From Liolophura sinensis (taxonomy: Eukaryota > Mollusca > Polyplacophora > Chitonida > Chitonidae), in assembly GCF_032854445.1 (NCBI RefSeq), contig NC_088298.1, forward strand, positions 12,759,504 through 12,823,503: a stretch of DNA of 64,000 nucleotides. Direction: 5' to 3'. A program made the position numbers and the translations under genes. The notes under the pieces are model-generated. The model had not been told where the DNA came from and did not search any database. It worked only from the letters and a program-made list of their open reading frames with translations. Below are positions 1 through 64,000 of this stretch, piece by piece. The number at the start of each line of letters is the position of its first letter. Position 1 is the first letter of the stretch.

Positions 1-1390
1 TCGCTATCTTAAGTTGTATCGCGGCGGTTTACATTAGCACAGAGAAGGATAATATATCCAGTTCACACCAGCTTGGCTTAATTGATCTCGCCACGCTAAC
101 CGCGCTTCCTGCAAACATAAGCTACTGATAACAAACCTGACAGCTATTATGTTAAAAAATGTTGTGTTTCCTAAACGCGGACGATAGGTATCCTATGACT
201 GGTTAAGGCACTTTTCTCTCAGATACTGAAAGCGTATTTTCATAAGTCATCTAGAATGTTTAGCTAACCTGTTGGAGAAAAACGAGGCTGGTGTGATTTA
301 AGGACAGATATGGCAACAACCAATAAGAGAGTGTACCTTACCCTTTATGTCAATCGGGTCAGGCGTCTGGACTGATGTCCAACAAGATTTACCTAATATC
401 TCCGGTAAATGATTTCCACACGTGAATCAGGATTGTGCGTTCGATGTATCTTCAGCCTGGCGATAAAGTGGCCCCGATGCTCGGTCAGCTGACCTCAGGT
501 CGGGAGACTCTCGGACACTTTCGGAACTCTCCGAAGTTACACTTCATAAATCACTGCAGGACTTTCAAAGAGAGTGTAGGGAAGGTCACTCTAACTAACT
601 TATGAAAATACGCTTTTCACATTTTTGTTTCTTTGTTTTTTAATATTGCAACGTTTGACTTGCCATACTCACCCAAGGTGCAGCTCAGTTCTATTTTATT
701 GTGCAAGTTTCGACTTGAAAGTGTGTGCTCAAACCCATGATTAATCTCATGTGTCACAAAGAGCTGCATAAAATTCACGATATTTCTGCTGAATTGTGTG
801 AACCACGTGGGTTTGTTTGTCCCTCGGCTAGGAAATCTTGCTAATGTCCACTCGAAACAACTATCTCGCTCATACATGATATAGTATAAATCTGTAGGTT
901 TTTCACACGTTTCTGTCTGAATCTAAGACATGAAAACAAATCTATATGGTCTACTAGCATATCTGTCTTTACCCTTTGGGTTTATGGCACTTATAATTTT
1001 GTTTGTTAACCTACACAATGCCGTGATATGGAAATCATCATAGCACCTGATACAAACTCCCCATTTCTAACTGTCTGTCGATAGAAGAGTGGTTGAAATC
1101 TGTCCTGCAACTAGGAGGCACATTACATGCACTCTAATTACCAGTTATAAAGCCCTCGCGCTCTAGCTATTGGTCATTTGTGAGGTTGAGCTTGGTGACA
1201 ATGAGCGGTCGTCGACGCTCATGTGGCCGCTTACTCATTCCAACATTTGTTGTTTTCCGCCAATGTGGTGTGCATACATGTAGCAGAGCATTCGCCATTG
1301 ACTTGCACTGGTGGCTCACGTGAAGATTGCGACGAAGATTTGACGCTTCTAGACCTGACTTCAGTGAGATTGACACATTCGTCTAAGTGA
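1..1390. other. Intergenic, nothing recognised
   Basis: Short open frames occur on both strands here, but none shows family motifs, splice-site support or low-complexity structure. I see no RNA gene or mobile element. Confidence 0.5.
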
Positions 1391-1471
1391 GAATGCCATA
1401 GTCTAGTGGTTAGAGGCGCTAGCCATTCTATGAGTAGGACACATCATGTATGGGTTGGAACCCGCATTTGG
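1391..1471 (+). repeat. tRNA-like SINE head or tRNA relic
   Basis: The stretch has an A-box-like TAGTGGTTAGAGGCGC and a B-box-like GGTTGGAACCC about 50 bp apart, the spacing of internal Pol III promoters. No complete cloverleaf can be drawn, so this is more likely a SINE head or tRNA-derived relic than a tRNA gene. Confidence 0.35.
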
Positions 1472-1609
1472 AAATGAAATTTGTGGTTTCACTAAACCAC
1501 TTTTACTTTTTACCTTGGCGAGGGTAATCCAGGGACATAAATCACAAAATAATTTAAGCAACTATTTTTATAAATCCCTCCCTAGATCTAAGAAATCAGC
1601 TCACTTAAT

Positions 1610-2430
1610 ATCCTGGGTTGATTCCACAAAGTTAACGTCAAAATTTGAAGATTTTACTTTATTGCCCACAAAAAAGTCGTATACCCGCGGAAGGTTGCCA
1701 TATAACAGATTTATCACCATAAAGAGCATTTTTGAGAGGTGAAACTGAGGAAAACTGATGGTTATAAACTCGTTACATGACAACTTTCCGCGGGTAAACT
1801 GTTGGGTGAAGTGATGTTCACCAGGCCAATCCAACTGCTTGCCAGGAGTTATCTCCCTTTGCGTTTTTTTTTTTTTGTAGGCAATAAAATAAAATCTTTA
1901 AATCTTTACAGTTCGCTTAGGTATTGAAGTATAGAGCCATCCGGCGTCGAAAGAAGGTTGTAATCCATGTAATTTTTGTATTAATATTATTCTTCATTGA
2001 CTGTATCGTACAGTTAATAAATGTCAGAGCTGTCATATGTTCTTGTCGATGGTGGCGAAGCTACGTCATCACAGTCACTCATCAGCTGATTTAGGTCTGT
2101 CAAGGTCAGTATTAGGCCTAGGGCAAATCAAATGAAGACAAGACGACAGAATACTGTGACAGATGTGATTCTGGCAATTTTGATTTCAGAAGAGAAGATG
2201 TCGATTTGGATAACGATACGGATGGTACAGTACTCAGTAGGAAAAATCTCTGCACTCAACACTCAGTCTGCTCGCCTCGCCTTGACTTCAAGGATATATC
2301 CACGCGTGAGGCCTTGACTCCAAACTGATGTACCTCCGGTGGCCCGTCATATTCGGTCTTGTGTGTTTGGCATTTCAACCAATCAAATCAATAGAATTTT
2401 CTCTGAATGGTGATAAATGTATATATATAA
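1610..2430. repeat. Old interspersed repeat with internal hairpin
   Basis: Parts of this stretch recur elsewhere in the window. Roughly 1683-1950 resembles 25933-26087 in the same orientation. Roughly 2262-2425 resembles the reverse complement of 25140-25395; shared strings include GAATATGACGGG and ACATTTATCACCATTC. Inside it, 1683-1720 and 1758-1795 form imperfect 38-bp inverted arms beginning ACCCGCGGAA. The order and orientation of the blocks differ between the two loci, so this is a rearranged or composite element. No transposase was recognised. Confidence 0.5.
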
Positions 2431-2523
2431 ATACGAACAGTTTATGCATTTTGTCCATATAAGTATATACTGGTTTTACAATGGCACATATTTACTAGCC
2501 TATGTGAGCTGGCAATCACGCAT

Positions 2524-2735
2524 GTAATACCACTGCGTGTGGTACCGGTACCATTGCATGTGATACCACTGCGTGTGGTACCATTGCATATTATACCACT
2601 CCGTGTGACGTCACTGCATGTGATACCACTCCGTGTGATACCACTCCGTGTGACGTCACTGTACGTGATACCACTGCGTGTGATACCACTCCATGTGATA
2701 AAATTACATATGGTACCATTGTATGTACTACCTAT
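2524..2735 (+). repeat. 15-bp minisatellite with CRE-like palindromes
   Basis: About 14 degenerate copies of a 15-bp unit like TACCACTGCGTGTGA. Because 15 is a multiple of three, a frame stays open through it (2539-2808, a repetitive V-I-P-L-R-V peptide); this is a by-product of the period. The palindrome TGACGTCA occurs at 2606-2613 and 2651-2658. Confidence 0.7.
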
Positions 2736-5289
2736 AAAACCCGACAGAAAACCCTTGTATGGGTATCATTCAGAAACACAATCTCCTTCTAAATATTCGG
2801 GGCCATAAAGCATGATAAAATTCTCAGTCATTAGCAAGCAAACGCCGACCATAAAGACATTTCGTCACAGTTCAGTGAAATGGACGCAAATCTATCGCGT
2901 AACACCAGCACTTAACGCATTCACTGATTACAGGGGAATAATCATTCAAATTGGTTATATAAGGTTCTCTGTGTTAGATACACTGAAATTCTCTGTAACG
3001 TCTGTAAGTATTATTATTGGGGTTTAATTTCAACGAAAAGGGTTACAGCACGCCATTAACATATTGTATTATATTTCTAAAATGCTAGAAGAGATTGTGT
3101 TACTACAGCATAATATTATGGTATGCACAGCGTAACATCCCTTTAGACGAACAGGGGCACTCTGTTGGAATATCAGAAAAGGTCTGTCAACTATAATGAG
3201 ATAATAGCTTCTAACAATAGTACTGTCTAGTCCGCCACCAGTCAAAATATATCTTATTCTGTCAATTTAATAGACTTGTTTAGAGTGTACTCCGACAAGA
3301 GGCCAACACGATGTACAAATGTACAATCTAAATTACTGAACAGTGAGGTTACATGCACAGTATAAAAACTCTCACAGATGGCCAAGGGTGCGATCCGTGA
3401 CCAGGTTGTTACCGACGTTTACCTTTCATTCTGTAGGACACGCGAGGTACGGGTTCGAACCTGGCTTTGGGCAGGGAAGTTGTAGATTTAGCTGCCATCA
3501 TTGATCATGGTCTTTGGTGACAAAACGCGAGCAAGGAGATTCGTTTGACAGTTTGCGCTGTCTAACGTTCATTGAAGACCATTCATCTTCGGACAATACG
3601 ACTAGTATATATGTGCCTGTCACACGTGAGAATGTCCGTCAGTAACTAGTCAAAGGTCGGCCGTTTAGATCAGGCAATTCGGTTACCTCCGTTCATAAAA
3701 CTGAGCCGTATCGTATCAATACTTGAGCACAGCGTTAAACAATAATCAAATAAAAAAATGACCATGGCAACCCTTGTTATAGGGTGAATTATACTAATCT
3801 AGCCTAAGCTCGTCAGTCATGAAGGGTGCACCTGTACTCCTGGTCTCGATTTGGGGTGTCCTAGACAGAGCACTAACCAAGCCAATACGTTATTTAAACT
3901 GAAAAATAATCTTGTGCACGGTATACACGTACAAAGACGCCAAATGCTAAATGGCATTGCGAATTGGTATTAGAACAAAATCAACCGCATCTATTATACA
4001 AGGCTTAAGGGTAAAATACAGAACAGCAATTTAAATGCATCTGTGCATATACTTAAAATGAACTCACCATTGGGTTGTGCTTCCTGATAATTTTGCTGTT
4101 AGTCGGTGTAAATTTCAGGAGAGACCGTTATCTTGCCAAGCATCTGCTCCTTAATGTTCCTTAATCCTCTTAATACCTGTCCTTCAAGATACTGCTTTGT
4201 CAGCTGCTACCGATGTAAGAAAAAAGTAGTTTGATGGGTTATGAGATAGCTAAACCATGAATACATCACGTGTATAATACATACCTGGGAGAGTACATAA
4301 ACACCAAGTTTGACTAAATCAGGTCTTTGTCATGTAAATATAAGGCTGTGAACTGCCTCCGGTAATGTGTCGGTAAATGACATCAGCTTAAATCACCCAG
4401 GGAACATGCATTAAAAGGAAAACAAGTTTTATATTTGTAGAGGTACGGCTTAAGGTGTTTGTTATTATTATATATGCTAAAGTAAGAGACAGCACCTGAG
4501 TATATGTTTATGTCTACTGAAAGACTGCCATTCAAAGTATCTTAAAAGTATTTTCCGTATAATATTCTATGCACTGGCAGATAAAAGTTGTGAACTTCGG
4601 CGATCAAGGCCAAAGTGAAAGATACGGTTTTCTCGGAAATTGGACATGCTGAAAAAGTATTTCTTCCACTTGAACTGTTGACACAGTAGGCCTACTGGAA
4701 CAAAGAACTCCAGCCACCCTTTTCAAATAGTCTAGCTGCAGATACACGACCAAGGTATTCTTGGTTCAGGAAGTAGCCTCAGGGGAGGTTGTGCTGGTGG
4801 AATGTTTAGAAAATTATAAATAGCATTGTTGTACAGATGGATTCATGCTCAATTCTGAAACAAATGGAAATAAATCTAAGTACCACAGAGGCTGATCTAG
4901 ACATTCGACTGTTCCTGGATTTTGTGCTTCTATTTTGAAGCGGTGGCTTCTAAGATCAAAGCACTGCCGACCTAACTATCGCGGACGTCAGACATTTTTA
5001 ACTAATTTTAGGCGTTGCCCGGTGACATGCCACCTTCTCAATCCCATAAACCTTCGGCATCCCTAATGAATTTTGGACTGACTGTAATATTTGTTAATTA
5101 GAAACTGCTGACTAAACGCTAAGATGCACGACAAAAATGTATTTGAGGAGATAAATGCAGTTTGGGCCGATAAGGTATGCTGTATTACACGACTTGTAAA
5201 TCAACTGATTTTATTTTATTTTTATTGGAAATTCCCAATGAGATCAGTGCAAATGATTTCTGTCAGTGAATGCTGTCAATGAGTGCTTA
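2736..5289. other. Intergenic, nothing recognised
   Basis: There is no supported gene. A B-box-like GGTTCGAACC near 3450 suggests another worn tRNA-derived head at about 3391-3470, without a clear body. Confidence 0.45.
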
Positions 5290-6835
5290 TGCTTATAACA
5301 CAACACTGACACCAGACGTGACACCCCGCCGAGTGACACAACACGACACGACATTGGCACCAGAAATGGCATCGCGCCAAGTCATGCCGCATTGGCGCCA
5401 GACATGACACGCCTCCCAGTCACACAACACTGACTGCCCAGACATGACACTCTGTCAAGTCAGACAACATTGGCGCCAGGCATGACACCTTGCCGAGTCA
5501 CATAACTGACAGCAGAACTGACACCCCACTTATTTAGTCACTCCGCTTCGATGGCTCAACGGTTAGAGCGTCCGCCTTAAAGTCGGGAAACCCGGAATCA
5601 AACCCGGATCGGGTCAAACCAAGGCTGAAAATGGTACTTTCTGCTGCATCGCTAGGCGCTCATAACTGGCAGATGTATGGTGTCATGTATGGTTTCAGTG
5701 TTGTATGACTCGTCGTGGTGTCATGTCTGGTGTCAGTGTTGTGTGACTAGAGGTTAGAGCAAGGAAACAGGATTGGTTGGTCCGGTATCAGTATAATCAG
5801 TATAATCATTATAATATAACTGGCTAGGGTGTCATGTTTGCTGCCGTCCTGATGCCTCAGGGACAGGCATGATTGACGGCATGGACTCGCCCTGCCACAA
5901 GAAGGCACTATATACCTACCTTGTCGTCATATGACTGAAAAAGTGTTAAGGACGACGTTAAAACCGAAGCACACATACCCCACCCAGTTACAAAACAGTG
6001 AGTCCATACAAGACACCCCAACTTTTCATACAACACTGACACCTAACATGACACACCACCCTTTCACACAACACTGACACCTAACATGACACACCACCCT
6101 TTCACACAACACTGGCACCTAACATGACACACCACACTTTCACACAACACTGACACCTAACATGACACACCACCATTTCACACAACACTGACCCCTAACA
6201 TGGCACATCACCCTTTCATACAACACTGATAATTCACACATGACACACTTTACAGTCACACAGCACTGACACTAGGCAGGAATCACCACCCAGTTACACA
6301 CGAGTGACACCAGACACGACACCCCACCCATGCACCTAACACTGACAATTCAGGCATGACACACCACACAGATACATGTCACCGAAAATTCAGATAAGAC
6401 AGCCCCTCCCGTCACACAACGCTGACACCACATATGACACACCGCCCAGGCATACAGCACTAACAATTCAAACATGACACACCAGACAGTTACAGAGTAC
6501 TTACACTAGAAATGACACCCCGCCCAGTCACACAGCATTGACAGTTAAGACATCACATACCACCCACTCACACAACAGTGACACCAGACAGTGACCCCTA
6601 GAGACAAAAGACATGACACCCCCGACACACAATGCTGACATCAGACATGACACACCATACAGTTACACAACACTGACAAAATAAATGACACCCTGTCCAA
6701 TCATACAAAACTGACACCCGACTTGACAACACACGCAGTCACACAACAGTCAAACAACACTGACACCAGACGTGACATACCATCCAGTAACACAGAAACA
6801 CAACAGCTGAGTCACACAACACTGACATAACACTG
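5290..6835 (+). repeat. Degenerate 38-bp tandem array split by a SINE
   Basis: The unit is about 38 bp, containing CACACAACACTGACACC followed by a MYATGACACACC-type half. Copies at 6061-6180 are almost exact with period 38; others are diverged. The array occupies about 5290-5530 and 5985-6835 and is interrupted by a SINE-like element at 5541-5985. Confidence 0.75.
5541..5985 (+). mobile_element. SINE family B-like element with variant head and foreign insert
   Basis: The tRNA-like head (ATGGCTCAACGGTTAGAGCG, later GGAATCAAACCCGG) differs from other family B copies, but the 3' end with GTCGTCATATGACTGAAAAA and ACGACGTTAAAACC is the shared family B tail. Between them, 5672-5752 is an inverted copy of two 38-bp units of the surrounding minisatellite. 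Confidence 0.6.
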
Positions 6836-6904
6836 TGAATCATGCTACGAACGCACAGTTCCTGTCGGCGTCAATTTTCAGACTTGTCTACATGTATCGC
6901 CGTT

Positions 6905-7178
6905 TGGTGAGTGAGTGAGTGCTTGGGGCTTAACGTAGTACTCAACAATTTTTCAGTCATATGACGACGAAGGAATCATTAGGGTGCATGTACGTGTAAT
7001 GTGCCTCCTTGTTGCAGGACGGAAGCACTATCCCCTTCATGCTGAACGCCAAGCGAGGAAGTTACAACTTCCTCTTTTTTAAAGTCTTAGGTGTGACTCG
7101 ATCAAGGCTTGATCCTGGATCTACCGGTCCCGAAGCGGACGCTCTACCAACTGTGCTATCCGGGCCGGGTATCGCCGT
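6905..7178 (-). mobile_element. SINE family B copy, internally deleted
   Basis: Read on the minus strand it starts with the tRNA-like head CCGGCCCGGATAGCACAGTT and ends with ACTCACTCACTC. Compared with the full copy at 20618-20975 it lacks about 90 bp in the middle. Short open frames at 7009-7315 lie in it and in its flank and are not genes. Confidence 0.8.
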
Positions 7179-7179
7179 T

Positions 7180-8370
7180 TGGTTATTACTGGCTAAGCAA
7201 AATGTGCCCAATTATACCTAATACAATCTTGATGTTGGCCTGTGCGTGCTATTTCCGTGTAATATGTAACACTACATCTATCGTAAAGACAGCCCATGTA
7301 GCGCAGGTTTTGTGAACGTATTGCTCCGGCGTGTTATGAAAAAGCTTCAAGTGCTGTTTCTTTGGCTGGTGAAGGTGCGTCATATATGCTGGTGCAGACT
7401 GGGATGAGAACATGTTTTTGAGTTCAGACGAAATCAAGTGAAGACATCAGCAGCTTTCTGACTGACAGCTTTTCTTCAGCAGCGTCGTATCATTTCAAAA
7501 GGTCTTATTAAACCTGTTATCATTCATGACAAATTGCATCGCTACATGAAAGACTCACAGTAATAGAATCCCACACCCTGGCGTTTTATTTTTCAAGTCA
7601 CAGGGCAATTGAAACGTTAGCCATCCGTTTAGTACCTTTTAAAAGAACAACATACGCTGACACGAGGCGTTTCTTTTCACTGTTTTGTCGAAGAGAAGCA
7701 GCTGTTGAGATCGTTTGATTTCAAAGTTTCACTGATAAACATGTGAAATCCAGAATTTCCGATCGGATAAGAGAGATAGTAATACACACAAAGAGATCTT
7801 TACAATCTGCTCTTGAAATAAAAACACATGAAATAGTGGCACAGAAATTCAGACGTTTCGCAAATGACATTTTACCCCAGCAAATGAATATGCTCTCAGT
7901 GCCCAAATTAATTCACAGATGAAATTCTAAATTCTGCACCGATTTCATACAAGATTAGATGTCAAGTGTGGGACTTTTTATCTTTTAAATATTGTCTCTT
8001 AATTTCACTGATTCTGTTAATATTTTATTCTGTATCAAATGCAAGCCATCAAGGCTTGTCGTTTAACATCAATCAATAACCATTATAAGAGTTACTGGTA
8101 TTACATGTCTAAGATTATGTAGAATGCGGAAGAGGGTATTGGGTCGCGACAGTACATATTCCACTCAAGTCCCTTTTATCACCACTATTGGCCTTGAGCT
8201 TAAATTTAAATATCGATTTGTTACTGTTTCAATAGCATATGTGGATATCATCAGCCATATTGATAAGTTATAACATAGGCCACAAAGCTTCAATTTCCTC
8301 ATATTTAAACCTATACACATGTTTCTTTATTCGAAGACTAAATACTGTATATTTGACTCTCGACAAATAT
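7180..8370. other. Intergenic, nothing recognised
   Basis: AT-rich sequence with short random open frames only. No splice-supported exon, RNA gene or repeat was seen. Confidence 0.45.
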
Positions 8371-8371
8371 T

Positions 8372-8672
8372 GCCACTTCTGTCATATGACGACGAAGGAA
8401 TCCTTAGAGTGCATGTAATGTGCCTCCTTGTTACAGGAAGGATTTCCACCGCTCTTTTATCTAGTGCTGCTTTACTGAGACGAAGGCACGTAAGGTGGCC
8501 CCTCCGAGCCATTATGCTGATACGGGTCAACCAGTCGTTGCACTATCCCCTTCATGCCGAACGCCAAGAAGTTACAACTTCCTCTTTTAAAGTCTTAGGT
8601 GTGACTCGACCCAGGATTGACCCTGTTTCCGCTGCTCTACCAGCTGTGCTATCGGGGCCAGTCCGTGCCTCA
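8372..8672 (-). mobile_element. SINE family B copy, 3' tail truncated
   Basis: On the minus strand the element runs from the head (AGCACAGCTGGTAGAGC) to the GTCATATGAC motif. A 128-codon open frame on the opposite strand (8319-8705) is read entirely across this SINE and is rejected as a gene. Confidence 0.75.
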
Positions 8673-8702
8673 AGAAGACACAATATTTGTATACACACTG
8701 AA

Positions 8703-8766
8703 TGACTCCTCGTCGTCATATGACTGAAAAATTGTTAACGACGACGTTAAATCTCAAGCATACATG
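8703..8766 (+). mobile_element. SINE family B 3' fragment
   Basis: Only the tail GTCGTCATATGACTGAAAAA and the ACGACGTTAAATC end are present. It lies about 30 bp from the oppositely oriented copy at 8372-8672, giving a head-to-head pair. Confidence 0.7.
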
Positions 8767-8769
8767 GGT

Positions 8770-10640
8770 ACATATACTTTAAAAACTGCACATAAAAATG
8801 CAAACTAAAGATATACACGAATGTCTCGTAGGTTGTTGGGCTCATTGCTTCCTGACTATAGTTTCTGAAGATTTAATAATTTCTGCGCTGACTGCAGGTA
8901 ATTCAAGCGACGCCTGAAAGTAAGAGGGTGTGATATGAGTGAACGCGAACATAGAGGCAACAAGCAGCCGGAGGGCCAACAGGGGAGAGAAACCAGTGAG
9001 CGATGAAAGCGCACAGGCCAGTGGCCTGCGAAAAATTGTTTCGTGACAATTTTATCAGGGCAATTAATAGAGCGCGAGAGACCATCAGTGGCAGTAAAAA
9101 ACAACAGAGGAAGTCTAATGAAGGAAATGCAAGGCATTCAACAAATATGTGAATCCGCGGTTGAAGAACACATTGAGCAATTGGGGAGATGGAGAAATCA
9201 AAATTCCAGCGGTAGACAAATTTGGCATTTTTCGGTATAACACTGAAATCGAAATACAGGGCTACTTAGAAACTTCAGGTCGAGGTGAGCCACAGAGGTT
9301 TGAAGGAAAGCTTCCTACGTTGAATTATATTCTGTACCCACTATGCCATGGGAGCACGGAAATGTAGATTTCCAAGAGGTACATGTAGTCCAAGCTTTGT
9401 CATAAAATGGGGACTAGACGTCAAATATCTAGTAGTCAGGGGTTAGAATCAGTCAGAGGGTTGGTAGGTAATACATTACCTACAAATCAGATGAACGCGT
9501 TAGAATAAAATCTTACCTGGGATAAATTAACAAGGATCGGTGTTTCACCTGGTCCATGTGAGCATTCACCAATTATCACAATGTCGTCGCCGCTCTCTTT
9601 TCACTCTCTATGCTGTAAATCTTGTTTAGCAGCCAACAATTCACAAACCTTGCAGGTGCCCTCTACAGGCTACAGTAAGAAGCAAACCCCCTCATCCTCG
9701 ACCAGAAATCCACTTTCTAAGTTGAATGGTAGTCACCAATTCGCCAGGCGTACATGCCCAATGGTCGAATGGTCTGGACGGTTGGCATGATTTGTTGCAT
9801 GGCTCTGAAATCGCTGGTTCGAAAGCCGCAGTGGTCACTATCAATTCCAGCACTACAATCTGTTCAATATCCTGAAAGTGCTATCCTTAATTAAAGATAA
9901 TGCTGCTACCTTCTAGGTTAGGTTGGTATGTCGTCAGACAAATGAAAACGGGCACCCTCGACCAAGCTTATGTGGCAACGCTTTACTAGTCTGAAACCCT
10001 TTGTATTCAGGTACCTAAATGTCCCTGCCCGATGGCGATGTCACCGGAAATAAGCAGCCACTTGACTTGTTTCAATTTTCATGTAGGAAGAATACAGATC
10101 ATGGTTTAATGTTGATCTTCCTTGAAAGCCAGATTCGTCATGTGTAGGAGATTATCACGATTTGGTCAAAAGACGACTCCTGTCCCTGTGAAACAGTTTG
10201 CAAAGGAATGGGTCAAAAGCAAGCATCCTGGAATACGCACGTAAGGTCTCGGAATTCTGACAGGTCCTTGTCTCACTGCCAGACTGATTGCTATACAACT
10301 TTTCGTTGTATGTTCTTTCAGATGTACCTGTAAAAAGCGGGTACGCACGTTCATCGACCCCTGTAGCGAAACATGGGCACAGCCAGGGACCATGATGCGT
10401 ACAGGTTGAGAGTCACGTTCGGTGATAAACCGTTTCCAAGGAATTTTGTTATGCTAAACACCGCCGACGAGAGCGAAGAGTAACAGTCACATCAGCTACA
10501 GTTCATGGCAGAGACAGATATACAGATTGTCTCAGCTAGATTGATAGATGTCGAATATAATATAATATGGGCAAAGAAAATATCTTGGGTGTTTGCCAAA
10601 ATCTGTTAAAATCAACACTGCCTGCTCTCATCGAAGAAGT
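8770..10640. other. Intergenic, unassigned open stretches
   Basis: Two short segments read like protein but match no family I know. On the plus strand 9043-9240 contains E-S-A-V-E-E-H-I-E-Q-L-G-R-W. On the minus strand about 9530-9600 contains D-I-V-I-I-G-E-C-S-H-G. Neither has a start, splice support or a long frame, and they may be transposon relics. A B-box-like GGTTCGAAAGCC near 9820 suggests another worn tRNA-derived head. Confidence 0.35.
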
Positions 10641-10643
10641 TTC

Positions 10644-10781
10644 TTATTTTTTTAATTATTTATTTATCTGATTGGTGCTTTATGTCGCAGTCAGTACTAT
10701 TTCACTTATACGACGGTGGTCAGCATTATGGTACATGGGAACATACAGTGGCAGGCTAATTACTTTACCCTAGAGGCCCCC
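10644..10781 (-). mobile_element. SINE family A, internally deleted
   Basis: The 3' part (reverse of GTGAAATA...ATAAATAAAT) is diverged, and the end AGAGGCCCC near 10780 matches the family A head. The middle is missing. Confidence 0.55.
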
Positions 10782-10873
10782 AAACTGGTTTCTGTCGTAA
10801 CTATCAAGGCAAGAATAGCCATGCAAGACATACGATGTAAACAACGGTACAGATATAATCGTCTACATCAAAA

Positions 10874-11110
10874 TTTATTTATTTAATTATTTGATTGATG
10901 TTTTACGCCGTTCTCAAAAATATTTCACTTAAACGACGGCGGCCAGCATTATGGTAGGAGGAAATCGCGCAGAGCCCGGGGGAAATCCACGATCATCCGC
11001 AGGTAGGCCAGCATGAGCTGGACTTGAACTCAAAGCGACCGCATTGGTGATAGACTCCTGGGTCATTACGCTGCGCTAGTGCGCTAACCAACTGAGCCAC
11101 AGAGGCCCCC
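10874..11110 (-). mobile_element. SINE family A, near full length, with target duplication
   Basis: Read on the minus strand: a tRNA-derived head with GTGGCTCAGTTGGTTAGCGC and B box GTTCAAGTCC, a body with CATAATGCTGGCCGCCGTCG, the tail motif with TTACGCC-type end, and an (AAAT)n tail. Flanking copies of TCTACATCAAAA at 10862-10873 and 11112-11123 form a 12-bp target-site duplication, so both ends of the insertion are defined. Confidence 0.9.
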
Positions 11111-11123
11111 ATCTACATCAAAA

Positions 11124-12555
11124 AATGTACGGGGAAGCAAATCCTATAATTAAATGATGCAGTTTGTACGCCTGAGATGCTCATTTTCACAAACACTACT
11201 GCAGTAGTGTATTTGAGCTGTCCGACAAAATCTTGAGCGTGTATTCGCCTGATTTCAACAAAGGGAAATAAAGGGTGTGCCCCTTAAGCAAACGACAATT
11301 CGTCGCTTTGAACTTTTCGCCGCTATAGTTGGGTAAGACAGTATTTTAGGAATTCGGAGTAAAGCTCTCTTCCACTGTACTCTGGTCAGAATCGCAAATA
11401 GTCTTGTACTCGTTGCATTCTGAAAAGTTGAAAATGAAAGCTTTTGTAGGTGTGCGCTTGGTGTGCACGTGGCTGAGATTCAGTCTACGTGGGACCCAGC
11501 AGATAGTGGTTTGTGCCAAAAGAGCTGAACACAGCAGATGATCGTAGTATCTCTGTGGACGAAATGAATGACACACTTTCTTAAAAGCTCCCCCCCCCCC
11601 CCACAAAAAAACCCAAAAAAATAAATAAATAAAACGCCGGAAAAGGCAGTGCTCAACGCCATTGACGACCCAGAAATTAAGAAAAGACTTAACTATTGCT
11701 TGTACAAAGCACTTGAGCTGACAGAAAAAATACAGAGGATGAAATGCTCAGTATAGATAAGTCAAAGCCTTCAATCTGATGAAAATGAAAATACAGTGCT
11801 CTCCGGGCCTGGAAACGACAGCATAAGGACATTAACCCCTCTCTAAAAGGCGATACTGTAAGAGTGAAAGTAGAGTGTTAAGAAAGAAATCCCGACGCAG
11901 TTTGTCGGCTTCATTACCTTCTTACAAAGATGTCTAGACAACACAGATCGTGACTCCCTGTGTATAGTTCATGGTCCAGTTCAGTGAGCTTGTAATGGTG
12001 TGAGTATCCTTCTGCGCATTTCGTTACATCTGATGTAGTCAGGCGTGACGTTTAACCACATCTAATAAAATATTGTCAATACCTAGAGCGGAAAAAAACA
12101 ACATAAGAAGTAGTTGAGATGTAAGTTTAAACATACGTACATGCTATACACATTCAGTGCAGTATCGGTGTATAATATTTGATGCATTTTTAAAAAATCG
12201 TAACGAACGAACGCAACTAACGAACCCGAGTGAATAAAAAAAGATTCCGGCCATGAAGCATTTTTCTATAAACTTCACGACGTCAATTCTGTAGACTTGC
12301 AATGGAATGACAGGTGTAAGATGGTGTCTTCCACTGAGATGTTCCTGGTGCGTGCCTATTGACTCGCTCTCCATGTACATTGAAGCCACTCTCCAATGTA
12401 AATTGACCTCTGAAAATGACAAAAGGGCGACTTAAAATGGCAAAACTCTATGAAGACTTATTTTCATTTTGTAAACTTATTTGGAAAGTTGCAAGAGGAG
12501 ATCTAATGAAAAAAATCTACTTTTGTGTTCCACTCACTGTCATAAACTAACTAAA
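11124..12555. other. Intergenic, nothing recognised
   Basis: No supported gene. A run of 13 C (11590-11602) followed by A-rich sequence and (AAAT)n is a likely slippage site or SINE tail relic. Confidence 0.45.
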
Positions 12556-13920
12556 AGAATTTTCGGCTGGCACATAGAATAGAAAGGATTTTCGGATGGC
12601 ACATGACTTCTGGAATAGAAAGGATTTTCAGCTGACACATGACTTCTGGAATAGAAAGGATTTTCGACTGGCTCATGACTTCTGGAATAGAAAGGATTTT
12701 CAGCTGACACATGACTTCTTGAATAGAAAGGATTTACGGCTGGCTCGTGACTTTTGGAATAGAAAGGATTTTCAGCTGACACATGACTTCTGGAATAGAA
12801 AGGATTTACGGCTGGCTCGTGACTTTTGGAATAGAAAGGATTTTCAGCTGGCACATGACTTCTGGAATAGAAAGGATTTTCAGCTGACACATGACTTCTG
12901 GAATAGAAAGGATTTTCAGCTGACACATGACTTCTGGAATAGAAAGGATTTACGGCTGGCTCGTGACTTTTGGAATAGAAAGGATTTTCAGCTGACACAT
13001 GACTTCTGGAATAGAAAGGATTTACGGCTGGCTCGTGACTTCTGGAATAGAAAGGATTTTCAGCTGACACATGACTTCTGGAATAGAAAGGATTTACGGC
13101 TGGCTCGTGACTTTTGGAATAGAAAGGATTTTCAGCTGACACATGACTTCTGGAATAGAAAGGATTTTCAGCTGACACATGACTTCTGGAATAGAAAGGA
13201 TTTTCAGCTGGCACATGACTTCTGGAATAGAAAGGATTTTCAGCTGACACATGACTTCTGGAATAGAAAGGATTTTCGACTGACTCATGACTTCTGGAAT
13301 AGAAAGGATTTTCAGCTGACACATGACTTCTGGAATAGAAAGGATTTACGGCTGGCTCGTGACTTTTGGAATAGAAAGGATTTTCAGCTGACACATGACT
13401 TCTGGAATAGAAAGGATTTACGGCTGGCTCGTGACTTTTGGAATAGAAAGGATTTTCAGCTGACACATGACATCTGGAATAGAAAGGATTTACGGCTGGC
13501 TCGTGACTTTTGGAATAGAAAGGATTTACGGCTGGCTCGTGACTTTTGGAATAGAAAGGATTTTCAGCTGACACATGACTTCTGGAATAGAAAGGATTTA
13601 CGGCTGGCTCGTGACTTTTGGAATAGAAAGGATTTTCAGCTGACACATGACTTCTGGAATAGAAAGGATTTTCAGCTGACACATGACTTCTGGAATAGAA
13701 ACGATTTACGGCTGGCTCGTGACTTCTGGAATAGAAAGGATTTTCAGCTGACACATGACTTCTGGAATAGAAAGGATTTTCAGCTGACACATGACTTCTG
13801 GAATAGAAAGGATTTTCGACTGGCTCGTGACTTCTGGAATAGAAAGGGTTTTCAGCTGAGACATGACTTCTGGAATAGAAAGGATTTACGGCTGGCTCGT
13901 GACTTTTGGAATAGAAAAAG
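12556..13920. repeat. 36-bp minisatellite, about 38 copies, open on both strands
   Basis: The core of every unit is GACTTYTGGAATAGAAAGGA, followed by either TTTTCAGCTGACACAT or TTACGGCTGGCTCGT; the two types often alternate, giving a 72-bp higher-order period. With a period of 36, frames stay open: plus 12596-13948 (450 codons, D-F-W-N-R-K-D repeat), minus 12540-13790 (416 codons, E-N-P-F-Y-S-R-S-H repeat), and part of a third. No signal peptide, non-repeat domain or splice context is visible, so I call a satellite rather than a gene. Confidence 0.85.
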
Positions 13921-13989
13921 CTATACTATGAGTAATATTTGTGATTAACAACACCAGAAAAAGTAATCAGTGCATCCACTTTGATTGTG

Positions 13990-13995
13990 TTTATT
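13990..13995 (-). promoter_or_regulatory. Possible poly(A) signal of the innexin gene
   Basis: TTTATT on the plus strand is AATAAA on the minus strand, about 395 bp after the innexin stop codon. Position and orientation fit a 3' UTR end, but the hexamer is common in AT-rich DNA. Confidence 0.3.
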
Positions 13996-14388
13996 TGCAT
14001 CATGACTTCATTCGTTAGCACCTCATGAAATTTGCGTAAACATTGGTCCATGTAGCTAATATACAGGCCACTTTACCGATCAATCTCGTTCGGGTAAAAG
14101 TCGATGTTAAATTTGGATTCTTAGAAGAGCACGTGTCAAGTAAAGTGAACAAAATATATAAATGTAGACTATTTGGTTTGTCCTATTTGTCCGAGATACC
14201 TCTGTAGCTTAAAGTAATTTGGCTCCAAGCCGTGCAGTCCTTAATTCATTCCTGCCTTTGTGTTGACTTTTTGTGTGGAAACTGTCAAAGCATTACTCAT
14301 TTGATACCCCATTAGAACTCAGTACCGGTCGAATCGCTTAAGTCATTTACTGTACTGCGGTAAACAACAACGAAACCCGTTCAAAAGC

Positions 14389-15486
14389 CTAGCAGTGTTC
14401 ATAATGCACCAGAACATCCTTGTCGTCAGGTGCATAGAGCGGTGGCAATGGAGGTTTATCTTGCAGAGATTTGGTTTTGAAGTCTTCCCAGAGCCTGGAG
14501 AGAATCTGACTTACAACAGCTTCGGTGGAATTCTGACCAATCAGCTGGAACAGGTATATCCCGTCCGCCCTCAGGTAATGCTCAGTGAATTCGGAGAACA
14601 GTTCTGTGTCGCATTCTGGAATCACCTTCAGGTGTCTCTCCACATTCATGGGGTGTCTCGGCCCAAAGAGACGAGCGACGAGACAACAGATAACGTCACC
14701 GCTGCTGATAGACGATATCACGAGAGCCAAGAAGCCAACCAGAAGACTGATTCTCTCGAACATGTCATTGGCTGGTAGGTGGCACTGCAACGTGTAACGC
14801 TGGATGTTTTGTAACTGCCTTATTTCAACTTCGCAAAATATTAGCTTGGGGAAGTAGGTTTCATTTTTTTCTGAGACTATGTTGTGATTCATGTCGAAGT
14901 TCTCGGGAAATATTTTGCACAGGAAGATTAGCGGTATTAGCGATCCCAGTACGTACATCAATTTACCACCAACTTCCTGTAATCGGGCGTAAACTGGAAG
15001 CGAGGGTATAATGGAAGATATGCATCGCCAGAACTTTGATCTGTTTGCATTTTTCACAAATCGAGAGTCAAGTTCGATTATCAACTGTTGGATGGCAACG
15101 TCTCTCGTTTCCTTGTCTCCCCTGATGCTTTGCTTACAGAGTTTCAGAATGGTATCCACCTTCGACCCGAAAAGGCTCGATCCAATTGTCACACTTATTT
15201 CCGGTATGACGTACAGGGAGGCCAAAAAGAGCAAGGCGAATGGTGTCCATTTGAAGTGGTTGGTCATGGATTGTATGGGTAATGGCCCCGGGAATGGGTC
15301 TCCTGGGATATAATAGCTATCAGTAAGAAAGCAGACCGAGTTCACGTAAAACACCATGGCACCGGTGAAGTGGTTAGGGCACCAGCAGAGAGCAGGGGAT
15401 CCAAAGTACTGGAGGTATCCCGTCATCACTGCCATGATGGCCAGGAAAATGGCAAATATGACGTAAACTCGACCGGTCGTCATCAT
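14389..15486 (-). CDS. Innexin (gap-junction or hemichannel subunit)
   Basis: A 365-codon uninterrupted frame with innexin hallmarks. Seen: TM1 about residues 8-28; first extracellular loop with C-W-C-P-N-H-F-T-G (34-42) and C52; the F-K-W-T-P-F motif (78-83) leading into TM2 (about 82-101); TM3 about 175-193; second loop with C218 and C235 around N-I-Q-R-Y-T-L-Q-C; TM4 about 246-270; C-terminal Y-L-R-A-D-G-I-Y-L-F block (304-313) and L-W-E-D-F. Innexins form intercellular channels and non-junctional hemichannels in invertebrate plasma membranes. Family members are usually about 350-420 residues. The frame begins almost at TM1, so the usual 20-30 cytosolic residues are missing. The in-frame codons just upstream read N-I-D-R before M-M, matching the family's I-D-R-L-N, and follow an acceptor-like TTTGACAG. 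The true start is therefore probably in an upstream exon. Which paralogue it is cannot be told. Confidence 0.92.
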   Translation of the reverse strand: MMTTGRVYVIFAIFLAIMAVMTGYLQYFGSPALCWCPNHFTGAMVFYVNSVCFLTDSYYIPGDPFPGPLPIQSMTNHFKWTPFALLFLASLYVIPEISVTIGSSLFGSKVDTILKLCKQSIRGDKETRDVAIQQLIIELDSRFVKNANRSKFWRCISSIIPSLPVYARLQEVGGKLMYVLGSLIPLIFLCKIFPENFDMNHNIVSEKNETYFPKLIFCEVEIRQLQNIQRYTLQCHLPANDMFERISLLVGFLALVISSISSGDVICCLVARLFGPRHPMNVERHLKVIPECDTELFSEFTEHYLRADGIYLFQLIGQNSTEAVVSQILSRLWEDFKTKSLQDKPPLPPLYAPDDKDVLVHYEHC

Positions 15487-15498
15487 CCTATCAATGTT
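15487..15498 (-). CDS. Likely 5' extension of the innexin exon
   Basis: Four codons, N-I-D-R, precede the first Met in frame and sit immediately after a candidate splice acceptor (AG at 15499-15500). A TGA lies in frame just beyond, so the exon cannot extend further. The extension restores the conserved I-D-R of innexin N-termini. Confidence 0.55.
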
Positions 15499-15577
15499 CT
15501 GTCAAATTTAACAAGACCTGAAAAATATGATGAAAAAAGATTGATTAGATTACTTATTCAGAATCTAGCTTCCTCAC

Positions 15578-15631
15578 AATTCTAAAAGTAGACAGGAGTT
15601 GAATATACCCAAGGTCTGACTTCTTTTCCAT
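15578..15631 (-). CDS. Candidate first coding exon of the innexin
   Basis: An ATG opens 18 codons ending F-R-I before a canonical donor GTGAGG. Joining to the acceptor at 15499 keeps phase 0 and leaves a 79-bp intron. Without splicing the frame continues V-R-K-L-D-S-E and stops at TAA (15554-15556); that stretch itself looks like the basic-acidic run before I-D-R in innexins, so the junction is uncertain. A first exon further upstream is also possible. Confidence 0.35.
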
Positions 15632-15639
15632 GTCTCGAC

Positions 15640-16185
15640 CGTGTGTCTAGAAAACTGGACAGTAAGAACGAGATGTAGTGCAATTGCCCTAAATATTTAC
15701 CCCAAAACTACATTTATAGAGGCAAATAAATGTAATGTAATGTAATGGATGTAATCTTCTATAACTTTTAATAGGTCTCCATATTCACATCAATCTCCGT
15801 GTCCACTGACAGGTCAGCCACCAGAGGGCACTGTATAACAGCCAAACCCGTGGTGTAATGTTTGCAAGAACTCTGCCTTCCCATTGCTTGACGCACGGCA
15901 GCTCACATTATGGCCACCCCAAGCGCGGTGCAGGTTTTGCTTCTACCTTTAGAACTTCGTATATGTTATTTAACTAAATATAGCAAAACGTTTTAGGCCT
16001 TGGGTCCTTGCAGATTCTGCACAAAAATTCGAAATGCGTTGAACCTTGTTGCCTGCATATATATCCATTCTCAGTCTTATTGGTCTGAGAATTTTCTTTG
16101 TTTTTAACCGAGACTAATGCAATCCTTGTAACGTAGCATTCTGTGGCCTAGAATTTCAACGCAGGAAAGCAAGGAAAAGTATGCC
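15640..16185. other. 5' flank of the innexin, nothing recognised
   Basis: AT-rich sequence. I see no clear TATA box or CpG-rich promoter oriented toward the innexin. Confidence 0.4.
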
Positions 16186-16420
16186 TATTTATTTGATTAT
16201 TTCAGTTAAGAACATTTCACTAAAATATTATGGTGGGAAGGGCGTGGGTGTGTTGGGGGGGGGGGGGGGTACCGAACAGAGTGCGGGAGAAACCCACGAC
16301 CATCCGCAGGTTGCTGAATGACCTTCTCACGGACGGCCGGTAAGGCAGCCAGCATGAGCTGGTCTTGAACTCACAGCGACCGTATTAGTGAGAGGCTCCT
16401 GGGTTATTGTGTAGCGCTGT
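16186..16420 (-). mobile_element. SINE family A, degenerate
   Basis: The (ATTT) end, ATTATGGTGGGA, CCCACGACCATCCGCAGG, GCCAGCATGAGCTGG and TGAACTCACAGCGACCG blocks are recognisable. A run of 15 G at 16255-16269 lies inside and is unusual for the family. Confidence 0.75.
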
Positions 16421-17250
16421 GTATGCATTAGAATATAATATTTACGCGGCAAAAGAAAAACCCAGCGACAATCCTTAATATATTGTACTATGTTTATATG
16501 ATAGCTATAATCGTGTGCGTAATTAGCACAATATTCCCAAGCCTGAAACGGTATCCTCACAAAAAGCGTAAAAAAAAATGTTGTTTTTTCACTTTGCACC
16601 AAATTGTTGCCTATCAGAAAGTTGTGGGTTGCTTGCATTTACATATAGAGCAGCATGTGTGTTATATCAACACAGTATATTTGAAACATTTCATCCACGT
16701 AAATCCTAGAACTCCGATATTTATCTTGAAGCAATAGAAAGGTGCATCAAATTTTCTAGCCGCTTCCTCTTTTATAAATTTTATAAACGAATTAAACGAA
16801 CGTCTGATTAAATTTATTGGAATTAAATGTGTAAGATAAAAAAAATTCTATGTCTAATGCTGCACAAAGTGAGCGAAGTGTCCACATTTCACGTCACAAG
16901 TAAAACAATTTCATGAATGAAACTAGCGTCTAAAAGCCGAAGTTCATGTATGGTTGTCTTTCATGTTAAGAGACACACATTACGCGTACACAAGACGTGT
17001 CGTCTAGGGTTAGACAGCGGACGGCCTAAGAATGCAGGAGAAGATATGGAGGAAGAGATCAGATAACGTACGCTGCATAACAGATACCATGTGTTACACA
17101 GATGTTGTGGAAGTGTGTGAGTTGCCCCACATGCGATGTGCGGTGAGACCTGATGCTATCAAGTGTAATCAGTCATTCAAGCACATGCACGATGGAATAA
17201 AAGCCGACTGGTGATTTATCTTATACAAACCTTCACTGTCCACTGGGTTA
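16421..17250. other. Intergenic, nothing recognised
   Basis: Short frames on both strands (for example plus 16483-16737) show no family motif or splice support. Confidence 0.4.
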
Positions 17251-17253
17251 CTT

Positions 17254-17557
17254 GTAGTAGATTCATACATTTCTACACGTATTTGAGCCAGCTACATGTA
17301 CATGTAGTAGATTCATACATTTATACACGTGTTTTAGCCAGTTACATGTACATGTAGTAGACTCATACATTTATACACGTGTTTGAGCCAGCTACATGTA
17401 CATGTAGTAGATTCATACATTTATACACGTGTTTTAGCCAGTTACATGTACATGTAGTAGATTCATACATTTATACACGTGTTTGAGCCAGCTACATGTA
17501 CATGTAGTAGATTCATACATTTATACACGTGTCTGAGTCAGCTACATGTACATGTAA
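17254..17557. repeat. 50-bp tandem array centred on a 16-bp palindrome
   Basis: Six copies with exact 50-bp spacing: ATTCATACAT starts at 17261, 17311, 17361 (one base changed), 17411, 17461 and 17511. Each unit contains the perfect palindrome CTACATGTACATGTAG or a one-base variant. Confidence 0.9.
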
Positions 17558-17559
17558 GA

Positions 17560-18920
17560 TAGTAGGCACTACCTCAATACATTCGCATACGGCTATGAAC
17601 ACTAACTTTGTAGCTTGGCCTTCCATACACGCACTTGCGTGTCTTTACATATGTAGACGTATACATTACGGTTTCCCGATCAGCCTGTGGGGGTAGTTTA
17701 CAGCACTATCTATTGCTAAGGGAGACCAGACGTTCGCAAAAAATCATATTACCCAAAGCGGAAGTGTCATTTAATTCATGCAATATCTGACCTGCAAGCA
17801 ACTTGAATGATTATCGTGCCTCCATTAGATTAACCTGTGATAGTCTGATTTGCAAGTTTTCTCATGGAAATCTTTTGTGTGCTTTTGAATTATGCAAATA
17901 CCAACGTTTGAGAGAAAAAAATGACTGGAAATTACTAGAAAAACAGTAAAAGTGGAATACTGATATAGGTACATACTGTTTGCTCCAAACTCTAAACGTC
18001 CAGGTTCATCCCTTAGCTCCTTCGCCTTTGACAGCAGCCTTCACCACTCAGTCCTGTGTCCCTAAGACTTTAAGACGGATGTACACTTGGCCCTCCTCCC
18101 CGGGGACTTGAGCGATACCGTTTATGCACTCGTCCCTAGATAATGACACGGACCAGTCAAATTAAACAGAACTGCTAAGTGACACAGGATGCTGGCTTCT
18201 GGTGAGAGTCAGAGGTCAATTGGTCTTATCACATACACCCGTAAACACTACCCTTCAGGAATCTCCATGTCAAGCTGATAGTCCGTCGATGGAAGACCAG
18301 TTAATTCAAACATTTCTTACTTTCTTGTTTTCACAAATCTGAGAAAAACAAAACCAAAGATAATAATCACAAAACCTGAGTGTTTTATTGTATGCAGACG
18401 GACTATTCAGTTAAACAGATACATGTAGGCCTACATTTACTGAGAAAACATCAGAAAGGCGAAAATGAAAATGTGATGTTGCAAAGAACACAGAAATGCG
18501 AAGATGGGATAACAAAGAAAAAAAATAAGAAAAAACAAAATATCCAGCAACCTAACAGGTATATGTGCAAGTGCAGGGGAAATGAGACCATTGGTGCTGA
18601 ATTGATTTGAGATTAACGTTGATCTGTGTGGGGTGGGGGTGACTAAAGAGGTTTATGTATGGTTAATTTGCTTTACTTGCATACGTGAACAGATATACTG
18701 AGGCCTATAGTTAGGACCTTGTTTTAGTTAGTAACTGCAAGCCACCATTATGTTACGTCAGAATATTAATCATGCAATCTCGAGCTGTCTCGAGAGATTG
18801 CATGCCAGACAGTCAGGTTTCATGATTTTAATTCCTCTATTTTGATTCCTATATTTTTTTTGAAATAAAAAACAAAATTTTTAGTCTTACATTCGCTGTT
18901 ATCCTTTTTCATTTTGTCTT
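17560..18920. other. Intergenic, one strong hairpin
   Basis: No gene was recognised. At 18771-18804 an inverted repeat (CATGCAATCTCGAG facing CTCGAGAGATTGCATG with a short loop) could fold into a stable stem. Confidence 0.45.
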
Positions 18921-18922
18921 TC

Positions 18923-19045
18923 TGGTTATTTGATTCATTTCCTTGTTTGATTGTTGTTCGATGCCACACTCAAGGATTTTCCACTTTTACGATGACGGTC
19001 AGTTTTACGGATGGAGAAAACGTCAGTGCCCGGCTTAAACCATCG
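18923..19045 (-). mobile_element. SINE family A, old 3' fragment
   Basis: Order and spacing of TTATTTGATT, CACTCAAGGATTTTCCACTT, ACGATGACGGTCAG and TTACGGATGGA match the family A 3' half, with heavy divergence. Confidence 0.5.
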
Positions 19046-19479
19046 ACGTTTTGGTAAGTTATTGCCTATAAGTGTCTGCGACTTTGCCAGTTTCGCGTCA
19101 TTTGATATGGGAATGTGAGAAAACAAGCTAGGCTTAATATGCTTAATGTCTCAGCTGATCCACTCTAGTCTGCGTGTCAACAAATCACGGAACTCAGTAA
19201 TGGCTTTGTTCCGGTATGGGGGTAAATCAACGTGGACTCGGGGAACGGTGAAATATAACACTCTACATGTGCAAGCTTCACACCAAACCTATATAATCCC
19301 CTAGGATCACTCTCGCCGGAATACATACATGCACATGTATTGTACAGAACTTTGTTACACATGTAAATAGCTATACGAACATGACAGATATCTTGTAGAG
19401 CGAAACATGATGTGTACTACAGTTTTACTCGAACACCAGGTTTATATATTGTACCGTGCTTATGGAAATGAGGAATGTT

Positions 19480-19672
19480 CATTTATTTATATGATGTATC
19501 ACGCTGTACTCAAACATATATCACTTATACGACAGTGAACAGCTTTATATATGAGGGCAGGCAACGGTCATAACCTGGGGAAATCAACAGGTTGCTGCAG
19601 TAACCCTTCTCATGTACGACCAATAAGGAAGCCAGCATGACCTAACCACTAGGACATGGGGCCTCCTAGGGC
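19480..19672 (-). mobile_element. SINE family A, degenerate
   Basis: CTGTACTCAAACATATATCA, CTTATACGACAGTG, AACAGGTTGCTGCAG, AGGAAGCCAGCATGA and a final GGGGCCTCC mark the family in reverse. The segment before the head is deleted. Confidence 0.65.
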
Positions 19673-19679
19673 TCTTACG

Positions 19680-20485
19680 AACATCAGATATATTGTCCTT
19701 AACAAAAACAAACTGGACGAAGCGAATATTAATGTACGAACTAATAGGAGATGTTTTATTCCTAGATGGGTCAGTGTTGACCTACCTCACCTTCCCAAAC
19801 TTAGAGTTATTCTTCATATTTATACATGAGTGGAATCAACGACCCTACAAGACACACTTTGGGGCCTTAAGACTGACAACAATTTATTCTCTCCGGGTGG
19901 CTAAACAAACATTTTAACCTAGCTAGACCCACAATGGCATGTGAGATTTATGTTAATATGTAGGGTACATTAATTGTGCTTAAGAACGTGAGGTATATTG
20001 GCTCTTTTCAAATCAAAATTATTATCCAGGAAATGTTCTTCCGATTCATTGACAGATTGTGTTTAACGTCGCTTTTGTTTAATAGACTTTAATCATTTCA
20101 GGGTGGCCTGGTGCTCTATTAGGGTAGGTGTTGTACATACTTGTTAACACGTTTACTGGCGAAATATTTAGGGTGGACACTCCAAATCATAAACTGCTTA
20201 ATTTATTTCATTCTAAACTGACGGCCATAAGAAACTTTACGACTCCGTGAGTTAAATTTAACCAGCCTTTCCAGCAAATTAGTGCCAAATTATTGTAGGA
20301 AAACAATGTACGAAGTATATACCCACGTGCGACAAGCGTCATATACGCCCACACGAATTTGTTTTGAGACAACGAAGAAAGTTGAAAAATCACGTGACCC
20401 ATGGATGGCCGCAACTGCACATGTAATACGTGTATAAAAACGTTACACACAGTATGCTGGACTTGCACACTGACTAAAAACCACC
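19680..20485. other. Intergenic, nothing recognised
   Basis: The minus-strand open frame at 20208-20570 overlaps the 5' end of the Tc1 relic and has no motif of its own. Confidence 0.4.
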
Positions 20486-20491
20486 AAAGTG

Positions 20492-21810
20492 ATGCATCTA
20501 TTGACTCCACAACAACGCGAGAGGGCCCTGGGTATGGTATCCATGGGAGCCACCTATGCCCACATTGCAAGGACTGTCAGCTGCTCTCGTGTAACTATGT
20601 CAAATTTCATGCAACGTATCCGGCCCGGATAGCACAGTTGGTAGAGCGTCCGCTTCGGGACCGGTAGATCCAGGATCAATCCTTGATCGAGTCACACCTA
20701 AGATTTCAAAAGAGGAAGTTGTAACTTCCTCGCTTGGCGTTCAGCATGAAGGGGATAGTGCAACAACTGGTTTGACCCGTATCAATATAATGGCTCGGGC
20801 GGGGCGGCTTACTTGCCTTCGGTAAGTCGTCTCAGTGAAGCAGCACTAAATAAAAGAGTGGTGGAAATCCGTCCTGCAACAAGGAGGCACATTACACGTG
20901 CATGCACCCTAATGATTCCTTCGTCGTCATATGACTGAAAAATTGTTGAGTACGACGTTAAACCCCAATCACTCATTCATGCAACGTTACGAACATACAG
21001 GGAAGACATCGGACAGGCCAAGAACAGGCAGGCCTAGGGTAACCACGCCCAGAGAAGACGGGTTCCTGCGAACCTTACACCAGAGGAGCCGCTACGGGAC
21101 AGTGACGTCATCGTCAATCAATGCCTAAGGCTATCGGGTCAGCCGGCAGACCGTTTCCAGGAGACTCCTGGCTCACGGAATTAGGGCCCATCGACCATTC
21201 AGAGGGCAGTTGTTGACAGCCAAATATCGTCGCGATGGGCTCGAATTGTACGCCGTTGGCAGCGACGTGATTGGCAACGTGTTGTTTTCACGGATGAAAG
21301 CCACTTCTGCCTGTTCCGTCCAAGAGGCGAACGAATGGCTGCATCATGCGTCCAGGAGGTGATACCGTTTAGTGGCGGCAGCGTGATAGTGTGGGGTGGG
21401 ATTTGTGGAGAGGAACGGACACCACTAACCTAACAGCTCAACTTTACGTTGATGAAATTCTACGTCCTGTTGTCCTGCCATTCCTTCAACAGCAGCCACG
21501 TGTCCTGTACCAGGATAACAACGCCAGGCCCCATAGAGCTCGAGTCGTGCAGAACTTCCTGGGCGCCAGGGACGTCAACGTCTTGCTGTGGCAAGCACAT
21601 TGCTCAGATATGTCCCCCATAGAACACCTTTGGGATATCATGGGTCGTCGAGTAAGACAATGGCCACACCTTGCAGCCAACCGACAAGAACTGGCCTTCA
21701 CTCTCCAAGATGAATGGCAACGAATCCCACGTCATCTCATCAGACGACTGACTTTTTCTATGCGTCGCAGAGTTTTTGCATGCATTGAAGCAAGGGGTGG
21801 CCACACGTGA
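20492..21810 (+). pseudogene. Tc1/mariner transposase pseudogene, interrupted by a SINE
   Basis: The reading starts at ATG 20492 with a helix-turn-helix segment (L-T-P-Q-Q-R-E-R-A-L, S-C-S-R-V-T). The SINE at 20618-20975 interrupts it. It resumes with the G-R-P-R linker (R-P-R-T-G-R-P-R-V-T-T), then the DDE part: F-T-D-E-S-H-F, V-W-G-G-I, Y-Q-D-N-N-A-R-P-H, S-P-I-E-H-L-W-D. Breaks: a TAA at 21126-21128, frame shifts near 21230-21250 and near 21400-21425, and the SINE. By family alignment the residue before N-A-R-P-H should be the second catalytic Asp; here it is Asn. The last 139 codons (21391-21810) remain open. Terminal inverted repeats were not found. Such enzymes cut and paste their own element at TA sites; this copy is dead. 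Confidence 0.9.
20618..20975 (+). mobile_element. SINE family B, full length, 12-bp target duplication
   Basis: It begins CCGGCCCGGATAGCACAGTT with tRNA-like boxes (TAGCACAGTTGGTAGAGCG, GGATCAATCC), then a body with GAAGTTGTAACTTCC and CGTCTCAGTGAAGCAGCAC, and ends GTACGACGTTAAACCCC and a CACTCATTC-type tail. TTCATGCAACGT at 20606-20617 and 20976-20987 is the target duplication; it lies in transposase coding sequence, so the SINE inserted after the Tc1 element. Confidence 0.93.
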
Positions 21811-22397
21811 TATTGATTGGTTTTGATATTGACTGATTTTAAAAATAATCAACTTTTTGTATACTCTGCCCATTGTTAACCAAGATGAATGCTTTCTACC
21901 CCTGCTCTGTTTGTTCACTTGTAAAATGATCTGAGGCTGCTTTGTCCGTTCTTACTCAAGACTTTTAATATTTAAAGTCATTGGTCTTTTCAATATATTA
22001 AACTTCAGTCATTCTGTTTTTGCTTTGGAAAAAAAAATTGATTTGAACTCTTTGTAAAGTCTCTATTGGCAGTCAGTTTACACGGAATTTCGCATTATTA
22101 CTGTATATTTTGTATGTCATGATGACCAGGACCCTCTCACTGGCTAATTGTGTTTCCAGGGCTGAAAACTGCCAACATGGATGTACTGTTCAGTATGGGT
22201 ACTTTTCCATACACTGACATATTTAAGACATTTATATTTATGTCAAGAAAATAAACAGTACTTTTCTCTGTAAAACATTCATAAGTTAAATTCTTTGTGG
22301 TGGAAGAGCTTGGTCATTTTAACAATCAGATTAAAGTCACAAAGTTTACCCAACACCAGTATGTCGTCGACATACCGCACGTAAAATTGATTCAAGA
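21811..22397. other. 3' flank of the Tc1 relic, nothing else recognised
   Basis: AT-rich sequence. No inverted repeat matching the 5' side of the transposon could be picked out. Confidence 0.4.
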
Positions 22398-22666
22398 TTT
22401 ATTTATTTATTTATTTATTGATGTTTTACGCCGTACTCAAGAATATTTTCACTTATACGACGGCGGCCAGCATTATGGTGGGTGGAAACCGGGAAACAGC
22501 CCGGGGGAACCCAAGGCCATCTGCAGGTTGCTGGCAGACCTTCCACGTACGGCCGGGGAGGAAGCCAGCATGAGTTGGACTTGAACTCACAGCGACCGCA
22601 TTGGTGAGAGACTCCTGGGTCATTACGCTGCGGTAGCGCGCTAACAACTAAGCCACAGAGGACCCC
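22398..22666 (-). mobile_element. SINE family A, full length
   Basis: Reversed tail with (ATTT)5, TTTTACGCCGTACTCAAGAA, complete body and a head ending GAGGACCCC. It differs from other copies mainly by one extra T in the ATATTTTCAC region. Confidence 0.9.
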
Positions 22667-22669
22667 GAT

Positions 22670-23790
22670 TCCATATTTGATAAGGTTGTTATTCACGTGT
22701 AAGTCAGTGAAAACTAACTCATTTTTATCATGGCTAGAGTTGGGGCTAAAGGTGAAAGGATGGGTAGACTATAGTCAAATCTCATAGTATTCTTCTGCCG
22801 TTTTAATTTCGTTTTCCTGACGATGGCATAAATGTAAAGTCGAAATATAGGACCTACACAATAAAAGCCTTGATCTGTGTTACCTGAAACTAATCAGTGG
22901 ATCCAACAGATTGTACAAAAAGTGGGCCTATTGAAATAATTAAACTCACGGCTTTTCTCCAGCGGATGTAATTTTGCACCTTCGCAACTTTTCGTATTAA
23001 TTAACACAGTGAAGGAAGAGATGGGTTTCCTGAAAAAATTCTTGAAACGCAGTTAAACACCAATCAGTTAAATAAGTATGCAACAAATGTAACGTTCAGC
23101 CTTACACTCCAGTTACGCATAACATGTTAATGTTAATGACATCTAGAGGGCCACATGTGCTCTCAACCAGGATTCACATATGATTTCGCTATAGTTGTCA
23201 CACGTTATGTAATACCTGTTTTAACATAGCAAGACGGTCTATATCTTTACTCACACAAAAGTATGTTCCCAAAGAAAAAAAAACAACAAAAAACATTCGA
23301 ACCCTTTCTCGAAGTGCCTCCTGTTCTCAACAATGACTTCGTTAGTTTTTTGTTTTGAAAAGATATTTATTCACCAGAGTTCAGGACATACAATGGTTAC
23401 TGCATAGATAAAAACTAGCAGTACATTATATCTGATGTTATGTTTAAAGAGAGAAACAATGTTAATGAGTTTTCCGTTAATGAGACTACCTACAATGTTT
23501 ATAAGAGAAAAACCCTAGTTAACATTGTTTTTCTTATATCTAGACAAACATAAGAAGTGCTTCAAAATCTAAATCATTCACAGTTATGACAGACTTTAAT
23601 AAAGAGTTAATTCTTGTTTCCCCAACCAAAAATCGACACATATGTTTTTAAGAACACTTACATATATAACCACCTGGTACATCCGTACCACAACAGAGTA
23701 CACAGTAAATTGTTGACAACTTTGATTTTACCACGTAATGATATGAGTCTTTGTGGCCATCCTTTAATATTGGATTTCATTTCGTAGTTT
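22670..23790. other. Intergenic, nothing recognised
   Basis: AT-rich with an A-rich tract at 23274-23294. No coding signal. Confidence 0.4.
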
Positions 23791-23796
23791 TATCTT

Positions 23797-24440
23797 TCAG
23801 TTCATTTCGATACATTGAACTGCGTCCTTTGTATGCTCCAGTATTACACCTGAAACACCTTCAATTCTCACAGGCAGAGCATCAGCAAAAATTACATGGA
23901 AGGCACATGTATGAACATTTAGTTTAGCACTGGAAGCTCTACTGTGCACATTAACACTATTTAGATCAGCTTTTACAGATCCTCTATCAGCAACAGTTAA
24001 TGTTGTATCACCTGCATGCTGATATATTAAAGTCATTTCATCAGTGAATGGTGTCCGTATACCCTTTATATCGTCTGACGATCTAATTAGAGCCCCTAAA
24101 GGCTCAGCACTTAGGAGGTACAACAGAGCAGATATTGGACAACATTGCCTTACTGGTTTTGCTACAGGGAAATATTTACACACAAAACCATTGCATTTAA
24201 CAGCACTTCGTATATCAGTATAGAATGTCTTAATCCAACGCATAAAATGTTCGCTAAACCCAAAGCGTCCGAGTACCTGAAATAGGTATTCATTGGACGC
24301 CATGTCGAAGACTTTTTTCTAATCTAATTTCAGGAAATAAATTCCTATTTTATCCTGCTCAACATAATACAGAATATCACGCAGACTACTTCGTTCGTTC
24401 ACTGTACTATGAAGGATGCCTATAGAAGAGCATTGCAGAA
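23797..24440 (-). pseudogene. Non-LTR retrotransposon reverse transcriptase fragment
   Basis: The 168-codon frame (23797-24303) reads through RT blocks: V-L-G-R-F-G-F then W-I-K-T-F-Y, S-A-V-K-C-N-G, R-Q-C-C-P-I-S-A-L-L-Y (normally R-Q-G-C-P-L-S), then Q-H-A-G-D-T-T-L where a Y-A-D-D-type active site belongs. Upstream on the same strand the sequence continues with D-I-L-Y-Y-V-E-Q-D-K and L-K-L-D-stop-K-K-V-F-D, the block with the first catalytic Asp. Stop and active-site changes show it is dead. The sequence fits an L1-like or jockey-like LINE; the clade is not certain. Confidence 0.8.
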
Positions 24441-25125
24441 ATACGGATTTTAAACTTGGCAAATCTGGTAAAACTGGTCACATTGTAAAACTCATGTTTG
24501 ACATGTGAAGGCAAACGTTAACTAAAATGAATCTTTGACAGCACGTAGACATACACACATGAAAGTTTCAGTACAGATATTTTTCTGATTAAGGCTAATC
24601 TTCATAATGTAAACACAGTGCCTCATTTGAATAAAAAATTGGAGGTTTTGATCGAAAGTGCATTTTTGGTGGGGTTTTACTAAGCAAAAATTTCTTTTAT
24701 GGCCATATAACTTTTATGAGTGCTGCTACCAAGTTTTATACTTCTGATTTTGAAATTTACAGAATTGCGGTGGGATTTTGAAATTTGCACTTTCTTTTCT
24801 ACCTCTCTGGGGCAGATTCTCCGCCTTACCATACCACACCCTTTCCTGAGGAAATATCCGATAAAGGTCAGTGTCATTGGTTATAAAACGTGCATAAATG
24901 TCTTGACTTACGGACACACCATAAATAAAATGGATTTAGATATTAATTATCACGTATGCAGGAAGGTTTGCCAATAGGGTAGCTAAATAGGGGCCTGCTG
25001 ATACAATGTCATAATCGGGTGCTCCCGTACGTCGTTCGGCCAAGGAGGGCAAGCGGTCTCCGCGTATTATTCAGTAAGTTAAAATATAATTCATTTAGGC
25101 CGAGTTTTCGGGCAAACGTGTATTC
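24441..25125. other. Intergenic, nothing recognised
   Basis: Overlapping short frames at 24680-24977 on both strands have no recognisable domains. Confidence 0.4.
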
Positions 25126-26095
25126 ATTGACATTTATCACCATTCACTGATTCAGAGAAAAATTTTATTGATTTGATTTGAAATGCCTGACATAGGCCTA
25201 CGAGAATGAATATGACGGGACTCCCGGCCAAGGGTGGCCCAAAGCAAAGATGCAGGCTCCTACCCTTGTTATCGCGCTTAGAGCCTCAGGCTAGCTGAGC
25301 TAGGCTAAGGGTACATTAGTTTTCCACATACGTGTAACCTCGGGGTCCAGGCCTCAAGCGCGAATATCCCGCGGAGTCAAGGCGAGAAGCGCAAATGCAA
25401 TATGAAAAAACAAGGCAGACAACGTTGCTTGAACAAAAATAACTTTTTGTCCTCTGCTTTGATCATGGCCGACGTCTGAGAAAAAGAAACGTTTTTTTGT
25501 TTTCGTTTGTTATCTCACTAATAAAACCAGTGTGGCAGAAAGGACAAGTGCTATTCCTGAAAATACGAAGAAATGCTATGAGTATGCTTCAATAATTTTT
25601 TGTTCCTACCGTGATGAAATGAGCAGTTGGAGAGTTCCTCCAGAAAGACTGGGTAAAGTCTTACCTTTGCCTTGCCGTGAGGCTCAAAAACAGGATGAGC
25701 CTCCATATAAACATTTACACCTAATTTCAGCACTATGTGCACTCCAGAAAAGTCGTCTAGATGCTACATACCAGAGCAGAAACTGGAACTTTCCTCTTTC
25801 CTCATGACTTTAAACGTAATCCGTATGCTTTCTTCGGCAATGTGAATGTGAATACTGCTGGAAGTTATTTGATGCACCTGTCTGGTAGATATCGGTAAAT
25901 ATTTGGCTCAGGTCGATAATATCTACGCGTATAACCCCACATGGTCGCAGTATAAAGAATTTATTACCATAAAGGCAATTTCGCGGAGTTGACTGTTTTT
26001 GCGTCTTTTGTGTGCAAAAATATAAGATCTTTTAATCTTTACAATCATCAGTGTTGATGCTGAAGTTCAGAGCCTTCCGCTGCTAACTGAGGTCG
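25126..26095. repeat. Second locus of the 1.6-2.4 kb interspersed repeat
   Basis: 25140-25395 is similar to 2262-2425 in reverse complement, and 25933-26087 is similar to 1683-1950 in direct orientation (shared TTTATYACCATAAAG and AGAGCCATCCGGC-like strings). The stretch between, including a plus-strand frame at 25532-25807, is unassigned. Confidence 0.45.
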
Positions 26096-26446
26096 TCACA
26101 TAAGTCATAGTGGTAGTAATAGTGTGATAACTGATCGATGGTGTACGGTGTATGACATAGGCTATGACTCCAGCATATCATAGCCTGTGTATGACCTAAT
26201 GCAAGCTCTATATAGGCCGACAAAAAATTAGAGTAGGCCTACGGGTAGGCCTGATTTTATACTTACTACCAGTATTAGATAGGTACACGTGTACAGAAGC
26301 CTTCATAGGTTAAAATCATTTAAAATCCGGCCCCTCGAACACAATATCGTTCTTAGACTGAGTCAAAATTTCTAACATTAGACTTCGTATCTTCCTTTCC
26401 GTTATATAGAAAGTACAATTTTAAAATGATTTGAAATTTTGACTTA

Positions 26447-26521
26447 GGCCACCGTCGTGCAAGTGAAATATTCTTGAGTGCGGCGTAAAACGCCAATCAA
26501 ATAAGTAAATAAATAAATAAG
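26447..26521 (+). mobile_element. SINE family A 3' fragment
   Basis: GGCCACCGTCGTGCAAGTGA through AATATTCTTGAGTGCGGCG to an (AAAT)n tail. The 5' three quarters are absent. It lies about 140 bp upstream of the VPS8 start codon, within the likely promoter region. Confidence 0.85.
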
Positions 26522-26639
26522 TTTTGACTCAAGTCTAAAATATCTTCTTTGTCCCGGGGCCGGGAGCATATCCTGCACGTATTGGTGAAGGGAGATCACT
26601 CTAATGGCATAACGTGCAGGGGCAGATAAATCAGTAGGC

Positions 26640-26664
26640 TAGCGGAAGTGGGCGAAAATGGCAG
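26640..26664 (+). promoter_or_regulatory. ETS site and TISU/YY1-like start context of VPS8
   Basis: CGGAAGTG (26643-26650) is a consensus ETS/GABP core, 7 bp upstream of the start codon. The start itself reads GAAAATGGCAGA, close to the YY1/TISU element (AAGATGGCGGC) that in animals marks TATA-less housekeeping genes with very short 5' UTRs. Function here is inferred from motif position. Confidence 0.45.
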
Positions 26665-26723
26665 ACGACGTGAGTGGGAACCCAAGTGGGGTCAGTGAGA
26701 CCTTAGACTTTAGTTTGGAAGAG
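26658..26723 (+). CDS. VPS8: VPS8 exon 1 (residues 1-22)
   Basis: Starts at the first ATG after the ETS motif; M-A-D-D-V, acidic and serine-rich, ends E-E before donor GTGAGC, phase 0. The N-terminal tail is poorly conserved in the family, so this exon rests on its start context, donor and phase. Confidence 0.75.
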
Positions 26724-29700
26724 GTGAGCTCTAAAACACACAGCCTTGTCTTCGATACATCAGCAGCGACCAAAGTCATATCTTTACTCAGCATCGATAG
26801 AATATAGAGAGGTGTGCTTTCAGTCTCTTTCTGGGAATGATGGCGTGCACGGCTGTTACTACAGCACTTGTCACTGTATCAACTGTGTCATCAGTGTTAA
26901 CTTCTTGGCCAAGTAAATCGCTCCCTTGTAACTCTTTTGCGGCACATTTTATGTTCTCAAAGTGGAACCTTAACTCTCTCAGTCTTATTCATTCTTGAAT
27001 GTGTACATTTAATTACGAGTGTTGTGCATCAGGTATCGATGTTTACGGCATACATGTCGTATGAGATGCTGTGCATGGTGTAGTGGTTAGGAAACTTCAG
27101 ACGTTCGGGTATCTTCGTACGGTATAAATTAGCTCGTCGGGGAATTAGTATGTAAGCCGAAGTGCTCCTGCTGGGAAGGTCTGTCAGCATTCTGTGGATG
27201 GTCGTGGGTTTCCCCCAGGCTGTGCCCGGTTTCCTCCCACCACAATGCTGGCTGCCGTCGTATTTAAGTGAAATATTCTTGAGTACGGTGTAAAACACCA
27301 TCAAATAAATTAATAAATAAATAAAGCAAAGTTCTCCTGCTGTAGTACAGGAGCTCTTATAGCTCCTCTTAGGTCTCTCAACACATACTACCCCGTGTGC
27401 TTGTTGATAAGAGAGACAAGGTGCCTCTTGAGCAAAGCGATCGTAGGCTAAGTTGACCAGCAAACCATGGCAAAATGTTTTTTTAAATTTTTGTGACCCG
27501 TGGTAGTTACTACAGTTACTGTACCATCGTATACATGTAGGTGAAAGTTTTGGAATACAATTACCAGTATGGCGATGAACAGCGATCAATCAATCCTGGT
27601 TGGAAAACTTGTGTCATGTAGGATTTACACTATGGATTGATCTAGAAGCTGACAGACTAGTATCGGAAAGTGCTTTTACCATCTATCAGTCAGTTTTCTT
27701 CCCTTTCCTTCCCTTTAGAAATATTTCTAGTGCAGTGTGAATTGTAAAAGAATCAAGGGAATAAATATGTGCATCATTGGATCAGTAAATTCGTGCAGCA
27801 TGGCATGAGGTAAATCATTAAATCCTTCTTTTCAGCTTGATGATAAAGAGTTTGATCTTCCATCCATTGACACTGTTCCGACTCTGGAGAGTATCCTGAA
27901 TGAGGTAAGATAAGCCACCCTCACTTGAATTGTACTTCAGTATGAAATGCCAAAGATCATGAACATTCCCAAAATTACATTCAGGGTTGACATTAGATTA
28001 AATTTTGCGTTGGATCCATCAGATAGTAACAAAAGTTGATAATGGGAATAAGATTGATCTTATTTTTTAAATAATTTTTAAATATTTTCTTACAGTACTG
28101 TAAAGTGAAACGTATTCTCCTATTTTTTTGTGTTAGTCACTTGATCGTTTATGTCTATGGTCTCTATCTGGCTGCCTCATATTTTAAAACATGTTGTCGC
28201 CAAAATATGGCTGAAAATTGCTGATGTGGCATAAAGCCATAATGAATGATTCATTCATTCTTTCTTGCTGCAGCCTGATAATGAATCAGTCTTGGATGAT
28301 GAAGATCTCGCACCGGTACAACTCATTCATGGAGACTCACTGGAAACATCGTCTGTATCAAGCCAGGAAAGTTTGCTATCTGATCGAACAAGGAAAAAAG
28401 ATCGGTAAGAAGAAGAAATATTGTTTTTGGGAGGTATTACATTTGAATCTAAGTAGGTCAAACATTGTAATGATTGCCCCGGCTGTAATAACATTTCAGT
28501 CTAATTTCTAACAGCAAGCATGGTAAAGACTGTTGCATTTATTTATTTATTTGATTGGTGTTTTACGCCGTACTCAAGAATATTTCACTTATACGACAGC
28601 GGCCAGCATTATGGTGGGAGGAAATGGGGCAGAGCCCGGGGGAAACCCACGACCATCCACAGGTTGCTGCAGACCTTCCCACTTACGACTGTTACGTGTA
28701 CCAAATGAATGGTGTACACAGGATGTTAACACTGGAGATGTAAATATCATAAGTACCATAATACTAGCTTGGCTTGAGTGAGAGAGTGGAAATGATAATT
28801 CACAGGAGGAATATTCACAAGATCAATATTTATGGTGTTAAACGTTCAGTGTGCTAAATTATTGTTGATATTTTGACAATATGATGATTTTTGTGTTGAT
28901 TTTTTTTAGCTGTAGGCTGTCACATACATCTTTGTTGTTAAACGTTGAACATGAAGTCTTGTATATTGTTGTTTGGTGTTGCATTATATGGGGATAGTAA
29001 AATTGACTAGGGGGTATCCGTGTCTCAATTGGTTGGCGCGCTAGCACAGCGCAATGACCCAGGAGCCTCTCACCAATGCGGTCGCAGTGAGTCCAAGTCC
29101 AGCTCATGTTGGCTTCCTCTCCGGACGTAACTGGGAAGGTTTTGTCAGCAACCTGTGGATGGTTGTGGGTTTCCCCCAGGCTCTGCCGGTTTCCTCCTAC
29201 CATAATGCTGGTAGCCGTTGTATAAGTGAAATATTCTTGAGTATGGCGTAAAACACCAATCAAATAAATAAATAAATAAATAAAATTTACTAAATTATTA
29301 CGTCATCCCACTGAGCAGAGACTGAAACGTCATCAATGAAAATGTTTTTTTTTTTATTTTATGTCACAGCGTCTGGGTGTGAAATGTCAAACGTAATAGC
29401 AAAAGTGATATCTAACATATGAATGAGCTAGCACTTTTAACAAGTGAAGGTAATCCTTACATTTCACTTCTAATAAATATTTGGTTTGTGTTTAATGCGC
29501 TTCTGAAGAATTTTACGCTCATAACACAGCAGGTAGGTTTATGGTTGGAAGAAACCAGAGTGATCAGAGTGAAGCAAACAAGGTACACGTGGAGTGTATA
29601 CAAGGTGTGTATTTGGTGGGAGCATTGCTGTCAATTTGGTGGGAGCAATGAAGTCCATTTGGTGGGAGCAATGAAGTCCATTGTGCATGTACTTATCACA

Positions 29701-32700
29701 ACAATGTTGAATACTGTAGTCTTTGAATCAGCAATGCAAATAAACGTATAACATGTTAAGTGACTAAAGCTCCTGTGAGTCATAGGTTATACCCTGATTA
29801 TTGAAGTCCTGAGTTATGTGAAACAGTTGGAGGTTTGATAAGCGTTCATGTATTTTGTAGGCTTTGTCAATTGCCAATGCTTGGTGCTTATTTGATGAAT
29901 GGTATGCTTGTAGGAGCCATCGCACGCTTCTCCAGGAGACACATGGCTCCATCCTGCGACCCAGCAAACTGAAGAACATCTCTGCCCAGTTACTCTCAGC
30001 AGCTGTAAGTGCATGGATTTGGACAAAACTTCAAAAACTCATTGTTAGACATAACCCATCTGTATAAGCTAAAATAGGGTCAGTAGTCAGGATTTTTTTT
30101 TTATTTTAAATTCTGGCTAATGAGAAAGATAAAGATTTTAAGAAATTAACCTTACGAGAAAAAAAAAAAAAGAGAAAAAGAAACCATTAAAATATTTATA
30201 AAGTAGCAGCCTTTGTGGCGGGGCATTTAGATTACGCCCAATGTGACCCAGAACATAGGGTAAAGAGAGAGTGATAGATATCATAAATCCCATCTTTAGT
30301 GGAGAGATCTACTTGATTGGCTCACAGCAGTTCATTGATAAAAACCTACACAGGGTGACAAACTACTTGCACTACGTGTTTTTTGACTGTGACTTTGTCT
30401 TCTGCATTGAGGGCAAACGTCCAGGACATATTGACTGTATAGCCATAAATACTTTGGAAATTCCTTTATCAGATTCATCTCTAAATATTTTACTGAGAAT
30501 GATGTTGCTGTAGAGGTTTTGAATGTTCTTGTCAGGTATGCTTAGGCGCATTTCAGGACGTATCCTCACACAGGTTGACATGCACTCTGCGCCCTAGTGC
30601 TGTTGTCACTGATTTTCCTGTGACCAACCCCTGGAGGTATTCCATTGACAACCATGTTCATCAGCTGAAAATTTTTCACTCATTTTTAATTGGGTGGATG
30701 ATAATTTTGAAAAATTCACCCAAATTTTTGTCAGTAAATGTAGGTCTGAATTTGAATACTTTTTTGTGGCTTATATCATGCTGCGCAGAAATGTTGTGCT
30801 TAGGTCTGGAGACTAATCACTGATATTAGATCCATAAATTACTCCTCACTACACGCAGGCACAGGACAAATTAATCTTTCTGATTTGAGGCCTGATTTTG
30901 TACATTTTCTTTTTGCAATGTTCCTTTTATAGGATAAACAGAATGTCCATCTTGTGACCTTGTTAACTCTAGTTTAATAATTCGAAACTACAGGGTCACT
31001 GGCTAGAGATTTTTAAATAAAGTGAAGATGTGGCTTGACATCACAACCATGTTACATCATGCATGTAAAAACCAAATTTGACAGCAGAGTTACATTAGTA
31101 TTATCAATTAAAGTTAGCTAGTGCTAACGTGCCGACAATTGTTCATAACCTTACTGGGTGCGCAGTGAAGCCAAAGAATAAAACAGAAAAATTGTAGGAG
31201 TCAAAATGAGTCTAGAGGGTGCCCAAATGTAGATGCTCATGACGTTTTTGACCATATTATCATGTTTTAGGTGCAAAATACTACTTATTTTGGTTAACAG
31301 TAACAGACAGTAATTGAAAAAAACAAGTTCGTTTTTATTTCTTGGAGTGAAAAATCTACTTAACATTTCAGAAAGCTTGAGAAATTTAGATAATGTATTA
31401 ATTTACTTGGTTGGATTTGAGCTGTAAACTTAGTTGAGCAGTGAACCATTTTTATGCTATCAGTTCCATATCATTGAATGACTTAGATCTACTAGCATGT
31501 TTTTTGTTGAATTTAGTAGCCTATTTTGTATTTCTTGACATAATTTTATTCTCTGTTGCATAAGATTAAGAATGCATTTGGTGTGTAGGATCATGCTCCA
31601 GCTGTAGATTTGAATACATACACTGTACATGAATTTGAATATATATACTGTACTAGGACTTGAATACATACACTGTACATGAATTTGAATATATATACTG
31701 TACTAGGACTTGAATACATACACTGTACATGGATTTGAATATATATACTGTACTAGGACTTGAATACATACACTGTACATGAATTTGAATACATACACTG
31801 TACATGGACTTGAATACATACACTGTACATGGATTTGAATACATACGCTGTACATGGATTTGAATATATACACTGTACTAGGACTTGAATACATACACTG
31901 TACATGGATTTGAATACATACACTGTACATGGATTTGAATACATACACTATACATGAATTTGAATATATATACTGTACTAGGACTTGAATACATACACTG
32001 TACATGAATTTGAATATATATACTGTACTAGGACTTGAATACATACACTATACATGGATTTGAATATATATACTGTACTAGGACTTGAATACATACACTG
32101 TACATGGACTTGAATACATACGCTGTACATGGACTTGAATACATACACTGTACGTGGACTTGAATACATACACTGTACATGGATTTGAATACATACACTG
32201 AACATGGACTTGAATACATACACTGTACATGAATTTGAATATATATATACTGTACTAGGACTTGAATACATACACTGTACATGGATTTGAATATATATAC
32301 TGTACTAGGACTTGAATACATACACTGTACATGGATTTGAATATATATACTGTACTAGGACTTGAATACATACACTGTACATGGATTTGAATATATACAC
32401 TGTACTAGGACTTGAATACATACACTGTACATGGATTTGAATATATATACTGTACTAGGACTTGAATACATACACTGTACATGGATTTGAATATATATAC
32501 TGTACTAGGACTTGAATACATACACTGTACATGGATTTGAATATATATACTGTACTAGGACTTGAATACATACACTGTACATGGATTTGAATATATATAC
32601 TGTACTAGGACTTGAATACATACACTGTACATGGATTTGAATACATACGCTGTACATGGACTTGAATACATACACTGTGCGTGGACTTGAATACATACAC

Positions 32701-35700
32701 TGTACATGGACTTGAATACATACACTGTACATGGATTTGAATACATACACTATACATGAATTTGAATATATATACTGTACTAGGACTTGAATACATACAC
32801 TGTACATGGATTTGAATATATATACTGTACTAGGACTTGAATACATACACTGTACATGGACTTGAATACATACACTGTACATGGATTTGAATACATACGC
32901 TGTACATGGACTTGAATACATACACTGTACGTGGACTTGAATACATACACTGTACATGGACTTGAATACATACACTGTACATGGACTTGAATACATACAC
33001 TGCACATGAATTTTATTACATATACTCTACATGGATTTGAATACATACACTGCACATGGATTTGAATACATACACTGTACATGAATTTGAATACATACAC
33101 TGTACATGGACTTGAATACATACACTGTACATGGATTTGAATACATACACTGTACATGGATTTGAATACATACACTCTACTAGGACTTGAATACATACAC
33201 TGTACATGGATTTGAATACATACGCTGTACATGGATTTGAATACATACACTGCACATGAATTTTATTACATATACTATACATGGATTTGAATACATACAC
33301 TGTACATGAATTTGAATACATACACTGTACATGAATTTGAATACATACACTGTACATGAATTTGATTACATACACTGCACATGGATTTGAATACATACAC
33401 TGTACATGAATTTGATTACATACACTGCACATGGATTTGAATACATACACTGTACATGGATTTGAATACATACACTGTACATGGATTTGAATACAAACAC
33501 TGTACATGAATTTGATTACATACACTGCACATGGATTTGAATACATACACTGTACATGGATTTAATACATACACTGTACATGAATTTGAATACATACACT
33601 GTACATGGATTTGAATACAAACACTGTACATGGATTTGAATACATACACTGTACATGGATTTGTTAGACTATTCATTCAGTGGCCTGTATTTTATGGAAT
33701 GACATATCTTCCATGTGTGGCCCAGGTTTCATATAGTGCAAAGCACAAGTCAAGTAGAATATTTATTTAACCACCACGTGTTACTGTTTTTATCTCCAGG
33801 ATAGAGTTGATGCTGGGATGCCAACGGCCATGGTATGTATCTCCAGCTATGAATTCTGTTATTGATTATCAAATACACTCACCGGCCCGGATAGCACAGT
33901 TGGTAGAGCGTCCGCTTTGGGAGCGGTAGATCCAGGATCAATCCTGGGTCGAGTCACACCTAAGACTTGGTGTGCAGCATGAAGGGGATAGTTCAACGAC
34001 TGGTTGACTATTAGTATAATGGCTCGGGTGGGGGGGCTTACTTGCCTTTGGTAAGTCGTCTCAGTGAAGCAGCACTAGATAAAAGAGCGGTGGAAATCTG
34101 TCCTGCGACAGGGAGGCACATTACATACACCATAAGGATTCCTTCGTCGTCATATGACTGAAAAACTGTTGAGTATGACGTTAAACCCCAAGCACTCACT
34201 CACTCGCACTTGAGGCTGCTATTACATGTGAATGACAACTTCTGTCGCACCTGGACTGGGCAAAAACTTACATATATGTCAGAGAGCAATTACATACACA
34301 TGTCCATCTATGAACTCAAATGCCAAGGTTGATGTTTGAGCTGTGATGCTCCCTTTATTCAGCAAAAATGTCTGTGTTACATGTGGAATTCATGATGCAT
34401 ATGATATAGAGGTATATGTACATGTAAGACATTTCATGGAAAAATCTATGAAAAATGAGCAGTTCTTATTGTTGACATCATATCTGTCTATTTGTGTATC
34501 AGTCCCAGCTTTAGAATAATCTCATACAGATTCGCCATCTATGAATTGGGTGTACCTGGGTATTGGGTTTCGGAGATGCTTGATGTGATAGTTTTTTTGC
34601 TATCTGATTATTTTCTTTTGGACATGAATAGGAGTGGGTAAATTTTATTTATTTATTTGATTGGTGTTTTACTCCAGTACTCAAGAATATTTAATTTATA
34701 TGATAGCGGCTAGCATTATGGTGGAAGGAAACCGGGCAGAAATCGGGGAAACCAGGACCATCTGTAGTTTCCTGGCAGACCTTCTCACACATGGCCAAAG
34801 AGGAAGCCGGCATGAGCTGGACTCTCATTTGTGAGAGGCACCTGGGTCATTGCGCCGTGCTGGTGTGCTAACCCCTTCAGCTCCTGGGTAAATTTTCAAA
34901 GATCTGTTATCATACCTGGGATTAATATATACAATATTATGTACAATAGATATATACAGATCAGGCTATGAGCACCCATAGTGTATCATCCCATGTTATG
35001 TAAGGGTTATTTATGTACATTTCAAGGGGCTAGTTGACACATACAGCTGTATGTATTGCATGTGTTAAGAATCTGAGAGATGATACATTATTACATTATT
35101 GCTGTTTTACAGGCTGTGTCAAACCTGATTGCTGTAGGCACCTCTCATGGCTTAGTTCTGGTGTTTGGTGAGTACAATAGTCTATACATGGTTACAATTT
35201 CAAATATCAAGGTATATTATATTATATTAGGTACCAATCTTCAAAAAATATATATATATTTGTTTTGTATTTAATTATGTTGGTATTTCATTTTTCTTGG
35301 AAAAATATGTATTACACAGTGTGGAGTATAAGAAACAAGAATTAATGGTAGATTACCTTTTCCTTTTGGGTGTTTGGACGGCAAATGGAGAACATTTTAG
35401 ACCGCCCACTCCAACGTACATGACCCAGTGGCAGGCGGATGACCATGTGAAAGATGATATAGGAAGGTATAGGGAAATGCACTAAACTAAACTATGTTTT
35501 GAAAACTACTATGTTACATTTATGTAGACAGTGTTTTCACAGCTGTGTGTGCACGAGTAAAGCACAAATGGTAATCAGCAAAGTTTGTTTGCTGTAAATA
35601 CCTACTTACTTTTATGTAAATTGTGACAGTATCATATCTATCTTTCCCAAATATAAGGGAGGTGATAAAAAATAAGAACGATTTCAGGATGAAAGGAATT

Positions 35701-38700
35701 CTGTTTATTTTGCATGCAATTTTGATTTGTTGAGGACAGTTCACATGAAAAAGAATTTTTGAAAGCTAAGCTGGGAAGATTGAAGCATCTCGGATCTAGA
35801 AGATACATTGACAAGGCTATAGTAAGCTAAGCTGGGAAGATTGAATCATCTCAGATCTAGAGGATACATTGACAAGGCTGTAGTAAGCTAAGCTGGGAAG
35901 ATTGAAGCATCTCGGATCTAGAGGATACATTGACAAAGCTGTAGTATCCATTCTTCAGTGGACATTGGAAGTAAAGTGGTACAATAATAGTTAATAATAA
36001 TAATAAGAAATACAGAAATAATAGTTCTGTTTATAGTTTTGAGCAATAGATTGTGATTTTTGATGAAAGACTGGTATACAAGCTACAGGGGCCTCCGTGG
36101 CTCAGTCGGTTAGCGCACTAGCGCAGCGTAATGACTCAGGAGCCTCTCACTAATGCGGTCGCTGTGAGTTCAAGTCCAGCTCAGGCTGGCTTCCTCTCCG
36201 GCCGTAAGTGGGAAGGTCTGACAGCAACCTGCGGATGGTCGTGGGTTTCCCCCGGGCTGTGCCCGGTTTCCACCCACCATAATGCTGGCCGCTGTCATAT
36301 AAGTGAAATATTCTTGAGAATGGCGTAAAACACCAATCAAATAAATAAATAAATATACAAGCTACAGGAAGGCAGTGTTCAAAGCATCTAGATTTGCAAT
36401 GTATAAATGTTCTACAGTTGTACGGTATGTTCCATCATGACCTTGGATTCAGTTTGTAATTGTTCTGTGTAAATGTGGATGAATATGGATTCTGACTTTA
36501 TGGTTTAGATCCAAAGCAGGTGTTGAAGTGGTGTTTGGGAAGTACGGCTGTAGGCGCTCAGTACGGAAGTGTGTCATCTCTCAGCTTCAACAGAGACTGT
36601 ACCAGATTACTGAGTGGCTTTGCTAAAGGACAGGTAAGTTGACACAGACATGGCACACCTGAGCAGGTGGTGAAGTGGGGACAGCTGTACATGTAGGTGT
36701 ACAGTAAGGGAGTGTGTCATCACTGAGCTTTATCAGAGACTGGGTGGACACAGATTCAGCCGTAAAGGTAGCGCATGTCAGAGAAGTGTTGTTTAGGTGC
36801 TACAGGTACAGCCGTGGGCTTTGGTGACAACAAGCAGATGACAAGGCTTGTGTGGCCATTCCTGCATGTATCTGTATGTCAGATTCATCTTTAACTTCCT
36901 ATTAAAAAGAAAAAGGAAATGGTGGTTTACCCTGCACAGTTAGTTTCGTCCACCCATATGCCATGGTATAAATCAAAAGGTCTTGAGTACGGCGTTCAAC
37001 AACAATGAGATAAATGAATAAATAAATTAACAAAAAATTTAAGCTATGCCAAACCAGGAAGTACGTTGTTTCTTCAGCATCATAGTATGTATATGTGTGT
37101 ACATCATGCATGAATATCAAACGTGAAGATTTGAATTATTTTAATGGTTAGATCACAATGTGGGACCTAACAACAGGGAAGCTTTTAAGGACGATCACAG
37201 ATGCTCATCCTGCTGGCACAGCTGTACTCCATGTCAAAGTAAGTGTCTTAAATTGCGATCGAAACACAAGGTGAATTGTCAACAGTTTCCTTTGTGAGTC
37301 TGGGGAAATCGGGCATTTTAGCAAGCAGTATTTAAGTTATGTCTCGGTCAAAATGTAACTGTGCATTAAAATTTCCTTATTTAAAAAGAAAATTAAATGT
37401 AAAAGGACATTCTGCATTATAGCAAAGGTGCAGCTGACATCAGTGTATGGAGTGATGGAAAGTCATGCCATTTCAAATGTTTAAACAGTTCAATTACTGA
37501 AGGACACCAAGCCACGACTGATGTTAGATGAATGTAATAAAGCCATTAGTATGCTTGCCGCAGGATTACCGCAACAGGAACATGATAGCAGCAAATACCC
37601 ATCGTGTGGAACTTGCACATGCAAGGTGGAAACAGACAGTATTAGGCTTGCGAACTTTCATTTTCACCCTGAAACAGTTATTGACCTTGATACTATGTTG
37701 GAAACAGACAGTATTAGGCTTGCAAACTTTCATTTTCACCCTCAGACAGTTATTGACCTTGACACTATGGTGGTCACAGGCAGTATTAGGCTAGCGAACT
37801 TTCATTTTCACCCTTAAACAGTTATTGACCTTGACACTATGGTGGACATAGACAGTATTAGGCTTGTGAACTCTCATTTTCACCCACAAACAGTTATCGA
37901 CCTTGACACTGTGGTGGACACAGACAGTATTAGGCTTGTGAACTCTCATTTTCACCCTCAAACAGTTATCGACCTTGACACTATGGTGGACATAGACAGT
38001 ATTAGGCTTGTGAACTCTCATTTTCACCCACAAACAGTTATCGACCTTGACACTGTGGTGGACACAGACAGTATTAGGCTTGCGAACTTTCATTTTCACC
38101 CTCAAACAGTTATTGACCTTGATACTATGGTGACGAACTTTCATTTTCACCCTCAAACAGTTATTGACCTTGACACTATGGTGGACACAGACAGTATTAG
38201 GCTTGCGAACTTTCATTTTCACCCTCAAACAGTTATTGACCTTGATACTATGGTGACGAACTTTCATTTTCACCCTGAAACAGTTATTGACCTTGACACT
38301 ATGGTGGACACAGACAGTATTAGGCTTGTGAACTCTCATTTTCACCCACAAACAGTTATTGACCTTGACACTATGGTGGACACAGACAGTATTAGGCTTG
38401 TGAACTTTCATTTTCACCCTCAAACAGTTATTGACCTTGATACTATGGTGGCGAACTTTCATTTTCACCCTCAAACAGTTATTGACCTTGACACTATGGT
38501 GGACACAGACAGTATTAGGCTTGTGAACTTTCATTTTCACCCTCAAACAGTTATTGACCTTGATACTATGGTGACGAACTTTCATTTTCACCCTCAAACA
38601 GTTATTGACCTTGACACTATGGTGGACACAGACAGTATTAGGCTTGCGAACTTTCATTTTCACCCTCAAACAGTTATTGACCTTGATACTATGGTGACGA

Positions 38701-41700
38701 ACTTTCATTTTCACCCTCAAACAGTTGTTGACCTTGACACTATGGTAGACATAGACAGTATTAGGCTTGCAAACTCTCATTTTCGCCCTCAAGCAGTTAT
38801 TGACCTTGACACTATGGTGGACACAGACAGTATTAGGCTTGCGAACTTTCATTTTCACCCACAAACAGTTATTGACCTTGACACTATGGTGGAAACAGAC
38901 AGTATTAGGCTTGCGAACTTTCATTTTCACCCTGAAACAGTTATTGACCTTGATACTATGGTGGAAACAGACAGTATTAGGCTTGCGAACTTTCATTTTC
39001 ACCCTCAAGCAGTTATTGACCTTGACACTATGGTGGACATAGACAGTATTAGGCTTGCGAACTTTCATTTTCACCCTCAAACAGTTATTGACCTTGACAC
39101 TATGGTGGACACAGACAGTATTAGGCTTGTAAGCTCTCATTTTCACCCACAAACAGTTATTGACCTTGACACTGTGGTGGACACAGACAGTATTAGGCTT
39201 GTGAACTCTCATTTTCACCCTGAAACAGTTATTGACCTTGACACTGTAGTAGACACAGACAGTATTAGGCTTGTGAACTCTCATTTTCACCCTGAAACAG
39301 TTATTGACCTTGACACTATGGTGGACACAGACAGTATTAGGCTTGTAAGCTCTCATTTTCACCCACAAACAGTTATTGACCTTGACACTGTGGTGGACAC
39401 AGACAGTATTAGGCTTGCGAACTTTCATTTTCACCCTGAAACAGTTATTGACCTTGACACTGTGGTGGACACAGACAGTATTAGGCTTGTAAGCTCTCAT
39501 TTTCACCCACAAACAGTTATTGACCTTGACACTGTGGTGGACACAGACAGTATTAGGCTTGTGAACTCTCATTTTCACCCTCAAGCAGTTATTGACCTTG
39601 ACACTGTGGTGGACACAGACAGTATTAGGCTTGTGAACTCTCATTTTCACCCTCAAACAGTTATTGACCTTGACACTATGGTGGACACAGACAGTATTAG
39701 GCTTGTGAACTCTCATTTTCACCCACAAACAGTTACCGACCTTGACACTGTGGTGGACATAGACAGTATTAGGCTTGTGAACTTTCATTTTCACCCTCAA
39801 ACAGTTATTGACCTTGACACTATGGTGGACACAGACAGTATTAGGCTTGTGAACTCTCATTTTCACCCACAAACAGTTATCGGCCTTGACACTGTGGTGG
39901 ACATAGACAGTATTAGGCTTGTGAACTTTCATTTTCACCCTCAAACAGTTACTGACGTTGACGCTATGGTGGACACAGACAGTATTAGGCTTGTGAACTC
40001 TCATTTTCACCCACAAACAGTTATTGACCTTGACACTGTGGTGGACATAGACAGTATTAGGTTTGTGAACTCTCATTTTCGCCCTCAAGCAGTTATTGAC
40101 CTTGACACTATGGTGGACATAGACAGTATTAGGCTTGCAAACTCTCATTTTCGCCCTCAAGCAGTTATTGACCTTGACACTGTAGTGGACACAGACAGTA
40201 TTAGGCTTGTGAACTCTCATTTTCACCCACAAACAGTTATCGACCTTGACACTGTGGTGGACACAGACAGTATTAGGCTTGTGAACTCTCATTTTCGCCC
40301 TCAAGCAGTTATTGACCTTGACACTATGGTAGACATAGACAGTATTAGGCTTGCAAACTCTCATTTTCGCCCTCAAGCAGTTATTGACCTTGACACTGTA
40401 GTGGACACAGACAGTATTAGGCTTGTGAACTCTCATTTTCACCCTCAAACAGTTATTGACCTCGATGCTATGTCAGAGACCCGATATCCACAACCATTTG
40501 TGGTGTTTTGATTGAAAATAAGATTCTTTTTTGCTTGGAACAGACAAAAACTATAATACATACAGTGATGCACAGTTTCTTAGTTGAGTTTGCATACATT
40601 GATACAGTTTGCAGTTCCTTGCATGTCTTTTTGGGTATGCAAGACAAAAGGCTCTTTAAATATACTTTACATGTTTCCAAGTTTTTAATACATGTAAACA
40701 GTTTCATATAGAGGATGTACTTGTATAGTTATACATGTAACTGGGCAGAAGCTAAAGGAGTTTAAATTTTCATCCCCGGGTTCTACCCGGTTTCCTCGCA
40801 CCATAATACTGGCCGCCATCGTATGAGTGAAATATTCTTGAATGCAGCTTAAAATACCCATCAAATAAATAAATACTTGTTTGTAAATAAATTTTCATGT
40901 GCAATGATTTTTACTGTAGTTGTGAACTAATAGGAGAGTCCATGTTGCTGTTCATATGTGTATGTGAAGTGTGGTGTGTGTTTTGTTCAGTTCACAGACA
41001 GTTTCACAGTGGCAGTGTGTAGTGACAGTGGAGGATCTGTGTTTGAGCTTGAATTCAAGTAAGTCAGATTTATTGGGTGGGCCATCAGATGCAAGATGAG
41101 CAGCATTTTGAAAATGAACATCTTCACCTGTCTATTCACAAACATTCCATAACTTATATTATACATGAGTGGTACCTGAGAAGGTCCTCAGCAACCTGCA
41201 GATGATCATGGTTTTCCCCCCAGGCTCTGCTTGGTTTCCTCCCATCATAATGCTGGCCACCGTCGTACATGTATAAGTCAAATGTTCTTGAGAACGGCGT
41301 AAAATGCCAGTCAAATGAGTAAATGAATAAATGTTATACATAAATGGCGTGAGTTGATCTTCAAAATGAATTTAAAAGATTTGCCCCTCTGTACATTTAT
41401 TTCCAGGAAGCCAGGAACTTGTCCCATGACAGTTTTTGGCTCAGGTTACTCTATATTGTACCACATTAATTTTTTGGCTAGAACATTTAGGTGTGTACCT
41501 TCCGGTGGACTGATGGTTACTGTGCTAATGGAACGCGGTGATGATGGAGCCTCTTACCAATGCAGTCACTGTGAGTTCAAGTCCAGCTCATGATAGATTC
41601 CTCTCCAGTCATAAGAGAACTCTGTGTGGTTTCCTCCCATCATAATGCTGGCTGCCGTCACACAAGTGAAGTGTTCTTGAGTACGACGTATAACACCAGT

Positions 41701-44700
41701 CAAATAAATCAGTAAATATTTACTGGGTCCATTATTTACCAATTTTCAGGATGACGTTACCCATGTGTTTTTGAAGTAAATATTATGAACACATGTATAT
41801 AATGGCAGAGGTGTGAAATAAATGACCTTCAGCACTTTTAAAATGTCAGTCTGTGCAACAGCAAGCAGTGAAGTTAAGCCTGATTGTGTTCAGAGGAGGC
41901 ATTTTGATGCTATTGCTTTTGTTACAGACGCTTAATTGGTGTGCGTACCTGTGACTCCAGGTGTCTCTTCTCTGGAAGGTAAGGCCATGGGGTAGACGTT
42001 GTATCCACAGTTGTGTTTGGCTGAACAAGATATCAGAAAATGTATCAGACCAAAAGTGTAATCTTGATAGCTGAACGCTAGAAACCCATAGTCTTCTTTC
42101 TGTACATAGAGGTATTTGATGCAGCTGATCGAGAAGCATTCAGTCACACCTGTTCATATGGCCAAAAGTTCTTGAGTTTGGTGTAAAACACCAATCAAAT
42201 AAATAAGCCAAAGAAAAAAAGACAGGAAAAGTTTTGGAAAATTGCCTGCGTAAAAAAGGATGGTCCAAACAGGGCGCTCTTTTGTGTTTTACGTAATACA
42301 TAGGTGTAGCTAATAGATGTGCTTGCAAATCAAAGCGGTACGAGTAGTTCACAACATAGCCATGATAGCAGCAGAGATTCATGTGTCTTTACACAGCTTT
42401 AAACAACTAATGTGTGTAGGTTTTGGTAAATGTTTAACAATCATTTAACACTGGACCTAAGTTCAGCATTGAGCATTAAGGTGTTAGTGCAATGGCTGGT
42501 TGACCCGTATCAGTATAATGGCTCAGGCAGGGTGGCTTACTTGCCTTCGGTGAGTCGTCTCAGCGAAGCGACACTAGATAAAATAGCGGTGGAAATCCGT
42601 CCTACAACAAGCAGGCACATGACATACACTCAAAGGACTCCTTTGTGTCGTACGACTGAAAAATTAAGTAGTACAATGTTAAACCCTAAGAACTCACTCA
42701 ACATTGGGAGAAATGTTTTTAAGCTTTAAGTGATGGTAAAGGTGTGGTAGATGTATGTATTTTTTGGCTAGATTAGGCCCCTTCTGGTTCAGAGAAGCTG
42801 TATACTTGGCATGAATGTCTGTTCACAAAGGTTAATGATAATGCACGAGCACATAATGAAGGTGGGTTCAAACCTACTCTGCTCTTGTTTCAGTCGTGGA
42901 GAAGTGTGCATTGTTGAACCTCTACACATGAACCTCACAATCAAGGACCATCCCATGCAGGATGTCATGATTCTTGCCATGGGCACATTATCTAAGGTGG
43001 GTATATGTAATGTCCAGCAGAACCAGTGGAGAAGGGATAAGATAGTTATAAACACCCTGGGGTCTCAGGGCCTAATCCAGCACTTCTCATCGTCCCATTA
43101 CCGGACGCTGCCGTTCCCTCAAAGTGCCCTTTGAGTAAAAAAAAATACAAAAGAAACAGCCCGAATTCATTATAAGACTCAGATTATCTCCTTAGTCGCT
43201 ATGCTCTGGCTAGCCATTCACCACATAAGGTGGTGTGATCAGATGCAGATGTTATCTGGGATGGCAGAGTTCTCCACATATCAGTAAATACAAGCCATCC
43301 TTAGACTGAATTTTCGGGCTAGGTATGTGTTGTGGTGTGCACGTGGGGAGGAGGTCAACCGTAGGAACCGAGGCCCTTAAAAATGCATGAGAATCGAAAT
43401 ATTCAACAATGAGGTGCCCTTCAGCAGTGGTTCCACCCCCTGCCGTTCTCAGGCCAGATAAGGCCCTGGGTCTAACCACTGAGACTGCTGCTTAGGACTG
43501 CTCATCATGCACTGCATAAGCTGTAATCATTACCATGTCAGTGCGTCTCCTCCTACAGTTTAGATTGGATTTCCATGAAACGTGTTCCAAGATGTTATAT
43601 CATCTTTCATTGTCTGAGGCCTGCCTGTCCTATCAGCCAAGCTGGAAAACTACTGTAGCTGATACATTATTACGGGTCACACACTGTTATGATAATCTCT
43701 GTGTACACTGGCCAAAATGCACAAATAAGAAATTCGTCACTTGGAAGTCAGTATTAATGAAGAGGTTTCTTGGGTCAAAGTGTTAAAAACATGTATTTCA
43801 AGCTCTTGACAGTGGTGACCTTGACAAAAATTGTCATCCAATATGATATTAATGTGCGAAATGCATTAGATTATTGTAAAACACCATTGTAGTGAGAAAA
43901 ATACAAAGGTGATGTTCACTAGAAATTATTTGTATGGGTGAAATTACAAATATGTGCATGGTATAAAGTCTTCATTTGAATGCTTAACTATCCGTCAGTG
44001 TTCAGTAATTCTTCATCTGTGTCGTTTGAATTTCTGGAGTTATCTCCCCTCCACCACTACAGGTGTTATTGGTGTCCCTGAAGCCACAGTTGAAGGTTAT
44101 GTTTACTCACCCACTCAAGGTATGTATTCATCATGCGCTTATACCGTAATATTGTTGACCTCTGAATGCGTGCTTCACAGCACGCACAATGTAGATAATG
44201 CGTAGGTGTAGTCTGACCACCAGATGGGTGTTACCAGATCTGTGCCTTTGTTCACAAACTTTCTATAACAAATTATCGTATTTCTCCTAAAGCTCAGCTG
44301 TAATCAAGGGACACAGTTTGCTTTATTGTAAAGGGCCACTTAAGAATTTTTTTTGTGAAGGTTGATTAATTTTTCGTCCGAAATAATGGTAAGTGTTGTC
44401 ATCAAAAATATCATTTTAGAGCTTTATGTGTTTTTTTTTTTTTGAAAGTGAAGGCCAGACTTTGGTGTTATCAAATCACAAAATACAGTATCGTGTAAAG
44501 TTTTCTGATATTTTATCTTGTTAGATTGTTTAACATAACGTGTCACTAATGTCATTTTGTGACAATGGCCCACAATTTGTTTCATAAAGCCCAAATAGCG
44601 TAACATTTTGTGATGCAGCTCTTTGTGAGAAAAAGACAGCATGCCTATGCATGCTGATCAGAAATTACAGCCCTATAAACAAACAGCTCACCATGTTTTC

Positions 44701-47700
44701 ATGTTTTTCTCAGGGTGACTCATCAACTCTTCCGCTGCTCGCCTGGCAGTTTGTCATCATCCAGGTCTCTGAACGGGACAGAGTTATTGACCCTGTTTTA
44801 GCGTTTGCCAGGGATTCTGCCATTTACTTCTACCAGGTAACCATTTTGGATGACATTGCATTCTGTAAATATTTAGACACTTTGCTCCAACATGGGTATT
44901 GGCAAAGCTAAATGTACATTTGTCAGTATCTGGAAGCCTGATATAAGCCTATTTTCAACATCTGTAAATAGTCCAGATGTGACTTTTGACAAATTGGATT
45001 CTCTTCTCTTCCATCACTGCCATGGTAATTGAATTATTCTGTTTCATATTTCCTAGCACTAAGCAGTTTATGAGATTAGATAGGAAAGTCAAAGTGAATA
45101 GAGAATGCCCTTGTCAACAAAGCAATGAAAAGTAGATCGAAATGTGTGGTGAGGGGTTTAACATGGCTGCTGGGGTGTTACATGTATATACAACAAGGTA
45201 CCGAACAAGGTTCAGCGATAACAAACGGTTGCACAACCAACACCAAGATGATGCTGTTAAAATCTATTCTACCCCTGAAAAAAATATAGCAAAAACAGCA
45301 TATTTCATGCTGTTGCTATCTTTCACTTGCCCTGCAAAAGTCATGCATTTTAGAGCAATCAACGGTAAAGTTAGGCCATTGTGTATGTGTGATGTTGTGT
45401 CTTATTGTTGCGTGACTTGGGAATGTAAAATTTACTGTACATGGATTATGGTGTCGTAACACTGAGCTCAGATTTGAACGTCATGAAACAAATGTGGCTT
45501 TTTCCCCGAAAAAAAGCGATATCTATATACTACGAAATAACACTTTTATCACTGAAGGAAATTGTGATAGTTCACATTTTTTTGAATCATAAATAAAATC
45601 TAACAAGTAAACAAACTCAGATTCTTTTACTTGTAGAAATAAATGGCATGAAATGATATTATTCGAGAAGGTAAACGTACCTGTCGGTGTGTTGTGTGAC
45701 ACACTCAGTACCTGCCGGTGTGTTGTGTGACACACTCAGTACCTGCCAGTGTGTTGTGTGACACACTCGGTACCTGTCTGTCTGTTGTGTGACACACACA
45801 GCATTGTTTGAAAGGCCATCTCTATTAAATATGTACATTTGTACGCGGCCCACAACTGATAACAGAATAGAATACTGGACCACACATGTTGTTGGTACAG
45901 GGAAGGTAACTAGGGCGAGGTACTACAGAATCTGGATTCAGCTTCAGTGATAAATGTATCAGTTTATTGTACATGAACTTTGGAGTTGTATAGATGATAG
46001 ATACAAAATAATTTTGTGGGTGTTTTTATGAGATATCAAATTAATAAATAGTGTATCTTTATTTAGAGCATTAGTCACTGAATTCTTCACTAAAGCATTT
46101 ATGCTATTAAGATGTAAAAGGCTGTACAATTTGTCAGTATTTCAAAAAATTTGAAACATTTCTTAGCAAAAAATATTTCTCAGCAAAAATGTTTCAGAAT
46201 TCAGAAATGTTTTTGAATGACCATATCGTAGGCGAGAGTTGTGGAAGTGGTGGTGGTTGTGGTGACAGTTGAGGTTGTGTCATATTGCCATGAACAGTGA
46301 ATCATGGCAGAGGGTTTGTGGATTCTGCTAATGTTGGTGGGGCTATGGTAACAATTTATTTAATTATTTATTTGATTGGTATTTTATGCCGTATTCAAAA
46401 ATATTTCACTTATACGACGGCAGCCAGCATTATGGTGGGTGGAAACCGGGCAGAGCACGGGGGAAACACATGACCATCTGCAGGTTGCTGGCAGACCTTC
46501 CCACGTATGGACAGAGAGAAAGCCAGCTGGACTTGAACTCACAGCAACTGCATTGGCGAGAGACTCCTGGGTCATTACGCTGCGCTAGCACGCTAACCAA
46601 CTGAGCCACGGAGGCCCCCTTTAGTAACAACAAGTGGTTGGTGATACTGTTATGGCTACTGGCACAGTCTGATGTTTGTTGAACACCGCTGATTTCCACC
46701 ATTGTGGCACACCAGTTTGTACATCACATAAGGAAAGTTTGTCAGTTTACCCTGGACAGACTCCAGGTCTCCTCCACTGATATTATTGAAAGCCATGGTA
46801 GATATGTAAGGAAAAATGCTGAAAAATAAGTCAGCAACAAAATAAATAAGGAGAGATAAATCTGGCTTATTGATAAAATTAATATAATTTACACGTCAAA
46901 ATTTATGGAATTTTGTGTGTGCATTTTGTTTAATTATCTGTTTTGTACATGTAGGTTGTATGTAACACTCCACAAGACATCAAGTGTCAAGGCCTACAGA
47001 AGATGGAGGTGCCCTACAGACTATTGTCTATACAGGTAGCTTATCATACACTAATTAACTTCTTTTTTGTGGAGTCAGTACCATACACATATGTATATGT
47101 GCATTTCCATATCCTGCAGCCGATATGCCATATGTGTCTGACTGTTTTGGTTTTTTTTCTTATCTGATTTTAAACATGTCCAAGCATTATTGTTTCACTT
47201 ATGATGTTCTCACTCCCATATCAAAAACCTGAACCGCCTTGTCTTTTCACCTTGTTCTCGCCACAATATGGCTGAAATATTGTCGATGTGGCGCCATAAT
47301 CAGTAATTCACTCATTCCATATGTGTCTGCTGAAAAACCAGAGTAACAGGCTCATGACCAAACTGTTACAACGTGAGACAATGTCGATACGTATTTTCAT
47401 TTATTTATTTACTTGATTAGTGTTTTAACACTGTAATCAAGAATATTTCACTTATACGAAGGCAGCCAACGTTGTAATGGGAGAAAAAGGGGCAGAGCCT
47501 AGAGGAAACTCACAACCATCCACGGGTTTCTGGTAGACTGATATATGTAGGATTGGATATCATATAGTAGCCTGCTTTCTCGGCAGTATTTATTTATTTA
47601 TTTGATTAATGTTTTACGCCGTACTCAAGAATATTTCACTTATACAATGGCGGCCAGCATTATGGTGGGCGGAAACCGGGCAGAGCCCGAGGGAAAACCA

Positions 47701-50700
47701 CAACCATCCGCAGATTGCTGGCAGACCTTCTCACTTACAGCCGGGGAGGAAATTCTCAGCAGTAGAATGATGATACACTGTTAAATGACAGTAGAATGAT
47801 GATACACTGTTAAATGACATCACCATTGATGTCCAGTCAATGCCAGTGGAAAAAAAACAGAAGTTTGTCTGATGCAGGAGAACAGGCATAATACTATATT
47901 TCAGAAAATGTCATTGATAAATATGTCAGTTGTTTTAACCTGACATTTAATATACATATATATTATGTTGATGGAGAGAATGTGTACATATACTTTGCGG
48001 GTATAGAGAGTAGGGGTTGAAATCAGGATTAACACACTCAGGATGCGCTGCAATGATGATGAGAAGGGAAGTGTATTTTACTGGAACATTCACTGCATCA
48101 CAAGATGTACAGATTGGTGTTGTGTTACGTTATCTTGACAATATTAACAGCAGAATATTCACTGTTTACAGTTGATTTGCTCAATTTACCCGAGAATGTC
48201 CTAAAACACTATGAGCCCTCTCGCCTTCCATACTTTCATGTTTGAAGAAGCTATGCTTGAGTATATATCATTCCAGCTACATTCTTACTGATCTTTTAAG
48301 CAGTCTTTCATAAGCTATGAGTGAGCATAACTAAAACACAATGGCGCCTCTGGCCTTCCATACTTTTATACATTTAGGTAGCTATTTAACACCTGTGGAC
48401 GTCCATATTATTATACATTCTGGAAGCTATACGTGAGTAAATTATCAAAGTTAAGTGTTTACTAACTATTTAACAGTCTTTATAATCTTGTAGCATACAT
48501 GTATGTGACTCAGTCACAGTGAAAACAACTAATCATACTGCAATCGGCACAGATAAAGCTATGGGATTTTGTTACACACATATAGCTATGATGCCATCTC
48601 GGGATTCATGTGGCCAGCAATGGCTAGATCCACTTTTAATGAGTGTTATGTAAAAGTGTTATCTTGTAAAAACTGTGCTCTAAAACTTCTACCGACATAC
48701 ATGGGAATAGTTTATCAAATAGGCAGATATGTTAAAAATGTATTTTACTGGGGATTCACTGCATCACAACTTGTACAGATCAGTGTTGTGACATCATCGA
48801 TCAGATGTACAAATTGTCACACAGTTTTACATGCTATTTCTCAAACTGTGTAGGGCCTCCGTGGCTCAGTTGGTTTAGCGCGCTATTGTAGCGTAATGAC
48901 CCAAGAGCCTCTCACCAATGCGGTCGCTGTGAGTTCAAATCCAGCTCATGATGGCTTCCTCTCTGACCGTACGTGGGAAGGTCTTCCAGCAACCTGCGGA
49001 TGGTTGTGGGTTTTTGCCAGGCTGTGCCCGGTTTCCTCCCACCATAATGCTGGCCGCCGTCGTATAAGTGAAATATTCTTGAGTATGGCGTAAAACACCA
49101 ATCAAATAAATAAATAAATCAAACTGTCTAATTTAGCGTGATTTTTTATGATTCCTGTGGTTTGGAGTGGTTTTCCCTATAAATCTAGTAAAATTGAAAC
49201 TCTCATAGACAGGACTTACAATTAGCAAAATTTTGGATCTCAGTGATGCCTAAGCTGTATCACTTACATATATGAAAAAGGGAAATAACTCGCAATTGCA
49301 CACAAAAGAATTAAAAGCAAATCAGGGTAATCCCTCTTTTACAGATTTGATTGAATTAACCTTGTTACCATACTCCTTACAACACCTGCGTCGCTGTCTA
49401 CGTTCTCTTTACATAATTGCCAGCAATAGACAAGCTTGATATTCTGAAGCTGGTGCAACACAGGTAGGCTTGTTTAGACTGAGCCTCATCACTGGTGTCC
49501 TCGCGCGGAACTATTTAATCAGCATTCATGAATAGCACTCCTTGTTTTACACACTTTGAGTTGTTGAAGATTTCTGTACAGAATTTGCTATTGGTGGCAG
49601 TGATGTAAAGTGGGCGCAACGAGAGAAGGAAGTATGCCTTGTTACATGTACATGGGTCTGACAGCACTCATTTTCCTAAAGCCCGCCACAGATGGAAGCT
49701 ATTGACCAGACGAGGTCATTACCTCAGTCAAAAAGTTAAAAGCAGATGATAAGCATTTGGCTTACATATTGCCATGAAGCAGGTCATGTGACCAGACGTA
49801 TGACCCCCCTCACGTGGCTTATCAGAGGAAAAATGATGGACTCAGATGATGGGGTTGAGGGGAGGTTACTCCTAATTTTATTGTTAAAACAATGATGTCG
49901 TTGTTTATGACTTTAATTCTCATTGACGAAAATGGGTGCATCTGCAAATAGGTCAGTACTCATTTCAGATACTATTTTGAACAAACCGGGGTAAAAGTCA
50001 CATGATTTATTAGCGCATTTCTATTGGACTGTGTTTAAGTATCTGACTGAGCTGAAGACTTACGTTCCATGGTGAGGTTTTTCCCTTGCCTGCCTAAAAA
50101 ATGTAAAGCAGGCTACATACTTGACTCTCAGTCTCAGGAGTTGAAAACCACACTAAAAACTGTGCTCACACCATGAGGTTTTAATTGCTCGTGATCAGTA
50201 GTTGAGCATTTTGCTCTCATCTGCAGGAGTCAGATCCTTACTTGACAAGGTTGAGGAGGAGAATCTTAAAGCTGTTGTCATCTGATAACAGGTCTCCGTT
50301 TATGAGGCTCCAGTGGGGTGGTAATCAGGCTCAGCTGGCACATGTAAATGAGGTTCCTATTGCGAATATGAGGCTCTAATGGGGTGGGTATGAGGCTTCA
50401 GTGGTGCTTCGTGCGAATATTATGTTGTTCATTTTTGTAACAGTATACAGTGGTGGATAATTTGGTAGATTTTGATACATGTATGACTCAGGAATTCACA
50501 CAACCTCATTCTTAAACAGTAGTAGGAACATTGAAAAAACTGAATATTGGGACAAAAAAAACTTTTCCTAGCTCCTACCATAATGCTGCCCGCCATTGCA
50601 AAAGTGAAATATTCTTTGTGTATGGCATAAAACACCAATCAAATAAATAAGAAAATCTTTATGCATACATTTGCCAGAACCAGCCAGTCGATATATTTTT

Positions 50701-53700
50701 GGTATGTAAGCAGAGTTCTAAACTGAAAACAGTCCATTAAAGTTATTTTTATACAGGCCGTACGTAGGAAGGTCTGCCAGCAACCTGCGCATGGTCGTGG
50801 GTTTCCCCCCGGGCTGTGCCCAGTTTCTGCCCACCCACAATGCTGGTCGCTGTCGTATAAGTGAAATATTCTTGAGTACAGCGTAAAACACCAATCAGAT
50901 AAATAAATTATTTTTATACATGCATTCCAGCAGGTGGATTTAGATGTTTTTCATGTATCGGATGTATCAGTCACACAAACAGTCCAGTTTGCATTGGGAT
51001 ATCTTCGCATATTAAATCAACTGTGTTGGTCATGCGGGTTAAAATTGCTGTGCAAGATATTAACAGCTATATATTCAACACATGTTAGAGCTGAATGTCA
51101 GTCAAACAGTCAAACTGGTTATATACACTAACAGTGTTATTTAACACTGATGACTTTTTAATACTAATGGTAAACACCTATAACTTGTGTCAAGTTGAAC
51201 TTACAGTTTGAAATTCTGGACATTGCAAGGTGCTTGTGCAGCGTGAAAGAAAATACATGCATGGAGTCAACTGCTGTTTTGACATGTAGAAAAAAAAACA
51301 AAAACAAAAAACAAAAACAAGCAGAAATGGTTGATTATCACTACATGTGTACACAGACCTAAACACACACAAATAGACCTAAACACACAAAAGTCTTACA
51401 GCATTAAAAGTATTTACAGCACATTATGCGTTCGTGTGAGTTCAAGTCCAGCTCATGCTGGCTTCCTCTCCGGCCACACGTGGGAAGGTCTGTCAGCAAC
51501 CTGCGGATGGTCGTGGGTTTCCCCTCGGACTGTGCCTGGTTTCCACCCAAAATAATGCTGACCGCCGTCATATAAGTGAAATATTCTTCAGTACGGCGTA
51601 AAACACTAATCAAATAAATAAATACAGCACATTAACTATGGGTATCAAATCAGAATGCCTCAATCTACACATGATTTGAGATGTAATAAATTTAAAGTAG
51701 TGATTTTAGCTGTCTTGATGCCATAATAGGTCGCATCTATATGCTAAATTAAAAAATAAAATTATTATAAGAAGTTGTTCGATGATACTACTTAACATTT
51801 ATGGATAGAATGACACTGAATATGCCTTTCATAAAGCTGCTGAATTCCACATATAAAACAGAAAAGTTTTGATAGGGTGGGAAGAATTTGTATGAATCCT
51901 AAGTGTGTGGTCTAAGTATTGAAATGCAAGATCTCTTGTCATTTTGAATTATTCTGCTCTTCATCTGGTGAGGAGAATTCGTATGAATTAGGGCTTTGAG
52001 TAAGAAGCTCATATCCTCAATTTAATGTCTGAAGTTCTGAATATTTTAAGTTAATTTTTCCATATAAATTAGATGAATTATTAGACATACTTAAACTTAC
52101 TATTACTATTTATGCAATGGTCTTTTTATTTCATCTCTTGTATTGTTGCATTGTGCTTTTCGTTGCATTTTATTTTCTGGGAAAACTTTGTCAACATGGA
52201 TATTAATGTAAAGAAACATACTGTACACATAAGCATGTACATGGAAAGGTTCCCTAATGGCAGAGACTTCTTAACTTGTAGGTTTACATTTTCATGTAAA
52301 TATTATTTCAATGTGATGCAAATTATTAAGCTGTTTATGGTGATAAAATTTGGTGTTGATATTGAGGTAGCAAAGTGCGTGTTAGCTGTGATTTCTGACT
52401 GATTCTAATCAGCATCTAAATCCCTGGGATAATATGGGTAGATGTTTATATCACTTCATACTATCATGGTGGCAAGAGGGTGTGTGTGTGTAAGGTCATG
52501 TTCAGTTGATTTTTTTGTTTCTTTGTTGTCAGCATTTGTATAAACAGGTGCAGTGTTTACATTTCTCAAACATTATTTTGTTGTCATGACATTGAAATCA
52601 ACTGTAGTGTAATTCTCTATGTTCTTGGGACAGCATACTGATACACGACCAATAGTGATTAATAATACAAATAACTGTTACAATTGCTTCTCAACCTTGT
52701 ACATTTTCTGCGTAGATGCTGCTATTTTTTTTGTCCGCTAATTATGTGTGTGAAAGCCATATGGAAGAAAAACAACTGTCTTGACCTACATCTTAATAGG
52801 GTGAATGACAAGAAACGCAAATACAATAATATACATGACAAATTTAATATGTGTATCAATCCCTACGATCTCTGGGGGTCCTCCGTGGCTCAGTTGGTTA
52901 GAGCGCTAGCGCAGCGTAATGACCCAGGGGCCTCTCACCAATGCAGTCACTGTGAGTTCAAGTCCAGCTCATGCTGGCTTCCTCTCCGGCCGTACGTGGG
53001 AAGGTCCTTCAGCAACCTGCGGATGGTCGTGTGTTTCCCCGTGCTCTGCCCGGTTTCCACCCACCATAATGCTGGCCGTCGTCGTATGAGTGAAATATTC
53101 TTGAGTACGGTGTAAAACACCAATCAAAACCAATAAATAAATAAATAACCCTACGATTTCTGTACTTTAGCATTGGTCCAGGCAATTCTTGGATATAGGG
53201 CTAGTGTAAGGATTGTTGATTGTGTGTAGCATCGTTTGTTCATGCTTACACTGCAGTCTAACTACAACGTACAATATGTTATATGATATGTGCATGTAAC
53301 GGGGAAACTCACGACCATCTGCAGATTGCAGGCCTTAATTTTCCATGCAGTGGGATCAGTTGGAAGATTACCTATATCTGGGTGTATAATTTGTTTCATT
53401 TTTGTATAACAACTGTAATCAGTAATCAACTGACGATGACAGTGAGGAGTTGATCAAACCAAAATGTTTTTGCAAGTTACTGATTAACTTCACATGTATG
53501 AAATACATGTACAATGTATCTGGGTTTAAGCTGATAGTCTTGATTCAGTACACTATTGTGTATACAAACTACATTCTTTTAGCTTCAGTGGTCTAATTGG
53601 TTAGAGTGTGTGTCTCGAAGTAGCAAGACCCTGGATCAAACCCAGCTTATGTCACAGCCTTTCAGTTACATTCTTAATTTAATGTCTGAAGTTCTAAATA

Positions 53701-56700
53701 TTTTAAGTTAATTTTTCCATATAAATTAGATGAATTATTAGACATACTTAAACTTACTATTACTATTTATGCAATGGTCTTTTTATTTCATCTCTTGTAT
53801 TGTTGCATTGTGCTTTTCGTTGCATTTTATTTTCTGGGAAAACTTTGTCAACATGGATATTAATGTAAAGAAACATACTGTACACATAAGCATGTACATG
53901 GAAAGGTTCCCTAATGGCAGAGACTTCTTAACTTGTAGGTTTACATTTTCATGTAAATATTATTTACTGTGCGTTCTCCGTTGTGTTACTCTAGCTGTTG
54001 CTGATCATTTGGTTGGGTCAGCTATCAGTGTTGGTGATGACATATCAGGTTGAAAACCTATGAAAAAGTATTCATGTTTAGATACTTCAGTGGCGGCCGC
54101 ACTTTGGCGGCATGGACTGGCACTGCTACAAGGAGACCCATGTGTTCATGTATGCACTAATACTCTAATGACTCCTCATCCTCATAGGACTGAGAAATTG
54201 TTAATGACAATATAAAAACCCAAGCATACATACACATACATGTATTTAGTTATTTATTTGATTGGTGTTTTACGCCATACTCAAGAATATTTGACTTCTA
54301 CGTCGGCAGCCAGCATTACAATGGAAGGAAACGGGGCAGAGCCCGGACGAAACTCACGACCATTAGCAGGTTGCTGACAGACCTTCCTACGTACATCTGG
54401 AGAGGAAGCCAGCATGAGCTGGACTTACAGCAGCCGTTTTGGTGAGACGCTCCTGGGTCATTATGGTGTGCAATCGCGCTAACCAACTGAGCCCCCACAG
54501 ACATGTACATATAGACAAGCTGTTCATGTTACCAATAATTAGTACAGAGTTTGTAACAGTGGATGAATGTATGAATTCTTCATTTGCTATTTGTAACAGT
54601 GGATGAATGTATGAATTCTTCATTTGCTATTTGTAACAGTGGATGAATGTATGAATTCTTCGTTTGCTATTTGTAACAGTGGATGAATGTATGAATTCTT
54701 CGTTTGCTATTTGTAACAGTGGGTGAATGTATGAATTCTTCATTTGCTATTTGTAACAGTGGATGAATGTATGAATTCTTCATTTGCTATTTGTAACAGT
54801 GGATGAATGTATGAATTCTTCATTTGCTATTTGTAACAGTGGATGAATGTATGAATTCTTCGTTTGCTATTTGTAACAGTGGGTGAATGTATGAATTCTT
54901 TGTTTCCTGTTTGTAACAGTGGATGAATGTATGAATTCTTCTTTTGCTATGGATGAATGTATGAATTCTTCGTTTGCTGTTTTATAACAGTGGATGATTC
55001 CAGGCATTCTGTGTCTGTTGTTTGTAAGAGTGGACGAACCCATGAGTTCTGCGTTAGTGTTTTGTACAAGGGGATGAGTTATGTATTTATGTTTTGTGAA
55101 AGGGGATGAGTTAAGTATTTATGTTTTGTGAAAGGGAATGAGTTAGGTATTTATGTTTTGTGAACGGGGATGAGTTATGTATTTGCTGTTTGTATCAGTG
55201 GATGAACCCACGGACACTGGTGTGCCTGGACACAGCTGAGAAACTTCATGTGATTGATGTGAGGTCAGAAGAAGAACTAGAGGTAAGAGGTCAGCTGTTA
55301 GCTATGGCCTGTTCAGATAATATCATAAATGATATGTGTAAATATTGTAAACTGTGTATGCCTATATCGTTATACATGTATGATTACATGCACATGGTCC
55401 GTAGGAGGGATTAAAGGTAGAAAATAGTGATTTGTCGGAGAAAATTAATGATCGAATCGTTTTTGAAACCTATTGCAGTCTTCAGGTTCTGGAGATGTAT
55501 AACTCTGTAACTGGCTGAAGGATTTCTTTTTGTTATCATACGTGACTTTTAATGTTTTAATCAAATGAGGCAAGGAGAGGCTTAGTTTGTTTTTATTTGT
55601 TCCTCTCAGGTGATTGACATCTCTGATGTTCAGCTGGTGTATGGTTCCAGTCACTTCAAGTCTTTAGCAACAGGAGGCAATGTTAGCCAAGCTTTGGTAA
55701 GTACATCTGTTTGTGTCTGAATAGTGTTAAGGACTTTAGTACTTCATAATCGTGCTGCTGAAAATGTGTCTTGTTACTGGATATATCGTGAATTCTGGTC
55801 TTATCCTGTCCAGCTATACTGTCAGACAATCTCTATTTTTCTGATCCATTTCAACTGTTGTACTGTACATTTGAATGCATTCTATTTTGCTGAACTGTCC
55901 ACAGGTTGTACAGTTTTACATTTGAACACATCTTAATTTCCTGATCTGTTCAACTTAAATAGGGGCCTCCATGGCTCGGTCGGTTATAGCGCAGCATAAT
56001 GACCTAGGAGTCTCTCACCAATGCGGTTGCTGTGAGTTCATGTCCAGCTCTTGCTGACTTCCTCTCCGGCCATATGTGTGAAGGTCTGTCAACAGCCTGT
56101 GAATGGTCGTGGGTTTCCCCCGGGCTCTGCCCGATTTCCTCCCACCATAATGCTGGCTGCCGTCGTAGAAGTGAAATATTCTTGAGTACACCATAAAACA
56201 CCAATCAAATAGATAAATAAATCAACTTAAATACTGCATGAAAACATTTGTGTATATAGCTCTATAAGCAACCTGTGGATGGTCGTGGGTTTTCCCATGC
56301 TCTACCTGGTTTCCTCCCATTGTACTGCTCGCTATTGTCGTATAAGTGAAATATTCTTGAGTTAAATGTATACATTTGAACACACCCTAGTTTTTTGTTC
56401 TGCGAGGGATGCATGTAAGCAGGAGGCCTGTCATGTTAACAGTCGTCCTCAGCTACTCTGGTCAGCTGTTTTAACTGGACATGCCATGATCTCATTATTA
56501 ATGCTCTGTGATAAATAAATGTACATGTACATGATATTGTGATGTTTTTGTTCCCCCAGGCGTATGCAGGAGGCCAAGCATGTTATCAGTCAGTCGTCAG
56601 CTACTCGGGACAGCTGTTTCTACTGGGCACTAAAACTGTACATGTCATGTCACTAAGGACCTGGAGAGAGGTATCCTTGTCATTACTTTTCCGTATATTA

Positions 56701-59700
56701 TGTTTACACCTTGAAGGGGCAGTTCTTTCCATGAAAGGCAAGCGGGTGTTTTCATTTGCGTCCAAATACACACAAAAAGTTTTAGGCGACCAAGTAATTG
56801 TTTGGCCATATCGTGAATAGACCATCCTTTATTGCCATCAAAATGTCCCCCGCGTGTCTATGCTTTTCGCTTGGAAATTGTTATCATTTTGAAAATGGAA
56901 GTGCTGTGTGGTAGGCTCTGTGTTGTCATCCACTGTCAGCCGGAAACAGTTTCTTAGTGGGTCATGTTAAGCATGCTTTGATTGGCTAGCAGAAATAAAA
57001 ACATTCCCTCATTGGTCTAGGGTCGATTTATAATGGCATTCTCAACAGAGATGTCAGTTCTTATCTGCCTAGCAGCAGCTAGTTGTCGGATCCATGTTTG
57101 ATAACAACTAATGGCCAGGCATGGGTTTGGAATTGTATGAACATGTCAGTCTCTGCTGGAGGATTAGTCATGTATCCGTAGGAAAACGCAGAAGCTGAAG
57201 ATGTCGCATCATATGGGTTTTAACAGTATAAAAAGTGTCGGTACCATCACAGAAACATTGCTCATAACACAAATTAAAATGTGCTCATTAAATTTGACAT
57301 CTTCAAACACTGTATAAAAGTTTGTCTTTGTAAAAGTTTGCCAGTCTGCCTACCTTGTTGGCTGCAGAGCCCTGGTCGGGGGACGCCATACTGGGAAGAC
57401 TTGCTTGGATCATGTATTGAAAAGCAGGGACAGATCCATGTATTACCCATGCTTTTCCAGAAGCTATATTACATGTATGACTTAACTATAGTTACCCCTC
57501 TTAATTAGCACAATGAAAGTCCGATGCTGTTTATGTAGGTATATTGTGAGAGTATTATTCTTTGTAGACTTTTTATGAAGTACTGAAATTGGCCAGTCCA
57601 ACCAATGTTGTTTTATCTCTAAAATCTTGACTACAAATGTGCATAATTTGTAATTTTGTACTCACCATTTTTTCTGAAGTAAAATGTAAACCTGATCTCA
57701 GGCAGAGATGTGCCTGTGGTACCTGACCACCAAATTATAATCAAAAACTCAGAGGTTCTAAGATGTACCTGAGGTACATCATTGACATTTTTTAACTTTC
57801 AAAGTTTCTAAGGTGTACCTGAGGTACTATGTCTAAGTATTGATTTTTTTTAAAAGGTTCTTGAGGTACATTTGAGATACTTGAGGTACAGTGCACCTCA
57901 GATAAAATAGATGGGGTGTACACCTCGTCTATTCCTCACACCTCGTGTCTGTAAGGCTTGTCTAGTTTCCCCTCACAGGATTTAAATTACAACATGCAGC
58001 GGCGTGTCCCACACATACAACTGCCTTTAGGTGAGTTGTCAACTGAGCTAGAGGGCTGCCCTGTAGCCTTATGTATCAGACAGCGATTGTCCCTTGTGGT
58101 CTGTGTTGTTCACAAAGAAAAGCCCGACATACCTGCAAGGTGTATGTACTGTCATGACGTCACAAGGTCAACGGTGGCTCGATCATAGGGGATTACATTT
58201 TCTGATGTTTGATCATCATGTGTATAACAGTGGAAGGTTTCCCATAATGCTGCCTTTCCTATATCCTCAGCGGATCGATGTCTTGGTGAAGCAGAATCGC
58301 TATCGGGATGCCCTGGCCTTAGCGCTGTCGTTTTATGAGGGTCGAGCAAAAGCGGTTCTTGGACTGTCAGGCTCACCACAGAAGAAAAGGGAAACAATTG
58401 CAGAGTTGGTGAGAAAGCCTGTAATAGGCACACTGTGTACCAATGTAAAGTTTATTATTATGGGAATTTGTGTGAATTCTTGTGTGAATACAAGTGTAAA
58501 AGGTTGATTCTGTGAATTCAGTTTGCCATAGAATGGTGTTTTGAGGTTTCTGTGGAAGCTGGCGTGATATCCTACTGCCAATCTCAGTTTCTGTACGATT
58601 TATTTACATGTATTTATTTATTTGATTGGTGTTTTACGCCGTACTGAAGAATATTTCACTTATACGACGGCGGCCAGCATTATGGTGGGTGGAAACCGGG
58701 CAGAGCCCGGGGGAAACCCATGACTATCCGCAGGTTGCTGCCAGACCTTCCCACGTACGGCTGGAGAGGAAGACAGCATGAGCTGGGCTTGAACTCACAG
58801 CGACTGCATTGGTGAGAGACTCCTGGGTTATTACGCTGCGATAGCGCTCTAACCAACTGAGCCATGGAGGCCTGTACGAGAAGTATTATTCAATTAAGAA
58901 GTAATATTCAGTACCAGAAGTAATATTCTGAGCCAGATGTAATATTCTGTGCCAGAAGTAATATTCTGTGCCAGAAGTAATATTCAGTACCAGAAGTAAT
59001 ATTCTGTGCCAGAAGTAATATTCTGTGCCAGAAGTAATATTCTGTGCCAGAAGTAATATTCAGTGACAGAAGTAATGTTCAGTGACAGAAGTAATGTTCA
59101 GTGCCAGAAGTAATGTTCAGTGCCAGAAGTAATATTCAGTACCAGAAGTAATGTTCAGTGCCAGAAGTAATGTTCAGTGCCAGAAGTAATATTCAGTGAC
59201 AGAAGTAATGTTCAGTGCCAGAAGTAATATTCAGTGACAGAAGTAATGTTCAGTGCCAGAAGTAATATTCAGTACCAGAAGTAATGTTCAGTGCCAGAAG
59301 TAATGTTCAGTGCCAGAAGTAATATTCAGTGACAGAAGTAATGTTCAGTGCCAGAAGTAATGTTCAGTGACAGAAGTAATGTTCAGTGCCAGAAGTAATA
59401 TTTAGTACCAGAAGTAATATTCAGTGCCAGAAGTAATATTCAGTACCAGAAGTAATGTTCAGTGCCAGAAGTAATGTTCAGTGCCAGAAGTAATATTCAG
59501 TGACAGAAGTAATGTTCAGTGCCAGAAGTAATATTCAGTGACAGAAGTAATGTTCAGTGCCAGAAGTAATATTCAGTACCAGAAGTAATATTCTGAGCCA
59601 GATGTAATATTCTGTGCCAGAAGTAATATTCTGTGCCAGAAGTAATATTCAGTACCAGAAGTAATATTCTGTGCCAGAAGTAATATTCAGTGAGAGAAGT

Positions 59701-61609
59701 AATGTTCAGTGCCAGAAGTAATATTCAGTGACAGAAGTAATGTTCAGTGCCAGAAGTAATATTCTGAGACAGATGTAATATTCTGTGCCAGAAGTAATAT
59801 TCTGTGCCAGAAGTAATATTCAGTACCAGAAGTAATGTTCAGTGACAGAAGTAATGTTCAGTGCCAAAAGTAATATTCAGTGACAGAAGTAATGTTCAGT
59901 GACAGAAGTAATATTCAGTGACAGAAGTAATGTTCAGTGACAGAAGTAATATTCAGTGACAGATGTAATATTCAGTGACAGAAGTAATATTCAGTACCAG
60001 AAGTAATGTTCAGTGACAGAAGTAATGTTCAGTGACAGAAGTAATATTCAGTACCAGAAGTAATGTTCAGTGCCAGAAGTAATGTTCAGTGCCAGAAGTA
60101 ATATTCAGTGACAGAAGTAATGTTCAGTGCCAGAAGTAATATTCAGTGCCAGAAGTAATATTCAGTACCAGAAGTAATATTCAGTACCAGAAGTAATGTT
60201 CAGTGACAGAAGTAATGTTCAGTGACAGAAGTAATATTCAGTGACAGAAGTAATGTTCAGTGACAGAAGTAATATTCAGTGACAGAAGTAATGTTCAGTG
60301 ACAGAAGTAATATTCAGTGACAGATGTAATATTCAGTGACAGAAGTAATATTCAGTTCCAGAAGTAATATTATGTGGTCTTTATTTTGCTTCTGATGATG
60401 CACTTTTTGGGCGGACAATTTAAGAGTAAATACAGTATTTCCAGAAGCTGTTAAGCTTAAACTTTATTCTCAGAGTCTGAGTCTTATTATTTGTAGATGA
60501 TATAGAAAGGACAGGTGATCATGTCATAAGTTTATGTCTGTCATGCCTGAAAAGTTTAAAGTGACAGTCCCTTCCATACTTAAAGGGCATGTCAGGTCAA
60601 ACGAAGTTAAAATTTGATCCGCTTGAGCAAGTCATTATATTTACCTGTAGGTACCATACTCGGACATAAAATAGAGATGAAAAACACATTTTGCAATGAG
60701 GTACACATAGAACTCTGGGTTATGGAAAAAAGTATTTCCCATATTTATTATACACAATCTTTGGAATCCCAAAATAATTAATAATACATGCTCCACCAAT
60801 CAGTACTGAATACTTTCCACCTTATGATACTGCAAAACCAAATTCTGACAGCAGTCTGAAAACCCAGAAATCAGTGGGCAGTCTGAATGAACAGAATGTA
60901 TATTATGCCAAGATGTCATCCCTTGAGCGTGGCATCCTGTAACAGTTAATGCAGTGTTAAGGTAAATGTTAACGGTGGTATCTGAAAAGGTGTGCATATA
61001 CACGTATGTATTGAACTCAGGTTGTGTATACTATTAGAGCACAATTTTGGATGCACTGCATGCATAATGATTGCCATAAATTACGTAAAACTTTACGACT
61101 TATCCTCCTATGTGTATTGGAATCAATGGAAAACGTCATAATAGGTTGATACCTTGAAAAAGTTCTGCATGTGTTCAGTTCAGGTTAACATGAGGGGATG
61201 CTCCATCGTTGATGCCTGCGGATGATTCCCTGGGCTCTGCCCGGTTTCCTCCCATCATAATGCTGGCCGTCCTCATATAAGTGAAATATTCTTAAATACT
61301 GCATAAAATATTAATCAAATAAATGAATCCATTGTTGATACCATACATGTGTGTTAATTAGAAATAAGTTACAAAAATTCTTTGTCTCCCTTTTTTGTTA
61401 GAATCCTTGTTAAGGTGAATGTTTATGTACTTATGTTGTTGCAATCAGGTGTCTCCTCCAGGTGCACTCTTCAGTACTAGATCTAATTGTATTTGACACC
61501 GATGTTCTCTGTGCAGATGCTGGACCTGCTATTTGAGTTTGTAGACTTGTCTATGACACAGTTTTGTCCTGATCAGGGGAAGGTTGAGGAACTTGAAGAA
61601 TATTACCAG
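26658..61609 (+). CDS. VPS8: VPS8 CORVET subunit, 5' part, 19 exons
   Basis: Join: 26658-26723, 27836-27904, 28274-28404, 29914-30004, 33800-33832, 35113-35167, 36509-36633, 37152-37238, 40991-41058, 41928-41978, 42894-42996, 44063-44119, 44714-44836, 46955-47035, 55199-55282, 55610-55696, 56560-56670, 58271-58408, 61517-61609. All introns are GT-AG, phases agree, total 1653 nt (551 codons). VPS8 is the Rab5-binding end subunit of CORVET, which tethers early endosomes for fusion. Landmarks as in animal VPS8: L-D-D-K-E-F-D-L-P with T-L-E-S-I-L-N-E (23-45), V-D-A-G-M-P-T-A (122-129), A-V-G-T-S-H-G-L (136-143), G-F-A-K-G-Q-I-T-M-W-D (185-195), C-S-D-S-G-G-S-V-F-E-L (229-239), L-P-L-L-A-W-Q-F (317-324), S-S-H-F-K-S-L-A-T-G-G (421-431), G-R-A-K-A-V-L-G-L-S-G (498-508). 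These cover the N-terminal propeller and the start of the solenoid. Human VPS8 is about 1430 residues, so roughly 60 percent, including the C-terminal RING-like domain, lies to the right. Confidence 0.95.
27836..27904 (+). CDS. VPS8: VPS8 exon 2 (residues 23-45)
   Basis: Acceptor CTTCTTTTCAG, donor GTAAGA, both phase 0. It encodes the conserved D-D-K-E-F-D-L-P and P-T-L-E-S-I-L-N-E motif found near the N-terminus of animal VPS8. Confidence 0.92.
28190..28264 (+). mobile_element. SINE family C 3' part, abutting VPS8 exon 3
   Basis: TGTCGCCAAAATATGGCTG, GCTGATGTGGCATAAAGCCA and a (TCAT)n tail form the 3' end of a third SINE type, also seen at 47255-47318. It ends about 10 bp before the exon 3 acceptor, so its tail supplies part of the pyrimidine tract. 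Confidence 0.65.
28274..28404 (+). CDS. VPS8: VPS8 exon 3 (residues 46-89)
   Basis: Acceptor TTTCTTGCTGCAG, donor GTAAGA, ending after two bases of codon 89. It encodes an acidic then serine-rich linker (E-T-S-S-V-S-S-Q-E-S) ending in a basic R-T-R-K-K-D, as at the equivalent place in vertebrate VPS8. Confidence 0.9.
28534..28690 (-). mobile_element. SINE family A, 5' truncated (intron 3)
   Basis: Reversed tail and body up to CTTCCCACTTACG; the tRNA-like head is missing. Three overlapping open frames here (28520-28781) are SINE read-through. Confidence 0.88.
29010..29284 (+). mobile_element. SINE family A, full length (intron 3)
   Basis: The head GTGTCTCAATTGGTTGGCGC is mutated in the A-box region; the rest is complete to (AAAT)5. 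Open frames on both strands over it are not genes. Confidence 0.9.
29625..29690 (+). repeat. Short tandem repeat, about 3 copies of 23 bp (intron 3)
   Basis: ATTTGGTGGGAGCA recurs at about 23-bp spacing, the last two copies with AATGAAGTCC. Confidence 0.7.
29914..30004 (+). CDS. VPS8: VPS8 exon 4 (residues 89-119)
   Basis: I place the acceptor at GCTTGTAG/GAGCC. It completes codon 89 and keeps the frame of H-G-S-I-L-R-P and N-I-S-A-Q-L-L-S-A-A, the conserved lead into the propeller. The stronger-looking acceptor TATTTTGTAG at 29860 would shift frame after exon 3 and add 18 codons absent from relatives. Donor GTAAGT, phase 0. Confidence 0.85.
30005..31610. other. VPS8 intron 4, left part, nothing recognised
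   Basis: AT-rich with poly-A and poly-T tracts near 30092 and 30160. The plus-strand frame at 30271-30513 has no motif or splice support. Confidence 0.4.
31611..33665 (+). repeat. 25-bp minisatellite, about 82 copies (VPS8 intron 4)
   Basis: Units are ACTTGAATACATACACTGTA+CATGG and a variant TTTGAATATATATACTGTA+CTAGGA-type, often alternating in the left half; the right half is mostly the first type. As 25 is not a multiple of three, three units make a 25-residue peptide repeat (M-Y-S-V-C-I-Q) in overlapping minus-strand frames up to 176 codons. These frames are by-products. Confidence 0.92.
33800..33832 (+). CDS. VPS8: VPS8 exon 5, 33 nt (residues 120-130)
   Basis: Acceptor TTTTTATCTCCAG, donor GTATGT, phase 0 on both sides. 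D-R-V-D-A-G-M-P-T-A-M matches the strongly conserved entry to the propeller. The exon is very short and follows a 3.8-kb intron. Confidence 0.92.
33882..34204 (+). mobile_element. SINE family B, nearly full length (intron 5)
   Basis: Head CCGGCCCGGATAGCACAGTT to tail GTATGACGTTAAACCCC and (CACT)n. It lacks the GAAGTTGTAACTTCC block present in the copy at 20618-20975. Confidence 0.92.
34647..34884 (-). mobile_element. SINE family A with 12-bp target duplication (intron 5)
   Basis: TGGGTAAATTTT at 34635-34646 and 34885-34896 flanks the element. The body is diverged, and the part carrying the B box is shortened. Confidence 0.85.
35113..35167 (+). CDS. VPS8: VPS8 exon 6 (residues 131-149)
   Basis: Acceptor GCTGTTTTACAG, donor GTGAGT after one base of codon 149. 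A-V-S-N-L-I-A-V-G-T-S-H-G-L-V-L-V-F is the first propeller strand block, nearly invariant in the family. Confidence 0.95.
35763..35945 (+). repeat. 61-bp tandem repeat, 3 copies (intron 6)
   Basis: AAGCTAAGCTGGGAAGATTG starts at 35763, 35824 and 35885; copies are over 90 percent identical. Confidence 0.9.
36090..36353 (+). mobile_element. SINE family A, full length, 15-bp target duplication (intron 6)
   Basis: TATACAAGCTACAGG at 36075-36089 and 36354-36368 flanks a complete element with intact A box (TGGCTCAGTCGGTTAGCGC) and B box (GTTCAAGTCC). The clean duplication and low divergence suggest a young insertion. Confidence 0.94.
36509..36633 (+). CDS. VPS8: VPS8 exon 7 (residues 149-190)
   Basis: Acceptor ATGGTTTAG, donor GTAAGT. 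C-L-G-S-T-A-V-G-A-Q-Y-G and C-T-R-L-L-S-G-F-A-K-G-Q are conserved WD40-like blades of VPS8. Confidence 0.95.
36953..37035 (+). mobile_element. SINE family A 3' fragment (intron 7)
   Basis: TCTTGAGTACGGCGTTCAAC and an (AAAT)n-type tail remain; the upstream part is not recognisable. Confidence 0.55.
37152..37238 (+). CDS. VPS8: VPS8 exon 8 (residues 191-219)
   Basis: Acceptor AATGGTTAG, donor GTAAGT, phase 0. I-T-M-W-D-L-T-T-G-K-L-L-R-T-I-T-D-A-H is a classic WD-repeat ending followed by the H-P-A-G-T-A-V-L-H turn. Confidence 0.95.
37626..40478. repeat. 72-bp minisatellite, about 40 copies, open on both strands (VPS8 intron 8)
   Basis: Unit of 72 bp containing ACAGACAGTATTAGGCTTG, CTTTCATTTTCACCC and GTTATTGACCTTGAC. 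Several units are shortened by 21 bp, all in 38130-38735. Periods of 72 and 51 keep one frame per strand open: plus 37839-40511 (890 codons, D-S-I-R-L-V-N-S-H-F-H-P), minus 37791-40448 (885 codons, K-V-N-N-C-L). A single CAA to TAA change near 37816 splits the plus frame. Base changes between units are a mix of silent and replacing, with no sign of selection on either frame. It lies wholly in an intron. Confidence 0.92.
40772..40877 (+). mobile_element. SINE family A 3' half (intron 8)
   Basis: From CCCGGGTTCTACCCGGTTTC to an (AAAT)n tail; ATTCTTGAATGCAGC is diverged. Confidence 0.85.
40991..41058 (+). CDS. VPS8: VPS8 exon 9 (residues 220-242)
   Basis: Acceptor TGTTTTGTTCAG, donor GTAAGT after two bases of codon 242. 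V-C-S-D-S-G-G-S-V-F-E-L is a hallmark VPS8 blade. Confidence 0.95.
41176..41334 (+). mobile_element. SINE family A, 5' truncated (intron 9)
   Basis: Starts near GAAGGTCCTCAGCAACCTGC. A small insertion (CATGTA) interrupts the usual CGTCGTATAAGTG. Confidence 0.85.
41505..41720 (+). mobile_element. SINE family A with internal deletion (intron 9)
   Basis: The diverged head is followed by GAGTTCAAGTCCAGCTCATG and the 3' half. The CAACCTGCGGATGGTCGTGG block is missing. Confidence 0.8.
41928..41978 (+). CDS. VPS8: VPS8 exon 10 (residues 242-259)
   Basis: Acceptor TTTTGTTACAG, donor GTAAGG. R-L-I-G-V-R-T-C-D-S-R-C-L-F-S-G is one of the most conserved VPS8 segments. Confidence 0.95.
42155..42208 (+). 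mobile_element. SINE family A tail fragment (intron 10)
   Basis: AAAGTTCTTGAGTTTGGTG to AAAACACCAATCAAATAAAT only. Confidence 0.7.
42470..42702 (+). mobile_element. SINE family B, 5' truncated (intron 10)
   Basis: Begins within the body (TTGACCCGTATCAGTATAAT) and runs to GTACAATGTTAAACCC and ACTCACTC. The tRNA-like head is absent. Confidence 0.9.
42894..42996 (+). CDS. VPS8: VPS8 exon 11 (residues 259-293)
   Basis: Acceptor CTCTTGTTTCAG, donor GTGGGT. R-G-E-V-C-I-V-E-P-L-H and K-D-H-P-M-Q-D match family consensus. The frame remains open into the intron to 43134, which is not coding. Confidence 0.95.
43000..44062. other. VPS8 intron 11, nothing recognised
   Basis: Small open frames at 43252-43479 (minus) and 43535-43786 (plus) show no motif; no SINE was recognised. 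Confidence 0.45.
44063..44119 (+). CDS. VPS8: VPS8 exon 12 (residues 294-312)
   Basis: Acceptor CCACCACTACAG, donor GTATGT, phase 0. The coding frame is V-L-L-V-S-L-K-P-Q-L-K-V, equivalent to the L-V-I-G-L-K-P-S-L-K-V of vertebrate VPS8; the longer open frame over the same bases (43954-44205) is in another phase and is not coding. Confidence 0.93.
44714..44836 (+). CDS. VPS8: VPS8 exon 13 (residues 313-353)
   Basis: Acceptor GTTTTTCTCAG, donor GTAACC (fifth base C, a weaker donor). L-P-L-L-A-W-Q-F-V and D-P-V-L-A-F-A-R are conserved. Confidence 0.95.
45677..45800 (+). repeat. 31-bp tandem repeat, 4 copies (intron 13)
   Basis: GTACCTGCCGGTGTGTTGTG starts at 45677, 45708, 45739 and about 45770. 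Each unit includes the odd palindrome TGTGTGACACA. Confidence 0.88.
46354..46618 (-). mobile_element. SINE family A, nearly full length (intron 13)
   Basis: Reversed tail (TTTGATTGGTATTTTATGCC) to head ending GGAGGCCCCC. A short deletion removes the region around GCCAGCATGAGCTGG. Confidence 0.9.
46955..47035 (+). CDS. VPS8: VPS8 exon 14 (residues 354-380)
   Basis: Acceptor TTTTGTACATGTAG, donor GTAGCT. V-V-C-N-T-P-Q-D-I and V-P-Y-R-L-L-S-I-Q fill the blade between exon 13 and the W-M-N-P block; sequence is less conserved here, but phase and length fit. Confidence 0.85.
47255..47318 (+). mobile_element. SINE family C 3' fragment (intron 14)
   Basis: CGCCACAATATGGCTGAAAT, TGTCGATGTGGCGCCATAAT and a TCACTCATTC tail, the same family as 28190-28264. 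Confidence 0.65.
47398..47540 (-). mobile_element. SINE family A, 3' half, diverged (intron 14)
   Basis: Reversed tail and body to CCACGGGTTTCTGG; the head is lost. Confidence 0.8.
47588..47755 (-). mobile_element. SINE family A, 3' half (intron 14)
   Basis: Better preserved than its neighbour 50 bp upstream; ends at CAGCCGGGGAGGAA. The two lie in the same orientation, nearly in tandem. Confidence 0.88.
47757..47818 (+). repeat. 29-bp tandem duplication (intron 14)
   Basis: AGTAGAATGATGATACACTG with TTAAATGAC is present twice in direct succession, directly after the SINE. Confidence 0.85.
48070..48800 (+). repeat. Diverged local duplications (intron 14)
   Basis: CTAAAACACWATG with CTTCCATACTTT recurs at 48201 and 48331 (130-bp spacing) with a third weaker copy after it. 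Separately, TTCACTGCATCACAA with TGTACAGAT occurs at about 48087 and 48753. Confidence 0.6.
48850..49118 (+). mobile_element. SINE family A, full length, 9-bp target duplication (intron 14)
   Basis: TCAAACTGT lies at 48841-48849 and 49119-49127. Internal promoter boxes are intact apart from one inserted T in the A-box region. Confidence 0.92.
49130..50565. other. VPS8 intron 14, nothing recognised
   Basis: About 1.4 kb of AT-rich intron without a SINE, array or coding signal. GATGAGGCTC-like strings at 50300-50400 recur weakly. Confidence 0.4.
50570..50650 (+). mobile_element. SINE family A 3' fragment (intron 14)
   Basis: CTCCTACCATAATGCTGCCC to the AATAAATAAG tail. Confidence 0.8.
50757..50910 (+). 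mobile_element. SINE family A, 5' truncated (intron 14)
   Basis: Starts at GGCCGTACGTAGGAAGGTC and runs to the tail. The head and B box are missing. Confidence 0.88.
51430..51626 (+). mobile_element. SINE family A, 5' truncated before the B box (intron 14)
   Basis: Begins at GTGTGAGTTCAAGTCCAGC. ACAGCACATTA flanks both sides (about 51415-51425 and 51626-51636), a probable target duplication for a truncated insertion. Confidence 0.88.
52014..52308 (+). repeat. 295-bp direct duplication, copy 1 (intron 14)
   Basis: Practically identical to 53671-53965. The breakpoints are sharp at the right end (TATTATTT then CAATG here, ACTGT in the other). A peptide frame in it (from 52112) is shared by both copies but has no start context or family match. 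Confidence 0.9.
52872..53147 (+). mobile_element. SINE family A, full length (intron 14)
   Basis: CCCTACGAT precedes the head (52861-52869) and follows the (AAAT)n tail (53149-53157), a 9-bp target duplication. A box TGGCTCAGTTGGTTAGAGC and B box GTTCAAGTCC are intact. Confidence 0.93.
53298..53332 (-). mobile_element. SINE family A short internal fragment (intron 14)
   Basis: GGGGAAACTCACGACCATCT and GCAGATTGCAGG match the middle of the element only. Confidence 0.5.
53583..53655 (+). repeat. tRNA-like relic (intron 14)
   Basis: GTCTAATTGGTTAGAGTGTG and CTGGATCAAACCCAGC sit at tRNA-like spacing. No proper acceptor stem can be paired, so a tRNA-derived head or pseudo-tRNA is more likely than a gene. 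Confidence 0.4.
53671..53965 (+). repeat. 295-bp direct duplication, copy 2 (intron 14)
   Basis: Starts directly after the tRNA-like relic. It differs from copy 1 by only a few bases over the whole length. Confidence 0.9.
54088..54236 (+). mobile_element. SINE family B-like 3' part, diverged (intron 14)
   Basis: GGCGGCATGGACTGGCACTG resembles the body of the variant copy at 5541-5985 (GGCATGGACTCGCCCTGCC), followed by the worn GTCATATGAC motif and tail. Confidence 0.65.
54244..54497 (-). mobile_element. SINE family A, nearly full length (intron 14)
   Basis: Reversed tail to a diverged head ending at CAACTGAGCCCCC. It lies directly next to the family B fragment and about 50 bp before the 40-bp array. 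Confidence 0.88.
54551..55198 (+). repeat. 40-bp array copying the VPS8 exon 15 splice acceptor
   Basis: Ten units start TTGTAACAGTGG at exact 40-bp steps from 54551 to 54911, then one truncated unit, then one at about 54980 with TTATAACAGTGGATGA. More diverged copies with lost AG or altered spacing continue to the exon. The unit TTGCTATTTGTAACAG/TGGATGAA differs at 2 of 24 positions from the true acceptor and exon start TTGCTGTTTGTATCAG/TGGATGAA. The exon 15 boundary is thus the last member of the series. Confidence 0.92.
55199..55282 (+). CDS. VPS8: VPS8 exon 15 (residues 381-408)
   Basis: Acceptor CTGTTTGTATCAG, donor GTAAGA, phase 0. W-M-N-P-R-T-L-V-C-L-D and E-K-L-H-V-I-D are conserved. 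The tract upstream is not pyrimidine-rich apart from short T runs, and about eleven near-identical acceptors precede it. Confidence 0.93.
55610..55696 (+). CDS. VPS8: VPS8 exon 16 (residues 409-437)
   Basis: Acceptor TTGTTCCTCTCAG, donor GTAAGT, phase 0. V-Q-L-V-Y-G-S-S-H-F-K-S-L-A-T-G-G-N-V-S is the most conserved run of the family. Confidence 0.96.
55962..56222 (+). mobile_element. SINE family A, nearly full length (intron 16)
   Basis: TCAACTTAAAT just before the head (about 55947-55957) and CAACTTAAAT after the tail (about 56223-56232) form the target duplication. A small deletion affects the GCGCGCTAGCGC region between the promoter boxes. Confidence 0.92.
56262..56362 (+). mobile_element. 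SINE family A 3' fragment (intron 16)
   Basis: AAGCAACCTGTGGATGGTCG to AATATTCTTGAGT; the A-rich tail is missing. Confidence 0.82.
56560..56670 (+). CDS. VPS8: VPS8 exon 17 (residues 438-474)
   Basis: Acceptor TTTGTTCCCCCAG, donor GTATCC (weak at positions 4-6). A-C-Y-Q-S-V-V-S-Y-S-G-Q-L-F and L-G-T-K-T-V-H-V-M close the propeller. The open frame continues to 56820 beyond the donor but loses family similarity. Confidence 0.94.
56671..58270. other. VPS8 intron 17, palindromic GTACCTGAGGTAC cluster
   Basis: No SINE. At 57710-57910 the near-palindrome GTACCTGAGGTAC and partial forms recur at irregular spacing. Overlapping open frames just before exon 18 (57958-58188, 58094-58507) are in other phases or read into the exon. 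Confidence 0.5.
58271..58408 (+). CDS. VPS8: VPS8 exon 18 (residues 475-520)
   Basis: Acceptor TTTCCTATATCCTCAG, donor GTGAGA, phase 0. R-I-D-V-L-V-K-Q with A-L-A-L-A-L-S-F-Y-E-G-R-A-K-A-V marks the propeller-to-solenoid transition. Confidence 0.96.
58599..58871 (-). mobile_element. SINE family A, full length (intron 18)
   Basis: CTGTACGA at 58591-58598 and 58872-58879 is the target duplication. Promoter boxes are intact. The 19-bp array begins directly after the right-hand duplication. Confidence 0.93.
58880..60370 (+). repeat. 19-bp minisatellite, about 78 copies (VPS8 intron 18)
   Basis: Unit CCAGAAGTAATATTCAGTR with variants ATGTTC/ATATTC, CCAGA/ACAGA and CTGTG/CAGTG. Variants cluster into longer repeating blocks, so parts were amplified as multi-unit segments. 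Confidence 0.93.
60371..61204. other. VPS8 intron 18, right part, nothing recognised
   Basis: No array or SINE. The minus-strand frame at 60800-61003 has no motif. Confidence 0.4.
61205..61330 (+). mobile_element. SINE family A 3' fragment (intron 18)
   Basis: GCCTGCGGATGATTCCCTGG to AATCAAATAAATGAAT, with an altered ATTCTTAAATACTGC core. Confidence 0.85.
61517..61609 (+). CDS. VPS8: VPS8 exon 19 (residues 521-551), last exon in the window
   Basis: Acceptor TTCTCTGTGCAG, donor GTAAGG, phase 0. M-L-D-L-L-F-E-F-V and C-P-D-Q-G-K-V-E-E-L match the solenoid start, where relatives have C-P-D-Q-G-K. Confidence 0.95.
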
Positions 61610-62616
61610 GTAAGGCTGCAACATTACTGGCTTCTTACACTCCATGAAAAACTCCTGTTATTCCTGGAAAATGATATGAACTTAAAGGAGTTAGCTCCTG
61701 GAGACTTTCACGGCCATTCATTGTCCTAAGAGCTGTAGAAATTTGTGCATTCCTGAAAAAAAAATCAAAGACCAAACGTGTCATGTTAGTTTCCCCTTTG
61801 TGCATACAAATTGCTTGCGTCCTCGGTGATAGCAGTTGTGATGTCATTGTCACAGGAAGATTGACCATATGTTCATGTAACAAGTGTGTGTGTTTCCCTT
61901 TCAAAAGTAGGTTGGTACCTACGCATGTCACACTGTTCAAAACAGTTTTCTGATTAATTTCTAAGAGCTGCATTAATGGTCAAAATGGCATTGTCTACAA
62001 ATATCAAGTTTTTTAACTGGTTGGTGCAGTATTCTGTCTGGCAGATTAAAGGAAAAGACCTCTGAAAATTGAAGTAGGCATCACTAATTAGACCACTTAA
62101 AACTATGCATAAATTTACTTTCATTTATTGTTTTTACATGTTTGTGAGAAGAGTTAAAGGCGTTTGAAACATTTGAATTCTAAGGTGGGCTTATTGGAAC
62201 AAACTATCAGTGTTGAATGTTGAAATAACTCTTTTTACTGAAATCATAATAAATAATAATGTTCCCAAATATTCCTTCAGAGTTCCTAGATTCTGTCAGT
62301 GTGGCTCATAAAGCCCACTATAGTATTCAAGTATTAGAAATGCCTTTCAACATTCTTTAAAGAATCTGAAAAATTAAGTGGAAGATTTTTACACATAGTT
62401 TTCAGTTGTCTGTACGGTGAATCTTCATTCATATTTTTTTTACTAATTACATCGACAAAGTTTCGTTCATAAGATTAAGAATTGCTGTGTCTGTTATAAG
62501 TAACAAAGGCATAGATTATTTGTTACATTGTACTTAACACATCTCATGTGATTCTTTAGAAAAGCGTGGGAATTTGTGATTGTTCCCAGAATGAACATAT
62601 ATGTCATCATGCCCTG
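61610..62616. other. VPS8 intron 19, left part, nothing recognised
   Basis: I searched for the next solenoid segment expected in the family and did not find it here. Confidence 0.45.
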
Positions 62617-62862
62617 AATTATTTATTTGATTGGTGTTTTACGCCGCACTCAAGAATATTTCACTTATAGGACGGTGGCCAGCATTATGGTGGGTGGAAA
62701 CCAGGCTGAACCCGGGGGGAAACCCACGACCATCCGTAGGTTGCTGAAGGACCTTCCCATGTAAGGCCGGAGAGGAAGCCAGCATGAGCTGGACTTGAAC
62801 TCACAGCGACTGCATTGGTGAGAGGCTCCTGAGTCAGTGCATTGTGCTAACGTGCTAAACCC
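62617..62862 (-). mobile_element. SINE family A, head diverged (intron 19)
   Basis: Reversed tail (GATTGGTGTTTTACGCCGC) through GAACTCACAGCGACTGC; beyond that the head is degraded. Confidence 0.88.
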
Positions 62863-64000
62863 AATCATGCCCTGTGGTGCATGACTATGGCAGAGCTGAC
62901 TATTGCAGGCATCTTGTACACACAATGCGCACATGTCGCAAGATGCTCACATGATGTGCGCATGGCAGACACAGTTATTTAGGTAACTGTATTGTCAGTG
63001 CAATACCTACTACAATGATCATAAGGTATGTGTTCTTCAGAGATGATTTCATAGAAAATAACAATTTTCAAAATGTTTTTTAGACAAATAGAGTTCTTAA
63101 ACTTCTGAGTTTGAATGTAAAGTGACAAAAACATCACTTCTGATAGATGAGGCTCAGGAAGACAATTATATTGTATCCGTCTTGAAATACTTTAAAGTTC
63201 AGCAAACATTCTAAAGAAATGTACATATATGATGTTTTGGGGACAGTTTTTTTGTGGCAAAGATGTCACATCATTTAAGTGGACTTCAAAAAAAAAAAAA
63301 AATTCAGTCTCCAGCTACATTGTGTGTGCATTTGGCTTAAAATAATAGCCCTGTCCACCTTACTTATTGTAAAACTGTCATAACACACCCATAGTAGGAA
63401 TAATATATTTTTTACATTTACTGTGGCACTTTAGGATGATCACTGATTACAGTGTATGGTACACTGTACACTTGATGCATTGTGGTAAGGGATGCACTTC
63501 AGTCCAGCTCATGCTGGCTTCCTCTCCGACCGTACGTGGGAAGGCCTGCCAGCAACCTGCGGAGGGTCATGGTTTCTCCTGAGGCTCTGCCTGGTTTCCA
63601 CCCACCATAATGCTGGCCGCAGTCGTATAAGTGAAATATTCTTGAGTACGGCGTAAAACACCAATCAGATAAGTAAATAAACAAACACAGTTAAAATATG
63701 AAAGGAACAATGTTATCTGATGCAAATTATATCTAGCAGAAATCTTACACATGTGTATTGTTTAATCACTGGTTTATTTCAACCACAAAATGCAACTTTC
63801 ATCCCTTTCTGAACAAACAACGGCCATCATATTACATGTAGGCTTGGCCTGTACAAGTGGTGATCTTACAAGTAGTATGTCGCAAGCTGTATAGTCAGAT
63901 TGATTACATTATAACAGTACGTATACTTCTGTTGATTGAGACTGTCAAGCCTAACGGTGTTTATCATTCTACCTGTATTTTGAACTTGAATTAAATGCAG
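62863..64000. other. VPS8 intron 19 to window edge
   Basis: Apart from the SINE below, nothing was recognised. The window ends in AATTAAATGCAG, which could be the next acceptor, but its upstream tract is only weakly pyrimidine-rich. Confidence 0.35.
63499..63685 (+). mobile_element. SINE family A, 5' truncated (intron 19)
   Basis: Begins at TCAGTCCAGCTCATGCTGGC, just inside the B box, and runs to a diverged AAGTAAATAAACAAAC tail. Confidence 0.88.

Follow-up and report, generated by a model that had tools for sequence, protein, structure and literature searches.

A minisatellite in VPS8 intron 14 of the chiton Liolophura sinensis, probably derived from the adjoining intron-exon boundary

The DNA analysed here (the window) is a stretch of 64,000 nucleotides from contig NC_088298.1 of Liolophura sinensis. 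The chiton genome was published as Liolophura japonica (PMC11068029) and later corrected to L. sinensis (PMC12441733); RNA-seq reads from five tissues (BioProject PRJNA973839, SAMN35319765-69) and HiFi reads (SRX20411988) of the species are reported to be public (PMC11068029). The array described below lies within VPS8, which was identified by matching the joined exon peptides to the Pfam profile PF23410 (Beta-prop_VPS8, E = 5.9e-87). This profile has seven matches in the genome, all of them within this VPS8 gene. The PF12816 profile gave no match over the genome, and neither did a control profile. Rfam had no matches in window positions 40000-64000, and a PDB search returned two capsid-protein chains (E 0.16 and 0.2), which were taken as chance. 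The last base of exon 14 is 47035, and its junction with the TGG start of exon 15 is of phase 0 (Q|W). Exon and intron numbers follow the count of an earlier, sequence-only reading of this DNA. The relevant features, in window coordinates, are:

46955-47035, plus strand: VPS8 exon 14 (VVCNTPQDIK...LLSIQ), phase-0 donor CAG/GTAGCT
54243-54484, no strand assigned: dispersed-repeat copy just upstream of the array and outside its unit, matching the fetched segment L004:2733-2973 at 72.6% and recurring in the window
54550-54950, plus strand: main array of the 40-bp unit, carrying ten acceptor-like CAG sites (TRF 10.0 copies, 96% matches)
54951-54990, plus strand: shortened unit (about 30 bp), then the eleventh CAG copy, ending at 54990 (CAG/TGGATGATT)
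54991-55070, plus strand: decayed units without CAG, ending at 55030 (GAG/TGGACGAA) and 55070 (AAG/GGGATGAG)
55058-55184, plus strand: degenerate 32-bp sub-array in register with the true boundary (TRF 4.0 copies, 91%)
55180-55219, plus strand: true intron 14/exon 15 boundary 40-mer (19 intron and 21 exon bases), the proposed source of the unit
55199-55282, plus strand: VPS8 exon 15, WMNPRTLVCLDTAEKLHVIDVRSEEELE, 84 nt, donor GAG/GTAAGA

The ten CAG ends of the main array (54559, 54599 ... 54919) are spaced by exactly 40 bp. Within 54541-55199 the motif CAGTGG[A/G]TGA occurs 11 times, CAGTGGATG nine times and CAGTGGATGAATGTATGA eight times; the earlier count of about eleven units in a CAG/TGGATG context thus holds if A or G is allowed at one place. 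CAG is lost in all five copies nearest exon 15 (55030-55166), and in the 32-bp sub-array it is replaced by AAG at 55102 and 55134 and by ACG at 55166. Either selection or age could be behind this loss. The 32-bp copies are probably of shared descent, so their CAG losses are not independent. The ends at 55030, 55070, 55102, 55134, 55166 and 55198 follow one another in steps of 40, 32, 32, 32 and 32, the last being the true acceptor, so that by spacing the authentic boundary is the last unit of the adjoining array. Compared with the true 24-mer, seven of the 16 upstream units match at 22 positions and two at 21, and the remaining seven match at 19, 18, 16, 16, 15, 14 and 14. The 22 of 24 given by the sequence-only reading is therefore right for the commonest unit. 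The internal units are homogenised (96% matches in the main array) and the exon-proximal ones are divergent. The assembly search found no second haplotype of the array locus. A 201-nt piece of the array, folded as RNA, gave z = -1.81, with 8 of 200 shuffles equally stable. The dispersed repeat upstream of the array is presumably tRNA-SINE-like.

The true boundary 40-mer, in a register picked after the sequence had been inspected, matches the window array consensus at 29 of 40 positions, the 55030 unit at 29 and the consensus of a second array on contig C1 (described below) at 28; the best values among 1328 other CAG sites of the window were 24, 21 and 21 for the window consensus, the C1 consensus and the 55030 unit, respectively. 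Exon 15 and the commonest unit have the first eight exon bases, TGGATGAA, in common. Identity between the window array and the boundary amounts to 16/19 on the intron side and 13/21 on the exon side. Exon bases 10-21 are matched at 5/12 positions by the window consensus, 6/12 by the C1 consensus, 7/12 by the 55030 unit and 8/12 by the 54990 unit. As similarity past the first 8-9 exon bases is only moderate, an exonic reach of about 20 nt for the unit is not firm.

A model based on sequence only was built from 12 array dimers (seven from C1 and five from the window, of which two overlap), the exon being left out. At E up to 1 it gave 10 matches in the window. The top five were the main array, and the best match after them was the true boundary (55168-55213, 26.3 bits, E = 3.5e-7). 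Three of the others fall in the repeat chain and one lies elsewhere (36444-36493, E = 0.016). The proposal that the minisatellite consists of copies of the real acceptor, lying directly upstream in register, is borne out by both comparisons (29/40 against 24 for the controls, and the E-value above). For other VPS8 boundaries (nine acceptors and three donors, one of the donors being that of exon 15 and adjoining the same exon) the best window match elsewhere was 22-25 of 40, versus 29 for the exon 15 acceptor. Eight other TRF arrays of the window were compared as well. For seven of them the best outside match was 24-26, and the array at 6008-6583 reached 32, to sequence beside that array. A survey of kinase loci for tandem repeats (30 of 138 matches; 110,436 bases) gave 21 TRF rows; many of its top matches were long open frames, and it yields no mirage frequency.

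Among eight single alanine changes scored against PF23410, the W that opens exon 15 causes the largest loss (7.8 bits), M, N, P, R and T costing 3.9, 2.6, 0.9, 1.4 and 1.8 bits. The change of the Q just before W costs 1.4 bits, and that of the S three residues ahead of W gains 0.2. When WMNP is deleted, the score drops from 293.8 to 271.1 (-22.7 bits, partly gap penalty). As the W of exon 15 is a conserved residue of VPS8 by this profile, the exon is the most likely source of the unit, and the exon 15 boundary as a whole may most likely be regarded as its origin. Derivation of the array from the exon 15 acceptor thus appears well supported by homology and register.

A second 40-bp array of the VPS8-intron unit is located on contig C1 at about 82973994-82974707 (L003:994-1707 of the fetched segment), on the minus strand (TRF 16.5 copies, 81% matches). 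Its alignment with the window array covers 388 bases at 73%, and in the 54919 unit the 19 intron-side bases agree exactly with their counterparts in two units on C1. DNA and pattern searches of the genome, which can miss repeats, located the unit family at these two places, and the many arrays across the genome that would mark a dispersed satellite were not found by them. Given the second array on C1, the unit appears to have moved between chromosomes. The pattern searches also gave scattered two-mismatch matches, the reversed-pattern controls giving 4+2 and 3+2. Nine two-mismatch matches to the unit core lie at C5:19173877-19178807, eight of them being TATGTGACAGTGGATGAATG, with distances of, for instance, 210 and 126 between them; this cluster is perhaps a separate tandem array.

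The C1 array is interrupted by a high-copy dispersed repeat of about 500 bp. A query with this repeat, which held about 15 array bases, gave 40 scored copies (C1 included) of 2135 candidates. Since array-like sequence is present on both sides of the repeat and the array query finds only two places in the genome, we read the repeat as an insertion into the array. A copy of the same repeat is found in the window at 62046-62437 (83% to L003:1705-1873 and 80% to L003:2028-2189), and no array sequence follows it, which describes the flank of one copy. A transposon origin of the array seems less likely on these grounds: the array query finds only two places, the one repeat copy whose flank was inspected, that in the window, lacks it, and array-like sequence flanks the repeat at C1. 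A duplicate of VPS8 at C1 was rejected: tblastn of the joined exons against L003-L005 (19 kb) gave 55 rows with a best E of 2.6 (5.6 for L003). Exon 15 alone, searched by tblastn in the 19 kb around the C1 array, gave a best E of 0.26 and no convincing VPS8 exon.

Arrays of this kind have been described before. The sequence-only reading regarded an amplified 3' splice site as unusual, but tandemly duplicated intron-exon boundaries have already been reported in lancelets under the name of "mirages" (PMC3087553; PMC3902484). PMC3087553 describes repeat numbers differing between two haplotypes, and Adh3 and RT-PCR data suggesting that regular splicing is undisturbed; PMC3902484 adds TnC and PGBD5 mirages and states that no aberrant mRNAs arise from the Adh and TnC mirages. 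As in the BflGb6 mirage (PMC3087553), the unit of the VPS8 array spans the 3' end of an intron and the start of an exon, splice signals are present in many but not all repeats, and internal units are homogenised while edge units are not. The unit of 40 bp compares with 150-160 bp in BflGb6 and 10-72 bp in Adh3 (PMC3087553), and with 60 and 108 bp in PGBD5 (PMC3902484). Judged by its sequence, the VPS8 array has the anatomical features of a mirage. It differs from those of lancelets in its mollusc host, in the VPS8 gene and in having a second array of its unit on another contig. Besides, normal splicing is reported for the lancelet mirages (PMC3087553, PMC3902484) and presumed for the VPS8 array.

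We consider it probable that the array is a mirage-type minisatellite that originated from the VPS8 boundary, was homogenised, had its unit spread to C1 and is nearly neutral for splicing. A segment of about 40 bp, taking in the last bases of intron 14 and the first of exon 15, would have been duplicated in tandem and then, presumably through slippage or unequal exchange, expanded and homogenised in place. Towards the exon the units would have decayed and been partly shortened to 32 bp, with the distal ten remaining nearly identical. One unit, or a short run of them, may then have reached another chromosome and expanded there. The distal copies would be tolerated: the spliceosome most likely still uses the true acceptor, since the 84-nt exon behind it has a good donor and CAG is missing from the five copies closest to it. 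Homology, register, the gradient of decay, the profile-conserved start of the exon and the second array are visible in the sequence itself; the direction of copying, the mechanism of expansion, the move to another chromosome and neutrality for splicing are inferred from it.

Near neutrality has to be weighed against the splicing potential of the copies, which we scored on a crude scale based on generic frequencies. On this scale the true exon 15 acceptor scores 2.8, second lowest of ten, the other nine VPS8 acceptors ranging from 2.3 to 8.5. Ten of the eleven CAG decoys outscore it on the same crude scale (3.6-4.7, with 54559 at -0.5), which speaks against neutrality, and the CAG-less copies at 55030, 55070, 55102 and 55134 score from -2.5 to 1.4. 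In nine of the ten 40-bp decoys the 40 bases upstream contain no further AG. The crude donor scores are 6.2 for exon 15, 2.2 for exon 14 (GTAGCT at 47036, a weak donor on this scale) and 1.0 for AAT|GTATGA of a putative microexon. With a weak exon 14 donor and a weak exon 15 acceptor, intron 14 would have weak signals at both ends, as far as the crude scale can tell. Splicing to a decoy had been predicted to read W-M-N-V and then a premature stop; this is what eight of the ten 40-bp units give, the other two giving W-V-N-V-stop, and 54990 reads through 28 codons before its stop. Together, the scores and readings make decoy use plausible on sequence, and it is regarded as possible. The suggested in-frame 9-nt microexon (W-M-N) fares worse: GTATGA is indeed present nine nucleotides into the unit, but the donor is poor (1.0 versus 6.2 on the crude scale) and the intron between one such microexon and the next would measure no more than 31 nt, so the microexon remains a weak proposition.

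A rival explanation is functional and takes the array for a series of poison acceptors. Some of the transcripts would be spliced to the decoys, read W-M-N-V-stop and be degraded, and copy number would tune VPS8 output. The decoy scores above that of the true acceptor, the absence of another AG for 40 bases in nine of ten units, the weak true acceptor and exon 14 donor (all scores on the crude scale) and the stop within five codons for ten of the eleven CAG decoys would all suit such a function. Outside the chiton, boundary tandem repeats can change splicing in human genes (PMC2812944), and an intronic minisatellite of C. elegans is associated with multiple splicing decisions (PMC4039745); in light of these cases, a regulatory role of the VPS8 array stays conceivable. 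However, lancelet mirages of similar anatomy are reportedly spliced normally (PMC3087553, PMC3902484), CAG is lost in the five copies nearest the exon, and homogenisation alone can account for the intact CAGs of the distal units. We regard the poison-acceptor function as unlikely, and tuning of VPS8 output by copy number, as the sequence-only reading had proposed, as unlikely too.

An equally unlikely alternative concerns the direction of copying: a pre-existing 40-bp satellite, such as that on C1, could have invaded intron 14 and provided exon 15 with its acceptor. The unit does occur on C1, where the 19 kb fetched contain no convincing VPS8 sequence, and the C1 array is old enough to have been interrupted by a dispersed repeat. 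The identity of the window array to the boundary is stronger on the intron side (16/19) than on the exon side (13/21), and an origin elsewhere is conceivable for the intron side taken by itself. On the other hand, the unit carries the TGG-ATG-AA start of the exon, whose W is profile-conserved, and in a satellite of foreign origin this match would have to be accidental; besides, the searches by DNA and by pattern, in which repeats may be overlooked, turned up only two arrays. The C1 array, the window array and the 55030 unit are about equally distant from the exon boundary, so these three distances favour no particular order of events.

A combination, in which acceptors amplified in place act as poison sites that set the loss of VPS8 pre-mRNA and the unit was exported to become a splice-site-derived satellite elsewhere, seems less likely again. 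Chance resemblance or an assembly artefact is very improbable: the window is rich in tandem arrays (41 TRF rows, some overlapping), which can be misassembled, but the match lies above all 1328 control CAG sites, the array model reaches E = 3.5e-7, and the units differ from each other at several positions in an assembly reportedly made from PacBio HiFi reads (PMC11068029).

If the array is indeed a boundary-derived minisatellite, the phenomenon extends from lancelets to a mollusc, and to a conserved host gene found once in the genome by the propeller profile (PF23410). The mollusc host and the sister array on another chromosome are what is new with respect to known mirages. No mollusc mirage was among the literature matches listed, and one may still be in print. 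The locus offers two natural tests: one of the way in which the spliceosome of an animal copes with some ten nearly identical acceptors upstream, the other of whether boundary arrays seed satellites elsewhere. A minisatellite supplying multiple splice donors in an interferon-induced transcript was reportedly described in Nucleic Acids Research (1995;23:1854); its unit would be a splice site, as in the VPS8 array, the site being a donor there and an acceptor here. The interferon-induced transcript is presumably 6-16/G1P3. In human duplicated genes, exon-intron boundary tandem repeats can generate alternative splicing (PMC2812944), and tandem duplication close to splice or proto-splice sites is reported to bring about intron gain or changed splicing (PMC2891723, PMC2812944). 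In these systems tandem duplication multiplies splice signals as it does in VPS8, but new introns or splice forms are reported for them, whereas the chiton array is a feature of the genomic sequence.

The window holds several other tandem arrays. A 72-bp array at 37625-40462 and a 36-bp array at 12577-13917 are open on both strands (897/893 and 456/461 codons, respectively), which periods divisible by three allow. Two more are long: a 25-bp array at 31607-33663 (82 copies) and a 19-bp array at 58879-60371 (79 copies), which lies between VPS8 exons.
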